Below are positions 1 through 64,000 of a stretch of 64,000 nucleotides of DNA, one piece after another (position 1 is the stretch's first letter; each line of letters begins with the position of its first letter). Location of the stretch: the NCBI GenBank assembly GCA_038869735.1, contig JAWCQO010000006.1, positions 4,255-68,254 on the forward strand, read 5' to 3'. This stretch comes from Candidatus Anstonellales archaeon. Lineage in GTDB: Archaea > Micrarchaeota > Micrarchaeia > Anstonellales > CG1-02-47-40. A program made the translations under genes and the position numbers. Below the pieces are notes generated by a model, which made no database searches, had not been told where the DNA came from, and worked only from the letters and a program-made list of their open reading frames with translations.

Positions 1-3000
1 TCAACCGGAAACGACCCAATTTTAAGCCTAAACCTTACTTGTCGTGGCACTTATTGCCTAACCTTTAACATAACCTTCAACGAAAGCGCGGTATCTACTA
101 TTCCCCCAGGCACTCTAAAGACCATAAACGTTTCAATAAGAGTGCCTCGTGGGCAGATTGCAGGACCCTATCCAATCCCCATAAACGCAACAGCAGTTCA
201 ATCAGGCGCACAAACCATAATGACTATTATTGTAGGCTCTGATTATTCATGGTCCGTGACTCCCACATCATTCAACACTTCAGCAGTCATCGGCTCCTCA
301 GGCGCCACCTCCTTTACAATCCAAAACAGTGGCAATGAGGATCTCTTCTTCTACTTCAACTTAAGCGGAAACATCACCGAAGTTCTTTCTCTGGAAACTC
401 TCAGCAGTGAAGTCATAAAACTAACAAATTATACCCTTAACCTTACCTACTCAGCCCCACTCTCTCCGGGAACTTACCAAGGAATTCTCACAATAAACGA
501 AACGACAAACAACACCTTAACCACAATTCCATTAGACTTTAAGGCGTTTTCAGGTTTTGTTAGCATAAGTCCAAACAAAAATGTCAAACAAGTCAACATA
601 CGCAGAGGGGACACCATATATATAAATGCGACCGTGACCGCAGCGGGCTCTTATATAAACGAAAACGTTAGCTTCCAAGCTTTTGTTAACGGCTCCTCTT
701 GTCCAGTATCAGGCTACGTCAACATCCCAGCACAAAATCTTTGGATGATAAACTGCACAGCTCCTTCGGAAAACGACGGTTTATGGCACAATCTTACGAT
801 ATATGCAAACTATTCAACTCTCAGCATCATAATCAAAAACACGACTAACGACTCCATACACTATCTGGACATAACCCCCCCTGCAATTGTTGCAAGTAGC
901 GAAAATGTTTCAGGTACAAATGTCTCCATTGAGCTTAACGTCTCAGATAACATCAACATAAGCACGGTAAGTGTATATATCTTACAGCTATCTTCAAATG
1001 TTACTCTGAACAAGAGCGGCCAATACACATACAGATATAACCTTTCAAATCTGTCAATAGGGGACTATGACGTCATCTATTGGCTCAACGATACCACCGG
1101 CAACTCAAACTATTCAACAGACTACTTTGAGGTATGGAGCGACGCAGCCTTCAGCGGCGATATTAAAAACTCATCAAATCAACCAGTTGTAGCAATATTT
1201 AATCTCTACAGAAACGGAACAAACCAACTCCTTCAAAACTTTTCAACAAATTCAAGTGGGCAGTATCGGGCAACAATTCACGATAGGCTGTATGACCTAA
1301 ACATATACTCCTCTCAAGTCGGTTTGAATCTGACCATAAATAAAATCAATCTTGTCTCCTATACTGACTCATTTGATTTCGATAAGATACAAAAAAGAGA
1401 AACAAATCTAGTAAACGGCGTAAATGGAGTAGGATTGCGTTCAAATATAACAGAAAGCGCAACCATTACCATCTCCTACAATTCAGAAGACCTCACAACA
1501 GCTGAGGACTACTTAAAAATTTACAAGTGTGGAAATTGGAACTTCTCTACTAAAACCTGCTCGGGTTCATGGTCCCAACTCACCAGTGTAGTTGACAAAG
1601 TTCGTGACACAGTATCCGCAAACACCACTCAGCTGTCTGACAGCGACAAAGAGGTTGCATACGTTCTTGGAGAGTCACAACCAACAAGTGGCCAACCGGA
1701 TATTTCAGTTTCAAGCCCAGACACCCTGACAGTACATCACAACAGAACCGGAACTTCGTCATTCTCAGTAGTCTCAAGCGGAACAGGGACCGCGCTAGGG
1801 GTGAACGTCATTTGCGTTTCTGGTACAGTCTGTCAGATGAAAGAGACTTCAATGGCACCAACATATTTTGAGTCGATAACTGAGGGTTCAGCACAGACAG
1901 TTAATATAAACGTCTCAATACCTTATGCCTACCCACCCGGAACGTATCTTGCGATAATAAATGCCTATGGAGAAGGCATAAACAATAAGACAGTCCAGCT
2001 TCAAGTAGTCGTTCCGTCAAATGCTTCATGGAATATAAACCAAACTTACTTTAACTCAACGGTCGGCACGGGGGAGACAGCAATAGGATACTTTGAAATA
2101 GAAAACAAAGGAAACATAAACTTTCAACTCTCTTCATCTACCAACAACTCAATTGCATATGCAAATGAAACCTTGCTATACTTGCCAAAGAATCAATCTT
2201 CTGCAAGAGTCTTCAAAATTATTGCAAATGCAACTTCCCCAGGAAACAGGACAATTACAATAACTCTCTCCAATTCATCAGCTAGGCCACAGTCACTCCA
2301 ACTAAATGTCTCACTAAATGTTGTGAACTTTACGGTTACTGTGTTATCTCCAAATTCTCAAAATCCAGAATCGAATATTACTCCAGAAACCAAAATAAAC
2401 ATAACTGCCCGCGTTTATCTTGAGGGCACAGAAGTCACCAGTGGAGTCAATTGGAGCGTAAGTGTAGGGGGCTCGTCATGTCCGCTTGCAAACTACAGCT
2501 ATTTGGACAAATGGGAAATATCCTGCTTGGCTCCTTCAATATCCACAATCAACAACTCTCTCGTGGTTTATGCAGTTTATGGAGAATACTCAGCCTCAGA
2601 TTCCAAGAGCAACTCAATCCAGTATACTGATACGGTGCCTCCGCATATAAATATCACCGCACCATCTCAGTACAGAGGCGGGATTATTCCGATAACCATT
2701 TTTGTGACAGACAATGCTGGTGTATCAAACGTTTCGGCAAACATCACATACCCAAATGGATCAGTTTATGGTCTTCCCCTCACCTTCTCAGATCCATATT
2801 ATATAAACAATCTTGATACTTCCGAGCTCAATTACGGAACTTATAAGATATCAGCCCGTGCAAACGATACTTCAGGATTAACTTCAACAAATACTTCAGC
2901 GTTCAACGTTCTCCGCGGCGGTTATATAGCTGGAAACTTTACAGGACCAAATGCGACTGTTCATATCGTTGAAATAAGACTCTACGACGTTGAAGGAAAT

Positions 3001-5562
3001 ATCCTATTTGCGTTCAACTCAAGTGGAGTTTTCAACAAAACAGTAAACGCAACCGATATTGTGAATCTTGAGCTCCTGGCATTTGGCCACAAAGCAACAA
3101 TAAATGGGGTAAATATCTCAAACAACATCTCCAACATTTTCAGAATTGACGAGATATATCCAACATATGTTGGAAGGGGGGCACTAAAAGCTATTTCAAT
3201 AACTAATATCTCTGTAAATTACACAAACGGAACAGTTACTATGGACTATTCAGGAACAAACTACGTTTCAGAATCAAACGTCGGCTTGTACAAGTGCTCT
3301 GTCTGGGACTTTAAAACACGCACGTGTACATCTGGCTGGGAGCGCCAAACAAACGTTTATGTAGATAGAATAAATCACAAAATAAGTGCAAACATATCAA
3401 GCTTCTCAGCATACGCAGTAGCTGAATATATCTGTGGCGATGGCGTCTGCCATTCTACTTATGGAGAAAGTAATGCCTTATGCCCATCAGATTGTCCGCT
3501 TCCAAGTCAATCCACTCAAGTTCAGGTTAGCGGTGGAAGCTCAACCTCTTATTCCACCACAACTATCCAAGGCGCAAGCGAGCAACAGCTAAAAGAGATA
3601 CGCACTGAGATAGAGAAGCTTCAGTCTATGCAGCCGGGAAGCGAAGATTTCAAAAAGCAAGTTGCACTCATAGAAGAGCTTTACAAAAACCTAAGCTCAC
3701 AACTTATGGCTGGAGCAAATCTTTCTGCCCACGGAATGCAGACTGTTACAAACAGCATATACTTTGAGCTTTATCCAGGAGAGGAAACAACTACTTCAAC
3801 TACACTAAGAAGTACATTAGATGCTGAAACCAAAGTAACCATAAGAGTAGTGGGCAACGTAAAGCCATACGTTGTGCCCTCCGTAGAGTCCTTAACCATC
3901 CCTCCACACGGTGAGGCGGATATCACTCTCTACGTTACACTTCCCCCAGACGCAAAGCCGGGAGTATATTATGGCTCGGTTGAATTTGAGAACGACGTCG
4001 GTGGATTGATACAAGTACCATTTAATCTTAGGATATTGCAGGAAAAAGATAGGCTATTGGACCTAAAAATACAGCCCGTCGACAATGTCGTTGAACCCGG
4101 CGGAAGGCTGAGAATAGAAACAAACATCTACAACCTTGGGGAAGCTCGCAGAGTTGATGCCCAACTGAAAATCCAAATGATCGAGCAGACAACTGATAAA
4201 ATCTTAACACAAATCGAAGAGGCTCTTGCAATAGAGACTTCACTCTCATCAGTTAAGACGGTGGAAGTGCCTGGCGATGCAGTTGAAGGGAAGTATATAC
4301 TCCGTGCAATTGCAACTTACCCTGTGTCTTCAGGACTTTCACGAGAAGCCGTATCAGTTTCTACAGTACAAGTTCGCCGCTCCCTCACACCTCTACTCCT
4401 CTTTTTTGTTGTGCTTGTGCTTGTTGGTGGCGGGTATGTCTTGTGGAAGCGGAGGGAGAGAGAAAAGAAGAGATTTATGGTAAAAATAGACTTCTCAAAG
4501 CTACCTCAGTTTGATGAGCGGACAGCTTTCATAGGAAAAATAGCAGAGACAAATGTGCGTGCCGGATTCCCCATAGACAAACTAGTTATGCATACCCTTA
4601 TTGCAGGCGCGTCTGGTTCAGGAAAGACCGTTGCAGCTCAGGTTATAGTTGAAGAAGTGCTAAAGAAAAAAGTTGCGGTAATCGTTTTTGACCCAACTGC
4701 TCAATGGACAGGATTCTTAAGAAAGAACACTACAAAGGAGATGTTGGATCTCTACCCCCAGTTTGGAATGAGCAAATCAGAAGCCACGGCGTTCTCTGGT
4801 AATATATACCTCCTAAAAAACCCAAGCCAAAAGATAAACATTAGAGAGTTCATGAAGCAAGGTGAAATATCTGTCTTTACCCTTGCAGGCTTCAAATCCA
4901 CAGACATAGAAACATTGGTCTCAAATGTAATAGACCAAGTATTTGAGCTTAAGCTTGACGAATCAAAACAGCTTAGGCTCCTTATAGTGTTTGACGAAGT
5001 TCACAGACTACTTCCAAAATTTGGTGGCACAGGAAAGGGCTTTACCAATATCGAACGCGCTGTGCGAGAATTTAGAAAATGGGGAGTAGGAATGCTTCTA
5101 TCCTCACAGGTTCTATCTGACTTTGTAGGCGAGATAAAAACAAACATATCAACAGAAATCCAGCTTAGAACAAAATACGAAGAAGACCTCAACCGCATAA
5201 AGATGAAATACGGGGAAGAAATATTGCGATACATAGTCAAATCCCCAGTTGGAACCGCCATGATACAAAATGCAGAATTTAACCGAGGCAACCCATACTT
5301 TGTTTCATTCAGGCCGTTGCTTCATTCAATAGTCCGCCTCTCAGACAAGGCTCTAGAAACTTATCAGAAATACAATGAACGAATTTCCAAGATAGTCGAA
5401 ACGATGGAATATCTCAAATCAAAAGAAGTTGATGTGTTTGATGCCGAACTTGAACTTAAGCTTGCAAAGGATAAGCTAAATAAGGGTTCATTTGAAGTGG
5501 TGGAGATATACCTCGACTCTCTTGAGAAGAAACTTGAACAGATAAAAAGAAAAATAGGCTAG
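1..5562 (+). CDS. Giant surface protein with C-terminal HerA-like ATPase (5'-truncated)
   Basis: The frame is open from base 1, so the gene begins upstream of the window; the GTG at 142 is not a real start. At least 1853 residues are present. The first ~1450 are an extracellular-looking, Asn/Ser/Thr-rich array of Ig-like/NEW3-type beta domains with recurring PGTY motifs. Two copies of a KC..W.F.T.TC...W motif occur (about 1530 and 3290 nt), and a CGDGVC...CPSDC cysteine module near 3430. A single transmembrane segment lies at about nt 4390-4450, followed by basic residues. The cytoplasmic end is a HerA/DUF87-type P-loop ATPase: Walker A GASGSGKT (nt ~4606) and Walker B LLIVFDEVH (nt ~4980). 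A charged helical tail ends the protein. The architecture suggests an ATPase anchored to a very large surface domain; the function is unknown. It is convergent with the M42 peptidase gene. Confidence 0.85.
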   Translation, partial: STGNDPILSLNLTCRGTYCLTFNITFNESAVSTIPPGTLKTINVSIRVPRGQIAGPYPIPINATAVQSGAQTIMTIIVGSDYSWSVTPTSFNTSAVIGSSGATSFTIQNSGNEDLFFYFNLSGNITEVLSLETLSSEVIKLTNYTLNLTYSAPLSPGTYQGILTINETTNNTLTTIPLDFKAFSGFVSISPNKNVKQVNIRRGDTIYINATVTAAGSYINENVSFQAFVNGSSCPVSGYVNIPAQNLWMINCTAPSENDGLWHNLTIYANYSTLSIIIKNTTNDSIHYLDITPPAIVASSENVSGTNVSIELNVSDNINISTVSVYILQLSSNVTLNKSGQYTYRYNLSNLSIGDYDVIYWLNDTTGNSNYSTDYFEVWSDAAFSGDIKNSSNQPVVAIFNLYRNGTNQLLQNFSTNSSGQYRATIHDRLYDLNIYSSQVGLNLTINKINLVSYTDSFDFDKIQKRETNLVNGVNGVGLRSNITESATITISYNSEDLTTAEDYLKIYKCGNWNFSTKTCSGSWSQLTSVVDKVRDTVSANTTQLSDSDKEVAYVLGESQPTSGQPDISVSSPDTLTVHHNRTGTSSFSVVSSGTGTALGVNVICVSGTVCQMKETSMAPTYFESITEGSAQTVNINVSIPYAYPPGTYLAIINAYGEGINNKTVQLQVVVPSNASWNINQTYFNSTVGTGETAIGYFEIENKGNINFQLSSSTNNSIAYANETLLYLPKNQSSARVFKIIANATSPGNRTITITLSNSSARPQSLQLNVSLNVVNFTVTVLSPNSQNPESNITPETKINITARVYLEGTEVTSGVNWSVSVGGSSCPLANYSYLDKWEISCLAPSISTINNSLVVYAVYGEYSASDSKSNSIQYTDTVPPHINITAPSQYRGGIIPITIFVTDNAGVSNVSANITYPNGSVYGLPLTFSDPYYINNLDTSELNYGTYKISARANDTSGLTSTNTSAFNVLRGGYIAGNFTGPNATVHIVEIRLYDVEGNILFAFNSSGVFNKTVNATDIVNLELLAFGHKATINGVNISNNISNIFRIDEIYPTYVGRGALKAISITNISVNYTNGTVTMDYSGTNYVSESNVGLYKCSVWDFKTRTCTSGWERQTNVYVDRINHKISANISSFSAYAVAEYICGDGVCHSTYGESNALCPSDCPLPSQSTQVQVSGGSSTSYSTTTIQGASEQQLKEIRTEIEKLQSMQPGSEDFKKQVALIEELYKNLSSQLMAGANLSAHGMQTVTNSIYFELYPGEETTTSTTLRSTLDAETKVTIRVVGNVKPYVVPSVESLTIPPHGEADITLYVTLPPDAKPGVYYGSVEFENDVGGLIQVPFNLRILQEKDRLLDLKIQPVDNVVEPGGRLRIETNIYNLGEARRVDAQLKIQMIEQTTDKILTQIEEALAIETSLSSVKTVEVPGDAVEGKYILRAIATYPVSSGLSREAVSVSTVQVRRSLTPLLLFFVVLVLVGGGYVLWKRREREKKRFMVKIDFSKLPQFDERTAFIGKIAETNVRAGFPIDKLVMHTLIAGASGSGKTVAAQVIVEEVLKKKVAVIVFDPTAQWTGFLRKNTTKEMLDLYPQFGMSKSEATAFSGNIYLLKNPSQKINIREFMKQGEISVFTLAGFKSTDIETLVSNVIDQVFELKLDESKQLRLLIVFDEVHRLLPKFGGTGKGFTNIERAVREFRKWGVGMLLSSQVLSDFVGEIKTNISTEIQLRTKYEEDLNRIKMKYGEEILRYIVKSPVGTAMIQNAEFNRGNPYFVSFRPLLHSIVRLSDKALETYQKYNERISKIVETMEYLKSKEVDVFDAELELKLAKDKLNKGSFEVVEIYLDSLEKKLEQIKRKIG

Positions 5563-5605
5563 CTAACTGTTGCCATGCCCCTACAAGCCCCATGCCTACA
5601 CTGGC

Positions 5606-6649
5606 TTAAACTTTAAGATTTTTGCCAACAGCTACAAGTAGGTCAATTGTCCTATCCACATCCTTCAAAGAACAGACTTGAACATTTGAATGTATGTACC
5701 TAGTTGGGACGCAGATTGCTATTGAAGGAATGCCGCCTCTTACATTATAAACGCTTGCAGCATCCGTTGCTCCCCCCTCAATGACCTCAAGTTGTACTGG
5801 AACCTTTGCTTTTTTTGCAATAGTTATAACATCTTGGAGAAGTTTTCTGTCAGCAACGTTGCCTCTTCCACCAGCTTCAACGAATGTGATGGCAGGCCCA
5901 CCATCTAACTTTAAGGGAGCTTCATCCTCGCCGACTTCGGGATGGTCTCCAGCAATGGAAGTATCAACAGCAACGAATGCAGATGGTTCTTCATTGTATG
6001 CTGAAATCTTTGCTCCCTTTCCAAAGGTAGATACTTCTTCTTGCGCTGTCCCAACAAACAATATGTTACTACCCTTCAGTCTTTTTGCAAGTTCAAGCAA
6101 TATGTAGCATCCTATCCTATCATCCAACGCTTTCCCAGTTATCCGTGAGTTTGCAAGCTTCTGGAGCTTCATATCAAAGCATATGGGGTCTCCAATACAA
6201 ATTCCTATGCTTTCGGCGTCTTTCTTACTCTTAGCTCCAACATCAATAAAGAGGTTTTTTTTGTCAATTGCTGATTTCATCTCCTCCTCCTTCATAAGAT
6301 GTGGCGGCTTTGAGCCTATTACCCCATAAACATTCCCGTTCTTCGTCTGGATTATTATTCTTTGATTTACAAGGGTTCTGTTATCTATCCCTCCTACTTT
6401 GATGAATTTTATAAATCCCTTGTCAGTGATATGTTTTACCATCATGCCAATCTCATCCATATGTGCTCCGAACATAAGAGGCCTTTTTCCAGCTTCCTTC
6501 CCTCGAGCAATAACATTCCCAAACCTATCTATCTCAACCTCTAATCCGGCTTTTTCAAACTCTTCACGCATAACTTTCACTATCCCTTCCTCTCTTCCAG
6601 GTATCCCAAATGCCTCTGAAAGTTTAGCTATAAGTCCAACATCAGCCAT
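5606..6649 (-). CDS. M42-family metallo-aminopeptidase
   Basis: 347 residues, full length for the M42 (glutamyl aminopeptidase/TET/FrvX) family. Metal-site motifs are visible in order: GAHMDEIG near residue 70, the GKALDDRIG aspartate near 175, TAQEEV (catalytic Glu pair) near 205, VAVDTS near 230 and a late IHS. These enzymes are cytosolic di-metal exopeptidases that trim peptides released by the proteasome and often form dodecameric TET particles. The start ATG at 6649 lies 65 bp from the divergent RNase Z start, so both genes are read from one short intergenic region. The exact substrate preference cannot be read from sequence. Confidence 0.93.
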   Translation of the reverse strand: MADVGLIAKLSEAFGIPGREEGIVKVMREEFEKAGLEVEIDRFGNVIARGKEAGKRPLMFGAHMDEIGMMVKHITDKGFIKFIKVGGIDNRTLVNQRIIIQTKNGNVYGVIGSKPPHLMKEEEMKSAIDKKNLFIDVGAKSKKDAESIGICIGDPICFDMKLQKLANSRITGKALDDRIGCYILLELAKRLKGSNILFVGTAQEEVSTFGKGAKISAYNEEPSAFVAVDTSIAGDHPEVGEDEAPLKLDGGPAITFVEAGGRGNVADRKLLQDVITIAKKAKVPVQLEVIEGGATDAASVYNVRGGIPSIAICVPTRYIHSNVQVCSLKDVDRTIDLLVAVGKNLKV

Positions 6650-6682
6650 TCATATCACCTTCCTATTCTTCTTTTGGGCTTC

Positions 6683-6691
6683 TTTTTAAAA
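6683..6691 (+). promoter_or_regulatory. TATA-like element upstream of RNase Z
   Basis: The AT-rich element TTTTTAAAA is centred about 28 bp upstream of the ATG at 6715, the spacing expected for a leaderless archaeal transcript. It favours 6715 over the in-frame TTG at 6697 as the start. Confidence 0.5.
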
Positions 6692-6714
6692 GTCTTTTGA
6701 ATACTAACTCACAT

Positions 6715-7584
6715 ATGATTCGCCTGGTCTTTTTAGGCACCTCAGCAGCAATACCCTCTCCCGACCGTAATCTTTCTTCCATCGCAATCCAAAAAGACGG
6801 TTCAGTCTATCTTTTTGATTGTGGAGAAGGCACTCAGAGACAGATGATGCGATACGGCGTCAGCTATGAAAAAGTCGTAGCTATATTCATAACACATCTG
6901 CACTTAGACCATTTCCTTGGAATATTTGGCTTGCTTGAAACAAGGAAGTTAAAGGGAAGGACTGAAAAAATAAAGATTTTTGGGCCGCCTGGAACCAAAA
7001 ATCTCTTTGAAAAGGAAGAGTATGTGGAGGTTTTTGATATTCTAAGGGGAGGAAAAGTATATTCTGATAAAGGCTTTTGTGTTTTTGCATTTCGTTCAAA
7101 TCATGGCCTTAAGTATTCATTTGGATACATCTTCCAAGAAAGCGAAAAGATAAGATTTATCGCAGAGAAAGCTCATGCCATGGGCTTAAAAGGACCGATG
7201 TTTTCACAAATACTTCAAAAAGGAAAACTAAAAGTAGGAAACAGAACAATACTCCTTTCAGAAATATCATACAAGGCAAAGGGAAAATGCATTGTGTATA
7301 CTGGAGATACTAAGCCTCTCCACAGAGTGCCTCAACTAGCAAAGAATGCAGATATCATAATTCACGATGCTACTTATTCTGTTGAGCGCTCAAGAGAGGC
7401 TAGAGAAAGAAACCATTCAACCAGCGCTGATGCAGCAAGATTTGCCAAAAAGGCAAAGTCAAAACTCCTTATCCTCACCCATATAAGCGGAAGATATCCC
7501 AACCCAACCATTCTTGAAGATGAAGCAAAAAGAATATTCAAAAACAGTCGGGCAGCCTATGATGGGATGGAAATACTCCTCTAA
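6715..7584 (+). CDS. rnz: Ribonuclease Z (tRNA 3' endonuclease)
   Basis: 289 residues, the normal length for the short bacterial/archaeal RNase Z. It is a metallo-beta-lactamase fold with LGTSAAIPSPDRN at the N-terminus, the zinc motif THLHLDH near residue 62, YTGDTKP near 200, and HSTS plus LTHISGRY near the C-terminus. It cleaves pre-tRNA at the discriminator base to make the 3' end for CCA addition. The three tRNA genes in this window show no encoded CCA, which fits a need for this enzyme. ATG 6715 is preferred over TTG 6697 because of the TATA spacing. Confidence 0.95.
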   Translation: MIRLVFLGTSAAIPSPDRNLSSIAIQKDGSVYLFDCGEGTQRQMMRYGVSYEKVVAIFITHLHLDHFLGIFGLLETRKLKGRTEKIKIFGPPGTKNLFEKEEYVEVFDILRGGKVYSDKGFCVFAFRSNHGLKYSFGYIFQESEKIRFIAEKAHAMGLKGPMFSQILQKGKLKVGNRTILLSEISYKAKGKCIVYTGDTKPLHRVPQLAKNADIIIHDATYSVERSREARERNHSTSADAARFAKKAKSKLLILTHISGRYPNPTILEDEAKRIFKNSRAAYDGMEILL

Positions 7585-7628
7585 TTCTCTTATAATCTGC
7601 TTGTAGCGCAGGGTTCTACTTCATATAA

Positions 7629-8048
7629 TCATGAAGCCGGATTCTCGTGGCCTTCGGTTTGTGTCTCTTGCTTTTGTATAGATATCTTTGGAGGCATCAT
7701 CGGAGGTGATAGATTCACGATGCGGACTGCTAAAATGCCATTAGTTGAGCAAGTGAAATTAACAGTATTTAACACAGCTTCTGCAAAATCATCTGGAAGC
7801 TTTCTTTCCTTTTCCCACTTTTCCTTTATCTTTTTGGCAGTTTTTTCCTCTTCATTTGCATAGAGTACTCCGGACATTTTGAGGCTTCCTACGTCTTTGT
7901 CATATTTGGCGTGATATGTGTAATAGACTTCAACCCTCCTTCCATTTATCTTTACATCGTCCATAGAAATATTTATTGAAATTCCAACCATAGGCTCGTC
8001 GCTGTCTTTTCTTACTTCAACAGAATTAATTCTCCCGCTTACTATCAT
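7629..8048 (-). CDS. Small archaeal protein, possibly SecB-fold
   Basis: 139 residues with no signal peptide. The N-terminal ~60 residues look like long beta strands, followed by a charged helix, an LPDDFAEAVLN segment, and a proline-rich end (LSPPMMPPKIS). This strand-strand-helix order with a Pro-rich finish resembles the SecB-like chaperone family seen in some archaea, but I make the comparison from pattern only. A GAGGTGG Shine-Dalgarno sits just before the ATG at 8048. It is divergent from the membrane-anchored gene at 8117. Confidence 0.6.
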   Translation of the reverse strand: MIVSGRINSVEVRKDSDEPMVGISINISMDDVKINGRRVEVYYTYHAKYDKDVGSLKMSGVLYANEEEKTAKKIKEKWEKERKLPDDFAEAVLNTVNFTCSTNGILAVRIVNLSPPMMPPKISIQKQETQTEGHENPAS

Positions 8049-8116
8049 ACAACCACCTCAGCATTCATATTTTCCCTTCAAAACTATTAAATAACTGCTT
8101 TTCATTAGTAAGTACG

Positions 8117-8947
8117 ATGGTAAGTACTATGAAAAGTTGTTCTTTGCTCTTTACCTTAATCGCCATTTCGAGCCTCTTATTCTCAGGCTTCTCCACAGAC
8201 CGTTTTGCACTTTTAATCTCAATAGATGAAAAGGGAAATACATACGTAGAGGAGAGACTTGACATCACTATAACCTCACAACAATCAATAGCACTTTATA
8301 GAAGCGCCATCAAGAGCACTGAACTTGCTAAACTCAGAGACATACTGAATCTTTCAGATGTCAGATATCATATATCCGGTGCCTACACCAACATACAAAA
8401 TGTTCGACTACGCTTAACTCCCCCGTATTGGTGCAATGAATTTAAGGCAACCTGTCAGGCCACAGTCTTTCTAACTTATGATGTAGCACCTATTTTTCTG
8501 AACAATACAAAACAAAAATCTTCAGTTTTCTTTGCAGATGCATTTAAGCCACGCACCACCCGATATACCTTGAATACCAACTCCATCACCATCGGATCAA
8601 GCGAAGCAGGGATAATAAGAGTTGGAAGACAGGAAAACCTCACACTGCTGATTCCACAAAATGCAAAAGCATTCATGCAACCACCACCGTTGGAAGTTGA
8701 GGAACGAGTTGGACCGGGAGGAAAATTCAAAAAATACACATGGAGCGGCTCAGAGATTTTTGAGTTTTCATTTGAATACGAAGAAAGCCTGGAATCAGAA
8801 GTTCTTGGCTTCTTTGGTTCATTCCAGAGATCAATCCAAAATCTCATTTTTGGGCCAGAAGGAGCAGCCGTGATCGTGATAATTGTAGTTGTAGTTGGTT
8901 CTTATCTTTATCTAAACTTCATAATAAAGAAAAATAGGCAAAAATAA
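8117..8947 (+). CDS. Membrane-anchored extracytoplasmic protein of unknown function
   Basis: 276 residues. An N-terminal signal peptide (LLFTLIAISSLLFSGF) is followed by an exported beta-rich domain of ~220 residues with two cysteines (YWCNEFKATC) that could pair. A C-terminal transmembrane helix (about residues 247-268, AAVIVIIVVVVGSYL) and a short basic tail follow. I do not recognise the family. The layout resembles archaeal proteins with a quasi-DUF4897/predicted adhesion beta domain, but no named match can be claimed. A TATA-like CTATTAAATA at 8086-8095 puts the start at 8117 for a leaderless message; ATG 8129 is an alternative. Confidence 0.7.
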   Translation: MVSTMKSCSLLFTLIAISSLLFSGFSTDRFALLISIDEKGNTYVEERLDITITSQQSIALYRSAIKSTELAKLRDILNLSDVRYHISGAYTNIQNVRLRLTPPYWCNEFKATCQATVFLTYDVAPIFLNNTKQKSSVFFADAFKPRTTRYTLNTNSITIGSSEAGIIRVGRQENLTLLIPQNAKAFMQPPPLEVEERVGPGGKFKKYTWSGSEIFEFSFEYEESLESEVLGFFGSFQRSIQNLIFGPEGAAVIVIIVVVVGSYLYLNFIIKKNRQK

Positions 8948-9066
8948 TCCAATAAATCAAATAGATTATACCCAATAATAATCAATAATCTCCTGTAGGA
9001 GGGAAGGGGTTAGGAGGCAGCAGAAATAAAATCAGAAAAAACACAAAAATCGGAGGGTAGTGTGTT

Positions 9067-10494
9067 ATGATTCTTCACCAATACGAAAAGCGCATTCTCT
9101 TGGCGCTCAGGCCCCTAAATCATTCACTATCGCTATCAGAAACCGCTAAGAAAGCATCCCTTTCAGAGGACGCCGCAATAAAAGCTGCAATGTGGCTTGC
9201 TGAGAAGGGACTTGCAAAGATAAATTCTCAATCATCAAAAATTCTTTCATACACCAATGAAGGTGAAAGCTACCTCAAAAACGGCTTTCCGGAGGTGTCA
9301 GTTACCAAGAAAGCAAGAGCAGGACTTTCAGTAGAAAATCTAGACCCACTTGAGCTAAAGATTGGATTGCCTTGGGCAAAGAAAAAAGGCTGGATAGAGA
9401 TTTTGAGTGGTAAACTAGTACTCACTGAGAAAGGTGCGGAGGTCTTGACACGCGAAGTGACCAACCCATACATTCCAAGTGAACAAGAACTTATTTTGCG
9501 AGGTCTCGCACAAGCATCGGAAAAGAAAACATACACGATAGAGCTTACATCTGATGGCAAGAATGAAGCTGAGCGAACGGATTTATCAGAAGAAGAAATA
9601 AATCAAATTACCCGTCAAATGCTTATTTCAGGTGAATGGAGAGGAAAGAAGCTTCGAGAATACGATATAAGTTCACCGGTTGAGGAAACACTATGCGGAA
9701 AAAGGCACATCATCTCTCTACTCCAAAACAAAATCTCTAAAATATTTCAAGAGATGGGTTTTGAGGAAATGGAGGGAAAAATGATAGAATCCTCCTTTTG
9801 GAATTTTGATGCTCTCTTTCAGCCTCAGGATCACCCAGCAAGAGACCTTGCAGATACTTTTTACTTAGAAGGAGAACATCCATTGCCCGACAACGACTTA
9901 GTTCAGAGAATTAAAAAGGTTCATATGCGTGGATGGAAATACAAATGGAAAGAAAGCGAAGCAAAAAAAACCATCCTCCGCACTCACACAACTTCAGTTT
10001 CAGCAAGGACTCTTTACTCCAATTTCAAAGCAGGCATACGAGAAGGAAAAAAGTACTTTTGCATAGGAAAAGTGTTCAGAAATGAGGCAACCGATTACAA
10101 GCATCTTGCAGAATTCTTTCAGGTTGAAGGAATCGTTGTTTGGGAAGGGGCAACATTTTGCCATCTACTTGGCTTTTTGTCAGAATTTTACAAAAAGCTT
10201 GGATTTGAAAAGATACGCTTCCGACCATCATACTTTCCATATACAGAGCCATCTCTTGAGGTTCACGTGTGGTATGAACCAAAAAAAAGCTGGATGGAGC
10301 TTGGAGGAGCAGGAATATTCAGACCAGAAGTGTCACTCCCACTCTCTGAGCGCTATCCGGTGCTTGCGTGGGGTCTATCACTAGAGCGCCCACTCATGCT
10401 GCTTCTTGGAATAGAAGACATACGTTCTTTTTACAAAAATAATATAGGTTTTCTTAGAGCTTCGAGATTTCCAGAACTCCTAAATAAGAGGTAA
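9067..10494 (+). CDS. pheS: Phenylalanyl-tRNA synthetase alpha subunit
   Basis: 475 residues, the archaeal/eukaryotic length. The N-terminal ~200 residues are winged-helix DNA/tRNA-binding-like domains. The class II catalytic core follows: motif 2 around FRNEATDYKHLAEFFQVEG and motif 3 in GLSLERPLMLLLGIEDIR near the C-terminus. It charges tRNA-Phe together with PheT, which is not in this window. A GGAGG Shine-Dalgarno occurs about 10 nt before the ATG. The membrane protein gene that follows starts only 3 nt after the stop, so the two are probably co-transcribed, a combination with no obvious functional logic. Confidence 0.95.
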   Translation: MILHQYEKRILLALRPLNHSLSLSETAKKASLSEDAAIKAAMWLAEKGLAKINSQSSKILSYTNEGESYLKNGFPEVSVTKKARAGLSVENLDPLELKIGLPWAKKKGWIEILSGKLVLTEKGAEVLTREVTNPYIPSEQELILRGLAQASEKKTYTIELTSDGKNEAERTDLSEEEINQITRQMLISGEWRGKKLREYDISSPVEETLCGKRHIISLLQNKISKIFQEMGFEEMEGKMIESSFWNFDALFQPQDHPARDLADTFYLEGEHPLPDNDLVQRIKKVHMRGWKYKWKESEAKKTILRTHTTSVSARTLYSNFKAGIREGKKYFCIGKVFRNEATDYKHLAEFFQVEGIVVWEGATFCHLLGFLSEFYKKLGFEKIRFRPSYFPYTEPSLEVHVWYEPKKSWMELGGAGIFRPEVSLPLSERYPVLAWGLSLERPLMLLLGIEDIRSFYKNNIGFLRASRFPELLNKR

Positions 10495-10497
10495 TGA

Positions 10498-12534
10498 ATG
10501 CTAAAGAAAGCTTTAATTTTACTATTAATTATCGTTCTTTTCGCCATTACTTCTATTTTTTTCTTTCAAGACAACGAAAAGGAACCAGCATTAAACAGAG
10601 AGGCTGAAGCTCTAATCCAACCTGCAGGATGCGGAATCGCAAATGCAGAAGGCTCTTATGCAGCATACTGCAATCTGCTGCTGGATTCACCCATCAACAC
10701 GTCGATAACCGCAGGGGTGTTTCCAAAAGCCCCATCACGCGAAGTATACTTTTTTGAATATCCTCATATAGAATCAAAAGATTACGAGGCTTTAAACGAT
10801 TACCTTAAAAAAAAGCTTTTTGGAACCGGGATATTCTTCTCATCTATTTCAGCCAACCGCCTCAACTCAGTTTCGGATTCAATACTCATAGTGCCTACCG
10901 GCGTATTTCCAAAACCCATCTATGAAAATATTCTGAATATCACAAGCAAGAGAAATGTTATCGTCTATTTAGGACTACCTCCTATCTATTTGCTAGAACA
11001 AGACGGCTCCATAGTCTCAAATCCAGAAAATGCCCTCTTGTTTAGTGGGAAAGAAAAATGGAACACTATACCATTGGGGGATTCATATATTTATTACTCT
11101 CCTCTTTCTCTTGACAAGTTCAACAGGGCCAAGGAAGCCGGCGAAGAGATTCTAAATGTCGTTTTGCGTCAGCCTTGGCTTGGAGGTACGTTTTATTCAA
11201 TTACACTTCCCCCTACTCATAGCAAAAAGACAATATTTTTTCCATCCCAGTTTTCAGAAGGATACTTGCGGCTCTTCTCTTTCACTCCCTCCAACACCTT
11301 TCTTTTGGACGAAAAAGCAAAAAAGCCACCAGGCAATCTTCTCCATTCAAAAGTTTCAGCTGCTTCAAAAGAACTTGAACTTCAAGCAGCAATAAATAGA
11401 ACCTTCTCGTCTTCAGTTTTTCTGTCTTTTTCACTTTCTATTATAAAAGATGGCGTTGAAGTATTTCGCACAAATATCGGAAATGCGAGCATGAGGGAGA
11501 TATGGTTCAGGACATTTCCACTTCAAGTAGACCTTCAACCAGGAGACTATCTTCTTATAATTCATGACCAATACATGCAAACGCACACCAAGTCCTATCT
11601 TCACGTAAAAAATATAACCGTAAGCTACTTTCCCTATCAAGAAGGCTTATACTCTTTCCTCGTTTCTGAGGACGGAAAACCAATGAGCGATACCTATGCA
11701 GAAGTCTACGTTGATAATGCAACATATCTTGGAAGGCATCCTATCGTTGGGGGGACAATACGCCTTTCTCCAACCAGCATGGATAAGACTAGAGAACACA
11801 ACTTTAGATTTAAGATAGAAGGAAAGGAGATACTAACCAAAGCAGAACCGCCCCACAGTGTCTTTTCATTTTATTCAACTTACGGCTTACCAGCCCTTCT
11901 CTTAATTATTGGAATTTACCTTTTTTTTAAGAGAAGGGGAGAGAGACTTGTAGTTGTTTTCCCAGATGTCAAACACTCACTTCAACAAACCGTGCGAATC
12001 ACAAAAGGAGAAGCATTGGAAGCCATAAACTCAGCCCATAGTAACTTTCCATCTCCATTCCTCGGGCTGACACTACAGGATATCCGAAGGGCCCTCCAAG
12101 AAAGGATGCGTCTAAAAGGTAAAGATGTTATCTTCTCTGATGAAAACGTACTTGAAATCCTAAATTCCCTTGCTTCTGAAGGTAAAGTAAGAAACTATCT
12201 GGACCATTATGTTATGCACCAAGCAGACCCAAAACGCTCCTCCATGCTTCGCACTGCCTACGACTTCCTCCTCTCATCAGGTAAGAAATTCAAAATAAAA
12301 AAAGATGGGTCTATAGTTTGTGGTGAAGATACAATTGAAATTCACACAAACACATGCATACCAAAACTTCCACAACGAGGGAGGCTCATACTCCTTTTTG
12401 AAAGTGAACAAGAAATGGAAGAGTTTAAAGGTCAACTCCGTGGAGGAGAAAAAGAGCTGTTAGCGCTATCGTTAGCCCTAAGGTCAGGCAAGCTACTACT
12501 CTCTACCATCTTAAACGTAACTGAAATATTATGA
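10498..12534 (+). CDS. Two-TM surface protein with cytoplasmic winged-helix-like region
   Basis: 678 residues. A signal anchor (residues 5-22) is followed by an extracytoplasmic region of ~430 residues containing GTGIFFSS, a LIVPTGVFP segment and beta-sandwich-like strands. A second transmembrane helix lies near 460-478 (YGLPALLLIIGIYLFF), followed by KRRGER. The ~200-residue cytoplasmic part contains helices resembling a winged helix (LTLQDIRRALQERM ... ENVLEILNSLASEGKVRNY). This suggests a membrane-bound sensor/regulator, but the HTH reading is an inference from spacing only. The protein belongs to no family I know. The gene is directly downstream of pheS. Confidence 0.7.
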   Translation: MLKKALILLLIIVLFAITSIFFFQDNEKEPALNREAEALIQPAGCGIANAEGSYAAYCNLLLDSPINTSITAGVFPKAPSREVYFFEYPHIESKDYEALNDYLKKKLFGTGIFFSSISANRLNSVSDSILIVPTGVFPKPIYENILNITSKRNVIVYLGLPPIYLLEQDGSIVSNPENALLFSGKEKWNTIPLGDSYIYYSPLSLDKFNRAKEAGEEILNVVLRQPWLGGTFYSITLPPTHSKKTIFFPSQFSEGYLRLFSFTPSNTFLLDEKAKKPPGNLLHSKVSAASKELELQAAINRTFSSSVFLSFSLSIIKDGVEVFRTNIGNASMREIWFRTFPLQVDLQPGDYLLIIHDQYMQTHTKSYLHVKNITVSYFPYQEGLYSFLVSEDGKPMSDTYAEVYVDNATYLGRHPIVGGTIRLSPTSMDKTREHNFRFKIEGKEILTKAEPPHSVFSFYSTYGLPALLLIIGIYLFFKRRGERLVVVFPDVKHSLQQTVRITKGEALEAINSAHSNFPSPFLGLTLQDIRRALQERMRLKGKDVIFSDENVLEILNSLASEGKVRNYLDHYVMHQADPKRSSMLRTAYDFLLSSGKKFKIKKDGSIVCGEDTIEIHTNTCIPKLPQRGRLILLFESEQEMEEFKGQLRGGEKELLALSLALRSGKLLLSTILNVTEIL

Positions 12535-12575
12535 TTTCGAAATATTACTGCTCCTCAACCCTTGCCAATTTTCAT

Positions 12576-12590
12576 TATGTAATTTACATA
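12576..12590. repeat. Perfect 7-1-7 palindrome between convergent genes
   Basis: TATGTAATTTACATA is a perfect inverted repeat with a one-base centre. It lies in the 114-bp gap between the convergent ends of the 10498 gene and kae1. It could be a protein-binding site or part of the two terminators. The 3' end of the gap also has a run of C followed by A8. Confidence 0.35.
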
Positions 12591-12648
12591 GGTCACGTAG
12601 GAGTAGGGTTACAAAACTACACGCCCCCCCAAAAAAAACAACATTTGA

Positions 12649-13605
12649 TTATGGGGAATCTATCCTCCAATTCTGCCGTGGGATACACTCGCTAAACTCC
12701 ATCCTTTTACCGCTTAAAAAGTCAAGCATCCCGACATACGCAATCATCGCCCCATTGTCTGCATTATACTCGTTCCTCGCAACACCAAATCTAACTTGCT
12801 GGCCTCTGCACATGGCATATAGCATACTCTGTAATTTCTTATTTTGAGCAACTCCACCACAAACTATAAACTCCTTCTTTCCTGTAAGGCACAACGCTCT
12901 CTCGCATGCCTCGCACAACACTGCAAATGAGGTCTCCATAAGAGATTTGCATATGTCCTCTTTTTTTGCCTTACCAATCAACCTTTTTGCGTGGGTTAGA
13001 AGACCGGAAAAAGAAAAATTCATACCCTTAATTACATATGGCATGGAAATGAACTCCCCTCCTTCTCCAAGTTTCTCTATAACCGAGCCATGAGCTTTTT
13101 CTCCAAGTTCGCGTGCAAAAACATCAAACAGATTCCCAATCCCAATATCAAGCGTCTCTCCCAATATTCGATATCTTTGCCCTTGACGGATAATAATCTG
13201 TGTGTTGCCGCCACTCACATAAAGAACCAGTGGATCAGAAAATCCAGTTTCAAATTTACTTATCTCCACGTGTCCTCTACAATGATTTACTCCTAACAGC
13301 GGTTTTTCATACTTCCTTGCCAGGTATCTTGCAGCAATACATGAAATCCTAAGCGTCTGCCCAATTCCTGGACCTTGCGAAAATGAAAATACGTCTATAT
13401 CCTCAAGTCCCACCCCTGCCTTCTTCAATCCCTCCGCAATCACCATCTTTATATTCTGCTGGTGAAAGTCAGCAGCCTCTCGTGGCATTATTCCCTCACC
13501 AGCCGGTGGTCTGTAGACCGAAAGAGAGTTTGCAAGGATCTCCTTCTCACTAACTACGCCTACGCCAATGGTATGAGCCGTGCTTTCGATGCCTAGGCAA
13601 AACAT
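12649..13605 (-). CDS. kae1: tRNA threonylcarbamoyltransferase Kae1 (KEOPS)
   Basis: 318 residues, the unfused Kae1/TsaD length, so there is no C-terminal Bud32 kinase. N-terminal LGIESTAHTIGVG, the metal-binding pair of His in GVNHCRGHVEI near residue 107, LYVSGGNTQI near 130, and FVCGGVAQNKKL near 248 are seen. It transfers the threonylcarbamoyl group to A37 of ANN-decoding tRNAs within KEOPS. It is the last gene of a minus-strand run behind the CPBP protease (4 nt gap) and the S24e/S27Ae genes, a neighbourhood found in many archaea. Confidence 0.95.
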   Translation of the reverse strand: MFCLGIESTAHTIGVGVVSEKEILANSLSVYRPPAGEGIMPREAADFHQQNIKMVIAEGLKKAGVGLEDIDVFSFSQGPGIGQTLRISCIAARYLARKYEKPLLGVNHCRGHVEISKFETGFSDPLVLYVSGGNTQIIIRQGQRYRILGETLDIGIGNLFDVFARELGEKAHGSVIEKLGEGGEFISMPYVIKGMNFSFSGLLTHAKRLIGKAKKEDICKSLMETSFAVLCEACERALCLTGKKEFIVCGGVAQNKKLQSMLYAMCRGQQVRFGVARNEYNADNGAMIAYVGMLDFLSGKRMEFSECIPRQNWRIDSP

Positions 13606-13609
13606 AGAT

Positions 13610-14428
13610 TCAAAGGCTCCCTCCTGCTAACACACGTATATATATTATTGCAGTCAGGTTAAAAATTCCATGCGCTATAACCGCAGGATAAAGGCTATTT
13701 GTTTTTTCAACCATTCTGCACAAGAAGGCACCCAAAAAGAACGTAACAACCAATTCAGCAGCAGAACCATATATTAAATGTGAAATTGAAAAAACTGCGC
13801 TTGAAACCACCAGCCCAAAATGTCTATATAAGAAGCCTCTAAACAAAATTTCCTCAGACAGAGGAGACAGGACGATCGCCGCCAAAATAATATGGACTGG
13901 AAACTGTGAGACTTTTTCCTGTATTTTGTTCTGATCGTTTATTCCAATAACACTCAAAAGAAGCGATATAAAAAACGAAATTATAAACATCTGTATGGCT
14001 CCACTGATACCATTTAAAATTACACCGGTCCACTTTACTCTTAATTCAAGACCAAGCAAAGCGATAGATTCTGCAATGCTCCTGCCTTCAGACAAGTAGT
14101 AGTAAAGCGGAATAGCCATAAAAACAACCATAATCAAAAGGTCAGTGAAAAATAACCCAACCTTATGGATTCCGCTCATAGCAACAAAGAATATAATTGA
14201 AAGAATAACAGACCTCCATCCATGTCTTTTCGACAGCCACAATATAAGAAGAAAAGCAACAGAAAAAAATAAAATGACAAAAAAAAGATTCTCGTTACTT
14301 ACTTCTTCTGCATCCAAAACTCCTAAAATAACTCCAGAACTAAAGGCAATGTATGAAATTATAAACGCTGCCAAGAATTTAACAAGCAAGATATGGTCTT
14401 TTTTCTTTGCATAAATCTCAATTTTCAC
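13610..14428 (-). CDS. CPBP (CAAX/Abi) family intramembrane protease
   Basis: 272 residues with about eight transmembrane segments. The CPBP motifs are present: SEEILFRGFLYR near residue 195 (Glu-Glu plus Arg), the second motif SISHLIYG near 218 and the third AHGIFNL near 252. Members are membrane glutamic proteases that act on prenylated or bacteriocin-like substrates, or serve as immunity factors. Its substrate here is not predictable. It is inserted between S27Ae and Kae1 in what is otherwise a translation/tRNA-modification operon, with a 4-nt gap to kae1. Confidence 0.9.
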   Translation of the reverse strand: MKIEIYAKKKDHILLVKFLAAFIISYIAFSSGVILGVLDAEEVSNENLFFVILFFSVAFLLILWLSKRHGWRSVILSIIFFVAMSGIHKVGLFFTDLLIMVVFMAIPLYYYLSEGRSIAESIALLGLELRVKWTGVILNGISGAIQMFIISFFISLLLSVIGINDQNKIQEKVSQFPVHIILAAIVLSPLSEEILFRGFLYRHFGLVVSSAVFSISHLIYGSAAELVVTFFLGAFLCRMVEKTNSLYPAVIAHGIFNLTAIIYIRVLAGGSL

Positions 14429-14470
14429 TTAATTCACTTAATTTGCTATTTTTGTAATCAAATTCAGAAA

Positions 14471-14632
14471 TCAAACACGCTCAAAATAGCCGCAGTTGCC
14501 ACAGGAGCGCCTATCCTTGTGCTGAGCAAGTCTCTTTTTAGGCCCGCATTTTGGACAAGTCTTATCAGGATGAGAATACTGCTTAAAAGCTTTCTTTGCC
14601 GACCCTTTTTCATTGCCTTTAGCCACAGCCAT
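14471..14632 (-). CDS. rps27ae: 30S ribosomal protein S27Ae
   Basis: 53 residues, short but full length for archaeal S27Ae, which lacks the ubiquitin part of the eukaryotic fusion. It begins [10 protein letters not shown] and has a C4 zinc ribbon, TCPKCG ... SCGNCGY, ending in FERV. ATG at 14632, TGA at 14471. It lies 35 nt after the S24e gene on the same strand, the conserved archaeal order. Confidence 0.95.
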
Positions 14633-14667
14633 CAACTTTTTTTATTATTTCTTTATTCTTTCGCCTC

Positions 14668-14967
14668 TCATTTTTCCTTAACTTCTTTTTCCTTGACAGT
14701 TCCCCTCTTTATGAGATATGCAGGCTCCACAACCTTTAACACTTCTCTATCAGAATAAATGTTTGCGGTTCCCTGAAATTTGTGGCTTCCATAAACATTT
14801 ACTATCCTTTTTATTACTATATTCTCAACATCAACCGCAAATTTCCTTGCAAGAGCTTCCAACACTTCCTTTCTACTGGCCGTTTTTCCTTCTGTTGCAC
14901 CTTCAAATTCTATTTCCCTTCTTCCAATGCTTTTATTTTCCCGTTCATTTTTCACTAAAATGTCCAT
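14668..14967 (-). CDS. rps24e: 30S ribosomal protein S24e
   Basis: 99 residues. Typical S24e features are the N-terminal strand with NERENKSIGRREIEF, then SRKEVLEALARKF, and the FQGTANIYSD segment. It follows the aIF5A gene by 22 nt and precedes S27Ae by 35 nt on the minus strand, so aIF5A-S24e-S27Ae are probably one transcript. Confidence 0.96.
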   Translation of the reverse strand: MDILVKNERENKSIGRREIEFEGATEGKTASRKEVLEALARKFAVDVENIVIKRIVNVYGSHKFQGTANIYSDREVLKVVEPAYLIKRGTVKEKEVKEK

Positions 14968-14989
14968 CTGGACACCTCAAAACCAAAAA

Positions 14990-15400
14990 CTATTCTCCCT
15001 TCACCCTTATGATGGCTCTCTTTCCAAGGGCTTCCATTATCTCGCATTCGCGCCCAGCTTCAACCTTTCCTGCAAGTTCCTGCGGAATCGGCAATTCATA
15101 AGTTTCAAATGTCTCAATATCCATAAGCTGTGCAATATTACCGCTCACCGCTATAATCTGAGCGCTCCTTCTCTCGATTATAGGAACCTCAACGTCTGCA
15201 TCTGAAGGTGTAAGAAGGGTCTTTTTCTGCCCATCAAATATGCCAATCCCAACTACCCTCATCTTTGCTGCGCCATGCTTTCCCGGTTTTGATGAATCTA
15301 TACTAACAACTCTACACGGCACTCCGTCTATAATTACGTATTTTCCTTCCTTTAATTCCTTTGCGCTTGAAAAAACCTTACTCATAACAGTTCCCTTCAT
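14990..15400 (-). CDS. eif5A: Translation factor aIF5A
   Basis: 136 residues. The N-terminal SH3-like domain carries the hypusine loop SKPGKHGAAK (the modified lysine is the one in PGKHG), followed by an OB-like C-terminal domain. It relieves ribosome stalling at difficult peptide bonds. The modifying enzyme, deoxyhypusine synthase, is also in the window (31418-32251). ATG at 15400 is used here; a second Met (MSKVF) at 15385 is possible. It is divergent from the TatD gene. Confidence 0.95.
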   Translation of the reverse strand: MKGTVMSKVFSSAKELKEGKYVIIDGVPCRVVSIDSSKPGKHGAAKMRVVGIGIFDGQKKTLLTPSDADVEVPIIERRSAQIIAVSGNIAQLMDIETFETYELPIPQELAGKVEAGRECEIMEALGKRAIIRVKGE

Positions 15401-15453
15401 AGCCGAAAAAGACAGGAAAGTTTATATGAGATAGAGTTTTTAAATCAGCCTGT
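15401..15453. promoter_or_regulatory. Divergent promoter region aIF5A / TatD
   Basis: This 53-bp gap separates two divergent starts. It has two AT-rich elements, TTTATATG at 15421-15428 and TTTTTAAAT at 15436-15444. The first lies 26-33 bp upstream of the TatD ATG. On the minus strand the same two elements lie about 21-28 and 36-44 bp from the aIF5A ATG. Both messages would be leaderless or nearly so. Confidence 0.4.
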
Positions 15454-16179
15454 ATGCTAGTAGACGCTCACTGTCATCTTGACTCATTTGACAAGATAGA
15501 TGTTCCACAAGAGATTATTGCAATCACTTCCGGCTATTCTCATGAAGCCAACCAAAAATCTGTCGAAATAGCAAAGAAGCATAAAAACATTTTCTATTCA
15601 TTGGGAATAAGCCCTCAAATTGCGCAAAGAACAGAGGACCTTGAAGGAATGCTCCCGCAATGGCAGAACTTTATAAAAATCTCCAATCCAATTGCGGTTG
15701 GTGAGATAGGTCTTGACTTCCATTGGGCAAAAAGAGATGAAGAAAAACAAAAGCAGCGAAAATGTTTTCATTCGATGCTTGAGCTTGCAGAAAATTTATC
15801 CGTGCCAGTTGTATTTCATTGCAGGGAAGCATTCGATGAGCTGCTTTCAACTATTCGTTCTTATAACATAACCTCCTTTATGTTACACTGCTTCTCCGGC
15901 TCAGAAAAAGATGCGATGGAAGCAATTGAGCTTGGTGGATTAATTTCAATTCCTCCTATCCCTTCAACCGGAAGGAAAAAAGCAATAAAGCGAGCTGGCG
16001 AGGGTCACGTTCTTGCAGAAACTGACGCTCCCTATCTCGGCAGGACACTTAATGATATTAAAGTATCGCTTAGAATAATAAGCAACTCACTTAACATAAG
16101 CGAGGAGGAAGCAGGTAAAAAAACTGCTCAGAATGCAATTTCATTTTTTGGAATTGATGAACATGTCCAACGTCATTAA
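15454..16179 (+). CDS. TatD-family metal-dependent hydrolase
   Basis: 241 residues, a TIM-barrel amidohydrolase. It shows VDAHCHLD at the N-terminus (HxH metal ligands), AVGEIGLDFHW near 92, VFHCREA near 124, LHCFSG near 148, and AETDAPYLGR near 190. TatD proteins are Mg-dependent 3'-5' DNases of DNA repair or turnover. The gene overlaps the NYN-domain gene by 17 nt, so the two nucleases are likely made together. Confidence 0.93.
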   Translation: MLVDAHCHLDSFDKIDVPQEIIAITSGYSHEANQKSVEIAKKHKNIFYSLGISPQIAQRTEDLEGMLPQWQNFIKISNPIAVGEIGLDFHWAKRDEEKQKQRKCFHSMLELAENLSVPVVFHCREAFDELLSTIRSYNITSFMLHCFSGSEKDAMEAIELGGLISIPPIPSTGRKKAIKRAGEGHVLAETDAPYLGRTLNDIKVSLRIISNSLNISEEEAGKKTAQNAISFFGIDEHVQRH

Positions 16180-16627
16180 AACCCTTTCACAGCTTCTTTC
16201 TCAAAAGAAAAAGGAAAAAAGCATAGCATTGTTTGTAGATGGGCCAAACGTAATACGGCGAGATGTGAAGCTCGACTTAGTCAGCATAAGAAAGCAGTTA
16301 GAACGGTATGGGCAGATAAAAATCGCAAAAGTCTTCCTTGACCAGTATGCCTCCGACAAGCTAATCGAAGCGATGACAAATCAAGGATTCGAACCAATAA
16401 TAACAACTGGGGACGTGGACGTTACGATGGCCGTAGAAGCCGTACAGCAGATTTTCAACCCTAAAATACATATAATAGCTCTTATGACTCGTGACATAGA
16501 CTTTAGGCCAGTTCTTGTAAAGGCAAAAGAGCTAGGCAAAGAAACTATAATAATAGGAGCAGACCCCGGGTTTTCTGTTGCTCTCAAAAACACAGCAGAT
16601 ATTGTTATAACCACGCAGCTTCCTTAA
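16163..16627 (+). CDS. NYN-domain (PIN-like) RNase, TIGR00288-type
   Basis: 154 residues from the ATG at 16163. The NYN/PIN-like acidic residues are in place: ALFVDGPNV near residue 20, TTGDVDVTMAVEA near 80, and ALMTRDIDFRPVLVKAKELGK near 105. Members are predicted Mg-dependent RNases, and this archaeal subgroup is widely conserved. An upstream in-frame ATG (16133) would add ten residues and a much longer overlap with tatD; the MSNVIKT start fits the usual protein length better. Confidence 0.88.
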   Translation: MSNVIKTLSQLLSQKKKEKSIALFVDGPNVIRRDVKLDLVSIRKQLERYGQIKIAKVFLDQYASDKLIEAMTNQGFEPIITTGDVDVTMAVEAVQQIFNPKIHIIALMTRDIDFRPVLVKAKELGKETIIIGADPGFSVALKNTADIVITTQLP

Positions 16628-16638
16628 ATTCAAAAAAA

Positions 16639-16765
16639 TGGACTCGGGGGGATTTACGAGAGGCCCAATACAAAGTAAGGCCTGTATTCGAACCCCCAGC
16701 CTCCTGCATTATGGGGTAGCGTTTTTCCCTGCCATGCAGGCGCGCTACCATTGCGCCACAAGCCC
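16639..16765 (-). tRNA. tRNA-Ala(GGC) with two introns (anticodon loop and T-loop)
   Basis: Read on the minus strand. The acceptor GGGCTTG pairs with CGAGTCC, including the G3-U70 wobble that marks alanine tRNA, with discriminator A. The D arm is GCGC/GCGC and the anticodon stem CCTGC/GCAGG. The anticodon GGC is at 16731-16733. Intron 1 (21 nt, 16709-16729) is at 37/38 and forms a canonical bulge-helix-bulge: ATGG/CCAT central helix, bulges CAG and AAT. Intron 2 (34 nt, 16653-16686) is in the T-loop at 59/60. Without it the T-stem GGGGG/CCCCC and loop TTCGAAT are normal. Its BHB is relaxed (three of four central pairs, plus an AGGCC/GGCCT inner helix). The mature length is 72 nt and no CCA is encoded. 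Confidence 0.95.
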
Positions 16766-16774
16766 ATCTACGTG

Positions 16775-17002
16775 TTATTTTGAAGGCATTATATAAACAA
16801 CCGTATCTCCACGGAGAAGAATTGTTCCAACACCCCTCTTTACATTGCCGTTTTCAAGTTCTTCTCCCTTCTCAAGTACAATGTTCATATGGACGTCATA
16901 TGCTACCATAATACCTCGAAATTCTTTTCCTCCTTTGAGCCCAACAACAACTGTGTTTTGAAGAGCACTATTAAGCACATCAAATGGCCTTTTTTCAGTC
17001 AT
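16775..17002 (-). CDS. Archaeal Sm-like protein (LSm)
   Basis: 75 residues, full length for SmAP1. The Sm1 motif is around GKEFRGIMVAYDVHMNIVLE and the Sm2 motif is ILLRGDTVVYI near the end. LSm heptamers bind U-rich RNA. The stop is only 9 nt from the 5' end of the tRNA-Ala gene on the same strand, so the tRNA promoter lies inside the last codons of this gene. Confidence 0.95.
   Translation of the reverse strand: MTEKRPFDVLNSALQNTVVVGLKGGKEFRGIMVAYDVHMNIVLEKGEELENGNVKRGVGTILLRGDTVVYIMPSK
16789..16797 (-). promoter_or_regulatory. TATA box for tRNA-Ala inside the LSm coding end
   Basis: On the minus strand this is TTTATATAA, centred about 28 bp upstream of the first base of tRNA-Ala (16765). 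It overlaps the codons for the last residues of the LSm protein. Confidence 0.55.
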
Positions 17003-17165
17003 TGCTTTCTACCTCCTCCCTCCGCCGCTTCTTTTCTTTCTTTTCAGATTTTAGAAATAGGATATATGCTTTATAGTATTTAAAAAATGAATTGAGGGAA
17101 AAGGACGGTTACCTCCCATTCCCTTTCCTCTAACCCTTTTCTCTATTTAGTTATATAGACACTTA

Positions 17166-17855
17166 TTAAAGCCAGTGTTCAAACTTTGACTTTTTCTTTT
17201 TTGCAATCTCTGCCACTGCATCCTTAAAGCCAAGTCCTATTGCGATTGCTCCCCCAAGACCAACTGCAAGGGCAATTGCACCTATCGCAAGCTGGAAAGA
17301 AGTTGTAAGAAGCTCAACTGAAACATCCGGTATCAGAAGTGGCAACGCCATCACCAAAGCATTGTAAGCTATAAACACTTTAATGCCTACACCAAGAAGG
17401 TTCAAAAAAGGGACATGCTTTGCTCTGGTCAGGTTGTCCGTAACATAATCAGCTGCAATAAGCGCAACTGCAAGCACAACTACTCCTTGCGTAAAGGAGT
17501 AAATATATCCTCCAGCCCAATCAGCAATGGCCACGAGTGTTGGAACACCAGCGACGTCAGCTGCAATTCCAAGAAATGCAACCATAACCGCAAGTCCAAG
17601 CAGGAGAGATAACAAGGATGTTGCTGTAAAGCCAAACAAGGCATCATGAATCCCATGCATTGCAAGAAACTTCTCAAACTTAATCTGCAAAAGAGCTTTT
17701 TTAAGTACAAAGACAAGTGCGCGCGCAACTATATATCCGATTGAGAGTATAATGAGGACGAGAAGCGCTGCAACTACCCCCTCAACAATATTTGTTACAA
17801 AATCTACTCCTGAATTCGCAAGCCTCAAATAAAGCTCGCCATATTCAACAGCCAT
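17166..17855 (-). CDS. Small-conductance channel-like membrane protein (conserved TM helix type)
   Basis: 229 residues from the ATG at 17855; an upstream Met at 17867 adds four residues. Five or so hydrophobic segments are seen, with Gly/Ala-rich helices repeated twice (IVEGVVAALLVLIILSIGYI and later AIGAIALAVGLGGAIAIGLGF). The pattern fits the MscS-like 'conserved TM helix' family, including a GFKDAVAEIAKK end that corresponds to the start of the MscS beta domain, but that domain is missing. It could be a truncated-type osmotic channel. A clear function cannot be assigned. Confidence 0.75.
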   Translation of the reverse strand: MAVEYGELYLRLANSGVDFVTNIVEGVVAALLVLIILSIGYIVARALVFVLKKALLQIKFEKFLAMHGIHDALFGFTATSLLSLLLGLAVMVAFLGIAADVAGVPTLVAIADWAGGYIYSFTQGVVVLAVALIAADYVTDNLTRAKHVPFLNLLGVGIKVFIAYNALVMALPLLIPDVSVELLTTSFQLAIGAIALAVGLGGAIAIGLGFKDAVAEIAKKKKSKFEHWL

Positions 17856-17973
17856 TATCATCACCAAGGATAATTTTATTATATATTTTATAAATTTTTC
17901 TCTTTATCTATCCCTATCCATCCTACTAAAGTTTAACTCATAAACCCATCTTGTACCTCTCCACACCAGTTCC

Positions 17974-17982
17974 ATATTTAAA
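17974..17982 (+). promoter_or_regulatory. TATA box for tRNA-Gln
   Basis: ATATTTAAA is centred about 31 bp upstream of the tRNA-Gln 5' end (18009), typical archaeal promoter spacing. Confidence 0.5.
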
Positions 17983-18008
17983 GCTCTCCAAGAATATTAT
18001 CTTCAAAT

Positions 18009-18121
18009 AGCCCCATCGTATAGTGGTCAAATCCTACTACTTCGGAGACCAAGTACGTCGGGCTCTGGAATAAAGCCTGTGGAGAAACCCGAAAACATCG
18101 GTTCGAATCCGATTGGGGCTA
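18009..18121 (+). tRNA. tRNA-Gln(CUG) with two introns (D-loop and anticodon loop)
   Basis: The acceptor AGCCCCA pairs with TGGGGCT (A1-U72 as in archaeal tRNA-Gln), discriminator A. The T arm is ATCGG/CCGAT around TTCGAAT. Intron 1 (22 nt, 18031-18052) interrupts the D-loop at about 21/22. It folds as a perfect bulge-helix-bulge, GGTC/GACC central helix, bulges AAA and AAG, inner helix TCC/GGA. Removal restores a D arm GTA/TAC with a GG-containing loop. Intron 2 (18 nt, 18069-18086) is at 37/38 with central helix CTCT/GGAG and bulges GGA and AAA. The anticodon CTG is at 18065-18067 and the anticodon stem is TCGGG/CCCGA. The mature length is 73 nt and no CCA is encoded. Confidence 0.94.
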
Positions 18122-18129
18122 TTTTATTC

Positions 18130-19587
18130 TTACTTCTTTTCTTCAACTACAAGTGCGCTCCACCAAGGTTTCTCTTCCTTTAAGATATCGCTGGTGTTTG
18201 CATCAACCACAAATGTGCGACTAACTTTTATCGGAATCAATCCCAAAAGCTTTCCGTCTTTCTCTGCATCAACGACATAGGCTGCTTTCTTCTCATCCTC
18301 AACTATTCTTATTTTCTTTGGACTAATTCCAAGTTTGTTTGCTACTTCAAAGGGCGAAACCTTTACTTCTCCCTCCCCAACCTTTATGGCATTCTGGGAA
18401 AGAACTATTTTTTGAACTTCAGCCTCCACTCCTCTATCGCTGACTAAAACTTTATCAGATACAGGTTTTATCTCAACTTTGCTCTTTTTGCTGACATTTG
18501 CTTCAACCACCTTTCCCTCTGCCTTAACTTCAACTTTTCCTGCCTTTAGTACCTTTGGTGAGATTTCAATTTCCTCAACTATTTCTCCAACTTCAGAGGC
18601 TTCTATTTTCTTTTTTCTTTCAAGAAGCTCTTCAATAAGTTTGTCTATCTCACTTCTAAGGCTGCGGAGAGACTTTATCTGCTCATCCAAATTGCTATTC
18701 TCCTTAGTAATTACAGACGCAATTTTATTTTTGTAATAGCTCACTATCTCTTTACCGCTATCTGGAGCTACTGGCTTTATTGGTTCATATTCCTCGCTAC
18801 CGCCAATCTCAGCAACTTTCTCCTTTTGAAGCTCACATTTCTCTTTAAGCTTATCCATTCCCTCATCCAATTTCTCTAGTATTTCTATAACTTTTTCCTT
18901 GTTAAGATCCGCCTCCCGCATTTTGTCTTCACTTGCAAGCATATCTTCATAAACCATTCTCTTTTTCTGCCACGCCTCAAGTTCTGCGCAGTACCCAACT
19001 CCAATTCTTCTGGCTACATCAGAAACCTTCTCTCCGCTTCCACTTTCCCTTGCCACCTCAGATACTATACTACCGGGTCTACCGGGTTCCTCCCCCCTTT
19101 CATTTTCCTTAATTTTCGCTGCAAGGCACATCTCCTTTCTTTTTACTATCTCCTTTTTGAGTTCAACTACTTTTTGATTAATCTCTCTCGCTGTCTTCTC
19201 ATCATTTTTGCCTATAGCTTCTAAGTACTCCTTTTCATACATCATTATCTTTTTCACCATCTCCTCATTAACCACACCATCTTCGCACCTTTTTATCAGC
19301 GCTCCAATATTGGAGACACTTCTGCTTGTCCCATCCATTCTGTTTATTGTAGCATTCACAGATGGAAGGGGTTTTGGAAAAACAGGCGCATCTCTAATGG
19401 TTTTGTTTGTTCTGTCTGTCGCTACGTCCGATTCATTAAGTATAATCAGCTTAACTGCATAATCGCCCCTCTCTATTCTATAAGGGGCGGCTGCCGGCTG
19501 CACATTCCCCCCTCCATAATACTGGGCAAAAATTGAGAAAGAAAATAAAAAAGCAAGGAACACAAAAACAACCATCCTCAGTTTCAT
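18130..19587 (-). CDS. Secreted coiled-coil protein of unknown function
   Basis: 485 residues. A signal peptide (MKLRMVVFVFLAFLFSFSIF) leads into a mature part that starts QYYGGGN. Residues ~100-330 are Lys/Glu-rich with strong coiled-coil character (for example EKVIEILEKLDEGMDKLKEK). The C-terminal ~150 residues are beta-like, with repeated valine-rich strands (AGKVEVKAEGKVVEANV) and a PepSY-like VVDAEKDGKLLGLIPIKV stretch. No lipobox or C-terminal anchor is seen. The family is not recognised. It lies on the opposite strand to tRNA-Gln, whose 3' end is 8 nt from the stop. Confidence 0.7.
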   Translation of the reverse strand: MKLRMVVFVFLAFLFSFSIFAQYYGGGNVQPAAAPYRIERGDYAVKLIILNESDVATDRTNKTIRDAPVFPKPLPSVNATINRMDGTSRSVSNIGALIKRCEDGVVNEEMVKKIMMYEKEYLEAIGKNDEKTAREINQKVVELKKEIVKRKEMCLAAKIKENERGEEPGRPGSIVSEVARESGSGEKVSDVARRIGVGYCAELEAWQKKRMVYEDMLASEDKMREADLNKEKVIEILEKLDEGMDKLKEKCELQKEKVAEIGGSEEYEPIKPVAPDSGKEIVSYYKNKIASVITKENSNLDEQIKSLRSLRSEIDKLIEELLERKKKIEASEVGEIVEEIEISPKVLKAGKVEVKAEGKVVEANVSKKSKVEIKPVSDKVLVSDRGVEAEVQKIVLSQNAIKVGEGEVKVSPFEVANKLGISPKKIRIVEDEKKAAYVVDAEKDGKLLGLIPIKVSRTFVVDANTSDILKEEKPWWSALVVEEKK

Positions 19588-19713
19588 AGTCGAATCACCC
19601 CAATTCTTCCAAACATCAATCTCTGCCTTGCAAAAACTCAGTCCTTGTCGTTTTAGATGTTTTTAATTCTTCCTCCCTCATCCAAACTTTTAAAAAACTT
19701 ATTTTCAGCAATG

Positions 19714-19817
19714 TGGGCCCACCCAGATTTTCGTCAAAACTCCGCAAGGAGATTTTGCTTCGAACTGGGGATATTCACCGTGTAAGGGTGACGTCTTAAC
19801 CACTAGACCATGGGCCC
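19714..19817 (-). tRNA. tRNA-Val(UAC) with a T-loop intron
   Basis: Minus strand. The acceptor GGGCCCA pairs with TGGGCCC, discriminator A. The D arm is GTCT/AGAC, the anticodon stem TCACC/GGTGA, with loop CTTACAC and anticodon TAC at 19782-19784. The anticodon loop has no intron. The T-loop is interrupted at 59/60 by a 31-nt intron (19728-19758). The flanks form a bulge-helix-bulge with a perfect TTCG/CGAA central helix, bulges AAG and AAT, and an inner CAAAA/TTTTG helix followed by CTCC/GGAG. Splicing yields CCCAG-TTCGAAT-CTGGG and a 73-nt tRNA. No CCA is encoded. Confidence 0.94.
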
Positions 19818-20045
19818 TACCTCAACCTTTACTTTTCCTATTTCCACCACTTCCTTCCGTATCATTTCTTCTTACTCTAAAATATAAATAAATCAATTAT
19901 AAATAAAAAAATAAATATAAATAAATCTAAATAAAATCACGTTAAGAAAACAAAATAAACAAACAAAAAACATCAACCCTTATTAGATAGAATGAAGTAA
20001 ATAAAGGGCAAAGTATTTAATCTTCCTTATCATTCACTCCTTTCT
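19818..20045. other. AT-rich intergenic region upstream of cutA
   Basis: No gene is seen. 19870-19960 is very AT-rich with irregular AAATAAAT-type runs. A TATA-like GTATTTAAT at about 20010-20018 fits as the cutA promoter. Confidence 0.4.
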
Positions 20046-20345
20046 ATGCTTCTGGTTTTCTCTACGTACCCCTCAAAAACACATGCAAAAAAAGCCGCGT
20101 TGAGCCTTATCCGCAAAAGACTTGTTGCATGCGCAAACATATATGCAATCGAATCGCTTTATATGTGGAAAGGAAAAATGCACAATGAAAAAGAATGGGT
20201 GCTGGAACTAAAAACTGCTAAGAAAAATTACTCTCTTGTCAAGAAAGAGTTAATTAGTAATCATCCATACGAGCTACCGGCTTTCTATGCGTCCGAGGTA
20301 CTGTCAGACAAAAAATTTGAAAAGTGGGTCAGCAAGCCCCGCTAA
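20046..20345 (+). CDS. cutA: CutA1-like divalent-cation tolerance protein
   Basis: 99 residues, full length. CutA signature pieces are present: LVFSTYPSKTHAKKAA at the start, LVACANIY near 30, SLYMWKGKMHNEKEWVLELKT near 38-58, and YELPAF near 77. CutA forms very stable trimers; its role in metal tolerance is indirect. The stop overlaps that of the convergent DUF35 gene by 4 nt. Confidence 0.93.
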   Translation: MLLVFSTYPSKTHAKKAALSLIRKRLVACANIYAIESLYMWKGKMHNEKEWVLELKTAKKNYSLVKKELISNHPYELPAFYASEVLSDKKFEKWVSKPR

Positions 20346-20746
20346 CTTTTTATTAACCTAAACTTAAATCCGTAATGTATTATGCCCTCCTCTCCTTCCT
20401 CATAAATTTTTCTAAATACCATCTCTACGGGTAAGCCAATCTTTACTTCTTCTTCGTTACAGTCTACTATCTGTGCAGTCAGTTTTGGTCCTTCATCAAG
20501 TTCCACTATGGCTAGAATATAGGGTGCGTCCAACTCGAAACCTTCAGGAGCGATGCACACTTTAGTGTAGGTATAAATTCTGCCTTTGCCGGAATATCTC
20601 TTTTCTTTTAGCTTACCTCTCCTTCTGCAGTTAGGGCAAATCTTCCGTGGTGGAAAAAAATTTTCAGAGCAATTTTCGCAAAAATTCCCAATTAGGCAAT
20701 ATCTTTCGGGAATCCTCCTCCATCCAAGGGCAATCGCTTCCTCCAT
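20342..20746 (-). CDS. DUF35 OB-fold/zinc-ribbon protein (HMGS-thiolase complex bridge)
   Basis: 134 residues from ATG 20746. N-terminal helix with GWRRIPERY, a rubredoxin-like C4 zinc ribbon (FCENCSENFFPPRKICPNC), then an OB fold (KGRIYTYTKV ... YILAIVELDEGPKL). In archaea this protein is the scaffold that holds acetoacetyl-CoA thiolase and HMG-CoA synthase together and channels acetoacetyl-CoA. The start is set by a GGAGGTA Shine-Dalgarno 4 nt upstream; the frame extends 15 residues further but that part overlaps the thiolase gene. It is the last gene of the mevalonate operon. Confidence 0.92.
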   Translation of the reverse strand: MEEAIALGWRRIPERYCLIGNFCENCSENFFPPRKICPNCRRRGKLKEKRYSGKGRIYTYTKVCIAPEGFELDAPYILAIVELDEGPKLTAQIVDCNEEEVKIGLPVEMVFRKIYEEGEEGIIHYGFKFRLIKS

Positions 20747-20747
20747 C

Positions 20748-21911
20748 TTATACCTCCTTTCCAAATATGTGTACAACAGCAGTAGCCCCACTTCCGCCTA
20801 CATTGTGTGTCATTCCTATTTTTGCATCTTTTACCTGCCTTCCTCCAGCCTGACCTCTCAACTGCCACACAACCTCAACAACCTGCTTTACTCCAGTGGC
20901 CCCAACAGGGTGTCCACATCCTTTCAAACCCCCAGAAGTATTTACAGGAATCTCTCCATTTAGCGCAGTTTTACCTTCAGCACTTGCCTTTCCTCCCTCA
21001 CCTTTTTTGAAGAATCCAATATCCTCTATTGCCGCTATTTCAGCGATTGTAAAGCAATCATGTACCTCAGCCACATCTATATCTTTTGGAGACAGCTTTG
21101 CCTGTTCAAAGGCTTTCTTGGCCGCTATTTTAGTTGCTCTTATTTCTGTCAGGCTTTTTCTTGAATGGAGGGCAATCGTGTCGGAAGCTTGCGCAGAAGC
21201 AAGCACACGTATCGGCGTTTCGGCGTACCTTCGTGCTTTTTCAAGAGGCATTAGCACAACTGCCGCTGCTCCATCCGTAATTGGGGAACAATCAAAAACC
21301 TTTAGCGGCGAAGCAACAACTTTTGATGATAAAACCGTCTGGATATCTATCTCCTTTTGGAATTGCGCATAGGGGTTCCTTGCTGCATTGTAGTGGTTTT
21401 TTACTGCTACTGAAGCCATTTCCTCCTCAGTTGTCCCGTACTCATGCATATGCCTTCTTGCCATAAGGGCATAAAGACTTGGAAAAGTGGCTCCCATGAA
21501 CAGCTCCCATTCCTGATCACCTGCCCCACCCAAAATATTTGATACTGCCTCTTGTGGCACGTCCGTCATTTTTTCTGCCCCTCCAACCACCACACAATCA
21601 TGCATACCGGATGCTACTGCCATATATCCTTGTCTAAACGCAACGCCACCTGAAGCGCAAGCTGCCTCAACCCGAGTCGAGGAAATAGGCGTTAATCCCA
21701 TAAAATCAGCAATAAGAGCTCCAACATGTTCCTGTCCAACAAGAGTGCCAGCTGCCATTGTCCCTACATAAATCCCGTCTATCTCCTCTCCTCTTACGTT
21801 TGCATCTTCAAGTGCTCTTCTTCCTGCTTCTATTATAAGTTCCCTAAAACTCCGTCCCCATTCCTCTCCAAATTTGCTCATTCCAACTCCGACTACAGCA
21901 ACTTCTCTCAT
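20748..21911 (-). CDS. Acetyl-CoA C-acetyltransferase (archaeal thiolase)
   Basis: 387 residues. The nucleophile Cys is in VEAACASGG near residue 85; HDCFT near 285, [14 protein letters not shown] near 332-345 and a GGSGAT end supply the other catalytic His/Cys loops. It condenses two acetyl-CoA to acetoacetyl-CoA, the first step of isoprenoid lipid synthesis. It is flanked by HMGS (60 nt upstream) and DUF35 (start 2 nt past the stop), the standard archaeal trio. Confidence 0.95.
20751..20757 (-). promoter_or_regulatory. Shine-Dalgarno site for the DUF35 gene
   Basis: GGAGGTA on the minus strand, 4 nt before ATG 20746 and inside the last codons of the thiolase gene. It decides the start of the DUF35 protein and suggests translational coupling. 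Confidence 0.6.
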
Positions 21912-21971
21912 AATTATTCCTCTTTTTTTATCTTCCCTTTGCTCTCAGTCTCCTATGCTTCTAGCAAGTTT

Positions 21972-23018
21972 TTATATCCCCTTAAGCTTCCTTCTATGCT
22001 TCACGTATTTCCCGTAGCTTATGTATTCTACGCTTTCTAAAAATTTTGAAAGCGGGCAACCTCTTTTCCTTGCTTCTTCTATCCTCTCTGTAACTCTAAT
22101 TGAAAACGCGTCGCTTCCAGCTCCAGAACCAAATGAAGTAAGAAGAATAGTTTCGCTTGGCTTTGCCCGGTCCAGTACATTTGCAAGTCCCATAAGTGAC
22201 GCTGCCGAATAAGTGTTTCCGATTTTTGGAGAAAGGAGCCCTACTTCTAATTTCTTTTCCTCAATCCCAAGCTTTCGCGCAGCTTCTCGCGGAAATTTTC
22301 CATTTGGTTGATGGAAGATAACATAATCATAATCCTTCGCAAGCGTACCGGTTTTTTCAAAAAGCATCTGCGTAGCACTTATGACATGTCTAAAATATGC
22401 AGGTGTACCTGTAAATCTTCCCCCATGTTGTGGAAATTCAGCATGTTGTCGCCTCCAAAAGTCAGGCGTATCGGTTGTAAATGATACCGTTTCCTCTATC
22501 TCCGCAACAACCTCTTCCTTCTTATCCCCAATAATATATGCAGCTGCGCCAGAAGCAGCAGTATACTCAAGTGCATCTCCGGGCCTTCCCTGTGCAGTAT
22601 CAGTTCCAATAGCAAGACCATATCTAATCATTCTTGATTTCACAAGTCCCATACAGCACTGTATTCCTGCAGTACCAGCCTTGCAAGCAAATTCCAAATC
22701 TGCACACATAACTGCATTTGGCGCTCCAATAGCCTGAGCAACTACTGTTGCTGTTGGTTTGACAGCATAAGGGTGCGATTCGCTTCCAACATAAACTGAC
22801 CCGATCTCGGTTGCAGAAATTCCTGCGCGGGATAGGGCAATTCTGCTAGCTTCTACAGCCATTGTTGCTGCGTCCTCATCTGTTCCAGGTACAGCCTTTT
22901 CCTCAACACCAAGTCCGCTTCTTACCCTCCACCCTTCTTCTCCCCATACAGAAGCAATTTCATCAACCCTTATGCGGTATCTTGGAACGTATGCCCCCCA
23001 TCCGACTATTCCGACCAT
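21972..23018 (-). CDS. Hydroxymethylglutaryl-CoA synthase (archaeal)
   Basis: 348 residues, archaeal length. It begins [14 protein letters not shown], has the nucleophile Cys in [12 protein letters not shown] near residue 113, [10 protein letters not shown] near 235 (catalytic His) and [16 protein letters not shown] near 270. It makes HMG-CoA from acetoacetyl-CoA and acetyl-CoA. It follows the HTH regulator by 43 nt on the same strand. Confidence 0.96.
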
Positions 23019-23061
23019 AAGACCAACCTTATAATTGCATAAGTAAGTTTAAGCTTTAAGT

Positions 23062-23775
23062 TTAGAGTTTTCCAAGTCTCTCCTTTATCTTATTTATTCC
23101 CATATCAGTTGTTATTAGCGGTATCTGTTCTCGCTCCGCAATCTTTATTGCGAGCTTGTCCACAGTCTCAAGTTCGTGCAACACCACAACTGACGGCTTC
23201 ATACTGCTCACTCGTATTACTACCATTGGGCTCCGACCGGTCGACACCTCCTTAAAGATGAATGCCCGCTCGCTCATCCGGCCATAAAGCTTTGGAAATT
23301 CAGTATAGGGCATTTCTAATATCACTTTTATTGAGTCAAGGATGGTGTAGCCATAAATCTTCTTTGAAGCAGCAGCCTCCTTTGCTGCCACAATCTCACC
23401 TTTAATCTTTGTTGCAAATTCACTTGCCGACACTCCAGTTGAAAACTCATGAAGTTCGTAAAACTCTTCTTCTCTCCCCTTTTTATCCACAAGCTTTGAG
23501 GCAACTGGGCTACCCCTTTCCTTATCAATCCTTATGAGAGCATCCACAAACCGTTTTATGATTGCAGTGCCCGGCGACTTTCTTCTGTTTCCCTCATAAT
23601 CAGAAATCGTTGAGGGGCGTATTCCAAGAGTTTCTCCAAGCTCGACTTGTGTTATTCCAAATATCTCCCGCCACTTTTTCATCGTACCGCCGGGAGTTTC
23701 TGAAAGAGCAATCTCGCCTGCAATAGTTGTTTTTAGTTTTTCCATAAAAACAACTAAGTCTTGTGCACGCACCAT
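23062..23775 (-). CDS. HTH transcriptional regulator upstream of the mevalonate genes
   Basis: 237 residues. The N-terminal XRE-type helix-turn-helix is at about 35-62 (FGITQVELGETLGIRPSTIS, then DYEGNRRKSPG). The C-terminal ~100 residues form an alpha/beta effector-like domain with VVIRVSSMKPSVVVLHELE. It matches the archaeal COG1709-type regulators often found beside HMGS, and by position it may control isoprenoid supply. A TATA-like stretch at 23778-23790 is so close to ATG 23775 that a start at Met11 (23745) is also possible. Confidence 0.88.
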   Translation of the reverse strand: MVRAQDLVVFMEKLKTTIAGEIALSETPGGTMKKWREIFGITQVELGETLGIRPSTISDYEGNRRKSPGTAIIKRFVDALIRIDKERGSPVASKLVDKKGREEEFYELHEFSTGVSASEFATKIKGEIVAAKEAAASKKIYGYTILDSIKVILEMPYTEFPKLYGRMSERAFIFKEVSTGRSPMVVIRVSSMKPSVVVLHELETVDKLAIKIAEREQIPLITTDMGINKIKERLGKL

Positions 23776-23815
23776 ATTTTAAATTTATCGTATTCTAGTT
23801 CGTCAAACGTCTATC

Positions 23816-24532
23816 TCAACCAATCGAAAACAACCGAGCCTTTCGCTTACTTTTCCATACCTCTACCCGACTTTTTCTTTTTAGTCTATAGACAAACTGG
23901 CCATCAATGACCGCGTGAGCATCGCATTCAGACCTTATTTCAAGAGTGCAAACATCGTTTTCGCTTACTATAAGCGGAGTAAACGCTCTCCTAAAAGGTG
24001 CAATCGCAACGACTTCATACTCCATCGCGGTTTTCTCAAGCTCTATACCACCGCAAGAATAAGCATATGCGCTTGAGCCGGTCGGAGTTGAAAAAATCAC
24101 CCCATCAGCACGAAATTCAAACTCCTTCTTTCCAGCAACCAACTTCAGCTCTAAAATTCTATGTGCCCTATTCCTAACCACCACTTCATTTAGGGCGTCT
24201 TTCATCCTCTTATCATCAAGACGAGATGAAAGCATCATCCTTTCTTCTATCCGACCAGAATAAACTGCCTGTTTGAGTGCATCTTTCCAGTTTTCTGCCC
24301 TAGCCTGACAGATAAAACTCTTCTCTGACCCAATTCCAAATATAGGAGCATCAAACCTGTCTTTGTTGTACAATATGGTACCATCGCCTGAGACAGTCAC
24401 AAGCATGTCTGCCTTTTTTTTATTGACAATTCTTACTCCAAGCTCACTCAAAAAGCGTTCTACCTCTTTTCTTATTCTTGTTGCCTCCTTTTTTCGTGGG
24501 TTGGATACAACAACAGCTTCCCTTACTTTCAT
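23816..24532 (-). CDS. NAD kinase
   Basis: 238 residues, somewhat short but complete. The ATP-NAD kinase motifs are present: VSGDGTILYN near residue 48, DGVIFSTPTGSSAYAYSCGG near 143-162 (NAD binding), and an IDGQFV near 213 corresponding to the VDGQ motif. It phosphorylates NAD to NADP. The PHP gene upstream ends 4 nt before the ATG, so the two are co-transcribed. Confidence 0.94.
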   Translation of the reverse strand: MKVREAVVVSNPRKKEATRIRKEVERFLSELGVRIVNKKKADMLVTVSGDGTILYNKDRFDAPIFGIGSEKSFICQARAENWKDALKQAVYSGRIEERMMLSSRLDDKRMKDALNEVVVRNRAHRILELKLVAGKKEFEFRADGVIFSTPTGSSAYAYSCGGIELEKTAMEYEVVAIAPFRRAFTPLIVSENDVCTLEIRSECDAHAVIDGQFVYRLKRKSRVEVWKSKRKARLFSIG

Positions 24533-24536
24533 CTCA

Positions 24537-25157
24537 TCACTCCAATTTTACAAACCTACGCAGGCGCATGGCATACCTGAGAGGAATGCTTGATGGCTTC
24601 GTGCTCCACACTGCTCGATAATCCTGCGTTTTTATGGATTTTATTATACTCTCCTCGTCCAAATCACAGTTTAGGACAGTGTAAGCATTTCCTACTTCTG
24701 CAGCACAATGCGCATCACTACCTCCAACCCCATGCCTATTTTTTATTATATTTCGTATGTTGTTAACAAAATTTCTGCCGTTGAACCTTTCTATTGCGTC
24801 AAATCCGAATTCATCAGCAAGGTCACCTACGCTATCTTGCCTTAGTGCGTACGGGTGTGCAGCAATCGTAATCCCCCCAAGCCCTCTCACCTCTCTGACT
24901 AATCTCCTTGCATCAATGCCAGCTTGAAACTGCTTCTTAACACCATAAACCAATACATGTCCCTGCAGTGTCGATACTTCTTGCCCGTAAATAATAAGTA
25001 CAGAGCCTATTTTTTTTCTTCCTGAAGAGAGGTAGTTGTGGTCAGAGACACCTATTGCATCAAGCCCCCTTTTGCCAGCAGAGATAGCCAATTCTTTTAT
25101 GCTACACGTTCCATCGGGAGAATTATTCGAATGGGTGTGCAAATCAACTTTAATCAT
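24537..25157 (-). CDS. PHP-domain metal-dependent phosphoesterase
   Basis: 206 residues from ATG 25157, which gives the standard PHP start MIKVDLHTHSNNSPDG. Further metal ligands are GVSDHNYLSS near 40, TIAAHPYALRQ near 105 and GGSDAHCAAEVG near 145. It is probably a TrpH/YciV-like exonuclease or 3',5'-phosphatase; the precise substrate is unknown. An in-frame upstream ATG at 25211 would add an 18-residue hydrophobic leader, which I consider a chance extension. Confidence 0.85.
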   Translation of the reverse strand: MIKVDLHTHSNNSPDGTCSIKELAISAGKRGLDAIGVSDHNYLSSGRKKIGSVLIIYGQEVSTLQGHVLVYGVKKQFQAGIDARRLVREVRGLGGITIAAHPYALRQDSVGDLADEFGFDAIERFNGRNFVNNIRNIIKNRHGVGGSDAHCAAEVGNAYTVLNCDLDEESIIKSIKTQDYRAVWSTKPSSIPLRYAMRLRRFVKLE

Positions 25158-25656
25158 AACATAAATGAGCAAACCTACAAATAAAAGCGTAATTGGTATA
25201 TATCTTTTCAATAAGAGATATAACCCCCATTACCTATATCTGCTCATCTCTGGTCCCTATCTCTGTCTATGCTCTTCTGGTCAAGCAGTCATTCTCAGAA
25301 CACACTTGAACTTAAAAGGCTCTAAAATACCATTTCGCATTTTACTCATAAGATAAATTTTTATCTGATGCATTCAGCTCAAGTCCTCGTACATCTCTTT
25401 GCAAATCACTTCAATTTTTCAACCAAAAATTAGCTAAAGAAGCTAAAGACTTTGCAGACAGCTATTAGAGTCCTTCCCCACCGCACATGTCATTATCCAA
25501 GATTGGTATATCCAAAAATCAAACCTTGGAGATTTTCAGGTTTCTTATAGTCTTCCACGCTTGCTCCCGCACAAGCTCTGCTTCGTCTTTCTTTTCTTTC
25601 ATTATGGTCTTTTCTGCCGGCATAACCTAACTTTTGTATTTCCTGCTTAAAATACA
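25158..25656. other. Intergenic region with no clear gene
   Basis: About 500 bp between the PHP gene and dphB. Apart from one 34-codon minus-strand ORF described separately, I see only an AGCTAAAGA-type short repeat near 25430-25450 and an AT-rich stretch that would serve the PHP promoter near 25200-25220. No RNA gene was recognised. Confidence 0.35.
25519..25623 (-). CDS. Candidate 34-residue small protein downstream of dphB
   Basis: ATG at 25623 to TGA at 25519 on the minus strand, 33 nt after the dphB stop. The peptide is highly charged (Lys/Glu-rich, MPAEKTIMKEKKDE ... KISKV). The only support is the start codon, position and codon content; it may be chance. Confidence 0.2.
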   Translation of the reverse strand: MPAEKTIMKEKKDEAELVREQAWKTIRNLKISKV

Positions 25657-26433
25657 TTACTCTACAAACCATGGTTCAAAAAAGTTACGTAAAAACTCCT
25701 CCTCTAAAAAATGCAGAGAAGCAGGAATAATCAAAGCTGATGGAAGCCCATCTTGCTCATTTCCATTAACGAGAGCAGAAACTGAGGCAAATATTAGCCT
25801 TTTGTTCTGTCTTCCAATGTTCGAAAGCAAAAGTACTTTTGTCTGGTCGGTTATTACACCGCGCCTTTTTTCTTTTTCCATCTCAAGAAGTTCTAACAAA
25901 GCTTCTTTTGGTGTTAGGTGCTCTCCACTTTCATCTAAATCCAGGAGAACAAGGGTATGAAGATTCCGTGCCAAATTCTCTGAAATAAAATCATATGGCG
26001 AAGTTGGGCGGTAGTTTCCAGTCCATTTTGGTATGCTCACCAGTCTTCCAAACCTCGAAACCTGCAAACCCGATTCCCCTACTGCAGCCGTGATTATGCT
26101 TGAAGCATGTACAACGCTTGTTTCAATTCCTCTCTTTTTGGCAGCAATCAAGAGAGAAACGTGTGTTGTTGCAATCAATGGGTCTCCTCCAACAATAAGT
26201 GCTACGTCCTTTTTATCTGCTTCTTCAAGAATGATTCTTTCATCTTCAACTTCTTTCCTGCAAAGAATCCTTATTTTCTTTTTTATAATCTTCTCCACCT
26301 TTGCACATGTATCCCTCCCTATCATATCAGTGTAAGCTTCCAAAAAAACTTTATCGCATCGCTTGAGCGCCTCTATTCCCTCAAGAGTCAGTCCTTCATA
26401 TCCTCCAAGCCCCAGACCAACCAGATACAACAT
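25657..26433 (-). CDS. dphB: Diphthine synthase
   Basis: 258 residues, full length. SAM-dependent tetrapyrrole-methylase fold: LYLVGLGLGGYEGLTLEGIEAL at the start, DVALIVGGDPLIATTHVSL near 75-93, and SIPKWTGNYRPTSPYDFI near 133-150. It methylates the precursor side chain on elongation factor 2 in diphthamide synthesis. It starts 69 nt downstream of the end of the DUF63 gene on the same strand. Confidence 0.95.
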   Translation of the reverse strand: MLYLVGLGLGGYEGLTLEGIEALKRCDKVFLEAYTDMIGRDTCAKVEKIIKKKIRILCRKEVEDERIILEEADKKDVALIVGGDPLIATTHVSLLIAAKKRGIETSVVHASSIITAAVGESGLQVSRFGRLVSIPKWTGNYRPTSPYDFISENLARNLHTLVLLDLDESGEHLTPKEALLELLEMEKEKRRGVITDQTKVLLLSNIGRQNKRLIFASVSALVNGNEQDGLPSALIIPASLHFLEEEFLRNFFEPWFVE

Positions 26434-26502
26434 TCCATCACCACCGCTTTTAGTTCTTCTAAAATCATCTTTTCATTAACTCCGGCAGATATTTCATCCA
26501 AA

Positions 26503-27492
26503 TTAGCTTCCAGTCATCATTCTTAAAATATCCCTGAAGCCGGGCGCAAGTCCAAAGAGAATCATAAAAAGCAGAATATACCTTAACTCTTCATCGTTCT
26601 TAATCTCTCTTGACAAAAAATAAACAGCAGCGCTTGCAAGCAGTGCCTTTGCCAAAAAATAAAAGAAGAATCCAAAGCCAGTAAATGAAAAAGCCTCACC
26701 AATAAATTTTGAAACTACATGCTGTTCAAAATAGCACCTGCCAAAGTTTAGGCAAGCAGGTTCAAATTTATTAAAAAGGTCCATTGCAACAAATGTCGCA
26801 GCACCATCAAGTGCATGCGCGCCAATGGAGAGATAAGCTAGAAACTCATCTACAAAAAGAGCGCTGTACCGTAATTTCAAAAACATCACATAGGAAGCGA
26901 TAAGGGCAAGAATCAGAGCAAGAACTCCATAAATATAGTATTTTATCATCGGCGCAAGCAAAAGAAAATGCCAGATGAAGAGTACAAAACCAACATATTT
27001 TGCAACTTGAGGCTTTCTGCAAAGTCTGCACGCAAGAAGAGTTATAAGAAACAACCCCCCAACAACAAAGTAAATTCCTGGAGAATGAAGCGCAATGATT
27101 ATGTCCAATGGTCCAGAAACGTAGCGATAATCATAAAGATGCAAGGAAAGGATAACAGAATAGACGCCTGAAATCAGAGCTGTTGGGCTTGCATTTATAT
27201 AACTCTTCATTGTGCCAGTATCAACCGAATCTGACACGACCCTCAACGCCGAGCCAAAAAGAATGAAGGATAGAACTGCAAGGGAGAATTCCCTATCAAC
27301 CTTAATCCTAAAACGTTGTAGGCCCATATAAATTAAGTAAATCAAAAAAAGAGCCAAGAGCGCATAAGCCAGGGTATTTATCTGATTGTACCCCTCATGA
27401 TAGTTGATAGGGTCAAGAAAATATTTTTTAAAAAAATCTTCAAGTGCCACATCTAATCTTTCTATGCCAAATACTTTAAAATTCACCTGCAA
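26503..27492 (-). CDS. DUF63-family membrane protein
   Basis: 329 residues with about eight transmembrane helices. Archaeal DUF63 pattern: a short N-terminal amphipathic stretch, the ...FGSALRVVSDSVDTG motif near residue 85, and AHALDGAATFVAMD near 222. Function unknown across the family. The start is TTG 27492 (or GTG 27486). It lies only 10 bp from the divergent pyrE start, so each promoter must overlap the other gene. Confidence 0.85.
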   Translation of the reverse strand: MQVNFKVFGIERLDVALEDFFKKYFLDPINYHEGYNQINTLAYALLALFLIYLIYMGLQRFRIKVDREFSLAVLSFILFGSALRVVSDSVDTGTMKSYINASPTALISGVYSVILSLHLYDYRYVSGPLDIIIALHSPGIYFVVGGLFLITLLACRLCRKPQVAKYVGFVLFIWHFLLLAPMIKYYIYGVLALILALIASYVMFLKLRYSALFVDEFLAYLSIGAHALDGAATFVAMDLFNKFEPACLNFGRCYFEQHVVSKFIGEAFSFTGFGFFFYFLAKALLASAAVYFLSREIKNDEELRYILLFMILFGLAPGFRDILRMMTGS

Positions 27493-27502
27493 TTAATATG
27501 AT

Positions 27503-28231
27503 GTGGGTGGTCCTCTGGAAGAATACAAAAAAGCATTTGTAGATTTTCTGCTAAACTCCCAAGCCTTAAAATTTGGAAGTTTTACTTTGAAATCTGGTCG
27601 GGTTTCACCTTACTTTTTTTCTACCTCAGCATTCTACTCAGCCTCATCTACAGTTAAGCTTGCAGAGTTTTATGCCGACGCAATTCATTCTTCAATCTCT
27701 GATGACTTTGATATAGTTTTCGGACCATCATACAAGGGAATCCCTCTTGCCGTTTCTGTGTGTTCTGCACTATATCAAAAATTTGGGTTGGATAAGAAGT
27801 GGTGCTTTGATAGAAAAGAAGCAAAGACATATGGAGATGCAACTCCCTCCTCAAACCCAAATCTTTCATACTGGAGCGGGCAGCAAAGGCAAAGCTCTTC
27901 GGAGCTTCTTGTCGGTGCACTTCTATATGACTGGGCAAAAGTACTGCTCGTAGATGACGTTTTTACAACAGGAAAAGCTAAGGAAGAGGTCATCGCAAAG
28001 TTAAATAGAGAAGCAAGGATAACCCTCAGCGGCGTTTTTATAGCTTTCGACCGGCAAGAGAAAACCAACGACGGAAAAAATGCAATACGCGAATTTGAGC
28101 AGAAATACAGAACAAAAGTCTATTCAATAATCACCGCAGAAGAAGCTTTTGAGTACTTAAAAGAATCAGGAAAAATATCAAATTCTGAATACCAGCGCTT
28201 TTTAGATTACAAATCAACATATGGACTTTAA
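27503..28231 (+). CDS. pyrE: Orotate phosphoribosyltransferase
   Basis: 242 residues from GTG 27503, longer than the usual archaeal PyrE (~180). Segments: FGSFTLKSGRVSPYFF near residue 25, FGPSYKGIPLAVS near 73, FDRKEAKTYGD near 102, and the PRPP loop VLLVDDVFTTGKA near 149. A ~25-residue Ser/Gln-rich insert follows the flexible loop. This long form resembles bacterial/eukaryotic rather than typical archaeal enzymes. pyrF follows after 2 nt, so the last two steps of UMP synthesis are made together. Confidence 0.93.
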   Translation: MGGPLEEYKKAFVDFLLNSQALKFGSFTLKSGRVSPYFFSTSAFYSASSTVKLAEFYADAIHSSISDDFDIVFGPSYKGIPLAVSVCSALYQKFGLDKKWCFDRKEAKTYGDATPSSNPNLSYWSGQQRQSSSELLVGALLYDWAKVLLVDDVFTTGKAKEEVIAKLNREARITLSGVFIAFDRQEKTNDGKNAIREFEQKYRTKVYSIITAEEAFEYLKESGKISNSEYQRFLDYKSTYGL

Positions 28232-28233
28232 TT

Positions 28234-29145
28234 TTGCATAGGGGTTTAACCACCTATCAAAGCAACCAGACAGCCAAAATATATAAATCACAAACCGCAA
28301 ATTCCAGGTTTGTGGCACTAAAAAAATATCTTGAACGGATATCGGCCTCCTCAGCTTCTCACGCATCTATCGTTTGTATGGGTATTGATCCTATTATTGA
28401 AAAGATACCACTAAAAAAAGAAAATATAGAAGAAAAAATCTTTTCATTCTATTCTTCAATCCTAGACTCAAATCCGCGCGTCTGCGCCATAAAGCCAAAC
28501 TATGCATTTTTTGCTCAATACGGCTTTGATGGCTTAAGGGCCTTAAAGCGGATTATAGACTCCTACAAAAAAACCTATCCAGTAATTCTTGATGCAAAGC
28601 GCTCAGATATAGGAAAAACCTCAGAGGCATACGCCAAAGAGGTTTTTTTGTTTTGGGGCGCAGATGCCACTACTGTCTCTCCTTATCTTGGAAGCGATAC
28701 AATAAAACCATTTTTGTTATACAAAACAAACTTTTCGTATGTTCTTTGCAGAACATCAAACGATTCTGCACGTGAATTTCAGTCCCTAAAATCTGCCAAT
28801 CTACCCCTCTACCTTCACGTTGCGCGAAAAGTTCAAGAGCTCGATGCTTCCAGAGGGCTGCTTGGGCTCGTCGTAGGCGCAACAGCTCCACTCGAACTTG
28901 AAAAAATAGCTTCAACGCTGCGAAAACCAAAACTCCCACTCTTAATTCCTGGCATAGGCGCTCAGAGGGGAGACTTAAAAAAGACAATGCAGATTCTGAA
29001 AAAACATTACCGAGAGAGAACTTCAATCTGCCTTATAAACGCTTCATCATCCATAAGCTATGCCTATGCAAAGGAAAATGCTGCAGACTATGTTGGTTCA
29101 GCCCTAAAGGAAATAGATAACCTAAATCGGCAGATTAAACTTTAA
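28234..29145 (+). CDS. pyrF: Orotidine 5'-phosphate decarboxylase (subfamily 2)
   Basis: 303 residues from TTG 28234; the core homology begins near GTG 28312, giving 277. Catalytic residues are in VILDAKRSDIGKTSEAYAKE (the KxxD pair), with GADATTVSPYLGSD next, GLVVGATAP near 212 and LIPGIGAQRGD near 237. The length and the ILDAKRSDIG form match the subfamily 2 PyrF found mainly in actinobacteria, myxococci and some others, not the short archaeal enzyme. Together with the long PyrE it may have been acquired as a pair. Confidence 0.92.
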   Translation: MHRGLTTYQSNQTAKIYKSQTANSRFVALKKYLERISASSASHASIVCMGIDPIIEKIPLKKENIEEKIFSFYSSILDSNPRVCAIKPNYAFFAQYGFDGLRALKRIIDSYKKTYPVILDAKRSDIGKTSEAYAKEVFLFWGADATTVSPYLGSDTIKPFLLYKTNFSYVLCRTSNDSAREFQSLKSANLPLYLHVARKVQELDASRGLLGLVVGATAPLELEKIASTLRKPKLPLLIPGIGAQRGDLKKTMQILKKHYRERTSICLINASSSISYAYAKENAADYVGSALKEIDNLNRQIKL

Positions 29146-29372
29146 ACTTAGCTTCTTCCGTCTAGAAATTTAAGTAATTTTACCAAAATCTTTCTTAAAG
29201 GTATAGGTGCAATAAAAAATTTACCTTCTTCTTTCCATATCCGCACCAACAGCAGAACGAATACTAGTGCTTAACTGAGAACCCTCAAAACAACGTATGC
29301 AGTGCATATTAATAAGACTCTAGCTATAAGTTGAGTAAGTCACAGGAGCAAGGCACGAAGAAGAGGACCGTT

Positions 29373-30257
29373 ATGAGCATAAAAAAACCACTCACCCCCA
29401 AGGGCAACCAAATATCCTTTCATCAGCCACATGGCATAGCAAAATCAAGTTGGTCTTCGTTTTCATGCCGCAAGCTGTTGGGCCATAATGGTCTTTTGAG
29501 CAACAAACTCTTTTCTCCTTCTCCTGCATCACACAAAGGCCAGAACGGGGTCGCATTGATTATCGGCGGAGGAAGGAAGTATCACGGAAGTGCAGTATTG
29601 GCTGTTTTAGCCGCAAGCAGGTTTGTGGACCTTCTCTACTTTTACTCCCCCTCCAAAATGCCCTATTTTTTTGTAAGAAAGGCAACACCATGCGTAATTT
29701 GCATAAGCAAAAATGAACTTGGCACTCACGTCAAAAGAGCCGATTGCATCCTTATAGGTCCGGGAATGGATAAGACAAAGCAAACAAAAAGCCTCGTTAG
29801 GCAGGTACTTTCAACAAAAAAAAGCTGTATTCTTGACGCAACAGCGTTAAGGATTGTTGAAAAGAAGTATCTACACAACAAGGCAACATTAACCCCCAAT
29901 GTTCGGGAATTTGAATTCCTTTTCGGTGAAAAACCCACAAAACAGTCTGTATCCTTCTGTGCAAAACAATATAACTGCAACATCCTCTTGAAAGGAAAAA
30001 AAGACACAATTGCAACTTCAGACGGAAAGTTGTATATAATAAAAGGTGGAAATGCAGGCATGACAAAAGGCGGAACCGGCGACACCCTTGCTGGGCTTCT
30101 TTGTGCACTCCTCTGCAAAAATAAAACTCTATATGCTCTTCTGGCAGCTTCATGCGCAAACAAAAAAGCAGGAGAGATGCTAGCACGGAAGTACGGGCTA
30201 AACTACTCCGCTTTGGACGTTGCAAATGAGCTTCCAAAAACATTAAATCTAAAATAG
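29373..30257 (+). CDS. nnrD: ADP-dependent NAD(P)H-hydrate dehydratase
   Basis: 294 residues from ATG 29373, which has a GAGGA Shine-Dalgarno; TTG 29331 would add 14. Ribokinase-like fold with SHKGQNGVALIIGGG near 55, GPGMD near 130, LTPNVREFEFLFG near 178 and NAGMTKGGTGDTLAG near 230 (GTGD nucleotide site). It repairs damaged hydrated NAD(P)H. The epimerase half (NnrE) that is fused in many bacteria and archaea is absent. The first ~45 residues are an unmatched basic, Ser-rich extension. Confidence 0.9.
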   Translation: MSIKKPLTPKGNQISFHQPHGIAKSSWSSFSCRKLLGHNGLLSNKLFSPSPASHKGQNGVALIIGGGRKYHGSAVLAVLAASRFVDLLYFYSPSKMPYFFVRKATPCVICISKNELGTHVKRADCILIGPGMDKTKQTKSLVRQVLSTKKSCILDATALRIVEKKYLHNKATLTPNVREFEFLFGEKPTKQSVSFCAKQYNCNILLKGKKDTIATSDGKLYIIKGGNAGMTKGGTGDTLAGLLCALLCKNKTLYALLAASCANKKAGEMLARKYGLNYSALDVANELPKTLNLK

Positions 30258-30315
30258 CTAATTTTAACTTCCCTCAACTTTCCGTACCTTTAATTTCTCT
30301 GTGTCTTTATCTTCT

Positions 30316-31017
30316 TTATCTTATAGGCTCGTATCTCTCTGCAGGCTTCTTAAATATGATGCTTCCAATAAGATTCCCAAAATGAAAGAGAAAAAATTTC
30401 AAGTAGCCCCAAGCCCTAAGTCTTCGCGAAGAAGTGTAAACTATGGCTTTCTTTGCAAACACAACCTTCCCAACCTTTTTTGCTCTCCGCTGCAGATCCA
30501 GGTCCTCGCCAGTAACAAGGTTTGGATTATACCCCCCAATCATTTCGTAGGTACCCTTCCTTATTGCAATGTTAGAACCAGGTCCTGTTGGATGACCCAA
30601 AAAATTAAAAAACCAGTAATAAAGTGGCATTATTGTCCTAACAACAAAATCATCAAACCAATTTGCATCTAGGAGATAAACATTGCCGTGAGCGCAACAC
30701 ACGCTCTGGTCATCAAATACTCTAACTATCTCACTTAACCAATTCTTGTCAGGGACACTATCCGCATCAGTCGAAACCAGCAAGTCGCCAGTTGCTTTTG
30801 AAGCGCCGTCTCTCCTTCCTGCAGATATAGTCGACTTCTTAAACACAAACACCTTGTCAGTATATCTTCTTGCAATTTCGCAAGTTCTATCGCCACTTTC
30901 AGCATCAGCAATTACTATTTCAACTTCTCCTTTATACGTTTGGTCTATTATTGCCTTTAAGCATCGCTCTATCCTTTTCTCTTCATTATAAGTTGGGATT
31001 ATAACGGATACTCTCAC
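30316..31017 (-). CDS. Family 2 glycosyltransferase
   Basis: 233 residues. GT-A fold: VSVIIPTYNEEKRIERCL, IADAESGDRT near 36, STDADSVPDKNWLSE near 80 (DxD), GPGSNIAIRKG near 150, and GEDLDLQRRA near 175 (ED acid base). A C-terminal hydrophobic stretch (YLKFFLFHFGNLIGSIIF) may attach it to the membrane. It probably moves a sugar to a lipid carrier or surface glycan; the donor is unknown. It is convergent with nnrD. Confidence 0.9.
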   Translation of the reverse strand: MRVSVIIPTYNEEKRIERCLKAIIDQTYKGEVEIVIADAESGDRTCEIARRYTDKVFVFKKSTISAGRRDGASKATGDLLVSTDADSVPDKNWLSEIVRVFDDQSVCCAHGNVYLLDANWFDDFVVRTIMPLYYWFFNFLGHPTGPGSNIAIRKGTYEMIGGYNPNLVTGEDLDLQRRAKKVGKVVFAKKAIVYTSSRRLRAWGYLKFFLFHFGNLIGSIIFKKPAERYEPIR

Positions 31018-31106
31018 AGATTAAACTTCACTAGGAAAACTTTTTAAGCAATTTATCGTTCTATTTTCTAATCGAGAGAGATTGATAATGGAGAAGAGGT
31101 GACTTA

Positions 31107-31376
31107 ATGGTAAAAAAAATAATTGACTGCCCTCCAGGCAAGGAGTTTATCTTCCGCCTTCCTGATGGAACAGCAATTGGGAAGGCAAAAAACATAATCC
31201 AATTTGCTGAACTTGTAAAAATTGCTCCACTTCCCTGTCTATTATTCCATGCCAAAGGAAGACATTTTTCACCTTGGCTTGAGCTAATAGGAGAAAAGGA
31301 CGCAGCCAATCGCCTCAACTCAATAGAAATAAACGAGTCAACTGTTCGTGTGTCCATACTGCGGGCTCTCAAGTGA
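31107..31376 (+). CDS. Small protein, possible DUF5752 type
   Basis: 89 residues, no signal peptide. It has the order PDGTAIGKAKNIIQFAEL, ...PCLLFHAKGRHFSPWLELIG..., DAANRLNSIE, which resembles the small DUF5752-like archaeal domain (strand, DGT turn, FHxxxGxFxxW helix). I make the comparison from memory of the pattern. The end overlaps the possible upstream extension of the deoxyhypusine synthase gene, so the two are likely co-transcribed. Confidence 0.6.
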   Translation: MVKKIIDCPPGKEFIFRLPDGTAIGKAKNIIQFAELVKIAPLPCLLFHAKGRHFSPWLELIGEKDAANRLNSIEINESTVRVSILRALK

Positions 31377-31417
31377 TATTGTGGATTTTAAAGCAGTTAC
31401 ATACTAATTTCAATCTT

Positions 31418-32251
31418 ATGAATATCTCTAAACTAAAAGACTCAGGCTTCCAGGCAACAGAGCTTTACAGAGCATCTCAGATAATAAGAAGAATGAAAAG
31501 GGAAAACGCCACTCTTTTCCTATCTTTTACATCAAATCTAATTGCTTCTGGCTTGCGGAAAATCATCAAAGAGCTTGTAAAAAAGAGATTCGTATCTGCC
31601 CTTATTACTGCGGGAGGAGCAATAGCAAGATGCAAGGTGCGATACAGCATAGATTCATTTGATGCTGACGACGTGTACCTTCACAAAAAAGGAATAAACC
31701 GACTTGGAAACATATTAGTCCCTAACAAAGCCTACCTCTGGATAGAACAAGTATGCAGAAAAGTCTTCTCCCGGCTTAATGGAAAAGTTTCGCCTTCATT
31801 ATTGATTTCCCGCCTTTCTTCGCAGTGCAACTCTTCATCAATAATATACTGGGCAGCAAAAAACAACATTCCAGTATTCTGTCCAGGAATAACAGACTCT
31901 GCAATCGGCTTACAATGCTACTTTTGGAAGCAGAGCCACCCAGACTTTGGGATAGATGTAACTGAAGATATGTCAGACCTTGCAAATCTGGTCCTAAATT
32001 CTAGAAGGGCAGGAGGCATAGTGCTTGGAGGAGGAATAGCAAAACACTATCTAATAGCTTCAAACATCCTTCGAGGCGGATTAGATTACGCTGTTTATAT
32101 CTCTACCTCCTCCCAATACGACGGCTCACTTTCAGGCGCCAGAGCTGAAGAAGCTGTAAGCTGGGGAAAAATAAGACAAAAAGCAAATTTTGCAACAGTT
32201 TATGGAGACGCAACAATCTTATTTCCTCTTCTGGCTGAGGAGTGGTTATAA
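31418..32251 (+). CDS. dhs: Deoxyhypusine synthase
   Basis: 277 residues from ATG 31418 (an in-frame GTG at 31373 would add 15). Family pieces: SGFQATELYRA, FLSFTSNLIASGLR, CPGITDSAIGLQ, the catalytic Lys in VLGGGIAKHY near 210, and DGSLSGARAEEAVSWGKI. It builds deoxyhypusine on aIF5A, which is encoded at 14990-15400. The usual TAGGxEED segment reads TAGGAIARC, so acidic residues conserved in eukaryotic DHS are missing. Either activity is altered or an archaeal variant is used. Confidence 0.9.
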   Translation: MNISKLKDSGFQATELYRASQIIRRMKRENATLFLSFTSNLIASGLRKIIKELVKKRFVSALITAGGAIARCKVRYSIDSFDADDVYLHKKGINRLGNILVPNKAYLWIEQVCRKVFSRLNGKVSPSLLISRLSSQCNSSSIIYWAAKNNIPVFCPGITDSAIGLQCYFWKQSHPDFGIDVTEDMSDLANLVLNSRRAGGIVLGGGIAKHYLIASNILRGGLDYAVYISTSSQYDGSLSGARAEEAVSWGKIRQKANFATVYGDATILFPLLAEEWL

Positions 32252-32794
32252 GTGATTAGAGAAATTTTCATCTCATTTCTCACAGGCCTTTTTGTAAAAA
32301 AAACTGATGAGCTTGCCGACAAACGAAGAAAAAAAGAAATAGGCTTGTTGGCATACTTGCTTCCATTTCTCTACTCTCTCGGCCTTTCTTACCTGATTTT
32401 TTTTACAGGCGCATCAAGTCTTTTTCTTGCAGGCATTATTGGAGTATTGCTTGCAGGAAAAGTCGACCATAGATTACATCTAGTAGGCATTCTCCCCCCT
32501 CTTTTTCTTCTGCCTATTTTCCAGCTTCCGCAGTTTTCTCTTTTACACTTTTCTATCTTCCTCTTTGCCTCATTTCTTGATGAAAAGATTGCTAAATTCA
32601 AAGAATATACCCAACAACTTCTAAACTATCGCCCGTTCCTTCCTTTATCTGCTTTTTTACTTTCAATTTATTCTACTAACTTCCTTTACTTTCTTTCAGT
32701 TCTTTCCTTTGATGTTGGCTATAATTTTGCTTTTCTCAAAATACAACCCACTTTTTCCAACAAAGAATCTTGCAGAAAGTCGAAAAAACGCTAA
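32252..32794 (+). CDS. Multi-pass membrane protein of unknown function
   Basis: 180 residues from GTG 32252, immediately after the DHS stop. Four to five hydrophobic segments are seen, with a basic loop near residue 25 (ADKRRKKE), GKVDHRLHLVG near 69 and FASFLDEKIAKFKEY near 108. No family is recognised. Because it is adjacent without a gap it is probably translated with DHS. Confidence 0.65.
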   Translation: MIREIFISFLTGLFVKKTDELADKRRKKEIGLLAYLLPFLYSLGLSYLIFFTGASSLFLAGIIGVLLAGKVDHRLHLVGILPPLFLLPIFQLPQFSLLHFSIFLFASFLDEKIAKFKEYTQQLLNYRPFLPLSAFLLSIYSTNFLYFLSVLSFDVGYNFAFLKIQPTFSNKESCRKSKKR

Positions 32795-32869
32795 ACACTC
32801 CTCCCTTCTTTCAAAACCCCTTTGCAAGGAACCCAAAAACATAAAATAGCGGACTTTTCCCCCACAACA

Positions 32870-32880
32870 ATATTTATTTA
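32870..32880 (+). promoter_or_regulatory. TATA-like element of priL
   Basis: ATATTTATTTA is centred about 25 bp upstream of ATG 32900, matching a leaderless start. It argues against the upstream extension beginning at 32822. Confidence 0.5.
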
Positions 32881-32899
32881 TGAACAAAAAAAGCTTATT

Positions 32900-33874
32900 A
32901 TGCCAAATCTTCTCTTCTGTGCAAAATACCCATTTACACGGGAAGCAAAAGAATACGTAAAAGGGGCCGGAGTATCTCTTGACACAGACATATTAAGACG
33001 AGCAGAGAAACGAGTGGTTTCAGCCATACAGGAAGGTAAAATACCACCATTTTCAGAAGTTCTTCCCTCCACTTATCCCATTGAGATATTTTCCTATGCT
33101 GCAGCACGGATGATAATTTCAGGGATGAAGTCAAGATACTTTATAAGCAGGTATGCAATTGCCGAATCAAAACGTTCAAGCGAGTATCTTAGAAAAGACC
33201 CCGAGGAAAATCTCAAAAAAATAATGGACGAGCTCAAAATTTTCTGTAGCTACTCACAGGACAACACACTCATGCCACTTTTTGCATATCTTAAGTATTC
33301 TCCAAAAGACACTCATTATAAATTATCAAAAATGAAAATAAAAGGCGGCTTTGTCATCTTCGAACATGACGAAAAAAACAAGCTTATTCGCATTACTGAA
33401 GAGGCAATAAGAAAATCAATAGAATCTTCTCTTCCAGTTGTCTCGCCGACTCCACCTGAAGTCAAGCGAATTGCACAACGGCTCTCTCAAGAGTTATCCC
33501 ACCCCAAGCCCCCAAAGACAACCATAGGTTCTGAAAATATTCCCCCCTGCATACGTGAGCTTCTTGACAGGCTTGCTTTAAGCGAGAATCTTCCCCATAC
33601 CGCACGATGGGTACTTGCCGTCTATCTCTTAAACTCAGGAATGAGCCCAGAGAACGTTATTAATGCCTTTAGAACCGCTCCAGATTATTCAGAAGAAACG
33701 ACAAAATACCAGGTAACGCATATAAAAGAGAAGAAGTACTCCATGCCTTCGTGTGCTACAATGGATACTTATGGCCTTTGCAACGCAACTTGCGGATGCC
33801 TTAATCCTCTAAGATACAGGAAGGGAATGGAGCTCCAAAAGGGCCAGGCAGCAGAAAGTGAAAAGAAAAAATAG
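32900..33874 (+). CDS. priL: DNA primase large subunit
   Basis: 324 residues. The N-terminal helical domain contains YPFTREAKEYVKG, the FSEVLPSTYPIEIFSYAAARMII region near 50-75 and RYFISRYAIAESKR near 85. The C-terminal 4Fe-4S domain has cysteines at PPCIREL near 222, PSCATMD near 288, and GLCNATCGC near 298. It partners PriS in making RNA/DNA primers. priS starts 20 nt downstream. Confidence 0.95.
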   Translation: MPNLLFCAKYPFTREAKEYVKGAGVSLDTDILRRAEKRVVSAIQEGKIPPFSEVLPSTYPIEIFSYAAARMIISGMKSRYFISRYAIAESKRSSEYLRKDPEENLKKIMDELKIFCSYSQDNTLMPLFAYLKYSPKDTHYKLSKMKIKGGFVIFEHDEKNKLIRITEEAIRKSIESSLPVVSPTPPEVKRIAQRLSQELSHPKPPKTTIGSENIPPCIRELLDRLALSENLPHTARWVLAVYLLNSGMSPENVINAFRTAPDYSEETTKYQVTHIKEKKYSMPSCATMDTYGLCNATCGCLNPLRYRKGMELQKGQAAESEKKK

Positions 33875-33893
33875 CCGTGTCTGGTAGTTAGGT

Positions 33894-35036
33894 ATGAACC
33901 ACTTAGAAGAAAAGGATACACAGAAGTTTGTGCAAGATAAGATATACCATTACTATTATTCCCATCCACCAGCAATTCCATTCATTGAAAAAAGAGAATT
34001 CGGCTTTGGTACATGGGAAGAAAAGATAGCATATAGGCACCTATGGTTCAAAACTAATTCAGAGCTTGTTGCGCGCCTTCTCAATGATAGACCACTTTTT
34101 GTGTCTTACTCAGCAGCCATCTATGAATTCCCAGACGCACGACCAATGACAAAAAAGAATTGGCTTGGAGCAGACCTTGTCTTTGACCTCGACGCAAAGC
34201 ACAGCGAATGGGACAAAGAAAAAAAATCTCTAGATTGTGGAAAATTTACCTGTCAGCAATGCTTTGATTATATCAAAGAACAAACGCAGAGGCTGATAGA
34301 TGAGTTTCTTATTCCAGACTTTGGTTTTTCAAAAAGTGAAATCTCACTAAACTTCTCAGGAAATCGCGGGTATCATGTGAGAATATCAAATGAAGACGTT
34401 ATGCCACTTACACGTGAAGAAAGAAGGGAGATAGTGGACTACTTGCTTGCAAACGGGATAACTTTTAATGACTTCTTTTCAAGTGATGGTTCAAAACTAC
34501 TTGGACCCACTCCAAATCAAGGCGGTTATTTTGGCAAGGTTGCAAAGAGCGCAATTCTTCTTTCGCAAAACCCAGCAATTGCAACTTCCATATCTCGAAA
34601 ACTCCGCGATAAAGCAAATTTGGAGCATTTCATATCAGGAGTGCAAGAAGGCAACTGGAATAAAGTTGGCATCCCAAACAAAGAAAAAAAATTTCAACGA
34701 CTTTTTCAAAAAATAATTAGCCAGCTTTCAGTGAACGTGGATTCTGGTGTATCCATAGATACAAGCAAGCTCCTAAGAATGCCAGATTCAATAAATGGCT
34801 CAAGCGGCCTTATAGCAAAGAGAATATCCGACCTAAAATCGTTTGAGCCTACCAGAGACGCCGTTGCATTTTCTAGCCAGCCAATAAAAATAAGGGTAAT
34901 TGAGCCTGTCAGGGAGCTTTCTTTCCTCAACTCTACATTTGGGCCATTTGAGCCAAATTCTGAGCAGACAGTTCCCGAATCGTTGGCAATCTATCTCATA
35001 TTAAAAAGGGCTGCAATTCTTTCAAACCCAATATAG
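33894..35036 (+). CDS. priS: DNA primase small (catalytic) subunit
   Basis: 380 residues. The catalytic metal motif is VFDLDAKH near residue 99-106, a Zn-knuckle-like CGKFTCQQC follows near 118, and SGNRGYHVRI near 158 is the conserved primase motif. SIDTSKLLRMPDSINGSSGL near 285 contains the third conserved block. It polymerises primers and pairs with PriL. The gene lies between priL and GINS, as a replication module. Confidence 0.96.
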   Translation: MNHLEEKDTQKFVQDKIYHYYYSHPPAIPFIEKREFGFGTWEEKIAYRHLWFKTNSELVARLLNDRPLFVSYSAAIYEFPDARPMTKKNWLGADLVFDLDAKHSEWDKEKKSLDCGKFTCQQCFDYIKEQTQRLIDEFLIPDFGFSKSEISLNFSGNRGYHVRISNEDVMPLTREERREIVDYLLANGITFNDFFSSDGSKLLGPTPNQGGYFGKVAKSAILLSQNPAIATSISRKLRDKANLEHFISGVQEGNWNKVGIPNKEKKFQRLFQKIISQLSVNVDSGVSIDTSKLLRMPDSINGSSGLIAKRISDLKSFEPTRDAVAFSSQPIKIRVIEPVRELSFLNSTFGPFEPNSEQTVPESLAIYLILKRAAILSNPI

Positions 35037-35114
35037 ATATCACAATAGATACAAAAGCATAGACACTCCTAACAGGCGCATAAATAAAAACACAAATCGC
35101 ATAGGCTATTGCTG

Positions 35115-35124
35115 TATTTAAAAC
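35115..35124 (+). promoter_or_regulatory. TATA-like element of the GINS gene
   Basis: TATTTAAAAC upstream of ATG 35166. An AGAGGTG Shine-Dalgarno at 35148-35154 suggests a short leader of about 20-25 nt. Confidence 0.45.
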
Positions 35125-35165
35125 TTTTTCTTACAATATCCATTATAGAGAGGTGCTTTTGATAA

Positions 35166-35702
35166 ATGGAGATTACTTATCCTGCCCTTAGGGATTTACA
35201 GCGAAGCGAGAGAGAAAGTACAAACATAACCCCCCTACCAAAGGACTTTTACTCTAAGCTATCAAAATTCATCTCTGAAAAGAAGTCTCTTCTAACTACT
35301 ACTTCTACAATCTCAGAGATTAGAGAGTACGAAAACATCTACAAAACTATAAAAGAGATAATTACAATGCGCCAGAAAAAAATACTCTTTCGGGCACTCA
35401 CTTCTACGGAGCACGATGCAACAGGTATGACTGAAGAAGAGCATCAGCTATACGATAAAATCCGAGAAGCAATAAAAGAAGAAACCGAGGAGATAGAAGG
35501 GGTCGTTTTCTCAACTCAAGAAAAACAACCGACACCTAGCCAGACAAAATATAAAAAGGTCCAATTTGTAAAAGATATACCTGCCTATAAAGGAAGCGAG
35601 CTAAAATCATATGGACCATTTAAGAAGGGAGACATCCAACTACTTCCAGAAGGCGAAGCGTTATTTCTCATTTCCTCTAAGATGGCAAATGAGATAGAGT
35701 AA
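35166..35702 (+). CDS. GINS complex subunit (Gins51-like)
   Basis: 178 residues. An N-terminal helical A domain with LPKDFYSKLSKFI and a basic region around MRQKKILFRALT, then a small C-terminal B domain with VQFVKDIPAYKG ... YGPFKKGDIQLLPEGEALFLI. The A-then-B order is that of Gins51 (Sld5/Psf1-like). GINS joins MCM in the replicative helicase. The downstream ribosomal cluster starts 19 nt later. Confidence 0.9.
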   Translation: MEITYPALRDLQRSERESTNITPLPKDFYSKLSKFISEKKSLLTTTSTISEIREYENIYKTIKEIITMRQKKILFRALTSTEHDATGMTEEEHQLYDKIREAIKEETEEIEGVVFSTQEKQPTPSQTKYKKVQFVKDIPAYKGSELKSYGPFKKGDIQLLPEGEALFLISSKMANEIE

Positions 35703-35721
35703 TCAGAACACCAAAGAGGCG

Positions 35722-36009
35722 ATGCCTTTGAAATTTCCAAAGGAACTTAGGACATATTGTCCCGCGTGCAAACGCCATACCTTACATTCAGCATCTCTTG
35801 CATCCAAAGGACGAGTACGCGCTCTCTCGTTTGGAACCCGTAAGCACGAACGAAAATTGAAAGGACGTGGCGGCAAGAGAGCAGGTGAAAAGACAGTTAA
35901 AAAGCAAGGAAAGAGACAGAAGATAGTTCTTACCTGTTCAGAGTGCAAAAAGAAGCACGAGCGAGTTGTTGGAACACGAACAAAGAAGAGATTGGAGATA
36001 AAGAGGTAG
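35722..36009 (+). CDS. rpl44e: 50S ribosomal protein L44e
   Basis: 95 residues. Zinc ribbon YCPACKRHTLH near 12 and LTCSECKKKH near 71, with a basic centre (GRGGKRAGEKTVKKQGKR). It starts the L44e-S27e-aIF2alpha-Nop10-PAC2 series. Confidence 0.96.
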   Translation: MPLKFPKELRTYCPACKRHTLHSASLASKGRVRALSFGTRKHERKLKGRGGKRAGEKTVKKQGKRQKIVLTCSECKKKHERVVGTRTKKRLEIKR

Positions 36010-36016
36010 AGAACCT

Positions 36017-36184
36017 ATGAGCAAGTTTATCAGAATAAAATGTCCCTGTGGAAATGAGCAGACAATCTTTGGAAGCGCTACCACCATCGTCAAATGCATT
36101 ATCTGTAAAACAGAACTTGCAATGCCCACAGGCGCAAGAATCGCTATAAAAGAAGGGGTGGCGGTAACTAAAACTTTTGAGTGA
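36017..36184 (+). CDS. rps27e: 30S ribosomal protein S27e
   Basis: 55 residues, ATG 36017 and TGA 36182-36184. The zinc ribbon is KCPCGNEQTIFGSA and VKCIICKTELAMPTGA. It follows L44e by 7 nt, the conserved archaeal order, and ends 8 nt before the aIF2-alpha ATG. Confidence 0.96.
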   Translation: MSKFIRIKCPCGNEQTIFGSATTIVKCIICKTELAMPTGARIAIKEGVAVTKTFE

Positions 36185-36192
36185 GCTTATCT

Positions 36193-36975
36193 ATGTTAGA
36201 ACCAAAACAGGATGAACTTGTAGTTGCAACAATAAAGAAGATAATGCCTTATGGAGCGTTTTGTCTACTCGATGAATACCCTGGCAAGGAAGCATTTGTT
36301 CACATATCCGAGGTAGCTCCCCGTTGGATAAAGAATATACACGAATTCCTTCATGAAGGCCAGAAAGTAGTTGCGCGTGTCTGGAGAGTAATCCCAGAGA
36401 AGAACCAAATAGACTTATCCTTAAAGCGCGTTACAGAGGCTGAGAAAAAAAGAAAGCTTGAAGCAGTAAGAAGAAATAAGCGAGCTGAGAAACTCTTTGA
36501 GATGGTCCAAAACAAGCTAAATCTTACGGATCCACAAAAAAAGCAAACCCTAATGGCACTCTCGTCACTCTACGAAGGCGACCTCCTTTTAGCGTTTGAG
36601 ACAGCACTTGATGGACCGGAACCTCTTATCGAGGCAGGGATAGAAAAAACAATTGCAAATGCGATTTTTGAAGTTTCCCAAAAAAGCATAAAGAAGCAAA
36701 AAGCAGAAACAAGGGCAACAATATCTCTTGTTTCATATGAACCTAACGGAGTGGAGCTAATCAAAAAAACCTTCTCATCTCTCACCGTTTCTCCTCACAC
36801 AGAATTTAGCATACACTTCCTTGGCTCACCCAGGTATCAACTAAAAGTAAAGGCACCAGACTTTAAGCATGCAGAAAAGTCCCTTGACGAACTCATCTTG
36901 CAGATAGAAAAAGCTATTAAGGGCCACGATGTACTACTTTCTTGTCAGAAAGAAGAAGGTAGAAAAACAACATGA
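36193..36975 (+). CDS. eif2A: Translation initiation factor aIF2, alpha subunit
   Basis: 260 residues. The N-terminal S1 OB domain has VATIKKIMPYGAFCLLDEYPGKEAFVHISEV and WRVIPEKNQIDLSLKRV. A helical middle domain and a C-terminal alpha/beta domain (FLGSPRYQLKVKAPDFKHAEK) follow. It binds initiator tRNA with aIF2-gamma. ATG 36193 is chosen; GTG 36181 would overlap the S27e stop. The stop overlaps Nop10 by ATGA. Confidence 0.96.
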   Translation: MLEPKQDELVVATIKKIMPYGAFCLLDEYPGKEAFVHISEVAPRWIKNIHEFLHEGQKVVARVWRVIPEKNQIDLSLKRVTEAEKKRKLEAVRRNKRAEKLFEMVQNKLNLTDPQKKQTLMALSSLYEGDLLLAFETALDGPEPLIEAGIEKTIANAIFEVSQKSIKKQKAETRATISLVSYEPNGVELIKKTFSSLTVSPHTEFSIHFLGSPRYQLKVKAPDFKHAEKSLDELILQIEKAIKGHDVLLSCQKEEGRKTT

Positions 36976-37121
36976 AAAAGCTTCGAAAATGCAATGTATG
37001 CCACACATATACTTTAAGCGATGTTCACTGCGGCCTGCAAACAAGATATGGCCATCCCCCACCGTTTAAGATAACTGACAGATGGGCAAGATACAGGAGA
37101 AAAGAAAAATTTGGTGTTTAA
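36972..37121 (+). CDS. nop10: H/ACA RNP protein Nop10
   Basis: 49 residues. Zinc site KCNVCHTYTLSDVHC (the usual final cysteines in other lineages may be absent), then GHPPPFKITDRWARYRRK, the Nop10 signature. It stabilises Cbf5 in guide-directed pseudouridylation. The start overlaps the aIF2-alpha stop by 4 nt. Confidence 0.95.
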   Translation: MKKLRKCNVCHTYTLSDVHCGLQTRYGHPPPFKITDRWARYRRKEKFGV

Positions 37122-37122
37122 T

Positions 37123-37893
37123 ATGTTCGAATCAAAAGTAATCCAAAGGAAAAGGTCAACGAGAATAAAACTCAAAAATCCCTTGCTGATTGCAGGGTTT
37201 CCAGGAATAGGGCTCGTTGGAAAGATAGCGGCAGATTATCTCGTGCGGGAACTTAAAGGAGAAAAAATTGCAGAGCTTTATTCTCCGCACTTCCCTCATC
37301 AGGTTATTATGCAGAAAAATGGCGTTTGCCGAATGCTAAAAAACAAGTTCTATCTCATAAAGGGAAAGGATCGAGATATGATTATCCTTACAGGAGACGT
37401 GCAGGCAATTACAAGCGAAGCCCAATACGAAATATGTGGTAAAATCTTAGATTATTACGCAAAGCTCGGTGGCAAAGAGATTTTCACTCTGGGAGGGTAT
37501 GGCACAGGAAAAGCACCAGAAAAGCCCCGCGTCTTTGCTGCAACTACGCACAAAAAGCTTGTCCAAGAGTTCAAGAAGTATGGCCTTATATTTGGTGAAG
37601 CACACGGATCAATAATAGGCGTGGCCGGCCTTTTACTTGGAATGGGCAAAATACGTGGCATGTACGGTATATGTATAATGGGAGAAACCCACGGCGGATT
37701 TGCCGATGCAAGGGCGGCAAAGGCTGTCCTTGAATCTTTGTCTAAAATAACCGGCTTGCACATAAACCTTTCAAAACTCGATGCTCGTGCAAGAGAAAGC
37801 GAAGAATTCATGAAAAAGATGGAAGGAGAAGCGCAGAGGCAAATGAAGACTTCCCTTGGGGAGGAATTGCAAGGACTCTCGTACATCAGATGA
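37123..37893 (+). CDS. PAC2-family proteasome assembly chaperone homologue
   Basis: 256 residues. PAC2 pattern NPLLIAGFPGIGLVGKIAADYLV near 22-44, then GDVQAITSEAQYEI near 93, TLGGYGTGKAPEKPRV near 123 and HGSIIGVAGLLLGMGK near 160. A C-terminal helix is Lys/Glu-rich. Archaeal members help assemble the 20S proteasome. It is the final gene of the aIF2 cluster. Confidence 0.93.
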   Translation: MFESKVIQRKRSTRIKLKNPLLIAGFPGIGLVGKIAADYLVRELKGEKIAELYSPHFPHQVIMQKNGVCRMLKNKFYLIKGKDRDMIILTGDVQAITSEAQYEICGKILDYYAKLGGKEIFTLGGYGTGKAPEKPRVFAATTHKKLVQEFKKYGLIFGEAHGSIIGVAGLLLGMGKIRGMYGICIMGETHGGFADARAAKAVLESLSKITGLHINLSKLDARARESEEFMKKMEGEAQRQMKTSLGEELQGLSYIR

Positions 37894-38086
37894 GAGGGGG
37901 GATAAGAGGCGTTTGTTTGGCAAAGGAATTCGGAGATTATAGATGTTTGAATTTGTTCTTGCTTAGCCCAAAGAGGAGGAATAACGAGATATGGATAAAA
38001 GAATAATATGGATAAGACTAAATTGCTAAATTTACGTTTGGTCGCTTCCAATTAACTCAATTAGATTGGAGATACCAGGTGATAAC

Positions 38087-39097
38087 GTGAGAGTCGCAAT
38101 AAACGGTTTTGGAAGAATAGGGCGTTGTGTCTTGCGCTCAGCTGCCGAGTCAGGCGTTCTCGGAAAAGCCTTTGACTGTATTGCAATAAACTGCACGCAT
38201 TCGCCAAAAGAAATTTCATATTACTTTACTCACGACTCAATCTACGGCCAATTTGAAGGAGAAGTCAGCTATTCAGAAAACACACTAATCATAAATGGAT
38301 TCGAAATACGACTTGTAGCTGACAGAGATCCAAAAAACTTACCTTGGAAATCGCTTGGCATTGATTGCGTGATTGAAGCTACAGGCTCCTTCACTGATAG
38401 AGCAGGGGCTTCTCTCCACCTTACAGCCGGTGCAAAGAAAGTTCTAATTACGGCACCAGCAAAAAATCCAGACGTGACAATAGCCCCGGGAGTAAATGAT
38501 GATGTTTATGACCCCTCAACTCATTCAATAATCTCTCTTGCAAGCTGCACAACAAACTGTCTTGCTCCGGTTGCAAAAGTGCTTGAGGACAACTTTGGCA
38601 TCACTTCCGGCTTCATGACTGCCGTTCACGCATATACTGGAGACCAAACACTAACAGACGACTATCACAAAAAAGATCTTAGGAGAGGCAGAGCTGCAGC
38701 CCTCTCAATCGTCCCAACATCTACAGGAGCAGCTAAAGCTATAGGGGATGTCCTCCCTTCCCTTAAAGGAAAGCTTGATGGCATTGCCCTGAGAGTTCCT
38801 ACTCCTACCGGTTCCATGAATTCACTTGTCTGCACCCTTACAAAAGAAGCTGGTGCAGAAGAGGTAAATTCAGCAATGAAAAAGGCTTCAGAAGGAAAAC
38901 TGAAAGGCATTCTTCAATATTCAGAAGACGAGCTCGTTTCTTCTGATATAATAAAAAATCCACATTCCTCAATATTCGATTCAAAGCTTACTAAATGTAT
39001 AGAAAGAACCTGCAGCACCTATGCCTGGTATGACAACGAATGGGGCTACTCTTCTCGCGTAGTTGATGCCATTTGCAAGACACTCAACAAAGCTTGA
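38087..39097 (+). CDS. gap: Glyceraldehyde-3-phosphate dehydrogenase, class I
   Basis: 336 residues from GTG 38087, preceded by AGGTGAT; an upstream TTG at 38066 is less likely. The class I fold is plain: VAINGFGRIGRC at the start, the active site ASCTTNCLAP near residue 154, GRAAALSIVPTSTGAAKA near 208, and WYDNEWGYSSRV near the end. Most archaea use the unrelated class II enzyme with little identity to this one, so this gene looks bacterial in origin. PGK in the window is archaeal. The last codons and downstream bases are partly duplicated 78 bp later. Confidence 0.95.
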   Translation: MRVAINGFGRIGRCVLRSAAESGVLGKAFDCIAINCTHSPKEISYYFTHDSIYGQFEGEVSYSENTLIINGFEIRLVADRDPKNLPWKSLGIDCVIEATGSFTDRAGASLHLTAGAKKVLITAPAKNPDVTIAPGVNDDVYDPSTHSIISLASCTTNCLAPVAKVLEDNFGITSGFMTAVHAYTGDQTLTDDYHKKDLRRGRAAALSIVPTSTGAAKAIGDVLPSLKGKLDGIALRVPTPTGSMNSLVCTLTKEAGAEEVNSAMKKASEGKLKGILQYSEDELVSSDIIKNPHSSIFDSKLTKCIERTCSTYAWYDNEWGYSSRVVDAICKTLNKA

Positions 39098-39207
39098 AAG
39101 CCTGAAAGCGTTTATGTTGATTGTTAAGCTTTGTTGATGTTCTCCAGCCATGCGTAATATTTAATAAAAGCTTGAAAGCCTGAAAGCGTTTATGTTGATT
39201 GTCAAGC
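39089..39207 (+). repeat. 41-bp direct repeat, period 78 bp, at the gap 3' end
   Basis: Copy 1 (39089-39129) covers the last codon and stop of the GAPDH gene; copy 2 (39167-39207) lies 78 bp downstream. The copies are AAAGCTTGAAAGCCTGAAAG and the following 21 bases, with a single mismatch (GTTAAGC against GTCAAGC). The unit is 41 bp, the intervening segment 37 bp. Confidence 0.85.
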
Positions 39208-39380
39208 CCCTCTGCTTCCGCGTTCTTTTCTGGTTTGTGATAAGATTAGAAGAAAATCCGATTGCGTCTTCGATTATTGGGCGTTACTTTTTTCCACTAT
39301 ATTCTTTTCCACTAATTCTCATGTATCTCATGTAAAAATTACGAATAACACAGAGACGGACCAACTCGTTCCTTGGCCTG

Positions 39381-39476
39381 TTGCAAATATCCAGCGATAC
39401 AAATTGTCTATACCTCTACTTCCCCGGAATTCGTACGTAGACCATAACCTTTACCCCTTGCAAATATCCAGCGATA
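39381..39476 (+). repeat. 19-bp direct repeat, period 77 bp
   Basis: TTGCAAATATCCAGCGATA occurs at 39381-39399 and 39458-39476, exact in both. It is in the same 490-bp gap as the GAPDH repeat but is unrelated in sequence. Confidence 0.75.
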
Positions 39477-39589
39477 ACGACCACCAATCCCTCCTTGACG
39501 AAAGCCCAAATCTTTCTTTTCAAATCAAAAACTAAATCATAACCCTTTACCGTGCTTTTTTAAGCTTGCAGTTGCGCAAACTAAGAGTC

Positions 39590-40411
39590 ATGGAAACAAT
39601 ATATACGGAAAGCGACTCCTTACTCCTCCTTTTAGATAAACTCTGCAAGAAAGCTGAAGAATTGAAACAGGAGAAAAATGAAGAGAAAATTAAGGTTGGG
39701 CTTGGAGAAATATTAGAGAACCTACAGATCGCAGTTTCTATTGACCATAAGCATTCTCCTTTGCTTTTGCACATCTTTGATTATGCAAAAGCCATTTCTC
39801 AAAAATCTCCTCCAAATTCATTTGATTTTCTTTTGCTTCTCTCTCGTCTAAAGCGGGCATCAGCCCGTATAAGAACTTCACTCAAATCACCCGATAACAA
39901 GATTGAGCGAATAGATGATTTGGAACAGATGAGTGCTGATACGGTTCACCTCTTTGAATCCAAAAAAGATATAAGTGGCCTGGTATCATTAGCTCAGAAT
40001 GGAAGCGGCCCAGTAGCGGTTATGGCAGTTCGCGCAATTTCAAGAATAGGAAACGCCCAGCTTCTCAAAAACCTTGCCATTTCTGCTGTTTATGAAGCCT
40101 CATTAGAAGCAATTGCTAAACTTGAGAGCATAAAGGCGACTAATGAAATTGTCGAAGTTGCTCTTTCTGCAAACCAATCCATTGCAACTGTTGCAGTAGA
40201 AGCGCTTTTCCGCCTAAAATCTGTAGAAGGGCTTCTTGCTGTCGCAATGAAAGGAAAGGAGCCAGTATCACTTCTTGCCGTTAAAATGCTTGAAAGACTT
40301 GGAGCCGTTTCGGCTCTAAAAGCCATTTCTTTGCTCACATCGCCTGCAGGTTCAGCTGCCTTTGCTTGTTTGATAAGATTAAAAATGGCAGGAATTCCAG
40401 TCCCCTTATAA
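39590..40411 (+). CDS. HEAT-like repeat protein
   Basis: 273 residues, ATG 39590 (a TTG at 39566 would add eight). The N-terminal ~110 residues are helical and charged. From ~115 the protein has short helix pairs of the HEAT-like type (VAVMAVRAISRIGNAQLLKNLA, IATVAVEALFRLKSVEGLLA, SLLAVKMLERLGAVSALKA), about five units. No catalytic motif is seen; it is likely a binding scaffold. No partner is evident from the neighbours. GAPDH is 490 bp upstream and the unrecognised 40531 gene 120 bp downstream. Confidence 0.75.
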   Translation: METIYTESDSLLLLLDKLCKKAEELKQEKNEEKIKVGLGEILENLQIAVSIDHKHSPLLLHIFDYAKAISQKSPPNSFDFLLLLSRLKRASARIRTSLKSPDNKIERIDDLEQMSADTVHLFESKKDISGLVSLAQNGSGPVAVMAVRAISRIGNAQLLKNLAISAVYEASLEAIAKLESIKATNEIVEVALSANQSIATVAVEALFRLKSVEGLLAVAMKGKEPVSLLAVKMLERLGAVSALKAISLLTSPAGSAAFACLIRLKMAGIPVPL

Positions 40412-40530
40412 CGTTCGCCTACAAAAACATTTTAAACTTTTAACTTGCATAAACCCCGCAATGCATAAACATCACATTTTTATTAATCAGACGACAAAGG
40501 ACCCACTTTTGGGTTATACGGAGGGAAAAT

Positions 40531-42225
40531 ATGGTAATGGCGAATAAACCGTTAACGAAGCAGGATATTATCAGTAGGTACGAGGCTGCTCTGAAACTAC
40601 TAGAGGGCCATTCAATAAGCGAAGGTGATAATCAGTGGCTTCGACGAACCATCACACTCACACTAAACTACATGAAAGGAAAACCTGAGGAGGAGGGAGG
40701 GCTTTCAGGGCGCTTTCGTCTTAAAGACATTATACAAGCATTAGAGTACAAAAACGATTTGGGGACCATATGTAAATTCTTACAGGATAACAATGTAGCA
40801 GATGCCGACTCAATCATGAGCGCCGTAAAACAACTTCACAAAAGCGCAAATTTAATTTCGAAGGCGTCATCAGCCCTCCGTTTAGATCAAAAAACATTTA
40901 GTCACGTAAATAAAGAATCAGCTAATCTTCTCGGAGACCTTCAAGAAAATACTCTTAACCAAATCTCCCAGTGGTTATATCAAAAAAATTATGATAGCAT
41001 AGCAGATTATCAAAAAAATGTAATTTTAGAGGGGGTATCTCATGCCTTTAAGTACATGGTCCAAAACGGATTTGCCCAAAAGAACGCAAATGAGCTTGGC
41101 CCCAATAGCACACTACTTCTTGCAGAGCTCTCATGCGTCTTTGCAATTTTAGGAAACCGAAATGGCAAAGATCTTTCAAACATTGCGTTTAGCGGCTTTC
41201 AGAAGACTGACGACGTAGAGATTAATGCCCTTAATGCACTTAACGTGTTGTTCGACGAGGATGGTGTTTTTAACGAAAAATTTTTTGAGCCTCAGATATA
41301 CATAGATGGAAAGAAATCATCCATAAGCAATAGAGGAAAGAGCAGGTGGGCAAAACTTCTTACTAGGGTGCGAGGTGAGTACAAACTACAGCGTCCAGAA
41401 GAGACACAAGAAGGAGCAGGAGAAGAGACACGAGAAGGAGCAGGAGAAGAGACACGAGAAGGAGCAGGAGAAGAGACACGAGAAGGAGCAGGAGAAAAGA
41501 CACAACAATCTCCGAAACCAGAACAACAAACTCCGGAACAAAAACTTAGAGATGTTATTATGAACTGGATTCCTGGCATAAATGAAGAACTAGCAAACGA
41601 GATCATAAATTCTATTCCATCTGATCAAAAGGATTCTCTTGTATCTTTTTTTGAATCTCTATCTAATAAAAATATCTCTGAAATACTAGACGCGTCAATA
41701 AATGGTATGAAGCTAGATGGTACGGATCTAAAGCCGGAATATATCGATAATCAATTGACCAACCTTTTTAATGCCGTGCTAAGTGCTCTAGAAGCGGTGA
41801 AAGCGCGCACCAAAACGCGACCCCCTCTTCTTGATATCTCCAAATTTATCAAATTCATTAAAGAAGATCTACGATCCTCAGACAGAATGTGGTATGATAG
41901 TATATGTAAGATAGCTGACTATCTACTGAACGGAGGTCACAGCTCCACCGATAAAATGAAACCCACCTATCTCACAGAAGAAAATGTAACTAATGCTTTA
42001 AGACCTCTAGAAGGCAGGGTGAAGGGAGGAGGACTATTTAAGAAAGACACCATGGAACAACTTACCACACTTATAATGTATCAATCGTATAATCAGCTTG
42101 TGAAATATATTGACAATACAAAAAAAGACAAGAATATCCATGCCGGCGAGCTGCTCCTCAGAATATATGAAGATAAATATAATAAGGATACGGAGTCTAA
42201 AAAGGAGCAGTCTACTACCCAATAA
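40531..42225 (+). CDS. Large helical protein of unknown function with EETREGAG repeats
   Basis: 564 residues, no signal peptide or transmembrane segment, preceded by a GGAGGG site 5 nt before the ATG at 40531. The protein is mostly alpha-helical. It is split at residues 290-330 by four nearly perfect eight-residue repeats (EETREGAG type) and a Pro/Gln linker. A block IPSDQKDSLVSFFES near 368 resembles IPEDQKTLFAALHED in the 51137 protein, suggesting the two are distantly related. Family not recognised. It is the first of five large accessory genes. Confidence 0.7.
   Translation: MVMANKPLTKQDIISRYEAALKLLEGHSISEGDNQWLRRTITLTLNYMKGKPEEEGGLSGRFRLKDIIQALEYKNDLGTICKFLQDNNVADADSIMSAVKQLHKSANLISKASSALRLDQKTFSHVNKESANLLGDLQENTLNQISQWLYQKNYDSIADYQKNVILEGVSHAFKYMVQNGFAQKNANELGPNSTLLLAELSCVFAILGNRNGKDLSNIAFSGFQKTDDVEINALNALNVLFDEDGVFNEKFFEPQIYIDGKKSSISNRGKSRWAKLLTRVRGEYKLQRPEETQEGAGEETREGAGEETREGAGEETREGAGEKTQQSPKPEQQTPEQKLRDVIMNWIPGINEELANEIINSIPSDQKDSLVSFFESLSNKNISEILDASINGMKLDGTDLKPEYIDNQLTNLFNAVLSALEAVKARTKTRPPLLDISKFIKFIKEDLRSSDRMWYDSICKIADYLLNGGHSSTDKMKPTYLTEENVTNALRPLEGRVKGGGLFKKDTMEQLTTLIMYQSYNQLVKYIDNTKKDKNIHAGELLLRIYEDKYNKDTESKKEQSTTQ
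41398..41493 (+). repeat. 24-bp coding tandem repeat, four copies
   Basis: The unit GAAGAGACACGAGAAGGAGC plus AGGA is repeated four times from 41398, 41422, 41446 and 41470, in frame, encoding EETREGAG. The first copy has CAA for CGA. A partial fifth copy (EKTQQ) follows. Copies are nearly identical at the DNA level, so copy number may vary. Confidence 0.95.
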
Positions 42226-42665
42226 AAAGAAAGTCACTAACGAATGCCTGATACAACAATCATCCAGCAGTAGAAGGGTTTTCAACCAAGAACCATAACA
42301 CTAAGTTCCAATAGACTTGGACGTCAAGACATTCTAATTTACGGTCTCCAAAGTCTCTGGAAGCTATAAAAGAACGTTAGACCAGAGTTTGCTATTAAAA
42401 TTGAAATTCTATCTTAAAAAAAATCAGCCAAATTTTTCCAGTTTGCTGAAAGCCAACCGCTGTGCTTGCCTGTGGCGCACTGCCTTTAAAAAGAAAGCAG
42501 AGAAGCAACAAATAAACCAACTAACAAGCCTGCCCCAGCTTCAAGAATAACAAACCAAAGGCTTCAGCACAAATCCCCTCTGCCTAACTGCCAGAGCCGA
42601 CACTCCCTCGCGCCCAAACGAAATTTATTTATACTCATAATTCTAAAACAGTCGTGTGAGCTTTA
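42226..42665. other. Intergenic region between two large accessory genes
   Basis: 440 bp with no coding or RNA gene that I can support. A TATA-like element at 42624-42633 belongs to the next gene. A CTATAAAAG element near 42365 has no gene at the right distance. Confidence 0.4.
42624..42633 (+). promoter_or_regulatory. TATA-like element upstream of the 42666 gene
   Basis: TTTATTTATA, centred about 37 bp from the ATG, predicting a transcription start near 42655 and a very short leader. Confidence 0.45.
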
Positions 42666-45600
42666 ATGCAAATGCGTATAGAAAAAGAAGAAAAACAAGA
42701 TAATGTGACAGAGATACAACCGAAGGCAGACTATTTCCTAGCTAAAATACTCCTCTACTCCAAAGAACATTCCAATCCATTTGATTTTGTGAATAAGTGG
42801 GAAGACCTTACCAACGAGTTGGGTCCTATTCTAGCTGGCCTCAAAGAAAATGAAAAAGACTATTTTTATGAACATCTCAATAAACAAATACAAAAATATA
42901 ACATAAATTCCACCATCCTTCCTTACGTTTCACCTTCCATTTCACTATATAAAGAACAGCTTTTGAACGCTCTTGGCTACTTCCATACACTTGACCAGAA
43001 GTTAAAGTCATATATCTTCCTCGGTCAGGGGGAACTCACTAAACTCACTATTGATGATCTTGATCAAGATCTCAAGTCTAATAAGATAAATAAGAGTGCA
43101 TTTGAGCTCATACTAAAACTTCACTACGGAGATAAAGGCGAAACGCTAGACCATTTTCTTGTTGATGTGATGAAAGTGTCTAAAAGCAAACTCTCCAGTT
43201 CCAAAGTAATTGATAAATACATCTCTATAATGGACCACCTACAAAAAAATAAAGATTATTACTCAACAGACCCACTACGCAGTAAGGCAGATGAGGACAA
43301 TATAAAATCAATTTTGTACGGCACGATCCCTCTTCATCCACCAAATACACAACAAGTAGGACCCTCCCAGATAAACTTATTTGATACAATATCCACTGCC
43401 GCTTTAATATATAAATATAAGACAACAGATTTTAAGCCGCATATCGAAAATTTAAATATACTTACGAACCTTCTGACGACATATTCAACAGGTGGTTCCC
43501 TACCACCCTACTCTCAAGCTCTTCTTCTTTCAAAAAATTATTCAACTCTGTTTGACTCCATGCTTCATCTTGATCAGCAAAATAGAGGAAACGTACTAAA
43601 CAGTCTGTTGTTCTACTACTCCCACTTATATAGTAACCTTCCGTTGGAAAATAGATACATCGCCCTAGGAAACTTTTTAGATAAAGTGCTCTCTACTAAT
43701 TTTTATCAACACGATACACTCGATCAGGCAGTGAGTTCTGCGGGTAGTTTTACTGATAGAGGCCGTATCAGGACGCATTCACAACAAACTATTCTCGGTT
43801 TTCCAAGTGTGGGCGGGAACTTCCAGAGTGATACTTATAATATTCTTAGATTCTTTTCTCCAAACCTGAATCCATTCAATCTGCAGGAGTCGTCCGCCAA
43901 CCTTGATATGTTCATTACGTCGTTTATTCCAGGGTTTTATCCAATTAAGCCATATTACCCATCATCCATATATCAAAAACCTAAATTTGACGCAATTCAA
44001 TTGATTTCAGCGATAGATCATATACGCCGTCTTGTTGCGGAGTATTATAAACCCAAAATCGTTTTAAGTTTTAACGAAATAAGCGCGCATACGTTCGCAT
44101 CTCATAGTAAATTTCCTACGAATGAATTCTCCAGAGGTAGTGGTTCCATTGATGTTCATGGATTAGAACATCAAATCAGAGCTAGTGGAACTGTTGAATC
44201 CCAAGAATATCGGGGGGGGAAAGAATCAAAAGCCGCGAATGTGGCCCTCAACGCCACTTTATCAGCTAATCAACTTTTCCTTCAATATGTAAAAGATAAG
44301 AAGATTGACCTTTCTCAAGTAACAGACGAAAACCTCCTTGCTAATCTCAACTTGGCTCTTAGAGAAGGTACAGACATGTTGTTTTTTTTTGAGATGCCGC
44401 AACACTCCACATCAACATCAGAAAAAGAAGAGATCATTGGCAGTCTTTATATTTATGACTATGGCTCCCGCACCTGGTATAGAGCAAATATAAATGAACT
44501 TGATGAAGATATAAATAAACTTAATGAAGATCTGTCTGAATTCCGACACTACTTTTTTTCTCTTAGACAGGCTCTTCTTGGAGAGGATACACCAGTCCAA
44601 TTCGCTGTAGAACGCCAAAATAGTAAGGTTAACCAAACTAGTAATGTTAACAAAACAACTGTAGAAGCAGAACGATGGGGATTCATGATCGGAGTAGCAC
44701 TCAGCAACGATACTGGAGCCTCCTTATTCCGCTCAACAGAAGGAAATATGAGTATTTCTTTCGTTAGATCTACCAACTTAGTTGTCACATCTGTTGGTTT
44801 ATTTCACATCAAAGAGGAACCTACGCCAGGCGTTTATTATAACCCTATTGACTCCACTCAGTCTCAAAAAGGTAGCCAAACGTTTGCTAACTTTGGATCC
44901 ACAACCAAGAATAATGAATTTACTGCTTTGTTTGGTGTCACTAATAATAGTGGCGCTAATAAACCAATGGTAGGGGGTCGATTCTCACATCTAGACAAGT
45001 CAGTTGCCTGGTCAGCTGCTGCTTTATACTCCTTCAACCCTGTTTACGGCACTTACATATTGGAAACTAGTGGAGGAGTAGATTATGGCTCTCTAAATCT
45101 TCTAGCTTATGTTAAGGCAGCAATGGACAATGTCACTAAGAAGGGGGCGGGCGATCCAAATGCACGTCAACTAGAGATTAATTTGAACATTGGAGAGTCT
45201 AAGCTGGTGGGTGTAGGTGTTAGTCTTCCCAATGCCCATACATCAATTGAGTCCTCCGATATATTAAAGTCTCTTCATAACCTATATATCCGTCTTATGT
45301 CTACCATTAAAGAAAACAAAGGAGAAGATGTTGAAACAATTCTAATTCAGGTGGCTGACCTTGTTAAACTTTATGCGGAGACTACTTTGGCTTCAGTACT
45401 ATCGGATCCAAACAACAAAACCAACACTTATATCAAATTCTCAACAGGAGAAGGAGGCATTTCAGGTATATTTAATTATAACCCACATCAAAACCAGTGG
45501 ATGGCTACACTTTCTATCCCCCTTCCAGATAATCGCCAAATCCAACTTCTATACCTCAACGATGCAAAAATCCACACAACTAACCAATCTGCAACTAAAC

Positions 45601-46163
45601 GTGACGCTTTCGGAGCGAAATACCAAGAAGGGCCTTGGACTATTGCCGCAATCTATCCCGACCGTCCTACTCTTTTTAGTCCATTTTCAATAGCAGTTGC
45701 ATATGGTAAAGATAAGTGGAAGTTCGGAGTTGAGTTCTTTAACCCTACTCCATCTGTTGGCAACAATAAAAAAATTAGCGGTATTATTACCTATGGAAAT
45801 GTCCAAAATAACTTTTCCTTAATCGTATCTAACCAAGATTATGAACGATTGAACAGTTGGGTCCTCTCACTTCAACGGATATGGGACTTCTACAATCACA
45901 TACGCTTAACCGCGTTTTCTTCAGACATAGAACGTCCTCCAGACGGCATAAGAGGTTCTTCAAACATATACGTACCCTATGTTTACGATCTCAACATCAA
46001 CAGAGACGGAGGCAAAGCTTGGGGTTTCGAATTAGGCGCAGGCGGTGTCTTCCCTGGATTGGGTGTCTTCTCTAGGGGTGAGTGGGGGCTTACCGCCAGA
46101 CTCCTACAGGGCTATGGTGGATCAACATGGGAGATTAGACTTAATCTTTCCCTGCCTTTTTAG
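42666..46163 (+). CDS. 1165-residue protein with beta-barrel-like C-terminal half
   Basis: No signal peptide is seen: the N-terminus (MQMRIEKEEKQDNVTEIQPK) is hydrophilic. Residues ~15-490 are helical and Ser/Asn/Tyr-rich. From about 495, and clearly from 665, the sequence becomes a string of amphipathic strands of 8-12 residues. They have alternating polarity, aromatic residues at strand ends and Asn/Gly/Asp turns (WGFMIGVALS, KPMVGGRFSHL, KFGVEFFNPT, KKISGIITYG, AWGFELGAGG). The protein ends in a strand with C-terminal Phe (WEIRLNLSLPF), the mark of outer-membrane barrels in bacteria. No archaeal family is known to me with this build. The nearest relation in the window is the 53707 product. 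Confidence 0.75.
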   Translation: MQMRIEKEEKQDNVTEIQPKADYFLAKILLYSKEHSNPFDFVNKWEDLTNELGPILAGLKENEKDYFYEHLNKQIQKYNINSTILPYVSPSISLYKEQLLNALGYFHTLDQKLKSYIFLGQGELTKLTIDDLDQDLKSNKINKSAFELILKLHYGDKGETLDHFLVDVMKVSKSKLSSSKVIDKYISIMDHLQKNKDYYSTDPLRSKADEDNIKSILYGTIPLHPPNTQQVGPSQINLFDTISTAALIYKYKTTDFKPHIENLNILTNLLTTYSTGGSLPPYSQALLLSKNYSTLFDSMLHLDQQNRGNVLNSLLFYYSHLYSNLPLENRYIALGNFLDKVLSTNFYQHDTLDQAVSSAGSFTDRGRIRTHSQQTILGFPSVGGNFQSDTYNILRFFSPNLNPFNLQESSANLDMFITSFIPGFYPIKPYYPSSIYQKPKFDAIQLISAIDHIRRLVAEYYKPKIVLSFNEISAHTFASHSKFPTNEFSRGSGSIDVHGLEHQIRASGTVESQEYRGGKESKAANVALNATLSANQLFLQYVKDKKIDLSQVTDENLLANLNLALREGTDMLFFFEMPQHSTSTSEKEEIIGSLYIYDYGSRTWYRANINELDEDINKLNEDLSEFRHYFFSLRQALLGEDTPVQFAVERQNSKVNQTSNVNKTTVEAERWGFMIGVALSNDTGASLFRSTEGNMSISFVRSTNLVVTSVGLFHIKEEPTPGVYYNPIDSTQSQKGSQTFANFGSTTKNNEFTALFGVTNNSGANKPMVGGRFSHLDKSVAWSAAALYSFNPVYGTYILETSGGVDYGSLNLLAYVKAAMDNVTKKGAGDPNARQLEINLNIGESKLVGVGVSLPNAHTSIESSDILKSLHNLYIRLMSTIKENKGEDVETILIQVADLVKLYAETTLASVLSDPNNKTNTYIKFSTGEGGISGIFNYNPHQNQWMATLSIPLPDNRQIQLLYLNDAKIHTTNQSATKRDAFGAKYQEGPWTIAAIYPDRPTLFSPFSIAVAYGKDKWKFGVEFFNPTPSVGNNKKISGIITYGNVQNNFSLIVSNQDYERLNSWVLSLQRIWDFYNHIRLTAFSSDIERPPDGIRGSSNIYVPYVYDLNINRDGGKAWGFELGAGGVFPGLGVFSRGEWGLTARLLQGYGGSTWEIRLNLSLPF

Positions 46164-46203
46164 TGAGTGCCAGATTATAGAGCCACCGGAGGTTAACCTC
46201 CCT

Positions 46204-47382
46204 CTAAGGCTGCACCCATTCTATCTCATAATATTCGTATTTGCTTCCAGGCAGTTCAATTCTCTTAATTAAGTAGTAAGTCACTGAGCTTTCCCTGTCA
46301 GCTATCCCAAGAAGAAGTTCTAACCCTGCTTCCTTGCATCTTTCAATTGCAATAGCAAGCTCAGCTCCACCTATCTCCTCCTCCTCTGAAAGAGACATCA
46401 TCAAATAACGCGGCTTTCCATCCTTTGGCGTCTCTATCCCTCCCTTGTGCCTATGGTACAAGATATAATTCAGACCAACGTCAATCTTTTCCTCGCCTCT
46501 CACTCTTTTTCCCGGAATTGCAAGTATAAATGTTTTCTTTACAGAATGAGCAACCCTAATTGCACGTGCCCATTCTGATATTATCATACGACTCTTTCTC
46601 GGGAATACGTGAATGACGTGCCTTGAGTGCACCCACTCCCCAGCAGGCTTCACTGGTGAGGCTCCTGGAAAATAAAGCCTAAAATGCGTTCCAAATTTGA
46701 AGCCAGTTTTTAGTATAAAACCGCGCATCCTCCAGTCTTCATAGACCTCATAAAGGGATGAGAAATCCGTTCTAAGTCTTTTAGCTGACCTAACAAGCTT
46801 CTTCTCATCCATTCCATAAATGCACAGATTTCCGTTTCTCACCATGAATAATGTCTCATATATGTCTAACTTGCCTATCTTCCCTCTCTGCTCCGCTTTA
46901 TACGAAGCAAACTGCCCCATCCAATATCGCTCATAAATTTCTCGGGCAGCATGTTCATCGTCAATGATGCAGGTCAAGTCGCCTTCAAAGAAACGCCCCT
47001 GAAGCGAATATTTGTCCATTTCAAATTTTCCTTTTGGATACTTCTTAACAGGATTTCTCCCATAGTTTTTTTTCCAGTCAAGTTCACATATAGGCCGCGC
47101 AATAAGTCCTCTATCCCTCCAATCCTTATATGTAAAATATTTTGCCATCTGCTTTTTTGAAGGAAAAAGCGAAGCTACATCGTTAAAGAGCATAACATTT
47201 CCATTCTTATCGTAACACTTTGCATTCCTAATGTCAATTAAATAAAGTGCTTCCTCAGGATAAAGATGAACCACTCCCTTTTTTATTACTCCATAATGCC
47301 CATTGACTAAAGATGAGACACTCTGAGGTTCTAGGCATACTATTTCTTTCGTTTTTCTGTTTATCTCTATGTATATGGCCAT
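46204..47382 (-). CDS. endA: tRNA-splicing endonuclease EndA, three-unit (epsilon2) type
   Basis: 392 residues, about twice the homotetrameric alpha form. Residues ~1-125 form an N-terminal unit of alpha type (KGVVHLYPEEALYLIDI). Residues ~126-295 are a complete catalytic unit with the triad Tyr237 (RLYFPG), His252 (WVHSRH) and Lys283 (HSVKKT). Residues ~296-392 are a C-terminal structural unit (GLNYILYHRHK ... VTYYLIKRI). This alphaN-alpha-betaC order matches the epsilon2 enzyme described from ARMAN archaea, which cuts relaxed as well as canonical BHB motifs. A GGGAGGA Shine-Dalgarno precedes ATG 47382. It is divergent from taw1, another tRNA enzyme. Confidence 0.93.
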   Translation of the reverse strand: MAIYIEINRKTKEIVCLEPQSVSSLVNGHYGVIKKGVVHLYPEEALYLIDIRNAKCYDKNGNVMLFNDVASLFPSKKQMAKYFTYKDWRDRGLIARPICELDWKKNYGRNPVKKYPKGKFEMDKYSLQGRFFEGDLTCIIDDEHAAREIYERYWMGQFASYKAEQRGKIGKLDIYETLFMVRNGNLCIYGMDEKKLVRSAKRLRTDFSSLYEVYEDWRMRGFILKTGFKFGTHFRLYFPGASPVKPAGEWVHSRHVIHVFPRKSRMIISEWARAIRVAHSVKKTFILAIPGKRVRGEEKIDVGLNYILYHRHKGGIETPKDGKPRYLMMSLSEEEEIGGAELAIAIERCKEAGLELLLGIADRESSVTYYLIKRIELPGSKYEYYEIEWVQP

Positions 47383-47499
47383 ATTCCTCCCTTTCTACAC
47401 AATCCTCATTTGGGCAAATATGCTCATAGGCGACACAACCAATGCAACAAACAATATCAACAAAAGCTAATTTAAACTAAATCTAAATAATTATTACCC

Positions 47500-48570
47500 A
47501 TGCAATGTTCCTTATGTACTGCTTCGGCAAGTTCTTTAAATCAAAGGCCTCATTCCCAACGACAGCCATGTCCACCTGCAATTCCTCGTCCAGTATTTGA
47601 TGAGTTGTGCTCTCAAGGCTACCATGTAGTAGGAAACCACTCAGCAAATAAGAGATGCAAATGGTTCCGCGAGGCCCTCATAGGCAATGGAGGATGCTAT
47701 AAAGCAAGGTTTTACGGCATCCAATCGCATCGTTGCGTTCAATGCACCCCTGTTCTGCTCTTTTGCAATCACGCATGCAAGTTCTGTTGGAGAATCATCC
47801 CTGAATCAAAATTGCAATTTGAAGACATGCCCTCAAACAGCTTTAAGTGGGATTCGCCGGAAAAAGTAGCAGAGGGCATATTAAGAGAGCAAGAAAGAAT
47901 AGCCTCCGGCTATAAGGGAAATCCAAAGACAAGCATAAAGAAATTCAACGAGGCAATGACGCCACTTCACGTTGCAATATCACTTACAGGAGAACCGACG
48001 ATGTATCCTTATCTTGGAGAGCTGATACGCATCTTTCACCAAAAAGGTCTTACAACTTTCCTTGTAACAAACGGCACGAACCCAACTGCGCTTTCTCGCC
48101 TATCCCCCCTTCCAACCCAACTCTACATCTCAATGGTCGCCCCCAACAAGGAGAATTACCTTAAAACCTGCGTTCCAGTTTCAGCTTCTCTTTGGCAAAA
48201 TTACCTTTCGTCACTTAAGCTTATGGGCCAGAAAAGAATACAAAAAGGGACTCGGACAGTCTTGAGGATGACTTTAGTGAGAAGCCTCAACTATTGCTGT
48301 GTTGAAGATTATGCATCGCAGATTAAGCTTGCAAAGCCAATGTTTGTCGAAGTAAAGAGCTATATGCATGTAGGAAAAGGAAGGGAAAAAAGAGGCCTGT
48401 CTCTATCAGATATGCTTTCAATTGAAGAGATAAGGGATTTTGCAAACAAGTTATCAGCAAAAACTGGCTATTTCTATACTGATGAGCACGCGCCAAGCAG
48501 GGTAGTTTTGCTCTGCAGAGATAAACATGCTCAAGCAAATCGTCTTCTCCCACTTAGCCAACGAACATAA
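47500..48570 (+). CDS. taw1: 4-demethylwyosine synthase Taw1 (radical SAM)
   Basis: 356 residues. The radical SAM cluster motif CNHACKFCW is near residue 92; a second cysteine set upstream (KRCKWF, NGGCYKARF and HRCVQC) would bind the other 4Fe-4S cluster of TYW1. SLTGEPTMYP near 164 and FLVTNGTNP near 188 are typical. It makes the tricyclic base of tRNA-Phe at G37 from pyruvate. The N-terminal flavodoxin domain of eukaryotic TYW1 is absent, as in archaea. Confidence 0.94.
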   Translation: MQCSLCTASASSLNQRPHSQRQPCPPAIPRPVFDELCSQGYHVVGNHSANKRCKWFREALIGNGGCYKARFYGIQSHRCVQCTPVLLFCNHACKFCWRIIPESKLQFEDMPSNSFKWDSPEKVAEGILREQERIASGYKGNPKTSIKKFNEAMTPLHVAISLTGEPTMYPYLGELIRIFHQKGLTTFLVTNGTNPTALSRLSPLPTQLYISMVAPNKENYLKTCVPVSASLWQNYLSSLKLMGQKRIQKGTRTVLRMTLVRSLNYCCVEDYASQIKLAKPMFVEVKSYMHVGKGREKRGLSLSDMLSIEEIRDFANKLSAKTGYFYTDEHAPSRVVLLCRDKHAQANRLLPLSQRT

Positions 48571-48587
48571 ATGATGTAGTATAAGCT

Positions 48588-48689
48588 CCTTTACTTGTGA
48601 CTCAAAATCCACGGCAACTCTTATCTCATTCTTGCTTTTTTTTACCCAATCCCTTTACGGCCTTTACTTGTGTTCAAAATCCACGCAAC
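48588..48689 (+). repeat. ~30-bp imperfect direct repeat, period 73 bp, behind taw1
   Basis: CCTTTACTTGTGACTCAAAA and the next ~11 bases at 48588-48618 recur with two small indels/substitutions at 48661-48689. The rest of the 308-bp gap 48571-48878 is AT-rich with no recognised gene. Confidence 0.7.
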
Positions 48690-48878
48690 CCTTCCCTTTC
48701 TTCTTCCTTTACGGTTTTATTTGTACTTGTTTTTCCTACGTAAATCTCCGGCTCCGAACTAATGCTCGTTTGATTGCTTATAACAATCCAAACAATGGAT
48801 ATTTTTTGTTTCTTTGCCTGCTTACATTTATCCTTCCGAACACGTCCAACATATAAATTAGAAAAACAAAAAACCTAA

Positions 48879-49169
48879 TTAGAAAAAGTAGCTTTGCTTT
48901 TCCCTCTCCTTTCTTATTTCGTCTTTAAGTACCCGTTCAAGGGCCTTCTTTTCAGGAATCCCAACAAATATAACTCTTCCATTTAATATGATTGTAGGAG
49001 TTGCAGTTACTCCAAACGCCTGAGCCCTCTGCATCCCCCACTCAGTAATCATGTTTACCTCCCTAAACCCAATGCCCTTTGTTTTTTTGAGGATTTCTTG
49101 GGCAAGCTTTACAGCCTTTGGTGAGTGAGGGCAATTTGGAGAAGTAACTATCTCTAAAAATATTGCCAT
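48879..49169 (-). CDS. Thioredoxin-like small protein
   Basis: 96 residues. Strand-helix-strand with the active-site position read as CPHSP (a single Cys, unlike the CxxC of glutaredoxins), a VTATPTIILNGRVIFVG block with the conserved cis-Pro, and a Lys/Glu-rich tail. Archaeal small thioredoxin/glutaredoxin-like proteins have this length. The missing second Cys suggests it is not a standard dithiol enzyme. It lies 38 nt downstream of the pilin genes. Confidence 0.82.
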   Translation of the reverse strand: MAIFLEIVTSPNCPHSPKAVKLAQEILKKTKGIGFREVNMITEWGMQRAQAFGVTATPTIILNGRVIFVGIPEKKALERVLKDEIRKEREKQSYFF

Positions 49170-49207
49170 GTTCTAATCTTTATCCGAAGGAGCTATATAA
49201 ACCTTTT

Positions 49208-49603
49208 TTATTTCGGCTCTCTGATTCTTACCATCCCATCACGCATTTCAACAAGGACTGAACCACCTTTATATATTCTATCCAAAATTTCAAACCCACA
49301 CTCAGCTTTCATTTCAGCTTCGCTTGTCCCGGATTTTAATTTGAGGATATCCCTATCTTTTATTAGCTCAAAATCAGAAATCCCTTCCTCTCTCAAAACC
49401 CGGACATTTCCTTCTCCAAGAATACAAACTTCCTTGATTTTGTAAGCTATCCGTTCAACTAATCTTTTCATTGAAGCCTTTTTTATCTCCTCACCGGCGT
49501 ATAGTTGGAGACGTGAGAGAGAGTAAAGTGAGACAGATAGCATAAAAAGAAAAATAAGAAAAAGAAGAAGAAACTCTGCAGATAGCTGGCCTTTCTTCTT
49601 CAT
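49208..49603 (-). CDS. Type IV pilin-like protein (class III signal peptide), second of pair
   Basis: 131 residues from ATG 49603. The N-terminus MKKKGQLSAEFLLLFLIFLF is a class III signal peptide: basic residues, then QxSxEF and a hydrophobic helix; cleavage would be before Gln. The ~100-residue head includes two cysteines (EVCILGEG, AECGFEI). The start overlaps the previous pilin's stop by ATGA, so they are coupled. It probably assembles into a pilus or is a minor pilin. Confidence 0.87.
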   Translation of the reverse strand: MKKKGQLSAEFLLLFLIFLFMLSVSLYSLSRLQLYAGEEIKKASMKRLVERIAYKIKEVCILGEGNVRVLREEGISDFELIKDRDILKLKSGTSEAEMKAECGFEILDRIYKGGSVLVEMRDGMVRIREPK

Positions 49604-49827
49604 CCGGATATCCCAGAGCAAACATTGTTTATACAGCTCTCTCCTGCATCACAATCAAGATCTGTTTCGCAGCTCTTAGAGATTTCAAATATCTGGCCTG
49701 TTTTCTTCTCTATCTCCTTGCCAGCCTGTGTTGCTGTTTTTATAAGTTGGCTTGCAACAATAAGCGCAACCCCTATCAAAATAACCAATATAATAAGCAT
49801 TTCAGCTGAAATCTGCCCTTTCATCAA
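49600..49827 (-). CDS. Type IV pilin-like protein with cysteine module
   Basis: 75 residues. The class III signal peptide is MKGQISAEMLIILVILIGVA (KGQxSxE followed by a hydrophobic helix), the head is short. The last ~25 residues form a four-Cys module, CETDLDCDAGESCINNVC, resembling single units of the repeat protein at 59633. The two N-terminal Met are adjacent. It is the first gene of a three-gene run, pilin-pilin-thioredoxin-like. It is divergent from pgk. Confidence 0.87.
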   Translation of the reverse strand: MMKGQISAEMLIILVILIGVALIVASQLIKTATQAGKEIEKKTGQIFEISKSCETDLDCDAGESCINNVCSGISG

Positions 49828-49885
49828 TTCACCCTATCTAAATACTCTGAAAACGTTTTATTTCTTTGCTCTCCTTACTCTCTTT

Positions 49886-51088
49886 ATGAATTTACTGGAC
49901 AATTACGATTTTAGGGGAAAGAGAGTCTTTGTTCGTCCAGATTTAAACTGCCCTATCGACGAAAAAACAGGTAGAGTTGAAAAATCACCTCGAGTGATAG
50001 AGCATGCAAAAACTACCATTCTTGAGCTTTCAGAAAAGGGCGCAAAGGTTATCGTTCTTGCACACCAAGGAAGAAAAGGAGAACCAGACTGCGTGTCTCT
50101 TAACCAACATGCGAAATTCTTGGAAGAAGAAACAGGCAAACGCGTCATATTTGTTCCGGATGTCTGTGGGCATATGGCCAAAAAAGCAATAAGCAACCTA
50201 AAAAATGGAGAGATACTTCTACTTGAAAACGTGCGTTTTTTGGATGATGAAACAGCATTCAGAACTCCGCAGGAATACTCCAAATCATCACTTGTAAAAA
50301 ACCTACTTCCATTTTGCGATGCTTTTGTGCTTGATGGATTTTCAGTCTCTCACCGGGCTCAAGCTTCAGTCATCGGTTTCATTTCAAAGCCGACTTTTGC
50401 AGGGCGGGTCATGGAAAAGGAACTAGCCGCTCTCTCTCATCTCAAAAATCCATTGCGCCCATGCACTTTCATACTTGGAGGAGCAAAGCCAGAGGATTCA
50501 ATACCAATCCTTGAGCATTGGCTTTCACAAAAAAAGGCCGATTATTTTCTTTGCGGAGGAGTGCTTGGCTTGTTAATCCTTCTTGCTTCAGGCGTAAATC
50601 TTGGTAAAACGAAGCGATATATGGAGGAAAAAAATCATACCAAGCATATCCCGCTAATACGAGGCTTATTAGAAAAATATCAAAAACACATAAAGCTCCC
50701 CTTGGATGTTGCTTACGACAAAAACGGCCAACGGCACGAATGCCCCACATCCAGCCTGCCAATTCCGCATGACATCTACGATATAGGAACCGATACACAA
50801 TCTGAATTCTCCAGCCTAATAAAGCGCTCAAAGACAATAATAATAAACGGCCCCCTCGGAGTTTATGAAAATAATGAATTTGCAAAGGGCACTCGTGCGG
50901 TTCTTGAGGCAATAGCCTCTACTAATTCGTTTTCCATAGTAGGTGGCGGACACACTCTTTCAGCAATAGAAAAGTTTGAAATTGACAAGAAAAAATTTTC
51001 TTATATCTCCCTTGCAGGAAAGGCTCTTGTTGAATACCTATCAGGAAAAAGTCTTCCAGGATTGGAGATACTCAGGAAACACAAATAA
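49886..51088 (+). CDS. pgk: Phosphoglycerate kinase (archaeal)
   Basis: 400 residues from ATG 49886; the frame stays open upstream but that part is antisense to the pilin gene. PGK motifs: DFRGKRVFVRPDLNCPID near 7-24, IVLAHQGRKGEPD near 56 (substrate site), LLENVRF near 110, DGFSVSHRAQASV near 147, and IINGPLGVYENNEFAKGT near 317. The form is the archaeal/euryarchaeal one, in contrast with the bacterial-type GAPDH. Confidence 0.95.
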   Translation: MNLLDNYDFRGKRVFVRPDLNCPIDEKTGRVEKSPRVIEHAKTTILELSEKGAKVIVLAHQGRKGEPDCVSLNQHAKFLEEETGKRVIFVPDVCGHMAKKAISNLKNGEILLLENVRFLDDETAFRTPQEYSKSSLVKNLLPFCDAFVLDGFSVSHRAQASVIGFISKPTFAGRVMEKELAALSHLKNPLRPCTFILGGAKPEDSIPILEHWLSQKKADYFLCGGVLGLLILLASGVNLGKTKRYMEEKNHTKHIPLIRGLLEKYQKHIKLPLDVAYDKNGQRHECPTSSLPIPHDIYDIGTDTQSEFSSLIKRSKTIIINGPLGVYENNEFAKGTRAVLEAIASTNSFSIVGGGHTLSAIEKFEIDKKKFSYISLAGKALVEYLSGKSLPGLEILRKHK

Positions 51089-51104
51089 GCAAAAAATCCA
51101 TTAA

Positions 51105-51114
51105 TTATTTAAAA
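51105..51114 (+). promoter_or_regulatory. TATA-like element upstream of the 51137 gene
   Basis: ATTATTTAAA, centred 27 bp from ATG 51137, consistent with a leaderless transcript. It probably serves the 51137-53707-55238 run. Confidence 0.45.
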
Positions 51115-51136
51115 ACAAATCTATACTTGATATACT

Positions 51137-53710
51137 ATGCAAAACTATCTTTCTTCTCAGAACCAGAAAGAAGAGAAAAAAGCCTCCTCTCTTTCTATAT
51201 CTGCCAAAAAGGATCTATATATAAATACTTTGTTACGCTTTCTCGAATCAGACTCTCCAGCGTATTCATTTTATGATTACAGCCAATTTGTTGACAAGGA
51301 CTCTAAACTCCTCCCCCAATATAAGAGAGGAGCAAAGCTCTTTGCTCTCTATTTGTCTCTGCCATCAATCAACAATCTCAACGCCCAAACCCTAACCACC
51401 CACCTGAAAGATTCCTACTACCTGTCAATCGAAGCAATGACAATTTCAAACATAATCCAGTGGATGGAGTCCGGTCAAACTGGGACACTTCGCGAATATC
51501 TGAATAACGCAGGAATTGATAATAGAAAGAGAAATGTCATCTGCGACTATGCAGCAGCTTTTGGTGATTCAAAAGACATGCTAAGCTTTTACAAAGATGA
51601 GCTTTTATCAATATCATCGCTGTTGGTCAAACCCTCTACGCCCTCAACCGCTGTCCCATCCAAGCTTGAGCTTCTCTCACTTATTCCGGAGGACCAAAAA
51701 ACACTTTTTGCCGCTCTTCACGAAGACCAAAAACAGGCCATAAAAAATAAGCTCGAATCCGCATTTATCCAGTTCATGGCTAATATGGCTACCGACAATT
51801 CCAAGGACATAAACACAAAAGTGAACGATTTCATAAATAACATCCTTCCTGCAGAATTCAAGGAAGCATACTCCTCACTCTCAAAACCAGAGCAAACCAC
51901 AGAAGATTCACGTGCGTCCACGCCTTCATCACAAGAACAACCTCCCCCTCTATCCTCTAAAACCCCCAACCAAGGAAGCGAAAAGCAGCAGCTAACACCA
52001 GAGACCGGCTACTCTTCCTTCTCTCCTTCCTTACAGATACCTGCCAACTACCCTTTCGTGCAGGAGAGCAGCTTGTATGTTCCCCAGAGCTTGCCATGGT
52101 CATTTTCAGAGCCTGACGAAAACATTCTCCGAGAGGCCCAATTTGATAATTATGGAAAGCCCCACAACATCAAAGCGTACATGCAAAGAAGTGGGGATTA
52201 TTATTACTTTTACCTAACTTTTATAAAAAACATGAGCTATGACGAAAAAACAAACAACTTCACAAAAGCAAAAGACGAGTCAGAGTCTATCTATAATACT
52301 TACAAGAACGTACTAGAAAAAGGCAATAACCTTATCTTATTTCTTGAGTACATGATGCGCGGTCTACCCCACTCAGCATGTGCCGAGCTGGCACGCGCAA
52401 ACGCACGCGTTAGGAATGGAAAGCCAGCAGACTTTGGCTCCACCTATTTCGATGTCTATAAAACAAGTGGCGACTACTTCAATTCAAAAGGCAAAAAGCT
52501 CGGTACTTTTGCAAGCGAGGAGCAAGCAAAGAAAATAAGGCATGTATGGGTAAAAGTCCACAACCCATATACTGGTTCAGAGTTTCTTGTTGCGAATCAC
52601 TACCGAATCAACGATTTTCGCACAAAAGAGATCGTTCAAAAAATTATGAATCAATATTCACGCTTGTCCGCAATGGAGCTTGACGAAGCAGTGAAAAGCG
52701 TTGCAAAAAAATTAAACGTCAGCGATGAAGACATCAAGACAGGCTTATCTGAAAATCGACATATCCCGCCTCATCTCCTTCTCTCATATCTTTCTGCTGG
52801 AGCGTCACTTGGCTCTGACAAACAATACCTTACCTCTCTTGACAAGATAAGAAACTCATTTGGAGAGAAAGCAGACAGAATCTGCGAAATCCTATCTCCA
52901 CTGCTACGCGGCGGATATAGCTCTTCCGCTTTCATAGAATCAAAAAAAGGTGAATTAATTAAAAGTGGTCTAAATCAGACTGAGATTGCCATCCTGACCT
53001 CTCTATTAAAAAACGTTTCCAATGACCCCACATACATCTCACTTAGAATAGCCCCTCATAGGCTGTTGATTGCTGAAAGCAAAGCAGAACCTACTAAAGG
53101 CGAGCCTCAAGAAGTAGGCAAACCCCAAGAAGCCAAGTCTGAAACAAAAGAAAAATTTATGTATCTACCAATCTTTACAACAAAGATACCGCCTAGGGTG
53201 TATGAGGGCAGGACTATAAAATTTAAAGTTAAAGTTCCTGATGGGCCTATACCCCCCGAATTAACAATCGACTATCTATCACAAACAAGTGGAGCAGCCA
53301 CCCAAAGAGAAGACGGAAAAATCGTATTTGTGCCCGAGGGTACAAAATGCAATTTTGTTGTAATCGGAAAAGACAGAGAAAATAATACCTATCTCTTCAC
53401 CAAAGAGGGGAAACCAGTTGCAATATACAGAGATGGCCTTATCTATAAATACAAGCCAGCTTCAATGTTTAGAGGACCAAGTACAGGTGAGCAAATAGGG
53501 ACATACGATCAAAAGTCAGAAGTTCCCACAATAACCGATAACCAATTAAAAGAACAGATTATTAATGAGCTCGTTGCAAGAAAGATTAATGAAAATGGCT
53601 TTGTTGGATGGTGCACAGAAAAAAACGGAAAAATTGAGCAAGGATTTAAAATAAAAGCCGCTCCCGGAGGCCATATTGTCAAAGTTTTATATTTCTTTCC
53701 TGAAAGGTGA
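51137..53710 (+). CDS. 857-residue protein of unknown function, first of a three-gene run
   Basis: Soluble in appearance: no signal peptide or membrane helix. Residues ~1-245 are helical, ~250-300 a Ser/Pro/Gln-rich linker. Residues ~330-500 form a mixed alpha/beta part with SGDYYYFYLTFI and HVWVKVHNPYTGSEFLVANHY; ~510-640 are helical. A second Glu/Lys linker (KGEPQEVGKPQEAKSE) leads to a C-terminal beta domain starting YLPIFTTKIPPRVYEGRTIK. The helical IPEDQKT block resembles one in the 40531 protein. The end overlaps the next gene by GTGA. Family not recognised. Confidence 0.72.
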   Translation: MQNYLSSQNQKEEKKASSLSISAKKDLYINTLLRFLESDSPAYSFYDYSQFVDKDSKLLPQYKRGAKLFALYLSLPSINNLNAQTLTTHLKDSYYLSIEAMTISNIIQWMESGQTGTLREYLNNAGIDNRKRNVICDYAAAFGDSKDMLSFYKDELLSISSLLVKPSTPSTAVPSKLELLSLIPEDQKTLFAALHEDQKQAIKNKLESAFIQFMANMATDNSKDINTKVNDFINNILPAEFKEAYSSLSKPEQTTEDSRASTPSSQEQPPPLSSKTPNQGSEKQQLTPETGYSSFSPSLQIPANYPFVQESSLYVPQSLPWSFSEPDENILREAQFDNYGKPHNIKAYMQRSGDYYYFYLTFIKNMSYDEKTNNFTKAKDESESIYNTYKNVLEKGNNLILFLEYMMRGLPHSACAELARANARVRNGKPADFGSTYFDVYKTSGDYFNSKGKKLGTFASEEQAKKIRHVWVKVHNPYTGSEFLVANHYRINDFRTKEIVQKIMNQYSRLSAMELDEAVKSVAKKLNVSDEDIKTGLSENRHIPPHLLLSYLSAGASLGSDKQYLTSLDKIRNSFGEKADRICEILSPLLRGGYSSSAFIESKKGELIKSGLNQTEIAILTSLLKNVSNDPTYISLRIAPHRLLIAESKAEPTKGEPQEVGKPQEAKSETKEKFMYLPIFTTKIPPRVYEGRTIKFKVKVPDGPIPPELTIDYLSQTSGAATQREDGKIVFVPEGTKCNFVVIGKDRENNTYLFTKEGKPVAIYRDGLIYKYKPASMFRGPSTGEQIGTYDQKSEVPTITDNQLKEQIINELVARKINENGFVGWCTEKNGKIEQGFKIKAAPGGHIVKVLYFFPER

Positions 53711-55212
53711 TTCGAATTCAGGCACAAAAAGAAGTTCCAACGGAAAATATCAAGGACAGACTAAAAGAAGTGGCTAGCTTAATACAATCCAACGAAAGAG
53801 AGAAAGCAAAATCCATCCTGTTAACTCTCCCTCCTTTAGATAACGTTCTTAAAGAAGCCTTTTCTTTAGCCAAATCAGAACGTAATGGTAAGGATATCCT
53901 CAACTCCATAGTTTCACTATATAACAGTGATCCAAGCGCCTTACTCAAAAATAAAGGCAAACAAGAACTCGAATATGCTCTTCAAGTAATCAACGATAGC
54001 CCCTACATCGAATTCCCGTCTATCGATGCGTTCCTTAGCTATAATTTGTCTCTTCTTTCACAGAATATAAAAGAACTTCTTGGCCAGACTCCTTTAGGTT
54101 CCTCACAAACCTTCAAAACCAACGAAAAAAATAATCTTGGTACTCGCCCCCATCCTATTCCTGGTCCTCAACCTACATATATCCTTAATTCAAGGCCTCA
54201 ACTACATACTATAGTACTCAATTTATTTGAAGGATCGCGAGAAAATGCAGAAAGAGCATTGGACATAATTTCAAAGGCTCTTTTGAACCAGTTAAGGTCT
54301 GGCAAATTCCAGCCTCAATACGAAAAGGAACTTCTAGACTGCTTTCCTATAAGTTCTAAATCTAACCCTACCAACGAAGAGTTAAACGTATTATCTAATT
54401 TATTCGGTGTTCGTGAGGACAACTCGTATAATGAATTATGGGACAAGTTCAAGGATAATGTGAAAAGAGGGGACTACTTAGATATTTTGAATCTTCTTAG
54501 ATCAGAATCCTTTAATCTTAACCTTATAAAAATGCTCGAGTACCAAGACGCTAGACTTAACAGGCTTTCTTTTGACCTTTCAGCCAATGTTGAAGTAGGA
54601 AAAGACTATTTCATACGATTTGGAGCTTTACATTATCCAACCTATAAATGGAGACTTGAAAATGGATACATTAGGTTCTCAAAAATAGATGCTGAAGTTG
54701 AACTTGGAGTAGGAAAGCGTTTCTTTCTTCTTACACGAAGCGCTCTACTGGGCTTTAGCATTCTTCATCCTGTCCCATCCCCTGCATTTTCCAGCTTCAA
54801 GACAAAGTGTTTTTTTGCCTACGATTTTTTAAACAATTCAATAAGGGGGCTCCGAACGCCAACTCTCTTCAGCTCTCTTTCCTTCGATAAAGAACAAAAG
54901 TTTTCTGCAGAGGCGGATATCTCAATACCTATTATTCCTCTTAACAAGAGCAATTCAACTTTAATAACCGCAGATACCTATGTTTTATTTGGAGAAGGGA
55001 TGACACCCATCTATCTAGGCAAAGTTGGCTTTATTTTAAGGGAGGTATTTGGAAACACCGATATAACTTTTTGGGGAGGGATAAACCAAAACTCAACCAA
55101 ACAATTATCTGTTGAACTTGGAAATAATAAAGTCACTTTTAGCTTAACTACGCTGTGGCTTGAGAAGATAAATCACCCTCAGTTAAAGCTCACCCTCGGT
55201 ATCAATATTTAG
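53707..55212 (+). CDS. 501-residue protein with beta-barrel-like C-terminus
   Basis: GTG start at 53707 overlapping the stop of the preceding gene by 4 nt, so the two are translationally coupled. Residues 1-280 are helical. From ~286 to 501 the sequence is a series of short amphipathic strands (FDLSANVEVG, FIRFGALHYP, DAEVELGVGKRFFLL, FSAEADISIPII, DITFWGGINQN, KLTLGINI), as in the 42666 protein. No signal peptide is seen. The final strand ends in Ile instead of Phe. It may be the smaller partner of the 42666 product type. Confidence 0.72.
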   Translation: MIRIQAQKEVPTENIKDRLKEVASLIQSNEREKAKSILLTLPPLDNVLKEAFSLAKSERNGKDILNSIVSLYNSDPSALLKNKGKQELEYALQVINDSPYIEFPSIDAFLSYNLSLLSQNIKELLGQTPLGSSQTFKTNEKNNLGTRPHPIPGPQPTYILNSRPQLHTIVLNLFEGSRENAERALDIISKALLNQLRSGKFQPQYEKELLDCFPISSKSNPTNEELNVLSNLFGVREDNSYNELWDKFKDNVKRGDYLDILNLLRSESFNLNLIKMLEYQDARLNRLSFDLSANVEVGKDYFIRFGALHYPTYKWRLENGYIRFSKIDAEVELGVGKRFFLLTRSALLGFSILHPVPSPAFSSFKTKCFFAYDFLNNSIRGLRTPTLFSSLSFDKEQKFSAEADISIPIIPLNKSNSTLITADTYVLFGEGMTPIYLGKVGFILREVFGNTDITFWGGINQNSTKQLSVELGNNKVTFSLTTLWLEKINHPQLKLTLGINI

Positions 55213-55237
55213 GCCACACCACCAAGAGGTAATTTTT

Positions 55238-58189
55238 ATGAACCATAACCGCTTCTTTGTTTTTTTGCTGGTGGCCGTTTTTCTCCCGTTTTCTTCAGTA
55301 ACTATAAGTGGAAATCTAAACGATTTTGAGGCAGTTAGATACCCTGATGCCAATGAAACTTTTTTAACAGATATGTCCTACTCACTTTCTTTTACGGTCT
55401 CAACAGACTCTAGAGTCCTAACAAGCAATGCAGAGGCAGCAAATCTTCCAAACGAGGCATTCGTATGTCCCGGCAATATTCGTGCAACATTTTCCCCTTC
55501 ATTATCATTTGCAAGAAGATATCTGACAAGCGTTGCTCCACTTCCTGAGCGTTGTAACTTGCCACTGCAATATCAGAGCCAACAAAGTGGAACAGCCCAG
55601 CTTAACAATGCACTTTTCGAGACCCTCAACTCTACTCCGTATCATCGACTTGAGCAAGACAATCTAGGAACAAGAACTATCTACACTGGGCTGGCCAATG
55701 CCGTTTTATCAGATTCCCAGAGAAACATATACTATTCGCAAAGATTTGACGAGCCGACATCTCCAGGTGCTGGAAACGCAGGGGTTCTTTGCACAGGCAC
55801 TGCCACTATAATAAAAGATAACAATGAAAGATTTTCTTTTGATTTCCCTACCCACCCGTCAGCACTATTTCAAAACTTGCAAGCGCGAAGCGAACCTTAT
55901 ACCTTAGGGGCATATGTATCAATACTTGACTGCCACGGAATTATAGCTCCAAAGTGCAGGAGTCAGAACGGACAGATTGTAGACCCACTGCAAATACAAA
56001 AATTCATCTACTATACGGATAGCGACGCATACCGCTTGTCTACAGAGCGAGCTTCTCTGAGAATCTACGTGCGCAATCCCTCTGTCGCAGCAAGCGCAAG
56101 AATAGTTCAGATAAACAATCAGCCCCCTCCGCAAATTCTGGTTATCGATAGAGGCCAACGAATTCCAATAGAAATTGAGATTTCAAATTCTCAATCAAGT
56201 GAACCACGCAAAGTGCGAATAACGTCTATAGCAACAAATAACAATGCTGTTTCCATATCAATGGATGGCGTTCCGACTGCATGGATAGATGTAGGTAGAA
56301 GCTCAATCTTCACAGCCACTTTAACGGCCAATGCTGAGTACACCGGCCAGATTGCCATTGTAGTTTCCCTCGAAGCTGATGGTATAGTATGCGATGGCTC
56401 AATCCCAAGGCCCCGTCTATCTATTCCACTCAGCGTCCAGATAATCAGGCCTCTCCCGGATTTGGAAGTTGAGCATGTATCTCGCCAACCCTCTACACCA
56501 AACATAGGAGACAACATAACTTTCAGCGTAACAATCAAAAATAGTGGAAGAGGACGAGCAGATTCTTCTTCTGCCTGCCTCGTAATCACAACTCCGAATG
56601 GGCAGAGATTAGAGCCACTAATCCAGAACGTTGGCCCGTTAGAAGAAAACCAAACCACAAGTGTTAGATTTGCCTATGCTGTTCAAGGACCACAGGGTAG
56701 AACCCAGTACTCAATAAAAGCAGATTGTTTGAACCAAATTTCAGAGTCAGATGAGTCCAACAACGAAATTAGTGGGACGTTTTATGTTTTAGGGCGAGAA
56801 CAACGAATGCCAAATATACGAGCTGAGGATTTAAGATTGCTCCAAGAACCACTGGTAGGCTCTGAAATTCAGATGGCCGCACTCATCAAAAACCACAGAG
56901 GCGAAGTGTCAGAATTTGATACCTGCCTCTTAATTACGAGTCCTTCTGGTCGGGCAATGAGGTACAGCCAAAACTTACCCCACCTTGAATCGGATGAGGA
57001 ACGCGAACTTAGATTCAACAGTATTCCAATAAACGAGCTTGGGACATACACTGCAGAGGTTTATGCAGACTGCAATAATGATATCAGTGAGGAAAACGAA
57101 GATGACAATAGAGTAGAAAGACAATTCAACTCGCGGCTTTCTGATCGCCTTCCAAATCTTCAAGCAAGCCTAAGTGTCTCGCAGCGAGGCTTTATCTGTT
57201 CAGGCGACACCGAAAGGATTCTTTTGAGAATAGTAAATAACGGGACTCAAAACATAGAAAATGGATCTGGGTTTTCAAATCGACTTGTAATAATTGAACC
57301 AGATGATTCAATCTCATTTAGAGATTTTCGCGTTCAAGGTGGCCTCCAACAACGAGCCTCCACAAACTTTTCTCTCTTCTATCGCTTTTCTCAACCAGGG
57401 CCTTATACAATTATCGGCATTGCCGACAATGAAGAAACTATTTATGAGTCGGACGAGAACGACAATGTTGCATCTATTAGTTCTGAAGTTTCTAGAAACC
57501 TTCCAAATATCCGGCTTCAGAGTATATCGTACGAACCCGAGAGAAATATACTTCTTGACTCAACATTTTTAGTCAACGTTTTTGTTGAAAACAACGGCTG
57601 TGCCGACATACCTGAAAGAACAAATATAACACTGAGCGTAATAATACAAAACCAGCGTCATGGCAATACTCTCGAGCAGAAGATCTCGTACTTAGGAGGC
57701 CTTAGGCGCAACCAGACTTACGAATTTCAAGAAATTCCCTTTACCCTTACCCAGTCCTTCTCTGGCATGAACACAATAACTGCAATAGCCGATGAGCAAA
57801 ATACAATACGAGAGCTTAACGAAAGCGACAATAGATTGGATACATATTTTTTTGCCGGAGGGGGCGCTAGAAGGGGGCCTACATGCATTATTCTGTCTCC
57901 TTCCCCCCCACTTTATCTTTCAGGCCAATATCACGACGTTTTTGTCCAATATTTAAATTATGTCCCCAATGGCCCAGTTTATTTTGACTGCGGCAACGGA
58001 CAGCAAAGGATTGCACTCACATGCCAAGAAGTTGATACAGACGCGTTTTGTATAGCTCAATCCGCATGCAGATACGAAACAGAAGGCGTCTACACTGCCC
58101 GTGCAATTGGGCCACCTTCTGCTCCGATATGCCAACGAACAATAGAAGTGGAATTAGATGAATTTTCAATCTGCAATGCTTACATATAA
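55238..58189 (+). CDS. Secreted CARDB-repeat surface protein
   Basis: 983 residues. A signal peptide (FFVFLLVAVFLPFSSVTI) is followed by a ~380-residue unique region with scattered cysteines. Then four CARDB-type Ig repeats of about 115 residues start near 405, 523, 637 and 754; each begins LPN/LPD and closes with an Asp/Glu-Asn signature such as ISESDESNNE or IYESDENDN. A C-terminal Cys-rich PKD-like part follows at ~880-983. No membrane anchor is seen. It follows the 53707 gene by 25 nt with a GAGGT site, so it is part of the same run. It is likely an adhesin or cell-envelope protein. Confidence 0.82.
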   Translation: MNHNRFFVFLLVAVFLPFSSVTISGNLNDFEAVRYPDANETFLTDMSYSLSFTVSTDSRVLTSNAEAANLPNEAFVCPGNIRATFSPSLSFARRYLTSVAPLPERCNLPLQYQSQQSGTAQLNNALFETLNSTPYHRLEQDNLGTRTIYTGLANAVLSDSQRNIYYSQRFDEPTSPGAGNAGVLCTGTATIIKDNNERFSFDFPTHPSALFQNLQARSEPYTLGAYVSILDCHGIIAPKCRSQNGQIVDPLQIQKFIYYTDSDAYRLSTERASLRIYVRNPSVAASARIVQINNQPPPQILVIDRGQRIPIEIEISNSQSSEPRKVRITSIATNNNAVSISMDGVPTAWIDVGRSSIFTATLTANAEYTGQIAIVVSLEADGIVCDGSIPRPRLSIPLSVQIIRPLPDLEVEHVSRQPSTPNIGDNITFSVTIKNSGRGRADSSSACLVITTPNGQRLEPLIQNVGPLEENQTTSVRFAYAVQGPQGRTQYSIKADCLNQISESDESNNEISGTFYVLGREQRMPNIRAEDLRLLQEPLVGSEIQMAALIKNHRGEVSEFDTCLLITSPSGRAMRYSQNLPHLESDEERELRFNSIPINELGTYTAEVYADCNNDISEENEDDNRVERQFNSRLSDRLPNLQASLSVSQRGFICSGDTERILLRIVNNGTQNIENGSGFSNRLVIIEPDDSISFRDFRVQGGLQQRASTNFSLFYRFSQPGPYTIIGIADNEETIYESDENDNVASISSEVSRNLPNIRLQSISYEPERNILLDSTFLVNVFVENNGCADIPERTNITLSVIIQNQRHGNTLEQKISYLGGLRRNQTYEFQEIPFTLTQSFSGMNTITAIADEQNTIRELNESDNRLDTYFFAGGGARRGPTCIILSPSPPLYLSGQYHDVFVQYLNYVPNGPVYFDCGNGQQRIALTCQEVDTDAFCIAQSACRYETEGVYTARAIGPPSAPICQRTIEVELDEFSICNAYI

Positions 58190-58332
58190 TGCTCTTACAT
58201 ATAACTCAAAAATATTTTTTTCATATAAACTTTCTTAAACTAAAGGCAAACAACAAAATCAAAATACCAAAATCCCGGCAAGAAGACAAATGAACAAATG
58301 AAGGCAGTATAGAAACCACAAGTGAAAGTGGA

Positions 58333-58438
58333 GAAGAAAGAGGAAAAAATTACCAAGCCAATGAGATGTTCGCCTCTGCTTGTTTAAAAGCGAGAGTAAC
58401 AGGAAGAAGAAAGAAGAAAAAATTACCAAGCAAATGAG
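58333..58438 (+). repeat. 33-bp imperfect direct repeat, period 73 bp
   Basis: GAAGAAAGAGGAAAAAATTA and the next 13 bases at 58333-58365, with copy 2 at 58406-58438 differing at two positions. The rest of the 284-bp gap between the 55238 gene and the convergent dehydrogenase has no recognised gene; a hydrophobic minus-strand reading frame across it comes mainly from the repeat. Confidence 0.75.
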
Positions 58439-58473
58439 CAACAAGCTTCTACTTACTCTCACCTAATCTGAAT

Positions 58474-59595
58474 CTAGCGTTTTTTCATGGCTTCCAGAAC
58501 TCTGTTTTTTGCTATTTCCAGACCTGCTGCTCGCAAATCGTTGTCCTTATCCTTCGACTTCGCAATAGCAAGTCTCACGTTTTCTGAAATTTTCTCTTTT
58601 ATCATTTTAAACATCTGCTCTTTCGAGCCTCCAATATACTCAACATAAGACGAGATTACCCCGCCAGCGTTAGCAATAAAGTCCGGAACTATCAAAACAC
58701 CCCTTCTTATAAGCTTTTTTTCTGTTTCATAATCCATTGGAATGTTTGCAGCCTCAACAATTATTTTTGCGTTTATCCTGTCCACGTTGTCCTTATGTAT
58801 GGCGTTTGGCCTTGCTCCAGGAATTAGAATATCGCATTCAGTCTCAAAAAGACTACTTGGGCCCATTACTCTGCATCCGTCCGGCCCCCCCTCTCTGCTG
58901 CACCCATCATAGGCAGTAACTGTTCCTTTTTCTTTCTTCACTTTCATCATCGTCTCATAATCAAAACCATTTTTGTTATACACCGCACCAGATGAGTCAG
59001 AGACACAAATGACTTTGGCACCCATATCAGTCAAAAACTTCATGGTGAATGTCCCAACGTTACCAAATCCTTCTATTGCAACCGTTGCTCCCTCAATGCT
59101 CATTCCCTTTGCCCTTACCGCTTCCAAAGCCGCATGCGCCACCCCATAGCCGGTCGAGCCTAACTCGTGTGGAAGGCCACCCATAGAAAGAGGCTTTCCT
59201 GTGCAAGCTTTCGGGTCTCCTATCTCATCAGCCAGGATTCCCATCTCATTTTCTGTTGTATTCATATCCGGCCCTGCACAATAGAGGGACGGAATTACAT
59301 TTTTAAGGGCCCTTCCAAACGCCCTTATCAGCTTCTCTTTGTCAGCTTTCTTCGGATCAGCAAGAATTCCACTTTTTGCGCCACCAAAAGGAATCCCAGC
59401 CATCGCATTCTTCCAAGTCATTGTTCGGGCAAGAGAAGCTACCTCAGCCGTGGTTATATCCGGAACCATTCTTATCCCGCCTTTTCCAATTCCAAGGGCA
59501 GTGTTATCTATAACACAAACAGCATGCAACCCTATACTTACATCATGAACCTCTATTATCTTTTCAGGACCAAATTCATCTACTCTTTCATACAT
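58474..59595 (-). CDS. Glu/Leu/Phe/Val-type amino acid dehydrogenase
   Basis: 373 residues from ATG 59595, which has a GGAGGTC 8 nt upstream; TTG 59601 adds two. Catalytic Lys residues are in IGKGGIRM near 37 and GIPFGGAKSGI near 70; the NAD(P) fold has AIEGFGNVG near 172, and PDFIANAGGVISSYVEY near 315. It is shorter than the usual ~415-residue archaeal GDH. It could be glutamate dehydrogenase or a branched-chain amino acid dehydrogenase; residues alone do not settle this. It follows the Cys-repeat lipoprotein by 37 nt. Confidence 0.9.
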   Translation of the reverse strand: MYERVDEFGPEKIIEVHDVSIGLHAVCVIDNTALGIGKGGIRMVPDITTAEVASLARTMTWKNAMAGIPFGGAKSGILADPKKADKEKLIRAFGRALKNVIPSLYCAGPDMNTTENEMGILADEIGDPKACTGKPLSMGGLPHELGSTGYGVAHAALEAVRAKGMSIEGATVAIEGFGNVGTFTMKFLTDMGAKVICVSDSSGAVYNKNGFDYETMMKVKKEKGTVTAYDGCSREGGPDGCRVMGPSSLFETECDILIPGARPNAIHKDNVDRINAKIIVEAANIPMDYETEKKLIRRGVLIVPDFIANAGGVISSYVEYIGGSKEQMFKMIKEKISENVRLAIAKSKDKDNDLRAAGLEIAKNRVLEAMKKR

Positions 59596-59632
59596 AAACA
59601 AGACCTCCTCCGACTTCCCTCGAAATTAGTAG

Positions 59633-60646
59633 CTATCTACAGACGTGCCTCTCTATATCACACGTTGAGCCAGGACAATCATAATCAGAACTACAAACTG
59701 CTGAGACGCATCTGTATTGGTTGGGTCCAGAGCCAAGCTCACACCTTTGGTTATATCTGCAATCAGAGTTCTTTGTGCAATACCCTGGTCTCAATCTACA
59801 TCTGTGGGTCTCATCGTCACAGAACTCCCATGGAGCGCAGTTTGAACTCTCCGAACAGTAGCCTGGTCTATTTACGCAAATGTGCGTGTTTAAATCACAA
59901 TTTTGCCATTCGTTGCAATGCTGATTATTGTCACAATAACCCCTTTTTGGTTCGCAGAGGTGTGTTGATGTATTACATGCTTGCCATCCCTTACATGGTG
60001 AGTCATCTGTGCAGTAAGATGGTCTTACAATGCACCTATAAAGTGCCTTATCGCAGAACTGCCACTCAGGGCAGTCAAGATCATTGCCGCAAAAGCCTTC
60101 CCTAACTATGCAAGTATGGTTTGCAAAGTCACACTTCTGCCATCCTCGGCAATCTATCTCAAGGTCACACCTGCCAGGAAGAGGCTTGCATCTTTTTTCT
60201 TGCGTACTGCAGAACTGATGAGCTTCACAATCGAACTGGTCAATGCAGTATCCTGGCTTTGGACTGCATTTGTGTTTTGTTGGATTACAATACTCAAACT
60301 CAGGGTCACACATTGCGTCAGAATCACAAAATCCAACTTTTGGAACGCACGTGTTGTTTCCAACTCTACATATTTGCCATGATTCGCAATCCGAGTCCAT
60401 CGCACACCTCCCTTTCATGTAAGAACAGCGGTGGGTTTCTTGGTTGCAAACCTTAAGCGGTTCTTTTCCTCCATTATCACACTCAGAATTCTGCACACAA
60501 TAGCCTTCTCTAACCACGCAGGTTCTTTTACTTTGGTCGCATCTCTGCCATTCCTGGCAGTTGTCATCAGAGACACACCCCTTCGAGACACAGCCAGAAA
60601 AAAGAACAAAACCAAAAATAAAAGCAAAAAAGTATACCCATCTCAT
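59633..60646 (-). CDS. Lipoprotein of twelve four-cysteine repeats
   Basis: 337 residues. A signal peptide with lipobox FSGC at residues 17-20 leads into twelve tandem modules of about 21-31 residues. Each has four Cys in the frame C-x5-6-C-x5-C/x4-C-x5-6-C, for example GYCDNNQHCNEWQNCDLNTHIC. WQ, THxC and RP/RE between units are conserved. It is rich in disulfides and predicted to be on the cell surface. The modules resemble EB/disulfide-knot repeats. Related single modules are in the 49600 pilin and in the giant 1-5562 protein (CGDGVC ... CPSDC). Function unknown. Confidence 0.85.
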   Translation of the reverse strand: MRWVYFFAFIFGFVLFSGCVSKGCVSDDNCQEWQRCDQSKRTCVVREGYCVQNSECDNGGKEPLKVCNQETHRCSYMKGRCAMDSDCESWQICRVGNNTCVPKVGFCDSDAMCDPEFEYCNPTKHKCSPKPGYCIDQFDCEAHQFCSTQEKRCKPLPGRCDLEIDCRGWQKCDFANHTCIVREGFCGNDLDCPEWQFCDKALYRCIVRPSYCTDDSPCKGWQACNTSTHLCEPKRGYCDNNQHCNEWQNCDLNTHICVNRPGYCSESSNCAPWEFCDDETHRCRLRPGYCTKNSDCRYNQRCELGSGPNQYRCVSAVCSSDYDCPGSTCDIERHVCR

Positions 60647-60727
60647 ACAAACACACTTGTCATTTATTTCTGCCAGATAAATTATTAAATAGTTTCTTAT
60701 CTTTTTAAGTATCCGCTTATTATTTTA

Positions 60728-62725
60728 TTATTCTCTTCTAAACCACCTTATGCCCCGTGAAGGCGGTCTTCTCTCCCTATACATCTTAAATAAGAAGTAG
60801 GCTATCGCGACAAGAGAAGCAGCAATTATAATACCAACAACTACAATAGCCAATCCAAAAATGAGGTTATTGTCAAAAGACCTTTTATTCTGCTGTGCCA
60901 ACCTCAAAGCTTCATCAGCAAGCAAAACCGCTTTTTCCGGCTCAGAATACACATACTTTTTTGCCTCTGAAAGCTTGGCTTTTGGCTCATCAAAATCAGG
61001 TGCAAAAATGAGGCTTTCGTTGAGGACCTTTCCTATGAAGTCGTCAGTTTCGTTTATTTTTCTTTGAGCAACAGTCGTCCTGTTTTTCCTTTCAACTAAT
61101 CTTTTTTGAGCGCCATCTAATGCGCTTTCAAGTTCTACAAGAGTATTTCTTGCCAAATACTCCTGTGAACTTTCCAAATATGTCCTCACCTGCAAAACCA
61201 TCAGCTGCATGCCACTAATCCCCACATCAAATGAATAATTTTTTGCTTCTTTCTCAATCTCCCCCATCCTCTTCTCAAGGACGTCCAACCTCTCATAGAT
61301 CACGCTTGCATTCGCAGAAGGTGAAGTTTTTGCCTCTTCGCCCGTTTTATTATTTTTATCCAACTTATCCATCTTATCCAACTTTTCTGAGCCATCCAAA
61401 ATCTTGCTTGCCTGTGCGATTTTTCTTATTGCTTCATCATAAAGTGTTGCAGAAGTCGCTCCTCTTGCTTCGGACAGAAGCCTTTGCGCGTCTTGTATAT
61501 CTTTTTCTAATGCCTTATCTCCTCTAGCCCTTAATGTATCTATTCGCATTTCCTCTTTTTGTATCTCGCTAAGAATTCTACTTGAAATCGTATTGCTCAA
61601 TACCAAAATTTCGTTTTCAATTATATTTTTGCACTCAGAACCCCTATTTGCTGCAAGGGAGAACTCCTTCTGGTTATAGAGGGTTCTGACTTCTTCTGCG
61701 CAAATGAAAGCCCGTCTTTCTCCGAATCCAAAACTACGTGAGGCAAATTCTCGTAGCTTCTCGTATGCTGAAATATTTTCTTGAAAGGAAGCTAGCATTG
61801 ATTCAATTCCCTCATCCCTACCACTTATATTTATAGAAAAAACCTTTATCTGAGCATTCCAAGTATCAGCAACGTAAAGAAGGGTCTCATTTACCCATAC
61901 GGAGTGCGGGTTTGAAAATTTACATTCGTTCCCAGAGCATGAGCTTCTATCAACCATTCCAACAGGCTCTCCAGTGAGAGTAAAAGCAACAACCCTATTA
62001 TTTCCCGTATCAGCCACAAACACATAATCCCCAACATATACTCCTCTGGGTGCAGCGAGAAAAATACCTCCTTTGCCCATGCCTATGGATCCTACAAAGC
62101 TTCCATTCAGACCAAAGATAGCAATCCTGTTGTTTCCAGAGTCCGCCACATACAAAAGGCCGTCTTTTACAAAAAGTCCGGAAGGATTGCGCAATTCATC
62201 ATCAGACCCACTACTTCTGCTTCCTATCTGCCTCTCGTATTCATAGCTGTCTCTGCCCACTCTTAATACCACTATTCTGTGGTTCTCTGTGTCAGACACA
62301 TATAACCGCTTATCAGAGGCAAAAACACCCATGGGTCCTCTTAGACGTTCGCCAACTTTAATCTCTATATCTCTAATCGCACCACCAACTATCATCTTTA
62401 TCTTGTCGTTGCCAGTGTCAGCAACGATTATGTTCTCTCCATCAAATGCAAAAGCCTTTGGTGATGAGAAAATAAGCGGATTTCCATATGTTCTGCGAAC
62501 CTCATCCCCACTTATCAGAACTAAATTGTTCTTGTCTGCATCAACCACGTAGACATACTCACCAGAAACAGCAACGTAAAACGGTGCCTTAACGCCGCTT
62601 GTTTTATAAACTCCACCGCCTGAACCGTTTAGACTCGTCTTATATAAAAATTCCTGCCCCAAGGAAAAGCTAAGACCAACAGACAAAAAAACAAAAATAA
62701 AAGCCAGCCTAACAATCAATCCCAA
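60728..62725 (-). CDS. NHL-repeat surface protein with coiled-coil stalk and C-terminal anchor
   Basis: 665 residues from TTG 62725. A signal peptide (LAFIFVFLSVGLSFSLG) is followed by a six-unit NHL beta-propeller at ~40-300 with repeated VADTGNDKI, VSDTENHRI, VADSGNNRI and VADTGNNRV strands. A long coiled-coil region lies at ~310-590 and a transmembrane helix near 625-648 (LAIVVVGIIIAASLVAIAYFLF), with an Arg-rich tail. Membrane-anchored with the propeller outside. NHL propellers usually bind ligands; the partner is unknown. The lipoprotein gene follows 81 nt downstream and has its own TATA element. Confidence 0.86.
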   Translation of the reverse strand: MGLIVRLAFIFVFLSVGLSFSLGQEFLYKTSLNGSGGGVYKTSGVKAPFYVAVSGEYVYVVDADKNNLVLISGDEVRRTYGNPLIFSSPKAFAFDGENIIVADTGNDKIKMIVGGAIRDIEIKVGERLRGPMGVFASDKRLYVSDTENHRIVVLRVGRDSYEYERQIGSRSSGSDDELRNPSGLFVKDGLLYVADSGNNRIAIFGLNGSFVGSIGMGKGGIFLAAPRGVYVGDYVFVADTGNNRVVAFTLTGEPVGMVDRSSCSGNECKFSNPHSVWVNETLLYVADTWNAQIKVFSINISGRDEGIESMLASFQENISAYEKLREFASRSFGFGERRAFICAEEVRTLYNQKEFSLAANRGSECKNIIENEILVLSNTISSRILSEIQKEEMRIDTLRARGDKALEKDIQDAQRLLSEARGATSATLYDEAIRKIAQASKILDGSEKLDKMDKLDKNNKTGEEAKTSPSANASVIYERLDVLEKRMGEIEKEAKNYSFDVGISGMQLMVLQVRTYLESSQEYLARNTLVELESALDGAQKRLVERKNRTTVAQRKINETDDFIGKVLNESLIFAPDFDEPKAKLSEAKKYVYSEPEKAVLLADEALRLAQQNKRSFDNNLIFGLAIVVVGIIIAASLVAIAYFLFKMYRERRPPSRGIRWFRRE

Positions 62726-62812
62726 AACCTCTTTTATACCCTATAATTTTTTTTATAACTAAATACAGGCTATTTGCATCGAGGGTCATGTAATAACAAG
62801 CGATAGGAAAAC

Positions 62813-62820
62813 TTTTAAAT
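62813..62820 (+). promoter_or_regulatory. TATA-like element of the HAD gene
   Basis: TTTTAAAT about 28 bp upstream of ATG 62845. The spacing favours the ATG over the TTG at 62839. Confidence 0.45.
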
Positions 62821-62844
62821 TCATCAACACTCTAATCCTTGAAA

Positions 62845-63633
62845 ATGAAAATTCAAAATTTCTCATCATTCATTTTTGATTTGGATGGCGTAGTATATCG
62901 CGGCTCAACGCCTATAAAAGGTGCCCCTCAAACCATTGAACTCCTGCAGAAGAAAAAGTTGGACTTCTTTTTCCTTACAAATAATGCAACAAAGACGCGA
63001 TACCAGTACCTAAGAAAACTTGCAAAGATGGGCATACATGTTAAAAAAAATCAGATTTACACTGCAGCTTACGCGGTTGCTAAGTATCTCTCCGACAACG
63101 GCTTTAAGCGCGTTCACGTAGTGGGGGAATACGGACTTAAAAAAGAAATTTCAAATTTCAACATCTCGTTATCAGCGGCTAGTAAAGCAGAGGCAGTAGC
63201 GGCTGCCCTTGACACAAACTTCACATACAAAAAAATGGGAGATGCTGCAAACGCGGTGCGGAAAGGAGCTTTTTTTATAGCAGCAAATCTCGACCCAACA
63301 AACCCAGTAGAAGACGGCTTCCTGCCTGGTTCAGGGGCAATAGTGCAATCAATTGCTACGGCCGCTGAACGAAAGCCTGACATGGTAGTAGGAAAGCCAA
63401 ACACCTTACTTCTTGATGACATACTTGCAGAAAATTCACTCTCACGAAAAGACACAGCACTTGTTGGAGACAGGCTTGATACAGACATCCTACTGGCAAA
63501 CAAAAGAAACATTTTTTCAATATGTGTTCTTACAGGCTCAACCTCTAAAGCCGAGATTTCAAGGTCACGAGGACTATATAAGCCAAAGGCCGTTATAAAC
63601 TCTATTACAGAAGTCCTTCGATTTGTAAAATAA
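62845..63633 (+). CDS. HAD-superfamily phosphatase, NagD/phosphoglycolate type
   Basis: 262 residues from ATG 62845. HAD motif I FIFDLDGVVYRG near residue 9-20 (nucleophile Asp), motif II FLTNNATKTR near 45, motif III VVGKPN near 182, and motif IV VGDRLDTDILLA near 207-218. A C2-type cap lies between motifs II and III. Family members dephosphorylate small sugar or nucleotide phosphates. The last ~30 codons and 25 bp beyond form the first copy of a perfect 115-bp tandem duplication. Confidence 0.93.
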   Translation: MKIQNFSSFIFDLDGVVYRGSTPIKGAPQTIELLQKKKLDFFFLTNNATKTRYQYLRKLAKMGIHVKKNQIYTAAYAVAKYLSDNGFKRVHVVGEYGLKKEISNFNISLSAASKAEAVAAALDTNFTYKKMGDAANAVRKGAFFIAANLDPTNPVEDGFLPGSGAIVQSIATAAERKPDMVVGKPNTLLLDDILAENSLSRKDTALVGDRLDTDILLANKRNIFSICVLTGSTSKAEISRSRGLYKPKAVINSITEVLRFVK

Positions 63634-63774
63634 GTAAAATAAGTAAAATAAGCGTATTTCTAAAGCCGAGATTTCAAGGTCACGAGGACTATATAAGCCA
63701 AAGGCCGTTATAAACTCTATTACAGAAGTCCTTCGATTTGTAAAATAAGTAAAATAAGTAAAATAAGCGTATTT
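63544..63774 (+). repeat. 115-bp tandem duplication of the HAD gene 3' end
   Basis: 63544-63658 is copied exactly as 63659-63773. The unit holds the last ~30 codons of the phosphatase gene, its stop, and three GTAAAATAA-type nonamers. The second copy is not expressed as part of a protein. Confidence 0.95.
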
Positions 63775-64000
63775 AGTCCTAAAACGGCGGCTCATCATTT
63801 CAGCTCAAAAAATTAGAAAATATAAATCCAGTTTGCAAATCTTGCATCCACATTTTTTTGTAAAGACAAGCCGCCTTATTAAGTAAAAATACATTGGAGT
63901 TGTCGAATTCTCTTTTGTTGCTTAATTTGAATAAACTGGTAAATGGCGCCTATCAGAAGGAAAACAAAAAAAGAGAAGAAAGAATAAAAAAGCAAAAATA
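63775..64000. other. AT-rich right end, no firm gene
   Basis: A reading frame beginning at TTG codons near 63894 or 63927 (Leu-rich, then a Lys/Glu-rich KENKKREERIKKQK end) stays open to base 64000. It may be the start of the next gene, but there is no ATG or Shine-Dalgarno to support it. Confidence 0.2.

Follow-up and report, generated by a model that had tools for sequence, protein, structure and literature searches.

A family of large orphan proteins in Anstonellales archaea whose C-terminal regions resemble bacterial outer-membrane beta-barrels in sequence

Our analyses of a 64,000-nucleotide stretch of archaeal DNA (the window) have identified a gene for a 1165 amino acid (aa) protein whose C-terminal 520 residues, judged by their sequence, resemble bacterial outer-membrane barrels in composition, strand pattern, terminal strand and the substitutions that they have accepted. 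A membrane beta-barrel is the leading explanation for this region, and we place its probability near, though somewhat short of, an even chance. The known membrane beta-barrels are those of bacteria and of organelles of bacterial descent, and they are assembled by Omp85 proteins. The gene, which belongs to a family of barrel-tailed orphans, occupies positions 42666..46163 of the plus strand as a single-copy open reading frame (ORF) that runs from ATG to stop with no internal stops, in a genome of 884 kb that is 97% complete. The encoded protein contains no cysteine, and hydropathy analysis revealed neither a transmembrane helix nor a hydrophobic N-terminal stretch in it.

Several parts can be demarcated within this protein. 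Its N-terminal part (residues ~1-480; 42666..44105, plus strand) is depleted in strands and has no h-region, signal peptide or transmembrane helix; the strand depletion and the composition fit a helical structure, and the first ~490 residues are probably helical. A conserved middle stretch (residues ~549-606; 44310..44483, plus strand) is delineated by two alignments (A1 and A2), in which W604 is identical in eight family members and W604-Y605-R606 is shared by the closest four. The outer-membrane-protein-like beta region comprises the C-terminal ~520 residues (646-1165; 44601..46160, plus strand) and is recognized by its strand density, its barrel HMM score and its face-preserving substitutions. 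In the middle of this region there is probably a helical insert (residues ~864-912; 45255..45401, plus strand), where the strand posterior averaged across the family dips and where two helices form the best-scored part of a low-confidence AlphaFold2 model (pLDDT 30). The last strand, TWEIRLNLSLPF (46125..46160, plus strand), resembles the C-terminal signal of bacterial barrels, as indicated by a terminal-strand score and a rule test.

An earlier note on this DNA had pointed to a strand-rich C-terminus of ~500 residues, and counts of strong alternating 9-mers bear this out: the last 520 residues hold 2.88 per 100 aa (15 seen vs. 8.6 expected from shuffles; z 2.6) and the N-terminal 645 residues 0.78 per 100 aa (z -1.8). 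The corresponding density is 1.8-3.1 in E. coli barrels and <1.9 in most soluble proteins; small pilins reach 3.3 per 100 aa, and hence strand density alone is no proof of a barrel. The terminal Phe described in the note is likewise present, and the strand that it closes (WEIRLNLSLPF / TWEIRLNLSLPF) obtains a score of 7.8, the highest among 841 ORFs of the host genome. A relaxed form of the terminal-strand rule is passed by 9 of the 12 family members vs. 15 of 676 ORFs of the host, and in most members the strand stops exactly at the C-terminus. Among the closest trio of sequences, substituted positions in the C-terminal part stay hydrophobic in 74% of cases on the predicted outward face and in 36% on the inward face, the values for the N-terminal part being 51% and 31%. 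Aromatic strand ends, also part of the earlier description, do occur in the C-termini of the family (aromatic frequency 0.38 and 0.28 at the ends and 0.12 at the centre of strands), but they do not discriminate; because the N-terminal parts of the family give the same end/centre ratio, the aromatic girdle was dropped as evidence for a barrel. No self-match indicative of internal repeats was detected in the C-terminal 520 residues, which weakly disfavours a propeller or a beta-helix with repeats. The strand posterior averaged over the family is too flat for the counting of strands.

The barrel likeness was quantified with a small HMM comprising loop, outward-strand and inward-strand states, which was trained on 18 E. 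coli barrels and scored per 100 aa. Left-out E. coli barrels scored -6.35 to +0.99, 14 beta-rich soluble proteins -6.29 to -19.9, and the remaining soluble proteins did not exceed -9.6. The C-terminal 520 residues of the 1165 aa protein score -3.27 (N-terminal part, -13.7), a value that lies in the range of the left-out barrels and above all of the soluble controls, and when sliding windows are scored the protein stands at the top of 558 proteins of its genome (-3.02 vs. -6.78 for the next). Composition contributes a large share of this score, because the shuffled sequence still reaches -5.4; the order beyond composition, measured against shuffles, has a z of 3.4. This z is positive in all eight of the members identified first (mean 2.0), and averages -1.0 in their N-terminal parts and -0.2 in the proteome. 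Two members (L010 and L021) have weaker scores for the C-terminal 520 residues (-7.3 and -7.5), and four members found later, which took no part in setting up the scores and thus served as a test, score -3.5 to -5.2 and have terminal strands in the top 0-4%. TamB, a periplasmic protein that is not a barrel, scores -6.3 with an order z of 8.1, which is stronger than that of the 1165 aa protein. Between the true barrel and the soluble beta fold that the earlier note had offered, the rank among the 558 proteins and the placement in the E. coli barrel range favour barrel-like statistics; a closed barrel and a location in a membrane are what we infer beyond them.

Structure prediction with AlphaFold2 on the last 717 residues, with one relative as its whole alignment, yielded a model too poor to use (pLDDT 30). 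A single-sequence AlphaFold2 model of the last 224 residues of the relative from LFW-35 contains 13 strands and two helices (pLDDT 50.5, pTM 0.42), and Foldseek matches to this low-confidence model were all weak, mostly with rmsd >11 A, and none was significant.

Members of this family are present in 12 of the 301 Micrarchaeota genomes searched, all of them from the order Anstonellales, where they are distributed over five families (viz. f1, f2, f5, f6, and f10), and the complete members are about 1150-1530 aa in length. A direct query recovered one weak relative, from genome G030, which when used as a query led to members in G019 and G002; a profile of these four members then recovered four more, and a second profile another four. 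The genome under study and G030 (LFW-35) are of one order, and the latter has been described as 'Ca. Anstonella stagnisolia' of the order Anstonellales, phylum Micrarchaeota (PMC8561730). Similarity across the family extends to the N-terminal part, as exemplified by residues 123-818 of the 1165 aa protein, which align with L010. Comparison of the sequences of two orthologs indicates that the gene is under purifying selection (dN/dS 0.15 in the C-terminal 520 residues vs. 0.24 in the N-terminal part). No member was found in G001, a genome of the same family as the host, and a chorismate synthase region of G001 was rejected as a chance match because profile searches do not reproduce it. No relatives were found in viral contigs, phages or plasmids. 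Searches of Pfam, NCBIfam, PHROGs and PDB profiles gave chance-level matches only, and among eight members there was no Pfam match, at E up to 1, to autotransporter or TamB/AsmA/VPS13 families. On the evidence of these searches the family is previously undescribed, and it is large, conserved and cysteine-poor and has no described relative.

The local synteny around the family gene is kept in part. A glyceraldehyde-3-phosphate dehydrogenase gene (38066..39097, plus strand; identified by Pfam and syntenic with L010) is close to the family gene both here and in G019, a P-type ATPase gene is close to it in G030 and G019, and genes that we take, from our own reading of their sequences, to encode thiolase and HMG-CoA synthase-like proteins are near it in several f5 genomes. 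The gene upstream (40531..42225, plus strand) encodes a 564 aa protein that has no Pfam match. Family genes elsewhere likewise adjoin large orphan ORFs, and no sequence relation is detectable between the 564 aa protein and these neighbours. Large orphans of Anstonellales often start with MF[LI]FQ, as observed at L022 914-4846, L023 12420-15602 and 15613-18993, L024 2709-4964, and C7:58409-60628 of the host genome.

Other features of the window and of the host genome were also recorded. A 501 aa protein at 53707-55212, known only from the host genome and G001, has no signal peptide and carries a strong amphipathic terminal strand that ranks third of the 841 ORFs; the C-terminal strand pattern of its relative in G001 (L012) is stronger still (z 3.6). 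It lies within 51137-58189 between an 857 aa orphan and a 983 aa CARDB protein, in an order that is kept in G001 (L012 11195-19001). Positions 142-5562 of the window represent the end of a 3271 aa ORF (contig C6:1-9816) with beta-rich domains and a HerA/DUF87-type ATPase domain near its C-terminus. Near-identical N-termini of surface proteins (MEISRRIVTYALFLFSLLVS) and shared repeats occupy contig ends of the host genome (L034-L082: C9 start, C14 8426-10237, and C1 end), and therefore a repeated gene family is probably what broke the assembly. Adjacent secreted-looking proteins encoded at C5:24223-28518, 31851-34151 and 36657-38699 of the host genome contain 5-6.5% cysteine, an amino acid that the barrel-tailed protein lacks altogether.

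A hydropathy test revealed no convincing signal peptide in any of the ten N-terminally complete family members, the nearest to exceptions being L137, in which a stretch at residue 35 is moderately hydrophobic, and L021, whose segment is weak. The lack of a Sec or Tat signal, which the earlier note had reported for the 1165 aa protein, is thus confirmed for it and extends to the other members. TatC was not found in the host genome, which encodes SecY and other proteins that bear ordinary N-terminal hydrophobic signals. Omp85 (PF01103) was absent from all 99 genomes searched (the host and its relatives), with seven bacterial control genomes positive, in agreement with a published survey that detected no Omp85 in archaea (PMC4104836). 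For the 1165 aa protein, our searches revealed neither an export nor an assembly route. Several archaea, ARMAN cells among them, have been reported to possess double membranes (PMC4243693). The literature that we searched describes no barrel proteins from such archaea, and for Anstonellales we found neither electron microscopy nor a report of a double membrane, so that an outer membrane in this order is putative.

In comparison with known systems, the 1165 aa protein is similar to bacterial outer-membrane beta-barrels (viz. porins, TonB-dependent receptors, BamA, and ushers) in strand density, HMM score and low cysteine content, the terminal amphipathic strand of the family often ends in Phe or Trp as in these barrels, and its possible mid-chain helical insert recalls the plugged ushers. 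However, the family differs from them in its lack of a signal peptide, the absence of Omp85 from its genomes, its archaeal hosts, and the absence of any sequence relation. Because the strand pattern and terminal strand of such proteins were found here with neither a signal peptide nor Omp85, the 1165 aa protein is not classed as a bacterial-type outer-membrane protein. The presence of a large N-terminal part and a C-terminal barrel-like domain in one chain is shared with autotransporters (type V secretion), from which the family is distinguished by the lack of a Sec signal, BAM, and a Pfam autotransporter match; the classical autotransporter barrel is also smaller than the ~520 aa C-terminal region described here. 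The outer-membrane pore protein of Ignicoccus is small and helical. It and the 1165 aa protein are both putative archaeal outer-membrane pores, and they are likened here by description alone. The proposal that the Ignicoccus protein forms a pore in an archaeal outer membrane is cited in PMC4243693.

The absence of a signal peptide from ten members, of Omp85, and of a transmembrane helix would equally suit a cytoplasmic protein with a soluble beta-rich C-terminal domain, i.e., a sandwich or a large soluble barrel with its hydrophobic faces turned inward, whose barrel likeness would be convergent, and alternating strands are found in soluble proteins too (e.g., pilins, with densities up to 3.3). 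We regard this explanation as a serious though doubtful one: the HMM score is unmatched by the other proteins of the genome (558 scored) and by the 14 soluble beta controls, and most members, like bacterial barrels, have a terminal strand whose last residue is the C-terminus itself. It is improbable, in our estimation, that the strands of the region wrap into a beta groove like those of the TamB/AsmA/VPS13 proteins, which bind lipids and conduct them from one membrane to another along an extended hydrophobic trough, even though such proteins share with the family a long run of amphipathic strands, need no internal repeats, and include TamB, which of the soluble controls comes nearest to the family with its score of -6.3 and z of 8.1. 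Pfam searches of eight members at E up to 1 gave no hit to these families, there is no PDB profile match of note and no membrane-anchoring N-terminal helix, and the Gly- and Asn-rich turns together with the terminal strand fit barrels better.

There is also a slim chance that the protein is released towards a partner cell, with the barrel inserting in the membrane of the partner and the MF[LI]FQ neighbours belonging to the same exported set. In 18 genomes, starts of this form occur in 38 places vs. 5 for the reversed form; many of them open long orphan ORFs, some of which adjoin barrel genes, and a lytic transglycosylase SLT domain was recognized in one of the proteins that bear them (L106; E 1.8e-10). 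MF[LI]FQ is possibly a short targeting motif. However, the 1165 aa protein itself does not carry this motif, no delivery apparatus was found, and the link between the motif and export is a guess. With regard to the membrane barrel, the occurrence of amphipathic strands in soluble folds, the even stronger pattern of TamB, the restriction of the family to 12 of 301 Micrarchaeota genomes and the lack of a member in G001 are counted against it, and the lack of both a signal peptide and an assembly machine is hard to square with any known membrane barrel. The evidence from sequence thus speaks for a membrane barrel, and known cell biology against it.

If the membrane barrel is the correct reading, the C-terminal region would fold as a beta-barrel in a membrane, the helical insert could serve as its plug, and the N-terminal part would constitute a soluble domain that the barrel holds or carries, as in autotransporters or plugged pores. 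Neither a cleaved Sec or Tat signal nor Omp85 would then take part in bringing the protein to the membrane, which it would enter by inserting itself or through an export route not yet known, and it may act as a pore or an anchor on the surface of the archaeal cell or of its partner; we infer these steps of insertion, plugging, pore formation and anchoring. That the family represents the first archaeal family of transmembrane beta-barrels, synthesized in the cytoplasm with no cleavable signal, placed in a membrane with no Omp85, and thus pointing to an independent way of building barrels in Anstonellales, is conceivable but on balance unlikely. Even if the fold is soluble, the family remains large, conserved, cysteine-poor and without a described relative. 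A true barrel would imply an unknown route of export and assembly in Anstonellales, and it would supply a gene for testing the diderm state in Micrarchaeota.
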